Positions 1 through 34,954 of a stretch of 34,954 nucleotides of DNA are shown here, piece after piece. Below the pieces are notes generated by a model. That model saw only the letters and a program-made list of their open reading frames with translations. It was not told the origin of the DNA and did not search any database. How positions within the stretch are numbered: the stretch's first letter is position 1; the number at the start of each line of letters is the position of its first letter. This DNA is from a virus. The DNA is taken from IMG/VR virus record IMGVR_UViG_3300028025_001215, positions 1 to 34,954 of that record. One strand, written 5' to 3'. Position numbers and translations under genes: made by a program.

Positions 1-1
1 G

Positions 2-118
2 TTTGTGATCATTCTCGGTGCCGTGTGGTTAGCACCACACATGCATAGAACATATGCATTGTTTACAGGCGTATTGTTTACAACACTAGGTTGCTTAAAG
101 ATATGGGGTTTGATATGA
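2..118 (+). CDS. C-terminal end of a membrane protein (partial at left edge)
   Basis: Reading from base 2, the frame is open for 38 codons to a TGA at 116-118. The peptide is strongly hydrophobic (starts FVIILGAVWLAP, ends TTLGCLKIWGLI) with two short non-polar stretches split by HMHRTY, as in a small multi-spanning membrane protein. Its stop overlaps the ATG of the next gene in an ATGA, the same coupling used along this whole array, which is the main reason to believe the frame. The start lies outside the window. The family is not recognised; a holin-like or other small inner-membrane protein is possible. Confidence 0.55.
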   Translation, partial: FVIILGAVWLAPHMHRTYALFTGVLFTTLGCLKIWGLI

Positions 119-369
119 CACTTACAACTCTTAATAAGTATGAACTTGTTTTGCATGATGTGCCAATGTGTGCGGTGTGCAACAAGCCTGTAGAGCGGAT
201 TGAATCCATGTACAGAGATGAACTAGGTGCAAAGCATTTTCGTGTGTATTGCCACGGAGATATGGAAGAAGCATTGCTAAATGATGTGACTATAGAAGAC
301 TGCGATAGTGTTCGCTTTGGTCAAGCATTTATTGACAAACTACCACAACCGCAACTGGAGCAGCCATGA
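115..369 (+). CDS. Small Cys/His-containing protein of unknown function
   Basis: An 84-residue protein starting MTLTTLNKYEL. It has a CxxC pair (CAVC, near residue 19) and a later YCHGD, so a small zinc-binding or redox site is possible, but no family is recognised. The ATG at 115 is preferred over TTG at 91 and ATG at 103 because it overlaps the TGA of the upstream membrane protein and has GGGG about six bases upstream. The C-terminus (PQPQLEQP) is a low-complexity tail. Its own TGA overlaps the next ATG (ATGA). Function unknown; its place in an early accessory array suggests a host-takeover or regulatory role, which is inference only. Confidence 0.7.
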   Translation: MTLTTLNKYELVLHDVPMCAVCNKPVERIESMYRDELGAKHFRVYCHGDMEEALLNDVTIEDCDSVRFGQAFIDKLPQPQLEQP

Positions 370-758
370 CACCAGAAGACGAAGAATTTAATCGTATAGA
401 GCGTGAGTCACGCATTAAGCAGGAAAATGTGCGCTCATTGTGGCGTAAGAGGCGTGACATTGATGAGCCCGTTGCTTATGGCATGAAGGATAAGCAAGGC
501 AATGTGTATGACTGTCACCCTGAGCAATATGGCGACTACAAGATACCTTTGTATGCCGCACCAACATTTGCTGAGTATAGCACTGTATGTTTGGAAGTGG
601 CTAAGTTGCAAGAACGGATTGTTGCATTAGAGAGTGCAAATAGTCTTAGAAATGAGGTGATTGAAGAAGTTGCCAAAGCAATTGACAAGTTCGTATTCCC
701 CTTTGGCACTGATACAGTAGCAAGCTTTGCTGTGTATGTAAGGAGCATGAAGTCATGA
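366..758 (+). CDS. Early phage hypothetical with PVAY...IPLYAAP segment
   Basis: A 130-residue charged protein. The middle (about residues 37-66) runs from DEPVAYGMKDKQGNVYDCHP to KIPLYAAP, a segment type repeated in the genes at 755 and 1960 and common in unassigned phage proteins. The C-terminal half (STVCLEVAKLQERIVALESA) looks like a coiled coil. It is coupled to both neighbours by ATGA overlaps. No enzyme motif is visible. A 278-residue open frame on the opposite strand across 536-1372 is regarded as a shadow, because this gene and its successor fit the overlapping array. Confidence 0.75.
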   Translation: MTPEDEEFNRIERESRIKQENVRSLWRKRRDIDEPVAYGMKDKQGNVYDCHPEQYGDYKIPLYAAPTFAEYSTVCLEVAKLQERIVALESANSLRNEVIEEVAKAIDKFVFPFGTDTVASFAVYVRSMKS

Positions 759-1303
759 GTAAAGAAGCAATGAAACAGGCGCTTGAGGCGTTGGAAGAGT
801 TTGGCGAACACTACAACTGGTGTCATCAATTCCCAACGTATGCCTCTCCCGAAGAATACCCGCCATGCAACTGCGGATACGACAAAGCCATCACCGCCAT
901 CAAAGAAGCCTTGGCACAGCCAGAAGAAGAAAAACTGCATCCAGTCCACATTGGCGTTGATGTGACAAGAGAAGGCACAGCGGTAACAGCGTTTTACCGA
1001 AAGCCTGATGCTGTGATGGAAATGTTTTATTCGCAGTTTCATCCATTGGCACAACCAGAGCAAGAGCCTGTGGCGTGGTGGATTCCAAAAGCAGAACAGT
1101 TTTGCTTGCCAAGCAGTGATGGAACGCGCCCGTTTGCTAAAGCATGGGAGCCTCTCTACACCACCCCACCACAGCGCAAATGGGTGGGGCTGACGCAGGA
1201 TGAACTGAACATGATTGGCGACAGTATGCGGACATGGAATAGTTGGACTATTACCGATGTTTACTTTGCCATTGAAGCCAAACTCAAGGAGAAGAACACA
1301 TGA
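755..1303 (+). CDS. Early phage hypothetical, modular (EPVAW...PLYTTPP...WVGLT)
   Basis: A 182-residue protein with three visible parts. Residues 1-60 are a helical N-terminus (MSKEAMKQALEALEEF ... AITAIKEALAQP) with CNCGY in the middle. Residues 61-105 form a linker ending LAQPEQEPVAWW. Residues 106-182 carry PLYTTPPQRKWVGLTQDE and end AIEAKLKEKN. The first and last parts are frequent in unassigned phage proteins; no biochemical role is known to me. The final module closely matches the end of the protein at 1960-2367. It starts at an ATGA overlap and its stop overlaps the next start likewise. Confidence 0.75.
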   Translation: MSKEAMKQALEALEEFGEHYNWCHQFPTYASPEEYPPCNCGYDKAITAIKEALAQPEEEKLHPVHIGVDVTREGTAVTAFYRKPDAVMEMFYSQFHPLAQPEQEPVAWWIPKAEQFCLPSSDGTRPFAKAWEPLYTTPPQRKWVGLTQDELNMIGDSMRTWNSWTITDVYFAIEAKLKEKNT

Positions 1304-1488
1304 CACACGAAGAACAGATTGCCAAGTTGACAGAGATGTTAGAGATACAACAGAAGTTGCATGAGACAGCAATAGATATGCTCAAGCCAGCAGTTGATGC
1401 GGCGTATCAGAAAGGCTACGCCGATGCAATGGGTTGGAAGACACAAAACTATCTTGAACACTTGCCTCCACAGAAGAAGAACACATGA
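1300..1488 (+). CDS. Small helical phage protein with YQKGYADAM motif
   Basis: A 62-residue, mostly helical protein (THEEQIAKLTEMLEIQQKLH) followed by AAYQKGYADAMGW. The last segment matches SSYQQGYADALDK in the membrane-anchored protein at 1960-2367, so the two genes share a module. Starts at an ATGA overlap and ends in one. No known function. The short length and coiled-coil character suggest an oligomerising or adaptor protein. Confidence 0.7.
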   Translation: MTHEEQIAKLTEMLEIQQKLHETAIDMLKPAVDAAYQKGYADAMGWKTQNYLEHLPPQKKNT

Positions 1489-1697
1489 CTAAACGAGAAA
1501 CAATCATTGCCTTCATCAAAGACATGTTGCGACCACGCACACTGGAAGAGATCATCGCCAAGGAGATGCGTGAGGCTTATTTATCCAAGATGGAAGCAGA
1601 AAAAGCGCTTGAGTATGCAACCAGCGTAGTTGAGTACAACAGCCAACGCATTCATCGTCTACAAGAACGACTAAATGAACTGGAGAAGAAAGCATGA
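1485..1697 (+). CDS. Small coiled-coil protein
   Basis: A 70-residue basic, helical protein. Residues 15-70 (RPRTLEEIIAKEMREAYLSK through SQRIHRLQERLNELEKKA) read as one long amphipathic helix with regular leucines, so a dimeric coiled coil is likely. Similar short phage proteins ('E..AKE...A......ALEYA') are common and uncharacterised. ATGA overlaps on both sides place it in the same transcript. The antisense 62-codon frame across 1552-1740 is a shadow. Confidence 0.7.
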   Translation: MTKRETIIAFIKDMLRPRTLEEIIAKEMREAYLSKMEAEKALEYATSVVEYNSQRIHRLQERLNELEKKA

Positions 1698-1963
1698 ACA
1701 AAGAGCAAATAAATAAAGAATTTGATGATGAATACGTCAAGTATCGCGATGCATTTCCAAAAGACTATGCATACGTAGCAACTGACTACAAATTTAATGT
1801 TCTCCCAGAGCAATCCGAATGGGTGTGCTACTTGTGGGGTAACAGGCCAGGATTATCAGGAATTATCTATCGGCCTAACAAAGGCAAAGAGCCAAACTGG
1901 TTTGTGCGCTGGATGATGCGAATTTGTTTTGATTGCTTATGGGTGAAGGAGAAGAAAGTATGA
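1694..1963 (+). CDS. Small phage hypothetical with aromatic, basic C-terminus
   Basis: An 89-residue protein with an acidic N-terminus (NKEQINKEFDDEYVKYRDAF) and an aromatic, basic C-terminal part (PNWFVRWMMRICFDCLWVK), which could sit on a membrane surface. No catalytic motif is seen. The first ATG overlaps the previous TGA, and its TGA overlaps the ATG at 1960, so translation of the whole array is probably coupled. Confidence 0.7.
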   Translation: MNKEQINKEFDDEYVKYRDAFPKDYAYVATDYKFNVLPEQSEWVCYLWGNRPGLSGIIYRPNKGKEPNWFVRWMMRICFDCLWVKEKKV

Positions 1964-2367
1964 AACGATTTGAACGCATAATCTTTTGGCTTTTAATCTT
2001 TGTTTTCTTTATTGAGCCATTCATCATCACTTACTACACTGCTAAGAAGCCGGATAAGAATGTCAAGGAGGTCATACAAGAAGAACTTGATAGTTCATAC
2101 CAACAAGGCTATGCCGATGCCTTGGATAAGAACCCAGTCATAAACAAACCGGTCCCTATTGCATTTACTGACGGACAAGACATAAACTGGATCGACGGTG
2201 TGCAAAGACAAAAGATCAAAGATGCAATTCCGCTTTACACAAAGCCACAAACACATGAGTGGGTTGGCTTAACAGACAGTGACCGTGAAGCACTGATGAT
2301 CGTATGGAAATCAAAACAACGGTTAATGGCAGCAGTTGAAAACAAACTTAAGGAAAAAAACCAATGA
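1960..2367 (+). CDS. Membrane-anchored modular early protein
   Basis: A 135-residue protein. The ATG at 1960 is chosen over the one at 1933 because it forms the usual ATGA overlap and follows GGAG in the upstream gene. Residues 6-26 are a single strongly hydrophobic segment (IIFWLLIFVFFIEPFIITYY), probably an N-terminal anchor. The rest is soluble: YQQGYADALDK (shared with the gene at 1300), then KPVP...IPLYTKP and WVGLTDSD, ending ENKLKEKN (shared with the gene at 755). It therefore looks like an N-terminal anchor joined to modules found separately next door. Function unknown. Confidence 0.75.
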   Translation: MKRFERIIFWLLIFVFFIEPFIITYYTAKKPDKNVKEVIQEELDSSYQQGYADALDKNPVINKPVPIAFTDGQDINWIDGVQRQKIKDAIPLYTKPQTHEWVGLTDSDREALMIVWKSKQRLMAAVENKLKEKNQ

Positions 2368-2528
2368 AAACCAAACAAGAAATTAAAGAAGAAATCATTG
2401 AGTTGTACGGTGCTACTAGAGCATTAAGCGATGCAATGAGCCTATTGCATGCACAAAACATGGAGAAATCTAAACAGATGATGGCTTTAAACCAGATGCT
2501 TAAAGACATGGAGGACGACCATGAATAA
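2364..2528 (+). CDS. 54-residue helical protein
   Basis: A short gene that fits exactly between its neighbours: ATG at 2364 overlaps the previous TGA, and its TAA at 2526-2528 overlaps the next start by eight bases. The product (MKTKQEIKEEIIELYGATRA, ending MLKDMEDDHE) is helical, charged and methionine-rich. No family recognised. The conserved overlap pattern, rather than its sequence, supports it being real. Confidence 0.6.
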   Translation: MKTKQEIKEEIIELYGATRALSDAMSLLHAQNMEKSKQMMALNQMLKDMEDDHE

Positions 2529-2757
2529 CAAAGATGAAATCATTAAACTGGCTAAATCAATCAACGAAGATTGGTGGCTAGACGATATTGACCTTCAAAC
2601 CTTTGCAAAACTGGTAGCAGAGAAAGAACGTGAGGCGTGTGCAGAAATTTGTGACGGCTTTTATCTATCTTGGATAGACATACAAGGTAGATATGAATTC
2701 ATGGGTGAAGGAGCAAGCGAATGTGCTGGCGCAATCAGAACAAGAGGACAAGTATGA
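2521..2757 (+). CDS. Small phage hypothetical (EKEREACAEICD type)
   Basis: A 78-residue protein containing TFAKLVAEKEREACAEICDG and ending ASECAGAIRTRGQV. This 'F A.LVAEKEREACAE.C ... CA.AIR.RG' pattern recurs in many phages and some prophages without assigned function. The regularly spaced cysteines might bind metal, which is inference. GGAGG precedes the start inside the previous gene, and the stop overlaps the next ATG (ATGA). Confidence 0.75.
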   Translation: MNNKDEIIKLAKSINEDWWLDDIDLQTFAKLVAEKEREACAEICDGFYLSWIDIQGRYEFMGEGASECAGAIRTRGQV

Positions 2758-3146
2758 ATGAAGACATCTTTTTAAAGGTCAAGAAGTTTCGGCAAAAGCT
2801 TGGACTTCCTATCTCTGAGATACCACAGCTGCTGGAACCACAGCATCTCAGCTTCTATGCACGGTTTCTGATGGAGGAACTGTCCGAGCTGCTAAAGGCA
2901 CATGAGAAGAATGATCTGGTGGATGCTGCCGATGCTATTGCCGACTTAGCATATGTCACCATGGGCTGTGCGCATCATATGGGCATACCTCTGCCAAGAA
3001 TTCTTGACATCGTGCATGACTGCAATATGCAAAAGGTGCCAGGGGCCACAAATCGTGGCACACAGCAGGACGCCATGAAGCCGGAAGGTTGGACTGGGCC
3101 TGAAGAACACATAGCTTTACTTTTATTTGAAAAAAATAGAAAATAA
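2754..3146 (+). CDS. MazG-like nucleotide pyrophosphohydrolase
   Basis: A 130-residue protein of the MazG/HisE-like all-alpha pyrophosphohydrolase fold. These enzymes split nucleoside triphosphates, or ppGpp-like molecules, to monophosphate and PPi using Mg2+. The metal-binding pattern is visible as EELSELLKAHEKNDLVDAAD (EExxE about residues 54-58, then D..DA.AD), followed by ADLAYVTMGCAHHMG. The start at 2754 gives an ATGA overlap and places MNEDIF first; the longer frame from 2721 only adds residues from the preceding gene. It ends the first array just before promoter P1. Phage versions are proposed to clean or rebalance dNTP pools; the true substrate cannot be read from sequence. Confidence 0.82.
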   Translation: MNEDIFLKVKKFRQKLGLPISEIPQLLEPQHLSFYARFLMEELSELLKAHEKNDLVDAADAIADLAYVTMGCAHHMGIPLPRILDIVHDCNMQKVPGATNRGTQQDAMKPEGWTGPEEHIALLLFEKNRK

Positions 3147-3147
3147 A

Positions 3148-3197
3148 TGTGTACTTTCCAAAAAGCACGGTATAATGCAATTGTTTACTTGTTAAAC
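3148..3197 (+). promoter_or_regulatory. Promoter P1 with GTTTACTT start-site box
   Basis: A perfect -10 (TATAAT, 3171-3176) lies in the longest left-hand gap, with a weak -35 (TGTGTA at 3148-3153, 17-base spacer). The block TATAATGCAATTGTTTACTT (3171-3190) recurs with 18 of 20 bases at 9580-9599. GTTTA at 3183-3187 and TAAAC at 3193-3197 form an imperfect inverted repeat over the predicted start site, so a repressor or phage-factor site is plausible. Drives the replication genes from 3233. Confidence 0.65.
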
Positions 3198-3232
3198 ACA
3201 CTAAAATTCTTAACTTCTTAAAGGCTAAACTT

Positions 3233-3727
3233 ATGAACATCTTTTACTTACACCACCTGCCAGCCATAGCAGCTCGTATGCATTGCGATAAACATGTGGT
3301 CAAAATGATCTTGGAATCCTGCCAAATGCTGGCAACCGCACATCATGTACATGGCAATGGCCACAATGTGACTTACAAACAAGCACATTTAAATCACCCA
3401 TCTACTGTATGGGTACGCCAATCAGGTGAGCACTATCGTTGGTTACGTGATTTAACTCGCAACTTATGCGATGAATTCACTAACCGTTATGGCAAAGTGC
3501 ATGCATGTGAGCAAATACTTATCAATGAATTGTGGAATCCACCGTCAGCAATAGCTGATTCAAACAAGTGGTCTAACCCACCACAGTGTATGCCTGATGA
3601 GTTCAAGCACTATGACACAGTAATGGCATACCGCCGTTATTACATGAGCAAAGATAGCACATGGGCACGTACCTATTACAAAGGCACCGGTTCACGGCCT
3701 AACTGGATGGAGTATGACTATGTCTAA
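3233..3727 (+). CDS. CDKHVVKMILES-type phage protein, possibly pyrimidine dimer glycosylase-like
   Basis: A 164-residue protein beginning MNIFYLHHLPAIAARMHCDK and continuing HVVKMILESCQMLATAHH. This N-terminal block is highly conserved in a phage family often auto-labelled pyrimidine dimer DNA glycosylase/endonuclease V-like, although T4 endonuclease V itself is not obviously similar. The C-terminal part has aromatic motifs (YRWLRDLTRNLCDEFTNRYG and ARTYYKGTGSRPNWM). It is the first gene after P1 and lies next to dCMP deaminase and DNA replication genes, consistent with a DNA or nucleotide role. Function should be treated as unproven. Confidence 0.7.
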   Translation: MNIFYLHHLPAIAARMHCDKHVVKMILESCQMLATAHHVHGNGHNVTYKQAHLNHPSTVWVRQSGEHYRWLRDLTRNLCDEFTNRYGKVHACEQILINELWNPPSAIADSNKWSNPPQCMPDEFKHYDTVMAYRRYYMSKDSTWARTYYKGTGSRPNWMEYDYV

Positions 3728-4187
3728 TACTCTTAAGTGGAAGATCCGGTACTTAAAACTTGCACAACATGTGGCATCATGGTCAAAAGATCCATCAACA
3801 CAGTGCGGTGCGGTCATAGTAAATCCTGACAATGAAATCGTAAGCATTGGCTTTAACGGTTTTCCTCGTGGTGTCGAGGATAGTCAGGTAAGGCTTAATG
3901 ACCGTGACCTTAAGTTGTCTATGACATTACACGCTGAGAGGAATGCTATACTCTTTGCAAGGCAATCACTTAAAGGTTGCACCATCTACACATGGCCAAT
4001 GCATGCATGCAGTGAATGTGCGGCTATGATCATTCAATCCGGTATCACATCACATGTAACCGTGGTCACACACAACCAACGTTGGGAACATTCATTTGAA
4101 ATAGCACGTAGCATGTTCGATGAAGCCAACATATCTGTACACGCATTATCGCCAAACTGGCTGGAGAATGACAATGAATCTAAGTGA
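3714..4187 (+). CDS. Deoxycytidylate (dCMP) deaminase
   Basis: A 157-residue zinc-dependent deaminase converting dCMP to dUMP, the precursor for dTMP. The signature is complete: HAERNAIL (His73, with catalytic Glu75) and WPMHACSECA (Cys99 and Cys102), giving the Hx E ... PCxxC-type zinc site. KDPSTQCGAVIV near the N-terminus and GFNGFPRG are typical of the ComEB/dCMP deaminase group. ATG at 3714 and ATG at 3720 are both possible starts inside the end of the previous gene. Product dUMP would feed the ThyX-like enzyme encoded at 10843. Strong call; allosteric behaviour unknown. Confidence 0.92.
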   Translation: MTMSNTLKWKIRYLKLAQHVASWSKDPSTQCGAVIVNPDNEIVSIGFNGFPRGVEDSQVRLNDRDLKLSMTLHAERNAILFARQSLKGCTIYTWPMHACSECAAMIIQSGITSHVTVVTHNQRWEHSFEIARSMFDEANISVHALSPNWLENDNESK

Positions 4188-4548
4188 ACTAATTAACCAA
4201 ATGGTGGCTAAACAGGCTGAGCGTAAAGCTTTAACTGACCAAGATAGTGTGTTGGCTAAAGAGCTTGCACAACTTGAAGCCGATATTATGCATGCAATGT
4301 CAGCCGCTGGCACATTCAAGTCAGCATCTGATGCAGGCCATTCCGTCACAATGGCTAAAAAGCTACATCCAACCATTACGGATTGGAACGAATTTTATGG
4401 GTATGTCACTAAGACTAACAGCTTTGACTTACTTCATAAAAGACTTAGCAGCCCTGCTTTCCGCGATCGTTGGGAAGCAGGTGAGATCATCCCCGGGTCT
4501 ACTACTGCTGAGGTATGGGGAATTTCTGTTACTAAATCACGCAAATAA
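4174..4548 (+). CDS. Unknown phage protein with N-terminal coiled coil
   Basis: A 124-residue protein. The ATG at 4174 (MNLSELINQM) is chosen because GGAGA at 4163-4167 is correctly spaced from it; upstream ATGs at 4120 and 4168 are poorer. Residues 1-45 (QAERKALTDQDSVLAKELAQ) look like a coiled coil. The C-terminal half contains ITDWNEFYGYVTKTNSFDLL and RLSSPAFRDRWEAGEIIPG. This 'W.efy.yi......fdlL.kR....a.rer...g..vPGv' pattern recurs in phage proteins next to replication genes. It overlaps the deaminase by 14 bases. Function unknown. Confidence 0.72.
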   Translation: MNLSELINQMVAKQAERKALTDQDSVLAKELAQLEADIMHAMSAAGTFKSASDAGHSVTMAKKLHPTITDWNEFYGYVTKTNSFDLLHKRLSSPAFRDRWEAGEIIPGSTTAEVWGISVTKSRK

Positions 4549-4559
4549 GGAGTTTCTAA

Positions 4560-5315
4560 ATGGCTAAAACCCAAAACCAGTTGACCGTATTCGAGTCCGA
4601 GTTAGAGAAGTTGGCAAGTGCCGGCATGGTGGCTGAACGTAGTACTGCAGGTACCGTGTTCTTAAGCACCAAAGGCGGTGCATTGTCTTACCGTGACAAC
4701 CCCATTGCTGGCAACAGCTTGGACGTTGTGATCCTGAGCTCACCTGTTGAGCGCTTGTATTACACAGCACGTTATGACCCAGCAAATCCTGCTGGTCCAG
4801 TATGTTTTGCACTTGGTGCAACATTGACAGGCTTAAAGCCAAATGCCGCATCCACTGAAAAGCAAAGTGAGATGTGTATGAATTGCCCTAAAGATCAGTG
4901 GGGCAGTGCTACCAATGGGGGTAAAGGTAAGGCTTGTGCTGAAAAGCGTAGGTTGTTGGTAATGACAGCTGATAGCATTGACAGTGTTGAGGCTGTGAAC
5001 CTTGGTGAAGTGGCGGCTTTACGCACCCCGGTAACCAGTGTTCGTGGCTTTGCTACTTACTTGCAAAAGATTGCCAGTGCTACCAAGCGGCCATTAAGTG
5101 CCGTGGTTACACGTATCAGTGTTGTGCCTGATGCTAAGACACAGTTCAAACTACAGTTTGACTTTGTACGTGCTATTGACAACCTTGATGTGGTCAAGGC
5201 ATTGATTGCACGTGGTGATAAAGAACTGTTGGCAGCCGTAGAGACTGCCGGTGTTGAGGAAGATGCTGTTGATGCTGATGCACCAGTAGCAGTGGCTAAG
5301 TCAGGAAAGTACTAA
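4560..5315 (+). CDS. Cys-rich protein upstream of DNA polymerase, candidate ssDNA-binding protein
   Basis: A 251-residue protein starting after a good AAGGAG site. Residues 78-125 contain PVCFALGATLTG, MCMNCPKDQWGSA and GKGKACAEKRRLLVM: four spaced cysteines that look like a zinc site next to a basic strand. The C-terminus is acidic (EEDAVDADAPVAVAKSGKY), as in single-stranded DNA-binding proteins that use such tails to hold partners. Its position directly before DNA polymerase fits a replication role. Assignment to ssDNA binding is inference from layout; no direct family match is certain. Confidence 0.65.
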   Translation: MAKTQNQLTVFESELEKLASAGMVAERSTAGTVFLSTKGGALSYRDNPIAGNSLDVVILSSPVERLYYTARYDPANPAGPVCFALGATLTGLKPNAASTEKQSEMCMNCPKDQWGSATNGGKGKACAEKRRLLVMTADSIDSVEAVNLGEVAALRTPVTSVRGFATYLQKIASATKRPLSAVVTRISVVPDAKTQFKLQFDFVRAIDNLDVVKALIARGDKELLAAVETAGVEEDAVDADAPVAVAKSGKY

Positions 5316-5316
5316 T

Positions 5317-5445
5317 ATGCTGACCAGACAAGAGCTTATTCTTCAGTTCATGATCTCATTGGCGGCTAACTCCAATGTGCATCACACCGATATTATGCGG
5401 ATTGCCAATGCACTTGCGCATGAATATTTGGAATCACTAGGCTAG
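5317..5445 (+). CDS. 42-residue protein of unknown function
   Basis: A short frame exactly filling the gap between its neighbours: ATG one base after the previous TAA, and TAG one base before the polymerase ATG. The product is MLTRQELILQFMISLAANSN followed by a histidine-containing helix ending HEYLESLG. No family is recognised. Support comes from the perfect fit and plausible helical composition; there is no strong ribosome binding site beyond coupling to the upstream gene. Confidence 0.5.
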   Translation: MLTRQELILQFMISLAANSNVHHTDIMRIANALAHEYLESLG

Positions 5446-5446
5446 C

Positions 5447-7267
5447 ATGAGCGATCCTATCTTCTTAGACTTTGAGTCGGAAGCTATCGGCCCACGTCCT
5501 GAACAGTACCCACCTAAGCCAGTAGGCTTGGCGGTTCTTGACAGGGCTGGGCAGTTTAAGTCCGGTTATTTCTCATTTGCACACGACACAAACAACAACA
5601 CGGACTACAACACGGTCCGTCAAATGCTCTTAGACATCTGGGCATCCAATAGGTCAGTATGTTTTCATAATGCCATGTTCGATCTATCGATCATCTATGA
5701 AAAGTTTGACTTACCGTTCTTGCCTGCTGAGCGTACACATGACACTTTAGTGCTTGCTTTCTTACATGACCCATATGCACGCAGTTTGTCGCTAAAAGAG
5801 TTGTGTAAGGAATGGCTAAACGTACAGCCTGAGGAACGTGATGAGCTGTTTGAATGGCTGACTATGAACATAGAAGCTGTTCGTAAAAAGCCAAAGCAAG
5901 CAGGCGCATTCATTGCACGTGGGCCAGCTGATCTTGTAGGTAAGTATGCCGAGGCCGATGTACGGCTGACTGCAGGTTTGTATGACTTCACGCAAGAAGT
6001 TCGTGACACTATGCCAAAGGCTTACTTACGTGAAATGCAATTGATGCCGGTATTACTGGAAAACAGTAAGCTTGGCATTCGTGTTGACACAGAAGGTATG
6101 AAGGCATGCCTTGAAAAGGCTAAAGCTGATATTGCCATGTGTGAGGTATGGCTTGCCAGATACTTTGATGTGGCTGACATTAACTACAACTCAGGTCAGC
6201 AACTTGTGACTGCCATCATGCAAAAAGGCGTGTATGACGACACAAAGTCTTGGCCGATGAGTGACAAAGGTACGCCCTTGTCAGACAAAGACACACTAAA
6301 GGTGATGATCACCGATAGTGAATTATCATCGGTTCTACGGCACCGAGATGTGCTTGTAAAACTAACAGGTACTTACATAGAGCCTTGGTTAGAACAGTCG
6401 GCAACTACAGGCCGCATCTATACTGAATGGAACACTGTAAGAGGTGAGATTGGTGGCACACGCACAGGTAGATTGTCAGCCAAGCCAACTTTACAGACCA
6501 TGCCGACACGAGGACCTAAAACCCCTCTGCCTGTTGAGTTACAAGGGCTGGTAATACCAAAGGTACGTGAATTTATCTTACCAGATGAAGGCCATCTGAT
6601 GGCGGCCGCGGACTTTCAAGCACAAGAGCTTCGGTTGTTCGCACACTTTGAGGACGGTAAGTTAGCTGAGCAGTATCGTAAGGATCCGAATGCAGACTTA
6701 CACACATTTGCAGCCAACTTGATGTCTGAAAAAGCCGGTAGGCCTATCATTCGTGACTATGCAAAGACAATGTCATTCGGTATTTTGTACGGTGCAGGCC
6801 CCAAGAAGATCAGTGAAATGCTAGGCATTCCTTACAATGAGGCCAAGCAGTTGATTGATTTGTATAAGTCTGAAGTGGCACCTGGCTTAGACAATGTCAA
6901 TAATGACCTGATGACTAGGTACAAGCTCAGGTCACCATTCTCTACTATTGGTGGCAGACTGGTGAAAGGTGAACCGCCTAAGATGATCAATGGCAAGCTG
7001 ATGAACTTTGGCTTTAAGTCACTGAATACACTGATTCAAGGCAGTGGTGCTGATATGGCTAAGCAGGCGATGATCGATTATTGGAATGTGGCACAAGATG
7101 GCAGGTTGCTATTGTCACTGCATGATGAGTTGATCATTTCCGTGAAGGCTGATGTTGTCCAACGTGAGGCTGATAAACTTGCACATTGCATGATTCATGC
7201 TTTTACATTGGATGTTCCTTTAATCGCCGAAGCAAAAGTCGGCAATAATTTCTCGGAGGTGAAGTAA
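5447..7267 (+). CDS. Family A DNA polymerase with 3'-5' exonuclease domain
   Basis: A 606-residue replicative polymerase of the Pol I/T7 type. The proofreading domain has Asp8/Glu10 (FLDFESEA), CFHNAMFDL with Asp79, and KYAEADVRL with Tyr167 and Asp171, so the exonuclease looks active. The polymerase domain has GTRTGRLSAKPTLQTMP (337-353), motif A AADFQAQELRLF with Asp389, motif B RDYAKTMSFGILYG (Arg436, Lys440, Phe444, Tyr448), and motif C SLHDELI with His559, Asp560 and Glu561. No 5'-3' exonuclease domain is present, normal for phage enzymes. Phe444 corresponds to Phe762 of E. coli Pol I. Stop and next start overlap as TAATG. Confidence 0.97.
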   Translation: MSDPIFLDFESEAIGPRPEQYPPKPVGLAVLDRAGQFKSGYFSFAHDTNNNTDYNTVRQMLLDIWASNRSVCFHNAMFDLSIIYEKFDLPFLPAERTHDTLVLAFLHDPYARSLSLKELCKEWLNVQPEERDELFEWLTMNIEAVRKKPKQAGAFIARGPADLVGKYAEADVRLTAGLYDFTQEVRDTMPKAYLREMQLMPVLLENSKLGIRVDTEGMKACLEKAKADIAMCEVWLARYFDVADINYNSGQQLVTAIMQKGVYDDTKSWPMSDKGTPLSDKDTLKVMITDSELSSVLRHRDVLVKLTGTYIEPWLEQSATTGRIYTEWNTVRGEIGGTRTGRLSAKPTLQTMPTRGPKTPLPVELQGLVIPKVREFILPDEGHLMAAADFQAQELRLFAHFEDGKLAEQYRKDPNADLHTFAANLMSEKAGRPIIRDYAKTMSFGILYGAGPKKISEMLGIPYNEAKQLIDLYKSEVAPGLDNVNNDLMTRYKLRSPFSTIGGRLVKGEPPKMINGKLMNFGFKSLNTLIQGSGADMAKQAMIDYWNVAQDGRLLLSLHDELIISVKADVVQREADKLAHCMIHAFTLDVPLIAEAKVGNNFSEVK

Positions 7268-7905
7268 TGGCATTTTCTTACTCGGCGGTCAAGCTTTATG
7301 AGCAATGTCCTAGCAGGTATAAGTTTAATCGAATAGATCGACTACCTGAGCCTTCTGGTCCTGCCGCTGAAAGAGGAACATCCATACACTCTGAGATTGA
7401 GAACATACTCAATGGCAGTTTGATGCTGTTATCTGAACCGGTCCAACATCTGGCTGATAAGCTGGAAGGCTGGATACGACTAAAGGCTGCATCAGAGCTT
7501 AAGTTTGCTGTTGATCATGCATGGCAACCGGTTGACTACACAGCACCTGCAGCAATGCTTAGAGGCATTATTGACTTGTATGTAGAGCAAGGTGATGAGG
7601 CCACTGTGCTAGACTTTAAGACTGGCAAGGATAGAGATTACAGTGACCAAGTGTCTGTGTATGCTGCTGTTATCTTGGCGGCTAAGCCACACATTAAAAA
7701 GGTGAACTTGGTGATTGAGTTCCTTGACCTAAAGAAAACAACCACTTACAGCCCACTTACTCGTGACCAGTTGGAGGATATGAAAACACTGATCACAGGC
7801 AGGTTAGAGACGATCCGTAAAGATTCGATCTTTGCACCTAATCCATCCGGCTTGTGTAAGTTCTGCCATTTTCGTAAAAGCAATGGCGGGCCTTGCAAAT
7901 GGTAA
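7267..7905 (+). CDS. Cas4/RecB-like PD-(D/E)XK nuclease with Fe-S cysteines
   Basis: A 212-residue exonuclease-type protein. The nuclease core is visible: GTSIHSEIE with His41, RGIIDLY with Asp103, VLDFKTGK with Asp116 and Lys118, and DQVSVYAA giving the QxxxY motif (Gln128, Tyr132). One cysteine near the N-terminus (EQCPSRYKF, Cys14) and three at the C-terminus (CKFCHFRKSNGGPC: Cys197, Cys200, Cys210) match the four-cysteine 4Fe-4S arrangement of Cas4 and AddB-like nucleases. No CRISPR array is nearby, so a role in phage recombination, end processing or host DNA degradation is more likely. Translationally coupled to the polymerase. Confidence 0.9.
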   Translation: MAFSYSAVKLYEQCPSRYKFNRIDRLPEPSGPAAERGTSIHSEIENILNGSLMLLSEPVQHLADKLEGWIRLKAASELKFAVDHAWQPVDYTAPAAMLRGIIDLYVEQGDEATVLDFKTGKDRDYSDQVSVYAAVILAAKPHIKKVNLVIEFLDLKKTTTYSPLTRDQLEDMKTLITGRLETIRKDSIFAPNPSGLCKFCHFRKSNGGPCKW

Positions 7906-8186
7906 CTAAAGTTATACTTGAACGTGATCTTGAAAAATATTTCACGGCTCAGTGTAAGAAGCATAAGCTTTTGTCATTAAAGCTGCATGTGAAGTTTGCA
8001 AGAGGCTGGCCTGATCGTATTGTGCCGATCGAGAATGGCCAAGTCTTGTGGGTAGAACTAAAGCGGCCAGGTGGTAAGGTGTCAGCATTACAAGCCAAGG
8101 TGCATCAAGATCTAGATAAGCTTGGTCATAAAGTTTATGTCATAGATTCTAAAGAAGGGATTGACCGTGTACTGGGAACCGCATGA
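7899..8186 (+). CDS. VRR-NUC domain nuclease
   Basis: A 95-residue single-domain nuclease of the virus-type replication-repair family. The core is GWPDRIVP (Asp39), then VLWVELKRPGGKVSALQAKV with Glu53, Lys55 and Gln65, and a final strand HKVYVID. The ATG at 7899 is favoured over the TTG at 7893 and overlaps the preceding TAA. The family cuts branched or flapped DNA. Phages commonly place it beside an SNF2-type helicase, as here (20-base overlap with the next gene), suggesting the two proteins act together on replication or recombination intermediates. Confidence 0.93.
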   Translation: MVTKVILERDLEKYFTAQCKKHKLLSLKLHVKFARGWPDRIVPIENGQVLWVELKRPGGKVSALQAKVHQDLDKLGHKVYVIDSKEGIDRVLGTA

Positions 8187-9555
8187 GTATCAGAAGAAAG
8201 CTGTTAAGTTTTTAGTTGAGCATGGCTCTGGTCAGTTATGGCTAGACCCTGGCTTAGGTAAGACCAGTATTACACTGGAGACATTTAAGGTGTTGAAGGC
8301 TGCCGGTGCTGTAAAGAAAGCATTGATCGTGGCACCACTTAGACCGGCCTATGCTGTATGGCCTGAAGAGATTAAGAAGTGGGATAACTTTGCTGATATA
8401 AAGATCAGTGTACTGCATGGGCCTACGAAGGACCGATCTTTGTTAGACAAGGCAGATATACATGTGATTAACTTTGAAGGACTGCAGTGGTTGTCAAAGT
8501 CTTTGGCGGGTAAGCCATTTCCATACGATCTATTAGTGGTTGATGAGATTAGCTATTTACGGAACACACGAACTGAACGGTTTAAATGTCTATCGCCATT
8601 CCTTGACAAGTTTAAGCGTCGGTTCGGATTAACTGGTTCACCTGCACCAAATAGCTTAATGGACATCTTTGGTCCACAATTGGTGATTGATCGTGGTGCC
8701 ACATTTGGTCGGTTCATCACACACTTTCGGACAAACTACTTCTATCAGACCGGCTATGGTGGTTACACATGGGCACTGAAGTCTGATTCAGCTGACAAGA
8801 TCTATGAGCTGTTGGCTGACAAAGTCCTCCGTATGAAAGCTGAAGACTATCTGAACATGCCAGAGTTGCTGCTTAATCGGGTCTATGTAGACTTACCTGA
8901 TGCAGCCAAAAAGCTTTACAAAGAGCTTGAAAGCCAACTATTGATTGAGTTTGAAAGTGACCAAGTCACGGCTACTAATGCTGCAGTGGCTGTTGGCAAA
9001 TGTCAGCAAATAGCAAATGGTGCAATCTATTTAGATGACACCGATCATGAATACAAAATTATTCATACTGCAAAGATAGATGCTCTAGATGAGTTGATCG
9101 AAGGGCTGAATGGCAAACCTTGCATTGTAGGTTACCACTTCAATCATGATCTAAAGCGGTTACAGAAGTATTTGCCAAGTGCACCGCATATTGGTTCAGG
9201 GGTTACGCCAAAAGAAATGCAAAAAGTGATTGACAAATGGAATGCTGGTGACATACCAGTTTTATTTGCGCATCCACAGTCGGCAGGTCATGGGTTGAAC
9301 CTGCAAGGTACTGGTCACGCAGTAATCTGGTTTAGCAATACATGGTCATTGGAAGTCTATGACCAGTTTATTCGCAGGCTTTGGCGCCAAGGTCAGAGGA
9401 ACAACATTGTGGTTCATCAGATCATTGCTAGAGACACGATTGATGAAGCCATTGTGTCAGCCATTAACAGCAAAGACAAAACACAGCAAGCTCTTATGAA
9501 TGCAGTAAGAGACTATTCCAAACAAGTAAAAGAAAGAGAGGAAATAAAAATTTAA
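8167..9555 (+). CDS. SNF2-type superfamily 2 DNA helicase/translocase
   Basis: A 462-residue ATPase. GTG at 8167 is chosen because GAAGGGA at 8154-8160 is well spaced from it and touches the alternative TTG at 8161. Motifs in order: Q-like EPHEYQKKAVKFL, Walker A LDPGLGKTSIT (near residue 30), Walker B VVDEISYL, motif III GLTGSPAPNS, motif V AGHGLNLQGTGHAVIW and motif VI QFIRRLWRQGQ with its arginine finger. This is the phage SNF2 group that moves along duplex DNA and may remodel forks or help VRR-NUC. It is the last gene of the P1 operon; no DnaB-like helicase or primase is present in the window. Confidence 0.93.
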   Translation: MYWEPHEYQKKAVKFLVEHGSGQLWLDPGLGKTSITLETFKVLKAAGAVKKALIVAPLRPAYAVWPEEIKKWDNFADIKISVLHGPTKDRSLLDKADIHVINFEGLQWLSKSLAGKPFPYDLLVVDEISYLRNTRTERFKCLSPFLDKFKRRFGLTGSPAPNSLMDIFGPQLVIDRGATFGRFITHFRTNYFYQTGYGGYTWALKSDSADKIYELLADKVLRMKAEDYLNMPELLLNRVYVDLPDAAKKLYKELESQLLIEFESDQVTATNAAVAVGKCQQIANGAIYLDDTDHEYKIIHTAKIDALDELIEGLNGKPCIVGYHFNHDLKRLQKYLPSAPHIGSGVTPKEMQKVIDKWNAGDIPVLFAHPQSAGHGLNLQGTGHAVIWFSNTWSLEVYDQFIRRLWRQGQRNNIVVHQIIARDTIDEAIVSAINSKDKTQQALMNAVRDYSKQVKEREEIKI

Positions 9556-9556
9556 G

Positions 9557-9599
9557 TGTTTACTTTACAAAAACTATAGTACAATGCAACTGTTTACTT
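9557..9599 (+). promoter_or_regulatory. Promoter P2, near copy of P1
   Basis: The gap between helicase and the next gene repeats the P1 layout: TGTTTA (9557-9562), 17 bases, TACAAT (9580-9585), then GCAACTGTTTACTT over the predicted start site. TACAATGCAACTGTTTACTT (9580-9599) differs from P1 at two of 20 bases, and the upstream A-rich spacer is also similar. GTTTACTT occurs twice here, at 9558-9565 and 9592-9599. Drives the nucleotide-metabolism genes from 9618. Confidence 0.65.
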
Positions 9600-9617
9600 A
9601 ACAACTGAAAGGAAATC

Positions 9618-10067
9618 ATGAGTGATCCATACATCTACATAGCATCGCCATTCTTTAATGCAGACCAACTTGAAATAGTTGAAACCATTAAGAGTGTATT
9701 GGACAACAATAAGCTGCCGTACTTTAGCCCTAAAGACGAATGCATGTACAAAGAAGGTGAAACAACACCTGAGGAAGTCCTTGAAATAAACATCATGGGC
9801 TTAAACAAAACCGACATATGTGTATGTGTTACCGACGGCAAAGACCCTGGCACAATGTTTGAAGCCGGTTGGTGTTATGCCAAAGGTATTCCATTGATCT
9901 ATGTCTGGCTTGGTGGCTTACCTGGTCAAAAATTCAATCTTGTATTGGCAGCATCAGGTTCCGTAGTTCGTAGCTATGAACAACTAGACCTTGCAATTAA
10001 AGAGATTAAAGAGGTAGGCGCATTTATCCGTAGGAACTGGTCCGAGGAGAAGATGGACTATGAATAA
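9618..10067 (+). CDS. Nucleoside 2-deoxyribosyltransferase family protein
   Basis: A 149-residue protein of the family that breaks the N-glycosidic bond of 2'-deoxynucleosides or deoxynucleotides, moving deoxyribose to another base or to water. It has the N-terminal YIYIASPFFNADQ, the central DICVCVTDGKDPGTMFEAGW (probable catalytic Glu82, with Asp73 and Asp76 nearby) and FNLVLA near residue 106. A clear AAAGGAAA site precedes the ATG. First gene after P2 and followed with an 8-base overlap by an HD phosphatase, so the two likely act in the same salvage or pool-shaping step. Whether it is a transferase or a hydrolase (DNPH1-like) is unclear. Confidence 0.9.
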   Translation: MSDPYIYIASPFFNADQLEIVETIKSVLDNNKLPYFSPKDECMYKEGETTPEEVLEINIMGLNKTDICVCVTDGKDPGTMFEAGWCYAKGIPLIYVWLGGLPGQKFNLVLAASGSVVRSYEQLDLAIKEIKEVGAFIRRNWSEEKMDYE

Positions 10068-10572
10068 AGGCGATTTTGCTTTCTTTATGCAAAGCTATAC
10101 GCTTGAGCATACAAAACGCTATAGCATGAAGCCGGTGGTTCACCAAGAGAGTGTGGCAACACACAGTTTCTTTGTGTCCCTTGGCGTACTTATGCTATCC
10201 GGTACTTACAAGTTCGATGTTGACAAGGCCGTCAAAATGGCCATATGTCATGACTTAGCTGAAATGGAGATCTCTGATGTGAACCATTTGGTCAAGAAGA
10301 ACTTTCCAGTGGTTGCCAAGGCGCTTAAACTGGCGGAACACGATATTGTGCAAGGCTTTCCTGAACAGGTCAGAGAATATTGCACTATGTATCATGACGG
10401 ATCGCCAGAAGCATTAGTGGTTCATTATGCCGATGCCTTGCAATGCCTACAGTATTCATCAAATGAGATGGGGCTAGGCAATGGCGGCTACATGGTCGAT
10501 GTCTATGAAAATAGCAACAAACGGTTAGCGGAACTTGAGGAAAAACTTGAACCTTACAAGGTGCTGCCATGA
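10060..10572 (+). CDS. YfbR-like HD-domain 5'-deoxynucleotidase
   Basis: A 170-residue HD hydrolase that, by family, removes phosphate from deoxynucleoside monophosphates. Metal and catalytic residues are all visible: ESVATHSF with His35, ICHDLAEMEISD with His64-Asp65, Glu68 and Asp73 matching the HDxxExxxxD of E. coli YfbR, and HYADALQCL with Asp125. Its start overlaps the end of the deoxyribosyltransferase gene and its stop overlaps the next start (ATGA). The related DatZ enzymes of 2-aminoadenine phages are HD dATP triphosphatases, so a dATPase activity cannot be excluded from sequence alone. Confidence 0.88.
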   Translation: MNKGDFAFFMQSYTLEHTKRYSMKPVVHQESVATHSFFVSLGVLMLSGTYKFDVDKAVKMAICHDLAEMEISDVNHLVKKNFPVVAKALKLAEHDIVQGFPEQVREYCTMYHDGSPEALVVHYADALQCLQYSSNEMGLGNGGYMVDVYENSNKRLAELEEKLEPYKVLP

Positions 10573-10901
10573 AAACGACAGATCAAGTTTTAGAACAGAG
10601 AGGCGAGGTGTATGGTGATTTTTTTGAGGGTATCTCATTAGAAGCTGTTATCCTTGAAAATATAAAGGACAGGTATCGCAAGCAACATAAGCAAGAGATG
10701 GATCCTGTCTATGTTATTTATCTCTCTAAGATTGCCATGAAACTTTCTCGGTTGGCCGTATCCCCTAGGCATATGGACAGCTGGACAGACATTGCAGGTT
10801 ACGCTCGGTTAGTAGAAATTCAACTCACAAAGGAAATGAAAAATGCCAAAAGTCAGAAAAGAACAAATGCCGCATCTTCAACAGATGCACACAAAGCTTA
10901 A
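10569..10901 (+). CDS. DUF6378-like phage protein
   Basis: A 110-residue helical protein. Early RGEVYGDFFEG and later IYLSKIAMKLSRLAVSPRH followed by DSWTDIAGYARLVE match the pattern of a small phage family (DUF6378) often found beside nucleotide enzymes, with no proven activity. The 'K.sRl....... DsW.DiaGYa' block is the most conserved part. Start is an ATGA overlap. The last 59 bases overlap the ThyX-like gene in another frame, so its C-terminus (NAASSTDAHKA) is probably dispensable. Confidence 0.78.
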   Translation: MKTTDQVLEQRGEVYGDFFEGISLEAVILENIKDRYRKQHKQEMDPVYVIYLSKIAMKLSRLAVSPRHMDSWTDIAGYARLVEIQLTKEMKNAKSQKRTNAASSTDAHKA

Positions 10902-11766
10902 ATTCGGTCAAGCTGTAAAGCCTATCGAGTTTGTCAATCAGTTGGAGAATATAGACGTACAGATCGTCCATGCCCCAACCATTCCTGAGTTTCGTAAGAC
11001 TATTTCAGTCTTCTTAATGAATACATGGAATGACAAGATTGAATGGGATTTCCCCGAGGACGCCATCAGTCAGACTATTGATGAGCTATTCCGGTATGAA
11101 CTGCTACCTACTGCCATGGAAACGATTAACATTACTTGGTCGGTTAATGGTATGGATATGGTAGACACAACGCACCTAATCAGACATCGTCTGTTTAGTT
11201 TTGCGGCACAGGTGCATGGTGATCGCGATATGCGTGATGACCGTGTTGTAGTAAAACCCGGGATTATGGCCAACAAGGACTTCTATGATCGATACAAACA
11301 AATTACAGAGATGGCTCGTGGACTCTACGTGGATATGCTTGATAGCGGTTTGGTTCATGGTCTTGATGCCCGTACTGTTATGCCTAGGAACTTTGAGCAT
11401 TTTTATATGGTACGCTGCACAATTAAAGATCTTATTGGTTACTGCATCATGCGAGGCGATGAACAGATACAGACAACGGTAGACAACATCATTGCCATGA
11501 AGCTATGGCTGGAGATTCTTAAGAAGTATCCGTTCTTAAAAGGGTTGGTGGACTTCCGTAAGCCGGATCAGTTTTACCAACGTCAATCGGCCAAAGGTAA
11601 GACAAACATCTTCCCACCAAACGCTAAGAATGACAACTTTGACTGGTGTGAAGAACAGTTCTACCATCCAATCGGTCGTGATGAGTTTGCAGGTGGTGAG
11701 GTCTACCTAAAGATTCGTGAAGACTTGCTTAAACAAATCGATGCTATCGAAAAGAGGTACTTCTAA
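10843..11766 (+). CDS. Divergent ThyX-like flavin-dependent thymidylate synthase
   Basis: A 307-residue protein resembling ThyX, which makes dTMP from dUMP with FAD, NADPH and methylene-tetrahydrofolate. It has ETINITWSVNGMDM and LIRHRLFSFAAQVHGDRDMR (Arg114-His-Arg, with Ser119), then DARTVMPRNFEHFYMV and IKDLIGYCIMRGDEQIQ. Canonical ThyX has RHRxxSxxxxSxR and a final AQ-E-I-R block. Here the second serine is replaced (Val124) and the final EIR is QTTVD, so substrate binding must differ. The ATG at 10843 has AAGGA at the right distance, although it overlaps the previous gene by 59 bases. It would use the dUMP made by the deaminase at 3714. Confidence 0.8.
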   Translation: MPKVRKEQMPHLQQMHTKLKFGQAVKPIEFVNQLENIDVQIVHAPTIPEFRKTISVFLMNTWNDKIEWDFPEDAISQTIDELFRYELLPTAMETINITWSVNGMDMVDTTHLIRHRLFSFAAQVHGDRDMRDDRVVVKPGIMANKDFYDRYKQITEMARGLYVDMLDSGLVHGLDARTVMPRNFEHFYMVRCTIKDLIGYCIMRGDEQIQTTVDNIIAMKLWLEILKKYPFLKGLVDFRKPDQFYQRQSAKGKTNIFPPNAKNDNFDWCEEQFYHPIGRDEFAGGEVYLKIREDLLKQIDAIEKRYF

Positions 11767-12071
11767 TGAAAACATGGATAGCCATGCTGAATGATTTGAG
11801 ACAAATAACTAAAAGAGATAGGAAAGCCGTCTTTAAGGATTTCAAACTTGCCTATCCAAACTGGAGACAAAAGACATTTGCCACTTTAGAGCTAGTTGTA
11901 GTCGAGCTTGAAAAGCAGGTAGATGTCTGTATCCTGTATGAAGTGAAAAAACAAGCACTCAATAGAAGTGTACGGCATTACAAATTCTTTCTTTCTAAAC
12001 ACAAAACCTTTAAACAACTAATCAGGAAAAATCATGAACACAAAAATCAGATGGACAGACAGAGAGCGTGA
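11766..12071 (+). CDS. Basic phage protein of unknown function
   Basis: A 101-residue, strongly basic, mostly helical protein (KTWIAMLNDLRQITKRDRKA at the start; HKTFKQLIRKNHEHKNQMDR near the end). It starts in a TAATG overlap with the ThyX-like gene and overlaps the next gene by 38 bases. The charge suggests nucleic-acid binding, but no motif supports a specific fold and I do not recognise the family. Confidence 0.65.
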   Translation: MKTWIAMLNDLRQITKRDRKAVFKDFKLAYPNWRQKTFATLELVVVELEKQVDVCILYEVKKQALNRSVRHYKFFLSKHKTFKQLIRKNHEHKNQMDRQRA

Positions 12072-12741
12072 ACTGGTACTTAGCAAAGCCACGCAGCTTA
12101 TGCATACTGGCGGCTATAACATCATGGAAGCACTACGACAAGCACAACAGCAAGTCATAGTGCCTGACCGTAGACGGCCACTGGTCTCACGTGGCTATTG
12201 TGTTGACCTTGTCAAAGAGGTTAAGCACCGTGCCGCCAATGTTGTGCCAGTTAAAGCAGCACCAGTGCTTGTACAAGCACCTGTAGTTGAAGAACCTATG
12301 CCTGTGCCTACATCTGTGCTTGATCACAGTGCTTCCTTGGATAGTCTAATCAACGCATTGGCTAAGCAAGTCGCGGAGACCTTCAAGCAGCATGTAAAAG
12401 TGGCTATAAAAGAGCTAGAGCATGAGTTTAAAGTGGAGAAGCATAATCCAACATATGCAGCCACTGGCTCATTCAAACCTAGGGTTGTGATCATCGGCTT
12501 GCTAGGTGACCAAGTACACTCAATCACAAGAGAATTTCAGGACCGCTATGATATTAAATGCATTGATACCGATCGTGCTATGGGGATGGAACCTCCTTCA
12601 GCCAATGCTTATTTACTAATGAAGAACTTTATCAACCATCCGTTGTACCACAAATACCAAGCATATCCACAACACGTGCTGATTGATGGTGGTATGTCAA
12701 CCCTAAGAATGTGGCTTAATACGAAAGGACAAGAGCTATGA
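12034..12741 (+). CDS. Putative regulator: N-terminal SANT/HTH-like, C-terminal DUF2325-like
   Basis: A 235-residue protein in three parts. Residues 1-60 (KIRWTDRERELVLSKATQLM) look like a SANT/Myb-like or other helix-turn-helix segment. Residues 65-105 are a Pro/Val/Ala-rich linker. Residues 145-235 form an alpha/beta domain: RVVIIGLLGDQVHSITREF, ANAYLLMKNFINHPLYHKY and a final VLIDGGMSTLRMWL. The last domain resembles DUF2325, a small Rossmann-like domain found in phage and bacterial proteins of unknown role. GGAAAA precedes the ATG. DNA binding is inference from the N-terminal pattern and basic charge. Confidence 0.7.
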   Translation: MNTKIRWTDRERELVLSKATQLMHTGGYNIMEALRQAQQQVIVPDRRRPLVSRGYCVDLVKEVKHRAANVVPVKAAPVLVQAPVVEEPMPVPTSVLDHSASLDSLINALAKQVAETFKQHVKVAIKELEHEFKVEKHNPTYAATGSFKPRVVIIGLLGDQVHSITREFQDRYDIKCIDTDRAMGMEPPSANAYLLMKNFINHPLYHKYQAYPQHVLIDGGMSTLRMWLNTKGQEL

Positions 12742-13025
12742 AAGAAGACACTATTAAAAAGACTTATGATGAGTGGGTCGAACTTTTAAAGCACACCGGC
12801 AATGAGGCTATGCAATCCAACAGCTATGATGTGTGGATAGAGGCATTTCATACTGGCAGCATCTTGACAAAAACCAAGTGTGCTCAAGCCATTCTCACTG
12901 AACTTCAGATCGGTATGAGTGAAGACTTTGATGATGACACCAGTCTATCAGTCACCGATGTCAAACAACTACAAGCATCAATGCTTAAGAAGGTTGTTGA
13001 GATAATTAACGAGCAGCAGGCATAG
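12738..13025 (+). CDS. Acidic phage protein of unknown function, last gene of + block
   Basis: A 95-residue acidic helical protein (DTIKKTYDEWVELLKHTGNE; MSEDFDDDTSLSVTDVKQLQ). It starts in an ATGA overlap and ends the rightward block. Its last 20 bases overlap the 3' end of the leftward structural block, so the two transcripts converge with no spacer. No family or motif recognised. Confidence 0.65.
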   Translation: MKEDTIKKTYDEWVELLKHTGNEAMQSNSYDVWIEAFHTGSILTKTKCAQAILTELQIGMSEDFDDDTSLSVTDVKQLQASMLKKVVEIINEQQA

Positions 13026-14043
13026 GTTGCTGTCCGCTATTGCCTTTGATGTACTCATTGGCATACTGTAATGGGATAGAGCCTAGGCCTAATGCTAACC
13101 CAGGTGCTTGTAGACCAGGAACCATAGTCATCAAGCCGCCTACACCACCAAGTGCTGCAATCACGGCACCTGAGTGGTCACCCTTCATGTAACGGTCATA
13201 TGCTTCATAGAAGCTAAGACCTGCACCGGCACCGCCTAATGCGCCTGTTGTGAATGGTGCTTTTAGCATGGCTCCAGCACGTGTCAAAGGGCCAGGTGTG
13301 GCTTGTGCCATTTTGGCTGCCGCTGCTGTTTCTGCTTGTTGTGTGGCTTGTGCGGTCTTTACTGCAGCTTGCTTCTCTAAATCAGATGTAACACTAGGCG
13401 GCAATGCTAATTGCACACCACCTGGCGTTCTACCTAGCTGATAGTTACTATGCCCAAGATCGGCAACCCTTTGCCTAGCGGCTGTATTTCTATCAATGAT
13501 TGCTTGACCGCCTCTAGGGTTGTCTTTTCGCATATTTTCGGCTTGAGAAGCTAATGCTTCTGGCATATCCGATGTCATTGCATTTGTCCAGTTAATTGCC
13601 CCTGAAGTCTTGGGCTTTAGCAATACATCATCTGCCACGCTTGATGCAGCAGTAGAAGATGAAGGTGTAATGCCTCGCTTCAGTAACTCTTCATCACGCA
13701 AAGCTTGCATTGTCTGCTGCAACTTACGTTCTTTTTCAATCTTTTCCGCAGCTTGCTGCATTCTTGTTTCTTTAGACGGAAATGCAGCAGTAGCCATCTT
13801 TTTCACAGTGGGGCCTACGGCAGTGCCTGCAATAGTTGCTAAACCACGTTCTTCGTTCTTTGGCAACCCAAACACAGAACCTTTATCAGGCGTTGCAGTA
13901 GTTGTAAGTGTATCAGTAGAAGTAGTACCAATAGGGTTACTAAAGATCGGATCTAGTGCCGATAAGTCTGAACCTGTTGATGCATCAGATGCGGCTTGAC
14001 CAGGAGGTGTTCTAAATAGCGGATCTAATTCTTTTATGTCCAT
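13006..14043 (-). CDS. Probable internal virion/ejection-type protein
   Basis: A 345-residue protein at the end of the structural operon. Residues 1-60 are low-complexity with a repeated LDP(L/I)F motif (ELDPLFRTPPG and ALDPIFSNPIG). The middle is Ala/Gln/Lys-rich and helical (EKIEKERKLQQTMQALRDEE). The C-terminal 90 residues are Gly/Ala-rich and partly hydrophobic (GALGGAGAGLSFYEAYDRYM; ALGGVGGLMTMVPGLQAPGL), as in proteins that insert into membrane during DNA delivery. AGAGG lies before the start. Function by position and composition only; no sequence match claimed. The antisense frames here are shadows. Confidence 0.65.
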   Translation of the reverse strand: MDIKELDPLFRTPPGQAASDASTGSDLSALDPIFSNPIGTTSTDTLTTTATPDKGSVFGLPKNEERGLATIAGTAVGPTVKKMATAAFPSKETRMQQAAEKIEKERKLQQTMQALRDEELLKRGITPSSSTAASSVADDVLLKPKTSGAINWTNAMTSDMPEALASQAENMRKDNPRGGQAIIDRNTAARQRVADLGHSNYQLGRTPGGVQLALPPSVTSDLEKQAAVKTAQATQQAETAAAAKMAQATPGPLTRAGAMLKAPFTTGALGGAGAGLSFYEAYDRYMKGDHSGAVIAALGGVGGLMTMVPGLQAPGLALGLGSIPLQYANEYIKGNSGQQPMPAAR

Positions 14044-14052
14044 AGAAACCTC

Positions 14053-15690
14053 TTAAGGGTTGAACTGCTTGAATAGCTGTGTACGATAGTCAGAATAGTC
14101 TTTGTTGATTTTGTCATACAGGCTATTACGTCTAAAGAAACTTGCAGGTGGTGCCGTAGGCCCAACTCTATCAAGATGTTCTTGGTATGCATCAAACAAT
14201 GAGCCTCGTTGCTTATTCAGTAGCAACTGATTTCTTGCCCAAAGCTGTACCGCTTTAGACGAATCTTGAATTGTTGCCATTGGTGCTTGCAACAGTCTTG
14301 CATCATTGTCTGTTGGGTTCACACCTAGCAGGCCTTTGTTGGCTTTTACGTTGGATAAGAACTCAGATGCCAGAATGCGGTTAATATCACGAGCAATTTG
14401 TTGCTTCTCAGGCGGTAATTTCACCGTTTCTAAGAATTGCTGAACAGGTAAGCCTGCTCTTACACTGTAGTCGCCTACTTGCAGTTGTGCGCCTTCTTGA
14501 GCAACTCTTGCAAGGCCTGCAATCACACCTTGCTTTTGCATTAGTGCAAACACATCAGGGTGTTTGGTTGCAAGCATATCAAGATTTCGTAGATTAGAGT
14601 TTGATTGCTCTAAAAGCTGTGGTGTGTAGTTGATGATCTCATCACGCTTAGCAACCCATGGCTTATCAGCTTCTTTAACACGTGTTTCAGTCACTGCCGA
14701 TTGTGCTGCCAATGGTAGCTTAGAAAGATCAGATTCAACCGTTGGGTTTAGTGAACTTGCCACATTCTGTGCCATCTTAATGTCAGGCACTGTGCCTGTA
14801 CGAGAGTTAATCGGGCTAGGCATTGGCGCAATATCTGCACTACCTAACATTGTAGGCTTAGGCGGTGGTGATACAGGCACTGATGCGCCTGCTGAAGGTG
14901 CTGAACTCTTAGCCATGGCATTGTCAACAAGTGCTTGCTTCATCTTGTCAACAGGAATTGCACTTATTGGCGATACTGTTGATACGGGTGGTGTAGTGAC
15001 AGGTGCCGCTGCAGTTGGCGTAGTGGCTGTAGGTGCTGTAGATACTGGTGCAGTTGGTACAGGTGCTACTGGAGCAGGCGCTGCTGGAGTTCTACCACCG
15101 CCAGGAATAAGATCAAGAATACCTTTACCATATTTAGCAACAAGATCTGCTTGTGACATGTTGGCTTTAAAGTCTTCCGTCGCCATTCCTGCTATGTCTT
15201 TTTGCATGCCAAATGTGTTCTTCACAATCTCACCAACTTTAGGCGACAATTGTGACACAATAGGATAGATCTGTGCTAACTTAACTGCAGACCCAGGTGG
15301 GAATGAGCCTGTTTGTAGGCTTTGTGCAACTTGTGGTTCAGTCATGCCTAATGTGTCAGCCATGATCTTAAGAGCTTTTGATTGGTTCTCAATCTCATAC
15401 TTCTGACCGGCAATCTGCATCTTCATTTGTGACAATGGAATTTCAGCTTCTTGCTGACGTTCTTGCTGTGCACCAACAACATTTGCCACTCTACCGACCG
15501 CTTCACCTGCGCTACCTGTACGACCCGGATTAAATAGTTCGCCTGCTACTTGAAACATATTAGGGCCACGATTTGCCCTCATTTCTAATGCATCTAATGT
15601 CTTTTGTAGCGCTTGAAAATATTCTTTCTTTGCTGCATCATCAGCACCTAGCATAGAAGGTGCTGCTGGAACTGTTGTAGGTAATGCCAT
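14053..15690 (-). CDS. Probable virion structural/internal protein, helical with Pro-rich linker
   Basis: A 545-residue protein. The N-terminal 190 residues are helical (KKEYFQALQKTLDALEMRAN; QVAGELFNPGRTGSAGEAVG). Residues 200-245 are a Pro/Ala/Thr repeat linker (APAPVAPVPTAPVSTAPTAT). The C-terminal 220 residues are helical again (QLLEQSNSNLRNLDMLATKH; LPPEKQQIARDINRILASEF). GGAGAA precedes the ATG, inside the end of the preceding gene. This helix-linker-helix layout is common in phage internal or ejection proteins; no enzyme motif (for example a transglycosylase Glu site) is evident. Name given by context only. Confidence 0.68.
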   Translation of the reverse strand: MALPTTVPAAPSMLGADDAAKKEYFQALQKTLDALEMRANRGPNMFQVAGELFNPGRTGSAGEAVGRVANVVGAQQERQQEAEIPLSQMKMQIAGQKYEIENQSKALKIMADTLGMTEPQVAQSLQTGSFPPGSAVKLAQIYPIVSQLSPKVGEIVKNTFGMQKDIAGMATEDFKANMSQADLVAKYGKGILDLIPGGGRTPAAPAPVAPVPTAPVSTAPTATTPTAAAPVTTPPVSTVSPISAIPVDKMKQALVDNAMAKSSAPSAGASVPVSPPPKPTMLGSADIAPMPSPINSRTGTVPDIKMAQNVASSLNPTVESDLSKLPLAAQSAVTETRVKEADKPWVAKRDEIINYTPQLLEQSNSNLRNLDMLATKHPDVFALMQKQGVIAGLARVAQEGAQLQVGDYSVRAGLPVQQFLETVKLPPEKQQIARDINRILASEFLSNVKANKGLLGVNPTDNDARLLQAPMATIQDSSKAVQLWARNQLLLNKQRGSLFDAYQEHLDRVGPTAPPASFFRRNSLYDKINKDYSDYRTQLFKQFNP

Positions 15691-15692
15691 AT

Positions 15693-16727
15693 TTATTCTC
15701 CGTAAGTAATAACATTACCACTTTCGTCTCTTGGGTATGGGACGTTATTTGCATCAGTACCCATCAAGAAGTTGGTGCCTGTGTTTGTCACACCGCTCAT
15801 GCCTGTATTGCCACCACCAAACAGATCTGATATGCCACTACCTGCTGATGACAATTGAGTGCCTAGCCAATTGCCAAACGATGTAGGCTGACCAGATGCT
15901 GATGTGCTTGCACCAGATAGCAATGCACCAATACCAGCAATTTGTTGTAGTGGTGATGCTGAATAAGCACCGGGAATCGGTCCAGTGTATGTCGAATTGA
16001 CTGATGTAGGCACTTGATAGCCACGTAAAGCAGCTGCACCAGTGTTTAGTGTTTGTAGTGGGAATAACTGCTCATTTTGTGCAATTGTTTGTTGTTGACC
16101 ACCCATGGTAGACAATGCATTGATGTCAGCCAAGCTTAGATTCTGACCAGTAGTGGCCAAGTTACCTAGCTGATTAGATGCCGCAAGCTTGTTCGCCTGT
16201 TCCTGTTGGGCCGCACTTAGTGCTTGGGTATATCCGGTTTGAAGTGCTTGTGCCTGGTTCAGATTAAGGTTCTGCAACCCCGTGTTAATGGCTTGACCTA
16301 GTACCTCGGCACCACGCTTTGAACCGAACTGACCTGAACCAACAGATGCTGCAGTGGCTTGTGGCGCCAAGAACTGGCTAATGTTTCTTTGACCTAGATC
16401 ACCAAGTGCATTCACCACATTCTCGGTGTATGGCGTCATGTACTTACTAACATTGCCTGCTACATCGGCATTGCCTACACTAGATGCTAATCCAGTTGCT
16501 TGTTGTACCGTAGGTTGGTATGTGCCAGGAAGTGCACCAGCTGCTTGGAATGCTTGCTGTTGTAGTGGTTGTGCACCAACATACTGAGCCGCATTTGGTC
16601 CTGTAGTTTGACTGGTTACATTGCCTGCTAAATTACTTAAGTAATCAGTATACCAGCTAGGCGCTGTAGTTGTTTGACCTTGTGTGGTCGTAATATTCGG
16701 TAATGGACTGCCTTGTGTAAGTGCCAT
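15693..16727 (-). CDS. Probable virion protein (GSGQFGSKRGAEV type)
   Basis: A 344-residue Gln/Ala/Asn-rich protein. Conserved-looking parts are PSWYTDYLSNLAGNV near the start, YMTPYTENVVNALGDLGQRN, and ASVGSGQFGSKRGAEVLGQA near residue 130. These blocks recur in short-tailed phage virion proteins found next to DNA ejection proteins. The rest (QTLNTGAAALRGYQVPTSVN; Gly/Ser-rich end) is low complexity. GAAAGG precedes the ATG. Likely part of the tail or ejectosome; direct evidence is limited to composition and position. Confidence 0.7.
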   Translation of the reverse strand: MALTQGSPLPNITTTQGQTTTAPSWYTDYLSNLAGNVTSQTTGPNAAQYVGAQPLQQQAFQAAGALPGTYQPTVQQATGLASSVGNADVAGNVSKYMTPYTENVVNALGDLGQRNISQFLAPQATAASVGSGQFGSKRGAEVLGQAINTGLQNLNLNQAQALQTGYTQALSAAQQEQANKLAASNQLGNLATTGQNLSLADINALSTMGGQQQTIAQNEQLFPLQTLNTGAAALRGYQVPTSVNSTYTGPIPGAYSASPLQQIAGIGALLSGASTSASGQPTSFGNWLGTQLSSAGSGISDLFGGGNTGMSGVTNTGTNFLMGTDANNVPYPRDESGNVITYGE

Positions 16728-16729
16728 GA

Positions 16730-18829
16730 TTAACCTTTCATGTATTCAAGAGGCGACTTGGCTTTAGGCGGAATCTTTCCCGCTGGTGCTGATCGTTTGT
16801 GTTTACGTATGTTTTCTCGCATTTTATCCAGTATCCTTGCGCCTGCATCATTTGAGCCATTACCGAGTGCGGCAACTGTGTCGGCATCGAACACATACTC
16901 ACCGTCAGCTAGCATAGCTGGAATACTGTCAGACTGTCCGTCACCTTCACCCTTCACATGGTGGCCAGTGGCGCCAGTAATGAACTCCGGATTGTGCTCA
17001 GCTAGACCACCTTTAGCAAAGCCTGAGATTGTCTGATTGCTATCCAGCATGCTTAAGCCAGCCCGGGACAGTGCACCAGAACCAGTTGCAGAAGTTAGAC
17101 CTGCCGTATTGCTAGATGTGCCTGATGTTTTGAACGGCATACCTGATGATGGAGCAGCACCTGTGCCGGCATTCATCAGCGGAGTTGAACCGCCACTGCC
17201 TGCACCATAGTTGTAGTAGCTAGCCGGCTTAGATTTACCGGATAGAACTTGTAATAGCCGAGGATCGACATTTGCTAATTGTGGGTATAACTGTGTAAGT
17301 TCGCCTAAGACCATGTTTTGCTTCTCCAAAGGTGCTGCTGCCAACATTGTTGGGTTTGGCGCAGTAGGTAATGCCCCTAATGACGGGGTAGCAGCTGTTG
17401 TTTGTCCTACGTTAGACCCGCCTGTAATGGTCTGTGTCAGACCTGATACAGGTGCCGATGTGCCTACACTCGCAGTAGGCGTTGCTGTAGGCTTTACCGT
17501 AGGTGTTGCTGCTGTAGTTGTAGGTTGTCCACTTAGATCTAACTGAATGTCGCCAGTATACGGTTCACGAGGTGCAGTGACTACAATCTCAGGTATCTCA
17601 TCAACCGGCGCAGACGCTGGTGCTGGTGCAGTCACTACAACTTCAGGCATTTCAGCTACTGGCAAAGCGCCTGTCGATGGTTGCACAGTCGGTTCTACTA
17701 TTGGCGTTGACGGCAATGCACCGGTATTCACAGTGTCGGCAGTCGTTACATCAGGTATTGTTGTAACCTCAGGCATTGGCTGATTCTGCAATTGCGTCTG
17801 AAGGTCTGTCGCTGCTTGATTAGGCACAAACCAAGCATTCTGATACTGATCGTAGTAAGCGCCTTCAGGCTTCTGGTCAGACATCGATGCAGGCATCAAG
17901 TCATAGCCAAATGGTGCCTTTACTGTATTTGCTGATGAGCTCTCAGCAAAGATAGGTGCACCAGACACTTCAACTGTCGGTAGTGCACCGTCAGTCGATG
18001 CCACTTGTGTGCCACCCGGAACTTGTACAGGCTCAGCCACTTCAGTGGTAGGCAGTGCTCCATCGGTCGATGCTACTTGTGGGCTACTAGGTAGTGCACC
18101 CGTCGATTGTGATTCTTTGTACTGCGCTTTTGCTTCATTAATGCCTGCCATCAATGCACTATCAACTAATGCTTGTGATGGATCACCACCTCTTAGTGCT
18201 GCTGATACAGTATTGTTGACAATTGACTGTTGTGCTTTTGTTAAGTCATCATAGCCAGGGATCTGTGCTGTAATTGATGGAACGCCTGCCGATATACCAC
18301 CATTCATTAAAGCAGTCAGAGGGTCTTGCCCTCGTATGATGTTTGCTGCAGTACTGCCTGCAACTTTGCCTTCAGGCGTAATCTTTGGTGGTATAGGAAT
18401 TGTAGGTGTAGATGCGCCAGTGGCAGGGTTAAACCCACCGCCTACATCGATATTGTCAGGACCACGAACACTGCCAACTTCAGGTGTGCTAACATATTCA
18501 GCAATAGTATTTGCAGCCCAACTTGTGGCGCCTGCTTTTGCACCAGACTCTAAAGCATCATTGATGTCAGCACCATGAGCAACTGCAACAGCCGTATTGG
18601 CTGCCATCACATACATAGGATTGCCTGAAGCAGCTGCTGCTATCTTTAAAGATGTACCTACAGGGTCTTCTTCAAATGCATCATAAGTTTTTTGTACAGC
18701 CTCGACAACAGGCGTTGCAACTTCATCGATTACGGCTTGGCCTACATCTTGTACTGTATCGCCAACATCAGAGACTGCATCACTTACACTGCTGCCTAAG
18801 TCACTTACTGCATCTGCTACTGCACCCAT
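16730..18829 (-). CDS. Large virion-associated protein with DGQSDSIPAMLADGE C-terminal domain
   Basis: A 699-residue protein. Residues 1-240 are Ala/Asp-rich and contain three related segments (around 80-108, 160-190 and 208-237: HGADINDALESGAKAG, RGQDPLTALMNGGISAG, RGGDPSQALVDSALMAG). Residues 240-490 are a linker with six GALP units and two (M/I)PE(V/I)VVTAP units. Residues 605-680 carry the conserved phage block EGDGQSDSIPAMLADGEYVF, VAALGNGSNDAGARILDKMR and IRKHKR. That block is frequent near the tail/ejection genes of short-tailed phages, without a proven role. GGGGAAA precedes the start. Confidence 0.78.
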   Translation of the reverse strand: MGAVADAVSDLGSSVSDAVSDVGDTVQDVGQAVIDEVATPVVEAVQKTYDAFEEDPVGTSLKIAAAASGNPMYVMAANTAVAVAHGADINDALESGAKAGATSWAANTIAEYVSTPEVGSVRGPDNIDVGGGFNPATGASTPTIPIPPKITPEGKVAGSTAANIIRGQDPLTALMNGGISAGVPSITAQIPGYDDLTKAQQSIVNNTVSAALRGGDPSQALVDSALMAGINEAKAQYKESQSTGALPSSPQVASTDGALPTTEVAEPVQVPGGTQVASTDGALPTVEVSGAPIFAESSSANTVKAPFGYDLMPASMSDQKPEGAYYDQYQNAWFVPNQAATDLQTQLQNQPMPEVTTIPDVTTADTVNTGALPSTPIVEPTVQPSTGALPVAEMPEVVVTAPAPASAPVDEIPEIVVTAPREPYTGDIQLDLSGQPTTTAATPTVKPTATPTASVGTSAPVSGLTQTITGGSNVGQTTAATPSLGALPTAPNPTMLAAAPLEKQNMVLGELTQLYPQLANVDPRLLQVLSGKSKPASYYNYGAGSGGSTPLMNAGTGAAPSSGMPFKTSGTSSNTAGLTSATGSGALSRAGLSMLDSNQTISGFAKGGLAEHNPEFITGATGHHVKGEGDGQSDSIPAMLADGEYVFDADTVAALGNGSNDAGARILDKMRENIRKHKRSAPAGKIPPKAKSPLEYMKG

Positions 18830-18830
18830 A

Positions 18831-19268
18831 TCATTTCCCCAAGTTCAGCACAATGCGGAATCCGCCATTGCTGGTTTTATATTCTTTGAACCCCATCCTA
18901 GGCATAGGAGGAGCTTTAGCAATTGTGTGAAATAGCTTACTAATTGCAGGGTCTGTGAATTCAGTCACAAGCACGTCCATCTGCATATCGTTCTTGGCAT
19001 ACACTACATACTTCTTACTGTTAGCCACGAAGTTAGCAGCTGTATCGGCATTTAATGCTTTAAAGAAGCCTTGACCATTCTTACCTTCATGCAAAATAAA
19101 AACAGTATTGCCAATTTGCTTAACATCTGTGTTTGGCTGTGTAACTTCAGTCAGAATTGCAGGAATTGCCATCTTAGGCGGATAAGGCGACTTGGTATTC
19201 TTTAGAGCAATGGCCATGATCTCTGCAAAATCAAGCGTTTGTTTTTTGCTATCGACCATCTGTGTCAT
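18831..19268 (-). CDS. 145-residue protein after the KS gene, possible GNAT-like acyltransferase fold
   Basis: The start lies immediately after the ketoacyl synthase stop, so it shares the ACP/KS transcript. Visible parts: a helical N-terminus (KQTLDFAEIMAIALKN), a strand NTVFILHEGKN, a helix ADTAANFVANSKKYVVYAK, then VLVTEFTDPAISKLFHTIA and a last hairpin MGFKEYKTSNGGFRIVLNLG. This order of strands and helices, and the final 'MGF' hairpin, could fit a GNAT-type fold, but the acetyl-CoA-binding Q/RxxGxG/A loop is not present. It may also be a virion protein. Acyltransferase is a hypothesis prompted by its neighbours; confidence in the gene is high, in the function low. Confidence 0.6.
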   Translation of the reverse strand: MTQMVDSKKQTLDFAEIMAIALKNTKSPYPPKMAIPAILTEVTQPNTDVKQIGNTVFILHEGKNGQGFFKALNADTAANFVANSKKYVVYAKNDMQMDVLVTEFTDPAISKLFHTIAKAPPMPRMGFKEYKTSNGGFRIVLNLGK

Positions 19269-20375
19269 TTAGACCTCCAACGACAGCACAGCTGCCGAAT
19301 ACACATTGCCCATACCTGCGGCGATACTTAGTATGTCGCCTTGCGGAACATTTACATCTTCGGATAAGAATGTCTCATCATATTCCGTTCTATTGGCAAT
19401 GGCTGGTACACGCTCATCAGACACAATGTCATCAATCAATAGCAATGTCTCCAGCAAGCCACTGGCACCCATGGTATGACCAATCTTCTGCTTATATGAG
19501 GTAGCCACATACTTATCTAACGTATACTTTAGTGCAGTCTTCTCAGCTACATTGTTTGTTTTTGTGCCTGTGCCATGCGTCTTCACAATGCCGATGTGCT
19601 CAGCAGGTGTGCAAGAAATATTAAGAGCGCCTTCAATAGCACGAACAAACCCTTGACCGTCTTCACGTTGACCAATAGCATTTGAGTGATCCTCTCCTGC
19701 TGTATAGGCGCCTTTAAGCACTGCTATAGGGTTTTCAGACACATCATCTGACTCAAACACCGCCAAAGCAGCACCTTGACCAACATAGAACCCATAGTTC
19801 GTGCTGTCAAATGCTGATGGAAGTATGCCGGTCTGTTCTTCTTTCCAAGACAAAGAAGCTCTGGCTTCACCAAAAAAGTCTAGCACTGAATTCGATACAG
19901 CATCTTCGACCGTTAGCACCACTACTCTTTTGAATCCGTAGTAGTTGATGAGGGTTTGGACGTCCATAAGGGCTTTGAGGCTTGATGCACATGCCGTGGC
20001 ATCGGTAACAACATGATCTGTAGCGCCCAAAGATTGCGCCGTTCTACCTGCGTACACTTGAGTGAGAGTGAATGGTAAAAATTTGTATTCATAAGATAAC
20101 CTCGTAGGTGCTTTAGACCGTGGGTTGATTCCTGCAAAGTGTGAATTACCGCTAGCAAGTATAAATGCTGTTTTACCTACAGGATTCTCACGGAGCTCTT
20201 TAACAAGTACTGGATCAAGCACTTTTTCTGCAATTCGATGTGGCGCATAAAACATGCCTGTCTTTACACGGTCATATGTCTCTGGAAACCAATGCACTTT
20301 TTGTGGGTAAGTAGCATCGCTCATCAGCTCAACATTAGTCGAGTAAGCAGTGCGATAGTGAGTAAGGTGAATCAT
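19269..20375 (-). CDS. Beta-ketoacyl-ACP synthase (KAS I/II type condensing enzyme)
   Basis: A 368-residue thiolase-fold condensing enzyme that joins an acyl chain on its cysteine to malonyl-ACP. The active site is complete: TDATACASSL with nucleophile Cys129, KTHGTGTKTNNVAE with His267, and KQKIGHTMGASG with Lys295 and His300. These correspond to Cys163, His303, Lys335 and His340 of E. coli FabF with nearly the same spacing. It is about 40 residues shorter than FabF: the N-terminal beta-strand region is replaced and the final GFGGTN loop is reduced to AAGMGN. It starts in an ATGA overlap with an acyl carrier protein gene. Its position among tail genes is most unusual. Confidence 0.92.
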   Translation of the reverse strand: MIHLTHYRTAYSTNVELMSDATYPQKVHWFPETYDRVKTGMFYAPHRIAEKVLDPVLVKELRENPVGKTAFILASGNSHFAGINPRSKAPTRLSYEYKFLPFTLTQVYAGRTAQSLGATDHVVTDATACASSLKALMDVQTLINYYGFKRVVVLTVEDAVSNSVLDFFGEARASLSWKEEQTGILPSAFDSTNYGFYVGQGAALAVFESDDVSENPIAVLKGAYTAGEDHSNAIGQREDGQGFVRAIEGALNISCTPAEHIGIVKTHGTGTKTNNVAEKTALKYTLDKYVATSYKQKIGHTMGASGLLETLLLIDDIVSDERVPAIANRTEYDETFLSEDVNVPQGDILSIAAGMGNVYSAAVLSLEV

Positions 20376-20656
20376 TTAATCTGTTCCAATGCCCACTCAA
20401 TCGATTCTGGATCACGCTTCTTGTTTAGCTCTATGAACGTATGCAGTTCTTGCACAGTCTCAGGCTGAAAGTCTTTTGACATTTCATCATCAATGTCATA
20501 AATCATGCCCATAAACATACCGATCATCAGCATGTCCAAGGAATCAAAGCAAGTCTCTTCAAACTTCTCGTCCATCCGCTCAATAGGTGTAAACTCATGA
20601 TGTGCTGGTCTAGCCACACGAGCAACTTTGTTAAGCAATTCAATGAAGTTAATCAT
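20372..20656 (-). CDS. Acyl carrier protein
   Basis: A 94-residue acidic protein. ATG at 20656 is used because it overlaps the upstream TGA (ATGA); a longer frame to 20713 only reads the neighbour in another phase. The centre CFDSLDMLMIGMFMGMIYDI holds the DSL phosphopantetheine site (Ser39), followed by DDEMSKDFQPETVQELHTFI, exactly the helix II-loop-helix III pattern of bacterial ACPs ('LD.vel...E..f.i.i.......i.tv.d...'). The N-terminal 30 residues are longer and more basic than in a host ACP. It must be loaded by a host phosphopantetheinyl transferase. Partner of the next gene, a ketoacyl synthase. Confidence 0.88.
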   Translation of the reverse strand: MINFIELLNKVARVARPAHHEFTPIERMDEKFEETCFDSLDMLMIGMFMGMIYDIDDEMSKDFQPETVQELHTFIELNKKRDPESIEWALEQIK

Positions 20657-20907
20657 GTTTGTTGTGTTTGGTTTGCAACAACACCAACTACGACTTGTGC
20701 CCAGTCTTGCCACTTAGCAAATATGTAAGGACTTGGTACGGCATCGCTACTAAACAAGCCAATACCGTGTAAGCCAGTAGCCCATTCTTGCCATTTATTC
20801 TCATCATGCGGTATTTCAAGCTGTTGACCGGCATAGGCTTCCACCATCAATGATGCCCATTGATCCCATGAAAGATTGCGTGGGTCATAGACAACGCCTA
20901 CTGTCAT
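20653..20907 (-). CDS. Small Trp-rich phage protein of unknown function
   Basis: An 84-residue protein linked by ATGA overlaps to the tail-hub gene before it and to the ACP gene after it. Tryptophans are regularly spaced: LSWDQWASLMVEAYAGQQLE, NKWQEWATGLHGIGLF and AKWQDWAQVVVGVV. The repeated W..WA pattern, about 25-27 residues apart, suggests three similar short helices. The family is known to me only as an unnamed small gene beside tail-hub genes in short-tailed phages. It might be a virion accessory or work with the ACP/KS pair; nothing in the sequence decides. Confidence 0.72.
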   Translation of the reverse strand: MTVGVVYDPRNLSWDQWASLMVEAYAGQQLEIPHDENKWQEWATGLHGIGLFSSDAVPSPYIFAKWQDWAQVVVGVVANQTQQT

Positions 20908-22904
20908 GAGTTGTAGCCTCGTACATCACCAAGCTCGGCATTCACTATGACTTTACCTAGTTGGTAGTTACCGCCTTGCACATTGCTAACAAACTTTAAC
21001 CGTAATTCGCGTCTTTGCTCACGCATATCTATCTTGTTCGTGGTTGGCGTAAAGTCGTATGCATCACTAACTTTATCAGCCGCTTGTGCAAATGGCCGAC
21101 CTGTAACATAGCATTGCATAGTGCCTGTCTGTACAAAGTCAGGCTCAACACGCTCAATACGAAGCCAACGGTTTTCACCTACAGGTGAATTTTGTGATGG
21201 ACCACCTGATACCCAACCAAGATCATTCGTCTCAAAATAGCTTTCGATTGCCGTTGCAACTACACCTTGTATTGCATCAGTACCAAATTCATGCTGATAT
21301 AGTGACACATATGACATCACATAGGTCAATGTAATGCTAAATGGCGTACCTGCAGTGGCCAAGCTAATAGTTAGCGTATTGCCTACTACATAGTTTAACC
21401 CTCTTGCAGTAATTGTAAAGTTCGTAACTACACCGCCTGCAACAGTAAAAGATGCTTGTGCACCTGTGCCTGCACCACCTACTAAGTTGTTGTATGTGTA
21501 AGTGCCATTGGTGTAGCCAGTACCTGCATTAGTAATCGTAAACAAGTTTACTGCACCGGTTTCATTAGTTTGCCAATCAGCATTGATAGGGTAATGAAAC
21601 ACTTGTGAAAAGTAGCCGTCTGATCTTCTTGACCCTAGTGCTTCACCAGCATCGTACCAGCAGTTTTCACGAATATTGTAGATGATGGCATCATTACATT
21701 CAGTAGAACTGCCTTTAGGATAGAACCACCATACTTCACCGAACCGAGGCACTTTAGTCACAAAGACTTTTGTTCTTTGCTCATAGTTTAGATTGTCAAA
21801 GAAGTAGTTCTGGTTAAATGGGTTAGGTATTTCTTTTACAACACCGTTGTACATCAGGAACCGATCAACACCACACCAATAATAGATGCCGTCATACTCA
21901 ATCACTGATTGGCTAGACAAAATAGATGACTGACTAGAGATTAAGTCATACCGCCAATACAATGTAGATGTCGTACCGCCTGAGTTTACAGTAGTAGGCG
22001 TATAGGACACACGGATTAATGAATCGATTGACCAGAATAACCCTGAAGGTGATGTCGTACCACCCCGAACAGGTAAACCTTGGACTATCTTTCCGGTTGC
22101 TACGTTAACCTCGTTTGCATCGGCAGATACCCAGTCATTAATGTTACCAGCCGAGCAGTTCTTAATCAATCCGGCATTCCCATAAACAAACACATATGGG
22201 TGCAATACAACCACACCGCCTGACACAGAAATCTGATTGTCAATGGTCAGTGTTGATGAACCAGTTAATGTGGCTGCATTTGAGATTGTGAATGTAGTGG
22301 CATTGTTCACCACAGTCACTGTTGTGCTAGATGGTATGCCTGTGCCTGTCACTACTTGACCTGCACCGATCTGTGTGGTTGATGACACAGTCACTGTAGT
22401 AGTTGAATTTAGCGTGGCTGCAATAGTGAACACGCCAATAGCACTTGCAGTAGTTGTGCCAATCACATTGCCAAGAACAGGCGTATTCACACTGTTGTTG
22501 ATGTCAGTTAAGTTTTGGCCTGGGTGTGCAAGCAGTATTTGATTGTTTGTACCATTTGTGTCTGTATACGTATCAAACTGCCAAAGATTATTTACATTCG
22601 GTGTAAAGTTTGTCAGTGTAATGTCAGTAACACCAGCACCTACACCGGCATTGCTAATAGGCACTACTTGCAAACCATCTGAATAGCCACTATAGACATC
22701 GTTAAAGTTGTTTTGTGGGTTAACGTAAATGCCTCTAGATGGACCGGCTAAGTTGTTCACAATCTCTCTATAGCCGCCAATCTTACGCGGTCTGCTTCTT
22801 TGAAACCTTACCCATCGGCCATCAGTATAAAACTGTCGATCAAATACAGTACCATCACGCTGTATTCCTGGCAGTGTGTCTAATGCAAATACTTTTGCTG
22901 TCAT
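20904..22904 (-). CDS. Tail hub / packaged-DNA stabilisation protein, P22 gp10-like
   Basis: A 666-residue beta-rich virion protein. The N-terminus (LDTLPGIQRDGTVFDRQFYT, then GRWVRFQRSRPRKIGGYREI) and the propeller-like body (YVFVYGNAGLIKNC; YYWCGVDRFLMYNGV; VPRFGEVWWFYPKG) match the P22 gp10-like hub that plugs the portal and carries needle or fibres. Two segments look inserted: residues 150-224, a Thr/Ser-rich Ig-like stretch, and residues 454-528, with NAGTGYTNGTYTYNNLVGG and RGLNYVVGNTLTI. The start overlaps the previous fibre gene (ATGA), with GGAGG supplied by that gene's coding end. The stop overlaps the next ATG. Confidence 0.85.
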   Translation of the reverse strand: MTAKVFALDTLPGIQRDGTVFDRQFYTDGRWVRFQRSRPRKIGGYREIVNNLAGPSRGIYVNPQNNFNDVYSGYSDGLQVVPISNAGVGAGVTDITLTNFTPNVNNLWQFDTYTDTNGTNNQILLAHPGQNLTDINNSVNTPVLGNVIGTTTASAIGVFTIAATLNSTTTVTVSSTTQIGAGQVVTGTGIPSSTTVTVVNNATTFTISNAATLTGSSTLTIDNQISVSGGVVVLHPYVFVYGNAGLIKNCSAGNINDWVSADANEVNVATGKIVQGLPVRGGTTSPSGLFWSIDSLIRVSYTPTTVNSGGTTSTLYWRYDLISSQSSILSSQSVIEYDGIYYWCGVDRFLMYNGVVKEIPNPFNQNYFFDNLNYEQRTKVFVTKVPRFGEVWWFYPKGSSTECNDAIIYNIRENCWYDAGEALGSRRSDGYFSQVFHYPINADWQTNETGAVNLFTITNAGTGYTNGTYTYNNLVGGAGTGAQASFTVAGGVVTNFTITARGLNYVVGNTLTISLATAGTPFSITLTYVMSYVSLYQHEFGTDAIQGVVATAIESYFETNDLGWVSGGPSQNSPVGENRWLRIERVEPDFVQTGTMQCYVTGRPFAQAADKVSDAYDFTPTTNKIDMREQRRELRLKFVSNVQGGNYQLGKVIVNAELGDVRGYNS

Positions 22905-24142
22905 GGAAATGTACCTCCACTAACACCGCCAGTAAAGTTGCCTGTGCCTGTAATCTCAAGTCCAGTTGCAGTCAATGCAAACCGGTTTGTGCCTAATACT
23001 GCAATGTCAAACTGACCTGCGCCATTTCGCCAAATGCCTGTATTCGTTTCAGCTGCAAAATTGATTGCCGGTGTGCCAACAGTGCCGTTAATGATGCTTA
23101 ATGATGTAGCGCCGGCTTGTACTGTATTGGCATTTAAGAAGTTTGTGCCATCGCATATTAGTGTGGCTTGTTGACCTGGCGGTATGGTTGCAGTTGCAGA
23201 GCCAACAATGCCGGTTGTGAGTGTAAGTGTGTAGCCATTGTCAACTGTTTGGTTAGACACTACATACAAGTTCACAACAGGCGGATAGGTCACAGTCACG
23301 TTACTAACAAGTGTACCTACATACTCTTGAATCAGATTGCCGGCTTCACTTGATGTTAAGGAGTATGCACCACCTGTGACAGGGTAAGTAAGCACAGTGA
23401 ATGCGAATGTAGGGCTAACACCATAGCCTACAGTGATGTATGCCGAACCATTACAGATGATGAATGCTGACTCATCTGGGTTAAATGTCTTGCTTGTTTG
23501 CCCGTCAATTAACTGACTACTTGTGGTCGATATAGTGAATGAGCCTGTACCATTGTTCTTAAACAATGTGAACCAGTTATTTGCAAGCGTTGCAGCCAAT
23601 GGCAGTGTGCCTGTACCAGCACCACTTGCCCATACTTTTACTTGTGCTCGGTCTGCAGCTAAGAATGTGTAAGGGCTTGTGATTGTCTGTGCTGGGTGGC
23701 TTTGGTTTAACGTAGCTGATATTGCCATTAAGCCATAGCCAGCCAACGTAGCAGCATCGGCAGATGATGTGCCAGTACCAAACCCTAGTACGCCCCAAGT
23801 GCCTGCAGTTGTGCTATTTGCCGTTAAGTAAATGTACTGAGCATTACTAGAACTAACCGTACAGATCGTGCCACCCGTGTAGTTCTTTACAGTGAAGGTT
23901 GAGCCTATACAACGAATCAGTGCATCTTGTCCTACCGACACTTGGTTGGCAGGCGGCATAATCAGACTGTAGCCGGTAGTACCAGCCGTGATGTCCATTA
24001 TCCTAGCTGCTGGTGATTCAGCAGGTGTTGCGCCAGACGGCCACTCTAACTGTAAGTCGCCTGTAAGTGTATACGAGGCATAGCTGACATCAGTTGGCTG
24101 AATAACATCGCCAGTGAATGGGGATACAAATGAGCCGGTCAT
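22901..24142 (-). CDS. Tail fibre-like protein ending in SGGTFP
   Basis: A 413-residue beta-rich protein. The N-terminus (GSFVSPFTGDVIQPTDVSYA, YTLTGDLQLEWPSG) is followed by repeated short strands and turns (TFTVKNYTGGTICTV; GLMAISATLNQSHPAQTITS) typical of trimeric fibre shafts. The C-terminal part (TPAINFAAETNTGIWRNGAG; GTNRFALTATGLEITGTG) is a phage fibre module. The last residues GGVSGGTFP contain an in-frame GGAGG that serves the tail-hub gene. Start overlaps the adaptor gene before it (ATGA). Probably a fibre or tail-decoration protein attached near the hub. Confidence 0.8.
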   Translation of the reverse strand: MTGSFVSPFTGDVIQPTDVSYASYTLTGDLQLEWPSGATPAESPAARIMDITAGTTGYSLIMPPANQVSVGQDALIRCIGSTFTVKNYTGGTICTVSSSNAQYIYLTANSTTAGTWGVLGFGTGTSSADAATLAGYGLMAISATLNQSHPAQTITSPYTFLAADRAQVKVWASGAGTGTLPLAATLANNWFTLFKNNGTGSFTISTTSSQLIDGQTSKTFNPDESAFIICNGSAYITVGYGVSPTFAFTVLTYPVTGGAYSLTSSEAGNLIQEYVGTLVSNVTVTYPPVVNLYVVSNQTVDNGYTLTLTTGIVGSATATIPPGQQATLICDGTNFLNANTVQAGATSLSIINGTVGTPAINFAAETNTGIWRNGAGQFDIAVLGTNRFALTATGLEITGTGNFTGGVSGGTFP

Positions 24143-24774
24143 GTGTCAAGCACCGTACTTTGTCTATCACCAATACGTGTCACATCTTCGGCTTTCAATA
24201 CTTGCATGATTGCTTGGTATTGCGCTTGCCACATTGGAATACGGTCGTCATTCTTTAAGAATGGCATTGCTTGCAAAAGTGACCCATACAACAACGCTTG
24301 TGGTGCATAAATTGTGAACCAGTTGGTTTGGTTTGTGCTATCCAACGGTTGATTACGCTCATAATAGAGCACCTCAAACGAGTAAGCTGCAGCAGGTGTT
24401 GGAGCCACTAACCAATGTGTGTAATCGTAGTCTGCATAAAACAAAGGCACACTAGTTTGTGTTTGATCTGGCCAATACTCACGTAAATACTCATACTTAC
24501 GCAGCAAAATTGGCTGACGTTCGCCACTTACAATCACATTCATTGACACTGTTTTGTGCCATCTAGCAGGTTTGTCAATCACAAACTGACCTATTGTCAT
24601 AGTGCTAGTGTTTACCGTCAAATTGCCAAGAAACTTAATCTCACTGGCGATCACTTGCTCTGCCAGCATAATGAAAAGTGGAATCTTGTCAAGCGTGGCA
24701 GTGTCTGTACGTTCCAGATAAGACTGGATATTCTCCGTAAGAGAATCGTATGTCATTACTGATGCAACAGTCAT
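24139..24774 (-). CDS. Phage adaptor / tail-tube A-like protein
   Basis: A 211-residue protein of the gp6/T7 gp11/P22 gp4-like adaptor type. Recognisable parts are SLTENIQSYLERTDTATLDK, PLFIMLAEQVIASEIKFLG, PARWHKTVSMNVIV, and YSFEVLYYERNQPLDSTNQT followed by APQALLYGSLLQAMPFLKND. The helix-beta-helix order and the final YAPQALLYG...A..F.K.D block are typical of head-tail or tube adaptors. AAAGGA precedes the ATG. A second adaptor-like protein is encoded at 33857, so one likely binds the portal and the other the tail. First gene after the endolysin. Confidence 0.8.
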   Translation of the reverse strand: MTVASVMTYDSLTENIQSYLERTDTATLDKIPLFIMLAEQVIASEIKFLGNLTVNTSTMTIGQFVIDKPARWHKTVSMNVIVSGERQPILLRKYEYLREYWPDQTQTSVPLFYADYDYTHWLVAPTPAAAYSFEVLYYERNQPLDSTNQTNWFTIYAPQALLYGSLLQAMPFLKNDDRIPMWQAQYQAIMQVLKAEDVTRIGDRQSTVLDT

Positions 24775-24800
24775 ACAGAGCCGTCCTTTATGCTAACACG

Positions 24801-24829
24801 ATTATATAGCTTAAGCATACACTCTAGTA
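24801..24829 (-). promoter_or_regulatory. Candidate promoter before the adaptor/hub/ACP-KS genes
   Basis: On the minus strand a TATAAT (24806-24801) lies 27 bases before the adaptor ATG, in the only real gap (24775-24810) of this part of the operon. The matching -35 position reads TACTAG, a poor match, and part of it lies in the endolysin gene end. No copy of the P1/P2 box is seen. Could be a late promoter needing a phage factor, or chance. Confidence 0.3.
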
Positions 24830-25239
24830 CCAGCTTTGTCAATTATTAAAGCTTGCCGACGAGGTGTGCCGTTGACTGCATTAGGGATTGATATGTGTGT
24901 CCACCGATCAAATTCTCGTATGACTTGGTCGTAACCTATGCCTGCTGCAATTACGGCTTTCACGACCTCATCTGGTGTCATACCGGGTACTCTTAGATCG
25001 GCCGCACAACCGACTCTGTGCTGTGATGTGTCTTTGCTGCCTACTGCATCATTTACGGCTTTTGACCTAAATGCAGAGTTCACCATAATCGGTTTGCCGC
25101 CGAGAACTGTTTTAACTTCTTCAAGAAACGCTGCAAGGCGCTTAAGATTTCCAAGCTCTTGTTCATTAGGTGTATTGTCCAGTTCTCTATGGTCGGTATA
25201 AGTTAACTCATCAAATGTGAAATGTGCTGAAAGGTTCAT
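24811..25239 (-). CDS. Endolysin, M15 D-Ala-D-Ala carboxypeptidase/L,D-endopeptidase type
   Basis: A 142-residue zinc peptidase that cuts peptidoglycan peptide stems at the end of infection. The M15A zinc and catalytic residues are visible: SQHRVGCAADLRV with His74 and Asp81, QVIREF with probable catalytic Glu109, and WTHISI with His115. MVNSAFRSKAVNDAVG (52-67) is the usual 'SGYRS...N..VGG' block. There is no signal peptide, so it needs the holin. A strong GGAGG precedes the ATG and the start overlaps the holin stop (ATGA). Single domain with no added cell-wall binding part, as usual for Gram-negative hosts. Confidence 0.94.
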   Translation of the reverse strand: MNLSAHFTFDELTYTDHRELDNTPNEQELGNLKRLAAFLEEVKTVLGGKPIMVNSAFRSKAVNDAVGSKDTSQHRVGCAADLRVPGMTPDEVVKAVIAAGIGYDQVIREFDRWTHISIPNAVNGTPRRQALIIDKAGTRVYA

Positions 25240-25715
25240 TTCTTACCTCCTTTAATAGCCATAATGTTCTCAATCGTCTTGCCACCGAAGTAAGCTGTCA
25301 TTACCAGCATACCCCACTGACCGAGCAGATTGACATAAGATTCGTTGACCTGATGACCAAATGCAGACATCAGAGCAAACACGTTGTAGGTTGACAGGAG
25401 ATACACCAAGGTGGCTGGGCGTATGTTCTTGTTTAGCCAACCGTCGGACTGATTGTCTGACTTCCAACGGTCTGTGATGTTATTGTCTTCGTTCTTTTGA
25501 GCGTCTAGAACCACCTTGGTGAACTCTAGCTCCATTTCAGCCAGCTTTTCAGCCGCTTTTGGATCGCCCGCAATAGCTTTAGCAACAGCATCGACGGAAT
25601 CAGACACGCCAAACTTATTAGCCAGAGCGGTAACAGCAGCGCCACCCAGAGGACCAGCGACAGCAGTTGCCAACGTGGGTGCGATACCCTTGAGAAGACC
25701 GAGTAGTTCATTCAT
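25236..25715 (-). CDS. Holin, three-transmembrane GTA-type
   Basis: A 159-residue membrane protein resembling the holin family with three membrane segments used by phages and gene transfer agents. An Ala/Gly-rich first segment (IAPTLATAVAGPLGGAAVTA) is followed by a charged helical domain (AAEKLAEMELEFTKVVLDAQ; NITDRWKSDNQSDGWLNKNI), then two hydrophobic stretches at about 101-120 and 130-147. The RW.SD...WL.K..RP..L junction is characteristic. It would open the inner membrane for the endolysin encoded directly downstream. ATGA overlaps on both sides. Confidence 0.88.
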   Translation of the reverse strand: MNELLGLLKGIAPTLATAVAGPLGGAAVTALANKFGVSDSVDAVAKAIAGDPKAAEKLAEMELEFTKVVLDAQKNEDNNITDRWKSDNQSDGWLNKNIRPATLVYLLSTYNVFALMSAFGHQVNESYVNLLGQWGMLVMTAYFGGKTIENIMAIKGGKK

Positions 25716-25888
25716 TTGCTTTCCTTAAGTTCACGTTTAAGTTTACGCAGCTCTTTCATCTCTTGCTTAAGCTGTGCTCGCATGTACAGGGTTTCCACAT
25801 ATGCCATTGAAGTTACACCCACAATTACGCATATGGCAACCCCTATCAGTATCCAGTAGACCAGCTTCGTAGTTGCCACATCAGCCAC
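25712..25888 (-). CDS. 58-residue membrane protein with basic coiled-coil tail, possible spanin-like
   Basis: A short gene read from GTG at 25888 (another GTG at 25879 is in frame) to a TGA that overlaps the holin ATG. Residues 9-27 are hydrophobic (LVYWILIGVAICVIVGVT), followed by MAYVETLYMRAQLKQEMKEL and a Lys/Arg/Glu-rich helix. An N-terminal anchor with a charged coiled-coil tail in a lysis cassette resembles an i-spanin, but it is shorter than usual and no o-spanin lipobox partner is seen. It overlaps the upstream gene by 43 bases and lacks a clear ribosome binding site. Confidence 0.5.
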   Translation of the reverse strand: MADVATTKLVYWILIGVAICVIVGVTSMAYVETLYMRAQLKQEMKELRKLKRELKESK

Positions 25889-26571
25889 CCAAAGATTAAA
25901 GATATGAACATCACGGCAATTACTCCACTTGTTAATTGAATTAGCTCAATCTCGTCTTGTTCTTTTTTCCACCTTGCCAACCTAGCCCTACGAATCATCT
26001 CTGACCTAGCCCACTCCTGTTCACGCTCAATTTTGCCATGCATTACTAAGAACCGGCTGTATAGATCTTTCAGCTCCGGCGGAGCATAGACCATTGCTTC
26101 CCTTGTTTGCTCCATCAACTTCTCCATCTGCAACTCAATCAAAGCTCGTTCTATAGCTTTCTTTGATGTATTCTGTGCAGGGTCGTAGTTGGTTTTGCTC
26201 GTTTCTTCTAGTTCAAGGTAGTAGTTTGTAATTTCTTGCTGTGTGTCGAAGAGGACACCGAGGTTTGCCCCGATCTCACTGATGAGCTTAAGTTCAAGTT
26301 CTTCGTAAGATTGCTGTTGTTTGGTTGTGGTTGTGGCTTTGGCTTTCTTTTGCGCCAAAGGCTTGCTGTCGGTGGTCTTGGCTGGTTTACTAACGAATAG
26401 ACCAATGAACCAATCAAAAATTCCTTTGATTGCTTTGACGTCCGATATGACGCCTTCAACCGTTTTCTTAGCACCCTCCAGCTCCATGCGTCCTTCGTGG
26501 AGCATGTTACAGCCTTGCTTGATAAATCCGACAGCAGCTTGAGCTGCCATGAGGAGAGTGAATGGATCCAC
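25846..26571 (-). CDS. Helical protein with C-terminal membrane anchor in lysis cassette
   Basis: A 241-residue protein read from GTG (DPFTLLMAAQAAVGFIKQGC). The middle is charged and helical (QSYEELELKLISEIGANLGV; RALIELQMEKLMEQTREAMV), then very basic (EMIRRARLARWKKEQDEIEL). Residues 213-231 are a transmembrane segment (SGVIAVMFISLIFGWLMW). Similar 'MDP.t..aa..a....i..gc' tail-anchored phage proteins lie near lysis or structural genes and remain unnamed. Six bases separate it from the upstream gene. An overlapping 121-codon frame (26208-26573) from a nearby ATG is judged a shadow, as it lacks sensible composition. Confidence 0.7.
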   Translation of the reverse strand: MDPFTLLMAAQAAVGFIKQGCNMLHEGRMELEGAKKTVEGVISDVKAIKGIFDWFIGLFVSKPAKTTDSKPLAQKKAKATTTTKQQQSYEELELKLISEIGANLGVLFDTQQEITNYYLELEETSKTNYDPAQNTSKKAIERALIELQMEKLMEQTREAMVYAPPELKDLYSRFLVMHGKIEREQEWARSEMIRRARLARWKKEQDEIELIQLTSGVIAVMFISLIFGWLMWQLRSWSTGY

Positions 26572-26575
26572 ATTG

Positions 26576-26770
26576 TTAGATGCCTAAGAGCTTCTTAACA
26601 AATTCACCTGCAACACCAGGCCCAAACAGTACTGCAACAATGACTATGTACAAGATGTACTCCATTCTTTGCATGCGCTCTTTGCCATTGTCCAACCGGT
26701 CTTGAATCATGCGGTACCGCTCTGCACAAATAGCTTCATGCACAGCAAATTCCTTTTCAAGCTCATTCAT
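26576..26770 (-). CDS. Small tail-anchored membrane protein, possible second holin/antiholin
   Basis: A 64-residue protein. Residues 1-36 are charged and helical (NELEKEFAVHEAICAERYRM), and residues 39-56 form one membrane segment (ILYIVIVAVLFGPGVAGEF). The layout (soluble amphipathic N-terminus, single C-terminal membrane span) resembles XhlA/haemolysin-type accessory holins. It overlaps the end of the preceding gene by eight bases. Either an accessory holin, a holin antagonist, or an unrelated membrane protein; sequence alone does not decide. Confidence 0.65.
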   Translation of the reverse strand: MNELEKEFAVHEAICAERYRMIQDRLDNGKERMQRMEYILYIVIVAVLFGPGVAGEFVKKLLGI

Positions 26771-26909
26771 TTGTCAGCTCAGGCACTGGTTGTTCCTTAG
26801 CTTCTTTTTGAATTGCTTCAATAAGCTGAAACACTTCTTGGTAAGGACGAGTGCCTAAGTACCCCATGATGGAGTTAAGAAGTTGAGTTGAGAGTTGTAG
26901 TTTTTCCAT
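26763..26909 (-). CDS. 48-residue protein of unknown function
   Basis: A short frame from ATG at 26909 to TGA at 26763 that overlaps the next start by eight bases and begins two bases after the previous stop. The product starts MEKLQLSTQLLNSIMGYLGT and continues with a helix (YQEVFQLIEAIQKEAKEQ). This small helical type ('L...ll..i..YLg.rP..ev..Li..i..') is frequent in phage lysis/tail regions. Support is position and fit; the ribosome binding site is weak (GGGG). Confidence 0.6.
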   Translation of the reverse strand: MEKLQLSTQLLNSIMGYLGTRPYQEVFQLIEAIQKEAKEQPVPELTNE

Positions 26910-26911
26910 GT

Positions 26912-27166
26912 TTACGCCCCAATTTGTTGTGCCGCCACTTGAGCCTGATAAGCCGCAATGACCTCTTCAGTCCATGCGGCATTGCATATAGCAACAACTT
27001 GCTCTGGTTGACCAGTTAAGTCTTGTGCTGGTGTCAGGCTTGTACGATGGTAAGTTTTAGCAATTTCATCACCATCTTTTAGGATGCGAGTTGCTTCCCG
27101 ATACAAGACTGTGCCGTTTTCGGTAACTGTAATTTGGTCAATGACTTTGGTTTCTGTGAATGCCAT
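26912..27166 (-). CDS. Small phage protein with TENGTVLYREAT motif
   Basis: An 84-residue protein. The ATG at 27166 (MAFTETKVIDQITVTENG) is chosen because AAGGAAA stands just before it; the longer frame from 27196 has no such site and begins in the preceding gene. Contains TVLYREATRILKDGDEIAKT, then YHRTSLTPAQDLTGQPEQVV. This protein is common between fibre and lysis genes of phages and may help fibre assembly or cap a fibre, which is inference from position. Confidence 0.72.
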   Translation of the reverse strand: MAFTETKVIDQITVTENGTVLYREATRILKDGDEIAKTYHRTSLTPAQDLTGQPEQVVAICNAAWTEEVIAAYQAQVAAQQIGA

Positions 27167-27176
27167 TTTGATTTCC

Positions 27177-27797
27177 TTAAATTGTATAAAAACCACCTAC
27201 CCAAATTATTGCTGATGAATCTATTTGAACCCCTGTTATTGTTCCGCCACCAGTAGCATTTGAATAAAAATTCATATTTGTTGTGTTTGCATTTACTTGG
27301 GCTAAAGAAGTAAAGTGTAGTGCTGTTAATGTTAAATCGCTAGAAGAATAATTACATTGCCCACTAAGAACATTATTACAAGTAAAAGGGAAGCCTCCCA
27401 TTGTCAAAGCACCAGTACCAGTTTGTGCAGACCACCTAACATCAACAAGAAAATAAACAACTCTGCCTATTTTTGTATATGTAGCCGTTTGATTTGTGTA
27501 TGTAGTTGAGCCAGCAGTAGTACCCCCATAAATTGTTGGTGTCCAAGTCCCTTCCTCATAATCATCCAATGTGTTTGCGTCAGATGATGCTGATTGGGTT
27601 GCGGGGAAAGTAATACCAGAGCCAGAGCCAGACGGTGTAGCACCGCCAACGCCCATTGTGGTTGATACGATTGGTGTAGTCAGAGTCTTATTAGTAAGCG
27701 TCTGGGTATCAGTTAAACCCACCACAGCACTAGCAGGATTACCTACTCCACCCGCAGGGAAGGTGACACCGAGTGTTCCGTCAATAATTGCGGTCAA
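27177..27797 (-). CDS. Tail fibre/adhesin protein (NTLDDYEEGTWTPT type)
   Basis: A 206-residue beta-rich protein. The N-terminal half has GLTDTQTLTNKTLTTPIVST and GVGGATPSGSGSGITFPATQ, and the middle has the familiar ANTLDDYEEGTWTPTIYGG. The C-terminus is rich in strands (YTKIGRVVYFLVDVRWSAQT; TGVQIDSSAIIWVGGFYTI). The DYEEGTWTP block marks a C-terminal receptor-binding or trimer domain of many phage fibres. Just downstream of the S74 fibre, with GAAGGAG ahead of the ATG in that gene's last codons. Confidence 0.85.
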   Translation of the reverse strand: MTAIIDGTLGVTFPAGGVGNPASAVVGLTDTQTLTNKTLTTPIVSTTMGVGGATPSGSGSGITFPATQSASSDANTLDDYEEGTWTPTIYGGTTAGSTTYTNQTATYTKIGRVVYFLVDVRWSAQTGTGALTMGGFPFTCNNVLSGQCNYSSSDLTLTALHFTSLAQVNANTTNMNFYSNATGGGTITGVQIDSSAIIWVGGFYTI

Positions 27798-27798
27798 T

Positions 27799-29019
27799 TT
27801 ATGCTCCTTCTAGCGCCACGATTCGGGCGGTTATTGCGTTGATTGTTTCGGCTTGTGTGTCGTTTATTGCTTTTAGTTCTTGGATGGATTTCATCAATGC
27901 ATATTGCAAGTCTGTTTGATAGATAGACAAGCGCATCTTGGGTTCTTCTTTTGACCCCCAATTACTTTCCATTACCAACTCAGGCGCAACGGCTTGTACA
28001 TCTTGCGCTATTGCACCAAGGTTTAAGTCGGTATCTGTTTGGTCGTTGTAAAGAAATGTTTTAACTGGAATTGCACAGACTTTGGTTAAATAACTTCCAG
28101 CAATTTCAATGTTTTTCTTTTCACGCTGGTCAGATAAGTTGACATTGTTTGCAGAATAGTTTCCTATGCCACCATTAGAACGAACATCAAATTTTGTTCC
28201 TGCGCTGTCTTGGCAAAATATAAATTGTGCGCTAGCAGCATTTGGGGCTGAGTTGGGATACTGTATAGCCAATCCATAAGGATTGCTAGCAGATGAAGTA
28301 TGTCTTATGCCTAGCGCCCAATTTCCAGCCGTTCCAGTAGAAAAACCACTTGTTGTTGGAACGCCGCCCGGAGAAAAAGTGCTTGTAGTCCCCACCAGCA
28401 AGTTACCGCTAGACGAAAGACGCATATTTTCTGACCCTGTTGCGTAAAAGGTCATGTTTCCAGATGGATAGACTCCAATCCTGTATTCACTACTGTTGTA
28501 TCTAAATAGATTTTCTCCGTAGTAAGTGCCGTTATCACCTAGTCGAATTGTTCCGCTTTGTGCGCCATCTGCTGAATCAGAAACATTTAATCTAGCATTA
28601 GGTGAAGTAGTACCAATTCCCACATTACCAGAGGAGTTGATACGCATTGCTTCTGCAATGGCAGTATTATTTCCTGTAATAAACGACCAACCTTGTGCGC
28701 CACCAGAACCTGTATCAATTGGTGTTATTGCAGAATTTACATAAGTGCTTTCTGAAACACAAATACCGCCGTTATATGTGTTACTTTGAGCGGCTGTCAT
28801 TCGGATTGAATAATCAGCAGGCGTGCGACTTGGCGAAGCCGAATCAGAGGATTTATCAATAGTTAATTTGGCTGTTGGCGAAACAGTACCAATTCCCACA
28901 TTCTGTGAAGCGTCTATCGTGACTGCCGCTGTAGATGCAGTTTGTAGTTGCAAAATTCCCGAAGTATCGGCAGTATTGACTAAACCGCTACTCGTTGATG
29001 CATTGATTGTTGTAGTCAT
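27799..29019 (-). CDS. Tail fibre/spike with C-terminal S74 self-cleaving chaperone
   Basis: A 406-residue fibre protein. Residues 1-290 hold repeated fibre strands, including VGIGTVSPTAKLTI and VGIGTTSPNARLNV, the common knot-like repeat. Residues 295-405 are the intramolecular chaperone of the S74 family: LSDQREKKNIE with Ser296 and Lys301 as the expected self-cleavage dyad, GAIAQDVQAVAPELVMES, and a final coiled coil (SIQELKAINDTQAETINAIT). The chaperone helps trimer folding and then cuts itself off before Ser296. AAAGGA precedes the start. Probable host-recognition protein. Confidence 0.92.
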   Translation of the reverse strand: MTTTINASTSSGLVNTADTSGILQLQTASTAAVTIDASQNVGIGTVSPTAKLTIDKSSDSASPSRTPADYSIRMTAAQSNTYNGGICVSESTYVNSAITPIDTGSGGAQGWSFITGNNTAIAEAMRINSSGNVGIGTTSPNARLNVSDSADGAQSGTIRLGDNGTYYGENLFRYNSSEYRIGVYPSGNMTFYATGSENMRLSSSGNLLVGTTSTFSPGGVPTTSGFSTGTAGNWALGIRHTSSASNPYGLAIQYPNSAPNAASAQFIFCQDSAGTKFDVRSNGGIGNYSANNVNLSDQREKKNIEIAGSYLTKVCAIPVKTFLYNDQTDTDLNLGAIAQDVQAVAPELVMESNWGSKEEPKMRLSIYQTDLQYALMKSIQELKAINDTQAETINAITARIVALEGA

Positions 29020-29022
29020 GTC

Positions 29023-29079
29023 TTATCCTTTCAGAGCCGCAAGTTCGGCTTTTACTGTATCTAGTTCGGCTTTTATCAT
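29023..29079 (-). other. 18-codon coiled-coil ORF, possible remnant of a fibre end
   Basis: A tiny frame reading IKAELDTVKAELAALKG, starting in an ATGA overlap with the preceding gene and ending three bases before the S74 fibre start; its last codons supply the AAAGGA for that gene. The heptad pattern matches the coiled-coil tail that closes S74 proteins. It may be a leftover of a replaced fibre gene, a leader that couples translation, or chance. Confidence 0.35.
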
Positions 29080-29249
29080 TGTGTTTCCTCTGCGGGTTCT
29101 GGTTGATTGCCTTCAGCCACCCACTTTAAATAGGCTTGGTAATCGGTGTTAGCGGGGTCAAAAACAAAAACAATCGTATGACCATTAGTTTCTGTTTTGC
29201 TTGCGCCGCTTACTTCATTTGTGTAAACACTTTTAATTAGTTTATACAT
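29076..29249 (-). CDS. 57-residue phage protein between fibre genes
   Basis: ATG at 29249 directly follows the stop of the upstream fibre gene. The product starts MYKLIKSVYTNEVSGASKTE and continues TIVFVFDPANTDYQAYLKWV, ending with an acidic Pro/Glu tail (NQPEPAEETQ). The 'F.P.N.DY..YL.W...GN.p.p' motif is common in small phage proteins placed beside fibre genes, some annotated as fibre-assembly or hypothetical. Short but with a convincing conserved pattern. Confidence 0.65.
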   Translation of the reverse strand: MYKLIKSVYTNEVSGASKTETNGHTIVFVFDPANTDYQAYLKWVAEGNQPEPAEETQ

Positions 29250-30470
29250 TTATAACTCCGCAGAAAATCCAACATAACCAGACCCACTTGTCGTTCTTAA
29301 AATTCCAGCTTGACCAGCAGTTCCACTAATTTCAGTATTGTTATAAATAGTGCAAATTGATGTGCTTGCAACATCAACATTAAAAGTTGTAATGCTTTGA
29401 GGATTGCTATTTCTATAAAAATTATAATAAGCACCATTGTTGTAATACAAAGAAGGTGCAGTTCTCATTGTTACAGGAAAATAAATTATCCAAGATGCTT
29501 GTGATGATGTGTAATTCCACCCAATTCCAATTTCACCTGTTCCTTTTGACACCATGTAAAAATACCTCTGACACATAGCAAGTTCCGCAGAATAAGGGCG
29601 GTAATCAAACGATGTTGCGGTACTGCCTTTTTCTAGTTGTACGCCTGTGATGTAGAAGGTTGCGCCATTTGTGCCGACTACGCTTGTTGCGCCTGTGGCT
29701 GATAAATAATTTGCGCCAGCCCATGAACCAGCAGTTCCGCTATATGTTGTTCCTGTGCCAAGATTAAAATAAACAAATATACCAGTAGCATTAGTTGTTA
29801 ACCAAGTTCCACTAGTGTCTCCAGCAATAGTTATGCTTATTGTTGTCCATGTATTCGCAGAAGAAATTGTGTAAGTAAATGGGTAACTACGATTGCCAGC
29901 ATTATTTTGTAATGCACCACCAAATGTTCCTGTTAATGACGAATAAACCCTAAACGACAAAGTAACGGCAGAGGCAGAAGCAGAACCCCATGCTAAATCA
30001 GCAATGTTAAATCCTTCAACTGCTTGTTGAACCACAAAATAATCTGATGCTCCACTTGAATAAGCCGATAAAGAAGTAATTTTTAGGCTGTTTATAAATC
30101 CTGATGGTGCAGTCGTAGATTGCTGTGCTGAATACTTTGATGCTTGAGAAAGACTACATTTCCATCTATCAACAGAATACTGACCATCAGTAGGAGTGAT
30201 AGAAGCCCCCGCATTACGCTGGTCAATCACCATCGCACCATTGATGATGCGGTTCTTAAAGCCGTAGTAACCAGTACTTGTTCCTGTACCACCGTAAGCC
30301 TCTGGAACAGTACCAGAAGATATAGCGCTACCACTTATGCCTGTGCTAGATGCTGTAGTCAACATCGTGCCACTTGTGGCGGGTAGTGTGACTGTGACTG
30401 TTCCCGCTACCGCAGGTGCAGATAGGGTTACTGCCCCAGATGTATCGCCATTAACAACAATGCTTGCCAT
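29250..30470 (-). CDS. Tail fibre with jelly-roll/carbohydrate-binding-like region
   Basis: A 406-residue protein. The first 65 residues are fibre-like (VTLPATSGTMLTTASSTGIS; VPEAYGGTGTSTGYYGFKN). From residue 72 comes the widely seen module KNRIINGAMVIDQRNAGAS ... YSVDRWKC, a beta-sandwich ending around GVQLEKGSTATSFDYRPYSA, often read as a carbohydrate-binding jelly roll. The C-terminal 110 residues (AMCQRYFYMVSKGTGEIGIG to YVGFSAEL) are a second small beta domain. Likely attaches to surface polysaccharide. GGAAAAA precedes the ATG. Confidence 0.87.
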   Translation of the reverse strand: MASIVVNGDTSGAVTLSAPAVAGTVTVTLPATSGTMLTTASSTGISGSAISSGTVPEAYGGTGTSTGYYGFKNRIINGAMVIDQRNAGASITPTDGQYSVDRWKCSLSQASKYSAQQSTTAPSGFINSLKITSLSAYSSGASDYFVVQQAVEGFNIADLAWGSASASAVTLSFRVYSSLTGTFGGALQNNAGNRSYPFTYTISSANTWTTISITIAGDTSGTWLTTNATGIFVYFNLGTGTTYSGTAGSWAGANYLSATGATSVVGTNGATFYITGVQLEKGSTATSFDYRPYSAELAMCQRYFYMVSKGTGEIGIGWNYTSSQASWIIYFPVTMRTAPSLYYNNGAYYNFYRNSNPQSITTFNVDVASTSICTIYNNTEISGTAGQAGILRTTSGSGYVGFSAEL

Positions 30471-30479
30471 AATTTTTCC

Positions 30480-31250
30480 TTAAACAACAACCCAGCGACT
30501 ACCGCTAGAAACAGTTACAGCTTGACCTGATGCCACGGTGACGGGTCCTGATGACATAGCACTATACCCAGCCGCAATCGTATAGCTTGTAGACACTGTT
30601 TGGCTGTTCACCACAATACCATTTAATGCTACTGGGACTGATGCTTGTAACTCACCAGTGCTTGGCTTGTATAGCAACTTAGCGTTGCCAGTATAGAGCG
30701 TAGTTGCTGAACCTGATGTTGCATTTGCAAACAATGGGTACAAATTACTTGCTGTGCTTGTGTCGTTGCTTAGGCTTGCGCCACCCACTGGGTTCCATGC
30801 GGCGGATGATCCGCTATAGCCTTCAAACTGATTAGTAGTAGTGTTGTAGCGCAACATGCCCGTGACGGGGCTGCCCGGCTGTTGACCCGTTGTACCTTTG
30901 CTAATCAGCAAGGCCCCGGTTGAACTGAACGTAGAGTCTAAGGTTGCAGTCAAAGCGCCTGTAACAGCTACCGTTCCAGTCACTGCTAATGAAGTGCCGG
31001 ACCAAGTAAAGTTGGCAGAACCAGACAAAGAACCAGAGCTATTGAACTGAACTTGTGTGGTAGAACCACCAATAGCACCTGTGCCTTTAGATGCTAAGGT
31101 CTGAACAGTACCGCCAGAATCTTTATAAAAAAGCTTTCCGTCATTAGTGTTGATTGCCAACTCGCCATTTGCAAGGTTTGTATTTACAGGAACAGCTGAT
31201 GCCGTAGTGCTGTAGTACAGCTGAATTGGTGTATAGCCTGTTGCTGACAT
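30480..31250 (-). CDS. Tail fibre-like protein
   Basis: A 256-residue protein. ATG at 31250 forms a TAATG overlap with the preceding fibre gene, whose last codons provide GGAGG at the right distance; the longer frame to 31304 only reads that gene out of phase. The N-terminal block TPIQLYYSTTASAVPVNTNL, then GELAINTNDGKLFYKDSGG, is a well-known phage fibre module. Next are shaft-like repeats (LAVTGTVAVTGALTATLDST), GMLRYNTTTNQFEGYSGSSA, and a final small domain ending ASGQAVTVSSGSRWVVV that resembles other phage fibre tips. Confidence 0.87.
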   Translation of the reverse strand: MSATGYTPIQLYYSTTASAVPVNTNLANGELAINTNDGKLFYKDSGGTVQTLASKGTGAIGGSTTQVQFNSSGSLSGSANFTWSGTSLAVTGTVAVTGALTATLDSTFSSTGALLISKGTTGQQPGSPVTGMLRYNTTTNQFEGYSGSSAAWNPVGGASLSNDTSTASNLYPLFANATSGSATTLYTGNAKLLYKPSTGELQASVPVALNGIVVNSQTVSTSYTIAAGYSAMSSGPVTVASGQAVTVSSGSRWVVV

Positions 31251-33481
31251 TAGAATGTTCCTCCGGAAATGCCACCTGTTATTGCACCAGTTGCAGCATT
31301 GCAAGTGATTAATGAATTTACCAATTCAGGCAAATTGCCAGTGGTTGCAGTAACAAAAGTTAAGTAATTTGTTGCACCAGAAGATGCCGCTGTAATTCCT
31401 ACGTTTGTAGCATTAGTTGCATTGGTCACGGCAGTTGAACCAATTACTGCAACAACTTCTGCACCAGTTGCTGCCGTAAATGCACTAGTACCATTACCAT
31501 ATGCTAAACCGGTAAGTGTAGCTACTCCAGTTCCGCCATTGCCTACAACCAATGTGCCTGCTAAAGTAATTGCACCTGTTGTGCCTGTGGCAGGTGTTAA
31601 GCCTGTCGTACCTGCACTAAATGATGTTACACCGCCTGTAGATGCTTGCCAACTTGCAGTTGTGCCATTACTTGTAAGTATATACCCATTAGCACCAATA
31701 CCTAATCTTGTAGCACTATTAGTGCCGTTGCCAATAATTAGATCGCCTGTTGTAGTAATCGGTGATAAAGCATTAAATGCTGCTGATGCAGTTGCTTGAC
31801 CCGTACCGCCTAAGTTAATAGCAACTGGGTTAGTTAAGCTGAATTGTGTGCCTGTGAGTGTTAATCCTGTGCCTGCTGTGTATGCACCAGAGCCTGAGAA
31901 CTGTATCCATGTTACAGGGCTTGTGCCTACAACAGTGACTGGGTCAGTCTGAACCCAACCGGTGTTGCCATACAAAGTCCCGTTGACCACAAATGTAAAG
32001 TCGCCACTTGCCATCTCAGCGGCAGTATCAAAGTCTGTCGCACGAGTTAATACTGTGCCACCTGTTGCCCATGTATAAATGCCATTGTTGGCTTGTGTGG
32101 CTTCATTCTTAATCAACAACCGGTCACCATTAACCAGTGTGTAGCCATCCAAAGTGGTCAACGCCACTGACAAAGTAAGAGTAGCGCCTACGCCTGCTGT
32201 ACCATTGTTGTAAGTTACTGTGCCACCAGTAATAGATGCAAGTGTCCCAGTAGTAGCAGCTGCACAAGCTGCATGGACATGAAGTCCTTCAGCCACAGCA
32301 TCCACATACTGCTTGGTTGCTAATTGCAATGCAGATGTTGGATCTTGTGTAACCGTTACTGATGTAAGACCGTCTAATGTTAGTGAAGTAGCGCCTAGTG
32401 CAACGTTTGTTGTGCCTAACGTCACTGAAGAATTGGTCAAACTAGCATTTGCAATGTTGGTTAACGTATTTGTCGACCCACTGATTGATGTACCTGCAAG
32501 CGTTGTAATCGTTGCACCTAGTGCAACCGACGTTGACCCAATTGTGATTGAACTATTGGCTAATTGACCATTGCTAATGGTGCCACTTAGATCTGTTGTA
32601 GGTATGGTTGCAGATGCAGTCATGGCTGATGTGCCATTACCTACAACATACCCTGTAAGTGTGTTTGCGCCTGTACCGCCACTAGCAGCGCCTAACGTAC
32701 CATCTAAAGACACGCCACCTGCTGTTGCAGATGATGGTGTGAGACCTACTAATGTCGTTTGGAATGATGTAACACCACCAGCCAATGAGAACTGATTCCA
32801 ACCTGTTAGCGTATAGCCTTCGTATGAATTTAGACTAGTGTTGTACCGAATAGTTCCAAGTAAGTCAATTCGCTGTGCAGAACTACCATTCGGGATAGTA
32901 ACTCCACCATTGCCAGGAATGATCGGATTGGATGCCAGACCAATCACAGGCGAAGTATCACCATTACTTACCGTCGTTTGATTTGATGTCCCTGCGATGG
33001 TCACAGGGGTTATCGTTGTACCACCTGAGGTAGCCATCAGGCCTGTGCCTGTAGTTCCAGCCAATGCAGACAACAGACCGGTTACAGAAAGTACAGGATT
33101 ACCTGAAACGCCACTTCCATTAGTAATGCTCAAACCTGAAGTTGTTGAGAATGTGCGGTTAGCAACTGTATTTGCTGCTGTCTTAGCAATAAAGCCATTA
33201 CCAACAGTCTCTAAAGATGCAGATGTTCCGTTTAGTGCAATCTGCAACTGACCTTGAGCACCTGTGTCAGTAAGACCAATGCCTGTGCCTACGGCAAAAT
33301 ATCGGCTGTTAGGAAGTGACGGTGTATTGTTGACAGTGACAAAAGTCTGAGTCAGCGTAGGGCTGGAAACAAAATCACTGACCGTAGTTTGAATGGTCTG
33401 ACCATTCTGTACAACCGGAACTAGTTCCGCACCTGTAAGGGCAGAACCAGTTGGTAGTTGTGAAATTCTTACATTTGACAT
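31250..33481 (-). CDS. Long repetitive tail fibre protein
   Basis: A 743-residue fibre. The N-terminus (NVRISQLPTGSALTGAELVP, VVQNGQTIQTTVSDF) is a common virion-attachment module. Shaft segments follow, with internal repeats: residues 236-290 match 617-671, and residues 309-324 match 350-365. Residues 376-530 are a known phage module (LQLATKQYVDAVAEGLHVH; GYTLVNGDRLLIKNEATQAN; NGIYTWATGG). The C-terminus reads TGAITGGISGGTF, and its final GGAGG also serves the next gene. First and longest of the fibre set; probably the one joined to the tail. Confidence 0.9.
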   Translation of the reverse strand: MSNVRISQLPTGSALTGAELVPVVQNGQTIQTTVSDFVSSPTLTQTFVTVNNTPSLPNSRYFAVGTGIGLTDTGAQGQLQIALNGTSASLETVGNGFIAKTAANTVANRTFSTTSGLSITNGSGVSGNPVLSVTGLLSALAGTTGTGLMATSGGTTITPVTIAGTSNQTTVSNGDTSPVIGLASNPIIPGNGGVTIPNGSSAQRIDLLGTIRYNTSLNSYEGYTLTGWNQFSLAGGVTSFQTTLVGLTPSSATAGGVSLDGTLGAASGGTGANTLTGYVVGNGTSAMTASATIPTTDLSGTISNGQLANSSITIGSTSVALGATITTLAGTSISGSTNTLTNIANASLTNSSVTLGTTNVALGATSLTLDGLTSVTVTQDPTSALQLATKQYVDAVAEGLHVHAACAAATTGTLASITGGTVTYNNGTAGVGATLTLSVALTTLDGYTLVNGDRLLIKNEATQANNGIYTWATGGTVLTRATDFDTAAEMASGDFTFVVNGTLYGNTGWVQTDPVTVVGTSPVTWIQFSGSGAYTAGTGLTLTGTQFSLTNPVAINLGGTGQATASAAFNALSPITTTGDLIIGNGTNSATRLGIGANGYILTSNGTTASWQASTGGVTSFSAGTTGLTPATGTTGAITLAGTLVVGNGGTGVATLTGLAYGNGTSAFTAATGAEVVAVIGSTAVTNATNATNVGITAASSGATNYLTFVTATTGNLPELVNSLITCNAATGAITGGISGGTF
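31469..31633 (-). repeat. Fibre repeat copy 2 (residues 617-671)
   Basis: Codes for a segment beginning GVTSFSAGTTGLTPATGTTG and ending YGNGTSAFTAAT. It matches the copy at 32612-32776 in the same gene, with conserved GVTSF, GLTP, GTL, GNGGTG/ASGGTG, LTG and GNGTSA. A diverged intragenic duplication. Confidence 0.7.
32612..32776 (-). repeat. Fibre repeat copy 1 (residues 236-290)
   Basis: Codes for a segment beginning GVTSFQTTLVGLTPSSATAG and ending VGNGTSAMTAS; partner of the copy at 31469-31633. The amino-acid pattern is more conserved than the bases, so it is an old duplication or modular acquisition. Confidence 0.7.
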
Positions 33482-33482
33482 A

Positions 33483-33854
33483 TTATGGCGAAAGATTATC
33501 CAAGTTTCCGTCTAGATCATCTTCGGATGTCTCAGGTGCTATACCAAACTCACCCGGTGTTCCTGTAAGATCATACGGCGTAGGGTTGTTCACAATGTTC
33601 GGATCGGAAGTGATTGCATCTTGATATTCTGCAATATCAGCATCGGGTCTAGGAAATCGTAATGAGATCCTTTCAGATTGACGAGCAGGTAGCCTATAAG
33701 GATCGAACTGATCCGAGCAACCATCGCCACAAACTCTGATACCAGGAATATTACCATCAGGCCGAATATCCGAGTACGGTACTTTACGCTTACAACGATC
33801 ACAGATCGCAATGCTAAGTACTGAATTGCCTCGAGTATTAAGCCATAAGGGCAT
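33483..33854 (-). CDS. Zinc-ribbon-like phage protein
   Basis: A 123-residue protein. Residues 18-46 hold two cysteine pairs (ICDRCKRKVPYS and RVCGDGCSDQFDPYRLP), a probable structural zinc site. Next is SLRFPRPDADIAEYQDAI and an acidic tail (TSEDDLDGNLDNLSP). This small family is widespread in short-tailed phages, between the tail-accessory gene and fibre genes, with no proven function. Two bases after the preceding stop. Confidence 0.8.
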   Translation of the reverse strand: MPLWLNTRGNSVLSIAICDRCKRKVPYSDIRPDGNIPGIRVCGDGCSDQFDPYRLPARQSERISLRFPRPDADIAEYQDAITSDPNIVNNPTPYDLTGTPGEFGIAPETSEDDLDGNLDNLSP

Positions 33855-33856
33855 TA

Positions 33857-34915
33857 TTACCTCGTATAGTAACTGATGTTAGGCGCATAGTAGATCGGTG
33901 ACTTATCACGTTCTTCTTGTTCTGCCATCGCCCAATATTTCTCTGCCTGTTGTTCACAGTACTGAATTCTGCCGGCTTCTACACTTGGCAATTCCATCGC
34001 CATCTGATGTGCCAACATGTTCTGAATTGCCAAATACCACCTTTGTGGAATCTCAATCTCGCCATACAGTGAGCCTACATCTTGTACTTGACGGCTTACC
34101 CACAACTCCAACTGTGGCTGAATGCTGTTTGGCACTGGCCATAGTTCCATGTTTGGTTGTGGAATCGTACGATTAAACCAATACTGTAAAGGCCTAAGTG
34201 CTGTAAAGCTGCGGTTTGGCAATGATGAATAGTCATCTCTATTCATGCGCGACATGTTAATTGCCAACGGCATAGTGCCAAATACAACTTGATAGAAGCC
34301 CATGTTCACACCAGAAGATTGCTTAATCCTCCAATACGGCTGTGTCACAGTAGGCTGTAAGTCATAGTAAATCCATGTGCCTGATTCCCATGTAGTAGCA
34401 CCGGGGCTATACAAAGTGGTCCATGTTGTATTGTCTGTAGAGTACTGAATATCAACAGTAACTGAACCACTTACAGCAGGCAATATGCCTATTGTTGTGA
34501 TCATTACAGGATTGCCTGACCCGTTGTTAATGCCAATGTAACCAGTATTTGATGTTAACAAACAAGTTGCATCACCTACACCGTTAAATGCATTTAGTGT
34601 GACGCCTGATGAGCTATAGGCTCCAGTGCTAACTGCAGTAAGGGTTCTGTAGTTAGCATTTAGCACATCAACTGTGCCAACAGGTAAATAGTAGTTTTGC
34701 TGATCAGGTATTAAGCCAACAATGACTTTGTCAATACACCAATACTGAATGCCAAGGTTTACTAAATTAGAAAGTAAATAGTAAAGCGATTGTTTAGATG
34801 CGGCAACTTGCTCTGATGTCAATTCTTCGGCAAGTTTGCCTGCACGACGAGCACCACTGTCAATAAGATTCTGAACAGTAATGACTGTCTGACCAACTGT
34901 TCCTGAAGTTGACAT
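33857..34915 (-). CDS. Head-tail adaptor / tail accessory factor, P22 gp4-like
   Basis: A 352-residue protein. The N-terminal helices (TVQNLIDSGARRAGKLAEEL, ASKQSLYYLLSNLVNLGIQY) and the C-terminal helices (EIPQRWYLAIQNMLAHQMAM, ERDKSPIYYAPNISYYTR) fit P22 gp4-type tail accessory proteins that bind under the portal. The middle (about residues 90-215: YSSSGVTLNAFNGVGDATCL; VTVDIQYSTDNTTWTTLYSP) is a beta-sandwich insertion resembling a discoidin/F5-8-like domain, possibly exposed on the virion. AAAGGA precedes the ATG. First complete structural gene from the right edge. Confidence 0.83.
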   Translation of the reverse strand: MSTSGTVGQTVITVQNLIDSGARRAGKLAEELTSEQVAASKQSLYYLLSNLVNLGIQYWCIDKVIVGLIPDQQNYYLPVGTVDVLNANYRTLTAVSTGAYSSSGVTLNAFNGVGDATCLLTSNTGYIGINNGSGNPVMITTIGILPAVSGSVTVDIQYSTDNTTWTTLYSPGATTWESGTWIYYDLQPTVTQPYWRIKQSSGVNMGFYQVVFGTMPLAINMSRMNRDDYSSLPNRSFTALRPLQYWFNRTIPQPNMELWPVPNSIQPQLELWVSRQVQDVGSLYGEIEIPQRWYLAIQNMLAHQMAMELPSVEAGRIQYCEQQAEKYWAMAEQEERDKSPIYYAPNISYYTR

Positions 34916-34924
34916 TATGTTCCT

Positions 34925-34954
34925 TTACCAGCCAGGAACAAAAGGTGCGCCTAC
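34925..34954 (-). CDS. C-terminal end of a virion gene (partial at right edge)
   Basis: The minus strand at the right edge is open for nine codons (VGAPFVPGW) before TAA at 34927-34925, nine bases before the adaptor start. The tight spacing and same strand fit the end of another structural gene, probably from the head or portal group. Too short to identify. Confidence 0.45.
   Translation of the reverse strand, partial: VGAPFVPGW

Follow-up and report, generated by a model that had tools for sequence, protein, structure and literature searches.

Two near-identical predicted promoters in the phage record IMGVR_UViG_3300028025_001215 (here the window, the whole stretch of 34,954 nucleotides that was analysed) carry the same box and head two runs of genes on the plus strand, which raises the question of what reads that box. 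We consider it probable that the boxes are TGTTTACT half-sites of operators for a phage repressor of the KorA/ArdK helix-turn-helix (HTH) type, for which the product of 11766-12071 in the same genome is the most likely candidate.

Paired half-sites in the two promoters

The first-pass annotation had described TATAATGCAATTGTTTACTT (3171-3190) and TACAATGCAACTGTTTACTT (9580-9599) as identical at 18 of 20 bases, and both the positions and the count are correct. It had also placed them in the two main gaps of the plus-strand block. With the gene starts picked in this analysis these gaps measure 86 nt (3147-3232) and 62 nt (9556-9617), all others being of 11 nt or less. The further match that it reported upstream holds for TGTGTACTTT (3148-3157) and TGTTTACTTT (9557-9566), while the A-rich spacer matches in part only. 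As a signal this spacer was discarded, since some relatives differ there (CTCTGCACATAAGG in the L006/L017 group). It had been overlooked that the upstream and downstream matches are two copies of one box, set exactly 34 bp apart in both promoters. Each gap contains TGTNTACTT at the -35 region, followed after 25 nt by TGTTTACTT immediately behind the -10 (TATAAT or TACAAT), and the wider promoter block forms a 58-nt repeat of 76% identity (family D3). The best -35 hexamers, TGTACT in promoter 1 and TTTACT in promoter 2, both lie 15 nt ahead of the -10, and neither promoter was listed by a sigma-70 consensus scan in which the -35/-10 spacing was set at 16-18 nt.

In the window, the composite of TGTNTACTT, 25 nt and TGTTTACTT has two exact matches, and three when up to 3 mismatches are allowed, a number reached in none of 100 shuffles (mean 0.24). 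The 15-base core alone is weakly enriched and constitutes weak evidence: with up to 3 mismatches allowed it occurs eight times where shuffles average 4.28, and 7 of the 100 shuffles contain at least eight. Two other places were rejected as sites. The supposed weaker relative of the box at 55-66 does exist as sequence. It was ruled out as a third operator on three counts: it is located inside an open frame, its sequence is TGTTTACA instead of TGTTTACT, and no -10 accompanies it. An exact TGTTTACTT at 1258 also falls within a gene.

The run behind promoter 1 encodes Pyr_excise-like, dCMP deaminase, Pam3 gp33-like and DNA polymerase A proteins, and also a PD-(D/E)XK nuclease, a VRR-NUC protein, an SNF2-type helicase and others. 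The run behind promoter 2 encodes a nucleoside deoxyribosyltransferase-like protein, an HD/YfbR-like protein, DUF6378, ThyX, the KorA-type HTH protein and two unknowns. A blastn search of 4560-9700 against the annotated phage collection gave no matches. The polymerase matched 1716 records of that collection, every one below 60% identity, and its single weak match in the genome collection (34%, in a Cloacimonadota MAG) is uninformative on the host.

Table 1. Positions of the promoter elements, gene runs and candidate repressor gene in the window.
Feature	Position	Strand	Remark
Promoter 1 upstream half-site TGTGTACTT	3148..3156	+	over the -35 region
Promoter 1 -10, TATAAT	3171..3176	+	same register in relatives
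Promoter 1 downstream half-site TGTTTACTT with imperfect right arm	3182..3198	+	perfect palindrome here in 6 related loci
Gene run of promoter 1	3233..9555	+	internal gaps of 11 nt or less
Promoter 2 upstream half-site TGTTTACTT	9557..9565	+	over the -35 region
Promoter 2 -10, TACAAT	9580..9585	+	
Promoter 2 downstream half-site TGTTTACTT	9591..9599	+	right arm absent (AACAACTG)
Gene run of promoter 2	9618..13025	+	
101-aa KorA/ArdK-type HTH protein, candidate repressor of both promoters	11766..12071	+	profile, model, co-occurrence

The box in related phages

Of 50 related phage records, 48 contain the box with its -10, whereas the reversed-pattern control gave no matches; in 33 more distant phage records it was not found. 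In relatives, the downstream box extends into a perfect palindrome, TGTTTACTNAGTAAACA, of which it forms one half. This palindrome occurs at 12 sites in six related loci, and L019-L023 and L074 have a perfect palindrome at the position of the promoter 2 downstream box. The upstream half-site of promoter 1 also keeps its position in relatives. The window offers a counterpoint, the right arm being missing at promoter 2 and imperfect at promoter 1, where the site reads TGTTTACTTGTTAAACA with two mismatches to TGTTTACTNAGTAAACA. Allowing up to 3 mismatches to the palindrome gave 31 matches, but shuffled half-sites also gave 2 to 25, and for this reason weight is given to exact matches only. In a promoter setting the exact palindrome is present in 13 records, in a search independent of the polymerase, and 12 of these encode the KorA-type protein.

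Half-sites in the relatives come in pairs, as direct repeats mostly 33-35 bp apart or as inverted repeats with gaps of 3, 4, 6 or 7, and repeats from distinct contexts are confined to special spacings. Such repeats overlap the -35 or the -10/start region, and by this placement they are candidate operators. The random placement of the box that the first-pass annotation named as an observation against its proposal is not what is seen, the box being fixed with respect to the -10 in the 48 records and the pairs being specially spaced. Together with the palindromes, this gives strong comparative support to the suggestion that a phage or host regulator probably binds the TGTTTACTT box.

One locus, L024, carries the same change (TGTGTACT) in the -35 box and in both palindrome arms; a scan with TGTGTACTNAGTACACA returned seven stretches, with a promoter context only in L024's own contig. 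The concerted change bears on the idea that the inverted repeat functions at the RNA level, by forming a stem-loop at the 5' end of the transcript, the -35 copy being a promoter element only. In several relatives the downstream palindrome would indeed fall at the mRNA 5' end, but in others the inverted repeat precedes the -10, outside the expected transcript (e.g. GTGTTTACTATTTAGTAAACACATGGTACAAT), and the -35 copy of L024 changes along with the downstream one, so that we regard a stem-loop as extremely improbable. LexA was rejected as the reader of the box: its site is CTGT-N8-ACAG, and the box palindrome spans 17 bp around an odd centre and has different arms.

A probable KorA/ArdK-type protein encoded behind promoter 2

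The fifth gene after promoter 2 encodes a probable homologue of the KorA/ArdK HTH proteins. A profile of 22 family members has as its top matches the ArdK chains 7bbq (E 1.4e-4) and 7bca (E 2.9e-4), and five of the 22 match Pfam KORA (PF16509; best E 6.7e-4), the members shown scoring 17.2 and 18.1 bits against a cut-off of 26.7. When the AF2 model of the protein (pLDDT 93.1) was used in Foldseek, KorA chains ranked first, but with weak E-values (0.15 or worse). VIA-align Z was 7.1-7.6 for KorA, FocB (PapB type) was tied at 8.0, and other HTH folds were not far below. The C-terminal dimerization domain of KorA (beta strand and helix) is absent from the model, which contains helices only, and for this reason the modelled protein is a variant of the KorA type and not a plain member. 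Many members of the family stop about 10-15 residues past the recognition helix. A tblastn search with the protein against the annotated phage collection gave no matches at E 0.01.

The protein is found in 39 of the 50 related records, the other 11 ending short of the locus, and in none of the 33 distant ones. As ThyX is also absent from distant records (20 loci searched), the contrast between related and distant phages counts as one event. In 29 of the 39 loci the gene lies downstream of a boxed promoter (within 4.5 kb, strict rule), and in six the sequence just upstream of it yielded none. Phages do use host regulators, and one of these might be the binder. However, the distribution of the boxes follows that of a family of phage genes, and inside a single phage (L024) they change together; we consider a host protein quite unlikely.

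Another phage protein deserves consideration, a winged-helix (MarR-like) protein of about 95 aa, A2, which in relatives is encoded close to where the early operon begins. Winged-helix dimers of this type can read palindromes, A2 gives weak MarR/HTH_27 matches and it is present in many related loci, L010 and L024 included. On the other hand, it is absent from the window and is also encoded in L057 and L068, whose records lack the box with its -10. Moreover, its recognition helix is variable (21-43% identity at residues 49, 52, 54, 55 and 57), yet the half-site is nearly constant. A2 is thus an unlikely reader of the boxes. In the KorA-type protein the recognition-helix residues K62, Q63, N66 and R67 are 95-100% conserved, and the half-site is likewise conserved.

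Proposed regulation and comparison with known systems

If the KorA-type protein binds these operators, the first half-site would be covered over the -35 and the second over what we infer to be the first transcribed bases. In these positions the bound protein would keep out the host sigma-70 RNA polymerase. As the repressor gene is the fifth behind promoter 2, its accumulated product would close both promoters. The expected outcome would be an early burst of replication and nucleotide-metabolism genes, followed by autogenous shut-off. The protein might instead activate transcription at a weak -35, since the hexamers are poor and one box overlaps them. However, the start region is overlapped by a second box or palindrome, and in PMC9723621 and PMC3937220 the KorA/ArdK proteins studied are repressors, which makes activation very unlikely.

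A wider reading, which we advance tentatively as a possibility, is that a phage branch of KorA/ArdK without the dimerization domain reads single TGTTTACT half-sites, in direct repeats three turns apart as well as in inverted ones with four different spacings, and that it brings about overshoot and shut-off of early genes, as in plasmids entering a new cell. If so, this stripped-down protein with its many operator geometries could show how one HTH handles direct and inverted repeats, and the idea of transcriptional overshoot from plasmids would extend to phage infection. A concrete candidate regulator from the same genome can now be linked to the orphan promoter motif of an uncultured phage group. 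In the cited papers, repressors of the KorA type are plasmid regulators, and no phage one was recognised in a search of open-licence papers.

Among known systems, KorA of the IncP plasmid RK2/RP4 resembles the phage protein, as modelled, in the HTH fold, and its operator OA (GTTTAGCTAAAC; PMC2680271) shares GTTTA/TAAAC arms with the phage box. KorA is a global repressor with autoregulation, the role proposed here for the phage protein. However, KorA is a plasmid regulator and the candidate is phage-encoded, the arms of OA are adjacent whereas the phage arms are 3-7 bp apart with a second site 34 bp away, and the model of the phage protein is without the beta strand and dimerization domain of KorA.

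Proteins of the Aca type, from phages and mobile elements, are similar by description, being small HTH proteins encoded late in an operon that they autorepress, and their operators, one or two inverted repeats within the core promoter, resemble the layout of the phage boxes (PMC9410906). Unlike Aca operons, the phage run consists of replication and nucleotide-metabolism genes.

ArdK of the IncW plasmid R388 is the best sequence match of the phage protein among solved structures. According to PMC9723621, proteins of the KorA/ArdK group recognise repeats in direct or inverted orientation, with variable spacing, at the -35 and -10, and ArdK, like the phage boxes, has such sites at the -35. The ArdK promoter is also under negative feedback from its own product (PMC3937220), as proposed for the phage protein. 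The two differ in that the ArdK half-site is TTGACA-like, with repeats close together, whereas that of the phage is TGTTTACT, with repeats 34 bp apart, and in that the phage protein, as modelled, would act without a dimerization domain.

Paired boxes at the two early promoters

The window is one entire IMG/VR virus record (G000, 34,954 bp). Real gaps interrupt its + strand block (about 90 to 13,025) at only two places; they measure 86 and 62 nt, and each contains one promoter. Aligned at an offset of 6409, the two blocks match at 18 of 20 bases, as the first-pass annotation had described. The further match that it reported upstream is present, but it consists of the downstream box again, exactly 34 bp apart. 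Chance expectation in the window is low for the composite of paired boxes; the 15-base core by itself is not rare by chance there. A separate candidate, with two copies of TGTTTAC 15 bp apart, lies within an open frame that would encode a hydrophobic peptide and was judged to be a chance codon match.

Features in the window and in related or matched viral DNA
Feature	DNA	Position (strand)	Layout or context
Promoter 1	window	3148-3190 (+)	TGTGTACTT TCCAAAAAGCACGG TATAAT GCAAT TGTTTACTT
Promoter 2	window	9557-9599 (+)	TGTTTACTT TACAAAAACTATAG TACAAT GCAAC TGTTTACTT
TGTTTAC pair, rejected	window	55-81	
HTH protein gene	window	11766-12071	next gene after ThyX
Third promoter	G006 (L090)	20190-20340	
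Third promoter	G014	30279 (-)	
Third promoter	G005	18350 (+)	
Apparent second gene set	G006	12629-16132; 65032-71387	
A2 gene	L010 and relatives	2892-3173 in L010	near early operon start
Near-palindrome arrays	L114	~200-270; 7060-7130	three in each, such as TGTTTACTGAGTAAACA

Spacing and symmetry in related phages

Relatives were taken as loci from the best 80 of 141 IMG/VR stretches matching the DNA polymerase. With near-identical phages included, 35 box pairs (at most one mismatch) at 34 bp were found in 83 sequences, and no 34-bp pair was listed for the reversed control in the same sequences. A spacing census was restricted to exact half-sites in distinct contexts, and covered the window together with 49 related loci, whose polymerase, where the locus includes it, is 72-99% identical. 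Among the spacings listed, which leave out most of those seen singly, direct repeats occurred at 34 bp (n=21), 35 (n=4), 33 (n=2), 15 (n=2) and 12 (n=1), and inverted repeats TGTTTAC-N-GTAAACA had gaps of 3 (n=7), 4 (n=6), 6 (n=5), 7 (n=1), 23 (n=2) and 25 (n=2); the control gave zero at 33-35 bp and at gaps of 3, 4, 6 and 7. No half-site pair was seen more than once among the spacings listed for 33 distant loci (polymerase identity 52-54%). The sequence TGTTTACT occurred 193 times in the related set, which totals 731 kb (reversed control, 48), and twice in 369 kb of the distant loci (reversed control, 11). Its position against the -10 is also kept: TGTTTACT-N15-18-TAYART was found in 48 of the 50 related records (reversed pattern, 0 matches) and in 0 of the 33 distant ones, and the two related records missing it are variants, G011 with TGTGTACT and G027 with the box but a -10 of TATGAT.

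The perfect palindrome TGTTTACTNAGTAAACA, with the downstream box as one half, was present at 12 sites in six loci (L019-L023 and L074), which include some near-identical phages. Promoter 1 of the window is two mismatches from this palindrome, and promoter 2 keeps the left arm and has no right arm. The inverted repeat is placed upstream of the -10 in L036, L041, L046, L049, L050 and L051, and L024 has TGTGTACT in the -35 box and in both arms of the downstream palindrome. This is a real regulatory element, and the best interpretation of its boxes is that they are paired half-sites of a regulon of the phage.

Relatives also have a third promoter, with the TGTTTACT box at -35 and TGTGGNAACACAC near the start; in G006, the divergent early promoter carries TGTGCTTAGGCACA near the start. 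These are possibly a second operator type. By eye, the 75-kb G006 record seems to carry second, unlike polymerase-, PD-(D/E)XK- and VRR-NUC-like genes beside the main set, which would make it either an assembly chimera of two phages or one phage of larger size.

The candidate KorA-type protein

A 22-member alignment of the HTH protein matched two ArdK chains (E 1.4e-4 and 2.9e-4), ranking first of eight PDB sequences at E ≤ 10, and 5 of the 22 members matched Pfam KORA at E 0.1 or better, below the family cut-off in the members shown. Its AlphaFold model (mean pLDDT 93.1, pTM 0.81) consists of helices only, with the KorA-like dimerization domain absent. In Foldseek, the first nine ranks were taken by chains of KorA or of KorA complexes (E 0.15 or worse); in VIA-align, KorA entries reached Z 7.1-7.6 (65-77 residues, rmsd 1.9-5.8), and FocB tied at Z 8.0.

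The protein was found in 39 of 50 related records and in none of the 33 distant ones. The other 11 related records extend 219 to 4763 bases beyond the polymerase, and in their nearest kin the locus lies further out. Since 16 of the 33 distant records extend >5.5 kb beyond the polymerase, absence from them carries some weight; ThyX was likewise not found in distant loci (20 searched), and this is therefore a single clade contrast and not many independent events. By a strict rule, 29 of 39 loci have a boxed -10 at most 4.5 kb upstream of the KorA-type gene. The same promoter with 14-nt spacing is present at a further four (L021-L023, L074), and six of the 39 have none by these rules.

A second route, without the polymerase, scanned viral_contigs for the exact palindrome and gave 35 stretches, 15 of them, from 13 records, with a -10 in register (for L121, with the promoter on the opposite strand). 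Six of these 13 records overlap the polymerase-derived set. Twelve of the 13 encode the KorA-type protein, and the 13th (L128) stops 88 bp after the site. The protein was not found in the fetched DNA of the remaining 20 stretches, nor in the seven of their records that were searched whole.

A2, a conserved winged-helix protein of ~95 aa, is weakly MarR-like. As binder of the boxes it is improbable: the proposal is weakened because A2 also occurs at two loci, L057 and L068, with no box plus -10 in their records, and because its recognition helix is variable. Binding by a host regulator is improbable as well. The regulon is most likely controlled by the candidate KorA-type protein encoded in the window itself. 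We infer that it would bind the boxes and repress the promoters, and likewise when it would do so; the link between protein and box draws on co-occurrence, homology and analogy. The L114 arrays look like iterons unrelated to the boxed promoters, and this 13.3-kb contig gave no KorA-type and no A2 match.

Comparison with plasmid repressors

The KorA operator is GTTTAGCTAAAC and covers the -10 (PMC2680271). ArdK binds a direct repeat at -35, and also inverted repeats whose arms are separated by 3 bp or more; arm spacing differs among members of the KorA/ArdK family (PMC9723621). The regulators of R388 act in loops of negative feedback, with a burst upon entering a new cell (PMC3937220). The phage arrangement fits these plasmid repressors: its sites cover the -35 and the start, and the candidate repressor gene lies behind promoter 2.

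Follow-up and report, generated by a model that had tools for sequence, protein, structure and literature searches.

The window analysed here is the whole of the 34,954-base virus record IMGVR_UViG_3300028025_001215, which carries a late operon on its minus strand. The operon encodes, in this order, a head-tail adaptor, a 413-aa tail protein, a 666-aa hub, an 84-aa protein, an acyl carrier protein (ACP), a beta-ketoacyl synthase (KS) and proteins of 145, 699, 344, 545 and 345 aa. Its main features are the following:

24139-24774, minus strand: head-tail adaptor of the SU10 adaptor family, where the tail module begins (PF24175, 6.8e-25; phrog_2941)
20904-22904, minus strand: tail hub of 666 aa, resembling the P22 'phage stabilization' protein (phrog_3287, virion structural, 1.1e-21)
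20653-20907, minus strand: 84-aa protein between hub and ACP, with an ATGA overlap on each side; retained in loci without ACP and KS
20372-20656, minus strand: ACP, 94 aa, DSLD motif with Ser39 as the phosphopantetheine site (family profile, AF2, Foldseek, invariant columns)
19269-20375, minus strand: FabF-type KS, 368 aa, with Cys129, His267, Lys295 and His300 (profiles, catalytic residues, phage-only clade, dN/dS)
18831-19268, minus strand: 145-aa GNAT-fold protein and candidate acyltransferase, encoded where P22 has gene 14 (AF2, Foldseek, KS adjacency)
16730-18829, minus strand: putative ejection protein, 699 aa, M-G-A-V N-terminus and amphipathic N-terminal region (weak C-terminal tape-measure PHROG matches, 3.8e-8)
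15693-16727, minus strand: probable late ejection protein, 344 aa (position; similarity in 24/32 long loci)
14053-15690, minus strand: probable late ejection protein, 545 aa (position only)

Three junctions (hub/84-aa gene, 84-aa gene/ACP and ACP/KS) are ATGA overlaps, and the 145-aa gene starts directly 3' of the KS stop, with a GGAGG upstream. The hub homologue in the phage genome MW202545 is annotated as a phage stabilization protein. A sequence-only reading of this DNA had described an ACP with a DSL site at Ser39, joined by ATGA to a 368-residue condensing enzyme and lying between hub and ejection-protein genes; the coordinates are exact, the sequences agree, and the placement in a late virion operon holds. 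That reading was right about the pair but missed the adjoining GNAT-fold gene (18831-19268).

Many genes in the early region of the window (2721-11766, plus strand) concern nucleotides and DNA: PRA-PH/MazG-like, pyrimidine dimer glycosylase, dCMP deaminase, DNA polymerase A, PD-(D/E)XK nuclease, VRR-NUC, SNF2 helicase, nucleoside deoxyribosyltransferase, YfbR-like HD and ThyX-like.

The carrier protein and the ketosynthase

The ACP of the window carries the motif Asp38-Ser39-Leu40-Asp41. Searched as a single sequence, it has no match in Pfam or the PDB, and the PP-binding family (PF00550) is touched weakly by 12 of 43 members of the ACP family (best 0.003), the window ACP not being among them. 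The identification proposed from the sequence is thus not recovered by Pfam from this protein alone, but a profile of the family does find ACPs, its matches in the PDB being almost exclusively of this kind. The AlphaFold2 model has a pLDDT of 92.3, and the best 50 Foldseek matches listed are all ACPs or carrier-protein domains, with weak E-values. The model is a helical bundle in which helix 2 is predicted to begin at the DSL serine. AcpP-type ACPs have the same bundle and the same serine where the second long helix begins; the phage protein differs in its length of 94 aa, with a C-terminal helix extension, and in that single sequences stay under the Pfam cut-off. The only invariant columns among the 43 ACPs are P17, D38, S39 and D41. 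The Asp-Ser motif is essentially universal: one of 159 ACPs (locus L152) misses the DSx[DE] pattern, and it still has DSL. Between closest relatives, dN/dS is 0.05-0.08.

The KS is recognized from its own sequence. Both Pfam halves exceed their cut-offs (ketoacyl-synt PF00109, 1.6e-9; Ketoacyl-synt_C PF02801, 2.3e-14), predicting the two-half thiolase-like fold, and the NCBIfam FabF model, at 2.3e-27, likewise confirms the family. FabF chains in the PDB match down to 2e-18. The protein scores 95.7 bits with the FabF equivalog TIGR03150, a long way under the cut-off of 493.75 bits. Cys129 lies in TACASS, His267 in THGTGT, and Lys295 and His300 in KQKIGH; in the alignment to E. coli FabF they land on their catalytic counterparts, with the FabF-like spacing that had been noticed from the sequence. 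All four are invariant in the 163 distinct KSs aligned (163/163), which excludes chance. This invariance, together with a dN/dS of 0.03-0.07 between closest KS relatives, bears out the earlier argument against decay.

Compared with FabF and FabB of FAS II, the phage KS has the same Cys-His-Lys-His active site, at nearly equal spacing to E. coli FabF, and both Pfam KS halves, and where it aligns with bacterial FabF-type sequences about a quarter of the positions are identical. It differs in being about 45 residues shorter than FabF, mostly on the N-terminal side. The gatekeeper Phe of FabF (FGFG) is replaced: the phage enzymes have GMG, with Met355 present in all 160 KSs that cover the region. 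A maximum-likelihood tree was built from 19 phage KSs and 36 bacterial ones, E. coli FabF and FabB among them. Its phage sequences form a single, separate clade, set apart by a branch of length 3.5 with 100/100 support. One clade on such a long branch indicates that the lineage has long been a phage one and does not stem from a recently acquired host gene. Altogether, the data point to an old phage enzyme whose substrate gating is probably altered, judging from what is known of FabF. Other KS matches among phage records, about 25% identical, come mostly from unannotated contigs labelled phage and resemble bacterial FabF.

The GNAT-fold neighbour and the protein encoded after it

Sequence searches of Pfam, PHROGs and the PDB give no significant match for the 145-aa protein, and its predicted fold alone reveals the relationship. 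The AF2 model (pLDDT 92.5) has the element order alpha-alpha-beta-beta-beta-alpha-beta-alpha-beta-beta, and Foldseek against the PDB returns GNAT acetyltransferases (best 1.6e-4, probability 1.00, TM about 0.5-0.6), with the acyltransferase domain of NcdE among the matches. The model therefore predicts a GNAT fold. Among 183 GNAT-fold sequences of this family, the CoA pyrophosphate loop Q/RxxGxG/A between beta4 and alpha3 is absent and an N-A-D-T (NADTA) type loop stands in its place; S, E, GNT and NxD show little or no variation, and no His or Cys is invariant. The dN/dS of closest relatives is 0.11-0.15.

RtxC acyltransferases have a GNAT fold and take their chain from acyl-ACP, and one of them, the GNAT-like ApxIC, lacks the CoA-contacting elements (PMC8339906). 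The phage protein would share with RtxC a GNAT fold without standard CoA elements, and with RtxC/HlyC and FeeM the proposed use of acyl-ACP. In contrast to these proteins, it has no sequence match to their Pfam families and, unlike HlyC, no invariant His, and it is not assigned to RtxC/HlyC on both counts. The resemblance to RtxC is to be read as an analogy, not as membership.

Matches among the BFVD viral models include a DUF2824 protein and an 'internal virion protein A'. P22 gp14 is itself a DUF2824 protein, and its gene is flanked by the tail needle gene and ejection gene 7. The two thus agree in their position between tail and ejection genes and in the Foldseek match to a DUF2824 protein; they differ in that no sequence similarity was detected between them and that P22 lacks ACP and KS at this place. 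Given the DUF2824 match and the position of gp14, having a GNAT-fold protein here is probably a wider podovirus feature. The new element is the ACP-KS pair joined to it, not a GNAT-fold protein at that place.

The protein encoded 3' of the GNAT-fold gene (in the window, the 699-aa protein at 16730-18829) starts with M-[G/S/A/P/T] in all 157 distinct sequences, which would leave a small N-terminal residue exposed after removal of Met. The N-terminal region of this putative ejection protein has an amphipathic look (VGDVVE-type, with abundant Val, Ala and Asp but little lysine), and no conserved lysine target is evident in the protein. From these sequences, N-terminal acylation is conceivable, and the 699-aa protein may possibly be its target; the small second residue is a weak indication, since the sequences share ancestry and abundant proteins often begin in this way.

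Occurrence and inheritance of the pair

The ACP-KS pair is carried by hundreds of mostly uncultured phages. A scan of IMG/VR with the KS found 214 relatives, and a scan led by a distant member at least 504. The sole close annotated phage genome is MW202545 (Manatee Spring), a complete circular genome whose KS is 67% identical. For 162 distinct KSs, the ACP gene abuts or overlaps the KS in all 160 cases with upstream DNA, and the 145-aa GNAT-fold gene does so in all 154 with downstream DNA; conversely, a KS accompanies 165/165 ACPs. Starting from the GNAT-fold gene, 181 loci contain both ACP and KS (176) or neither (5), never one alone (0), so that the pair is inherited as a unit, helpful to the phage yet dispensable. 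As the loci were collected by similarity to the KS, the ACP or the GNAT-fold protein, these linkage counts are not a census.

In the loci examined, the position of the pair inside the virion operon is constant, and it never occurs elsewhere. The surroundings are less stable: in 30 of the 124 loci with enough upstream DNA, nothing resembles the hub or adaptor of the window, and ACP, KS and the GNAT-fold neighbour are kept. At one locus (L083), these three are the only matches to the window among the operon genes compared. In 32 long loci, the KS has a median identity to the window of 66%, the hub one of 51% and the GNAT-fold protein one of 42%; among genes found in most loci, the adaptor (75%) alone ranks above the KS.

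The sequence-only reading had suggested a survey of related phages, and the result is conservation of the pair at the same position, with five related loci that have the GNAT-fold gene without ACP and KS (L144, 4638-5319; L206, 4926-5652; L333; L338; L121, 7455-10429). The GNAT-fold protein is therefore not strictly dependent on the pair. Two of these loci, L144 and L206, were read in detail and show a clean absence, with hub, 84-aa gene and GNAT-fold gene retained. L121 has a hub of a different kind and a short C-terminal remnant of a KS, which makes at least one of the absences a loss.

A culturable comparison is offered by the isolated Caulobacter phage GB2A (L170, 12001-15505). Its hub is 38% identical and is followed by a protein like the 84-aa one and then by a tape-measure protein; no ACP, KS or GNAT-fold gene lies between these.

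L083 (JAGYJQ010000016.1) is binned in a Balneolaceae MAG, and this contig carries phage-like capsid and tail genes together with the ACP, KS and GNAT-fold genes. It was the sole same-family genome_contigs match in the prophage search. Balneolaceae is a doubtful host: the contig resembles one of a phage that was binned together with the MAG, and no host is claimed.

A possible role in the virion

Sequence and predicted structure establish that ACP and KS are genuine, complete, strongly selected and inherited as one unit, and they very probably work together as enzyme and carrier. The locus is not a complete FAS II or PKS operon. In 30 long records of 40-68 kb, searches that did match bacterial controls gave no homologue of AcpS, FabD, FabG or FabA/Z, nor of a 4HBT thioesterase, with 0/30 for PF01648, PF13561, PF00698, PF07977 and PF03061 (PPTase, FabG-type reductase, malonyl transferase, dehydratase and thioesterase). 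Those steps must then be supplied by the host, and the pair alone is unable to make a fatty acid. The earlier proposal that the phage makes or diverts an acyl chain is supported in part, as far as a functional ACP and condensing enzyme are concerned.

The reading preferred here, held tentatively and at somewhat less than even confidence, is that of a late acyl cassette within the operon running from hub to ejection proteins: ACP and KS would make an acyl chain, and the GNAT-fold protein would pass it to an ejection or tail protein. The coupled starts in a late operon and the replaced CoA loop of the GNAT-fold protein speak for it. Host AcpS would place phosphopantetheine on Ser39 and host FabD would load malonate, which the phage KS would condense with a primer; the beta-ketoacyl chain, or a form reduced by host FabG/FabZ/FabI, would remain on the phage ACP. 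Less surely, the GNAT-fold protein might then accept the chain carried by the ACP and transfer it to an ejection or tail protein, a step modelled on RtxC/HlyC or FeeM, which are GNAT-fold users of acyl-ACP. A possible acceptor would be the exposed N-terminus of the next-encoded protein, where the chain could aid membrane entry. Late action on a virion protein had already been suggested from the sequence; the constant GNAT-fold neighbour strengthens the suggestion, which we still infer. That the pair serves virion-protein acylation is a possibility rather short of even, and it is doubtful that a dedicated KS-ACP pair builds a special, perhaps 3-oxo, chain which the GNAT-fold protein attaches to an ejection protein for insertion into the host envelope. 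Against the reading stands that other podoviruses such as P22 (DUF2824) also have GNAT-fold proteins here, and we know of no acylation in them. To our knowledge, no phage lipidates injected proteins in this manner.

The two genes could instead be AMGs that act on no virion protein: late in infection they would divert or speed host fatty-acid elongation and alter the make-up or fluidity of the membrane in favour of lysis or phage production. A FabF-type KS and an ACP are exactly parts of host FAS II, the remaining steps must come from the host, and phage genomes with acpP or fabG-acpP-fabF have been reported as AMGs (PMC8224337; PMC11705849). The Rhodobacteraceae prophage fabG-acpP-fabF and the single phage ACPs of those reports also are phage-encoded ACP and KS genes, but they are reported as metabolic AMGs, with fabG or alone, and no conserved virion-operon pair with a GNAT-fold neighbour is described there. 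The fixed position in the virion operon and the tie to the GNAT-fold protein fit poorly with such a role, host FabF already does the job, and a phage-only, long-branch clade with the gatekeeper Phe changed to Met in all sampled phage KSs is unlike a borrowed host gene. We consider this explanation unlikely, if a serious one. A fresh capture of host genes, or bacterial genes joined to a phage contig during assembly, has nothing in its favour beyond the bacterial nature of the families and a probability close to nil. It is refuted by the same arrangement in more than 150 distinct loci, by the complete circular MW202545 and by the one phage-only clade; the sequence-only reading had named absence from close relatives combined with an assembly break as evidence against the pair, and those loci rule this out.

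A product other than an acylated protein was also considered. FeeM-type synthases have a GNAT fold, and LuxI-type synthases make similar use of acyl-ACP. Long-chain acyl-ACP is the substrate of some N-acyl amino acid synthases (FeeM and relatives, PMC8762209). KS and ACP might provide a (3-oxo)acyl-ACP whose chain the GNAT-fold protein would couple to an amine, the product being an N-acyl amino acid or resembling an AHL, and the three genes do stay together. Nevertheless, the GNAT-fold protein has no Pfam similarity to LuxI-type or other known synthase families, its relatives occupy the same place in phages without KS, and late expression from a virion operon leaves little time for a signal, which makes such a small molecule rather improbable. 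Recruitment of the KS dimer and the ACP as assembly or virion proteins, with catalysis secondary, would agree with their site among virion genes and with the head morphogenesis annotation of P22 gp14, the positional counterpart of the GNAT-fold neighbour. The four KS catalytic residues and the ACP serine are nevertheless invariant where other positions are free to vary, and a scaffold would not need them; a structural role is very improbable.

KS and ACP belong to known families, and what appears new from the sequences is a phage-specific virion-operon unit with a GNAT-fold partner, an arrangement not found described in the literature searched. Fatty-acid genes in phages are commonly interpreted as metabolism taken over from the host, whereas here the KS and its carrier are phage-specific, among the better conserved parts of the virion operon, and bound to a GNAT-fold protein of the ejection module. 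This suggests that these phages make an acyl chain for assembling or infecting particles. The membrane chemistry by which short-tailed phages cross the envelope is poorly understood; if the late acyl cassette delivers its chain to an ejection protein, these phages would have a lipid-based means of crossing.

The KS of MW202545 (L002, 20001-21101) is annotated as a 3-oxoacyl synthase. The deposited start (20157) falls 156 bases downstream of the start that is homologous and in frame, and the deposited protein thereby omits the conserved first 52 residues.
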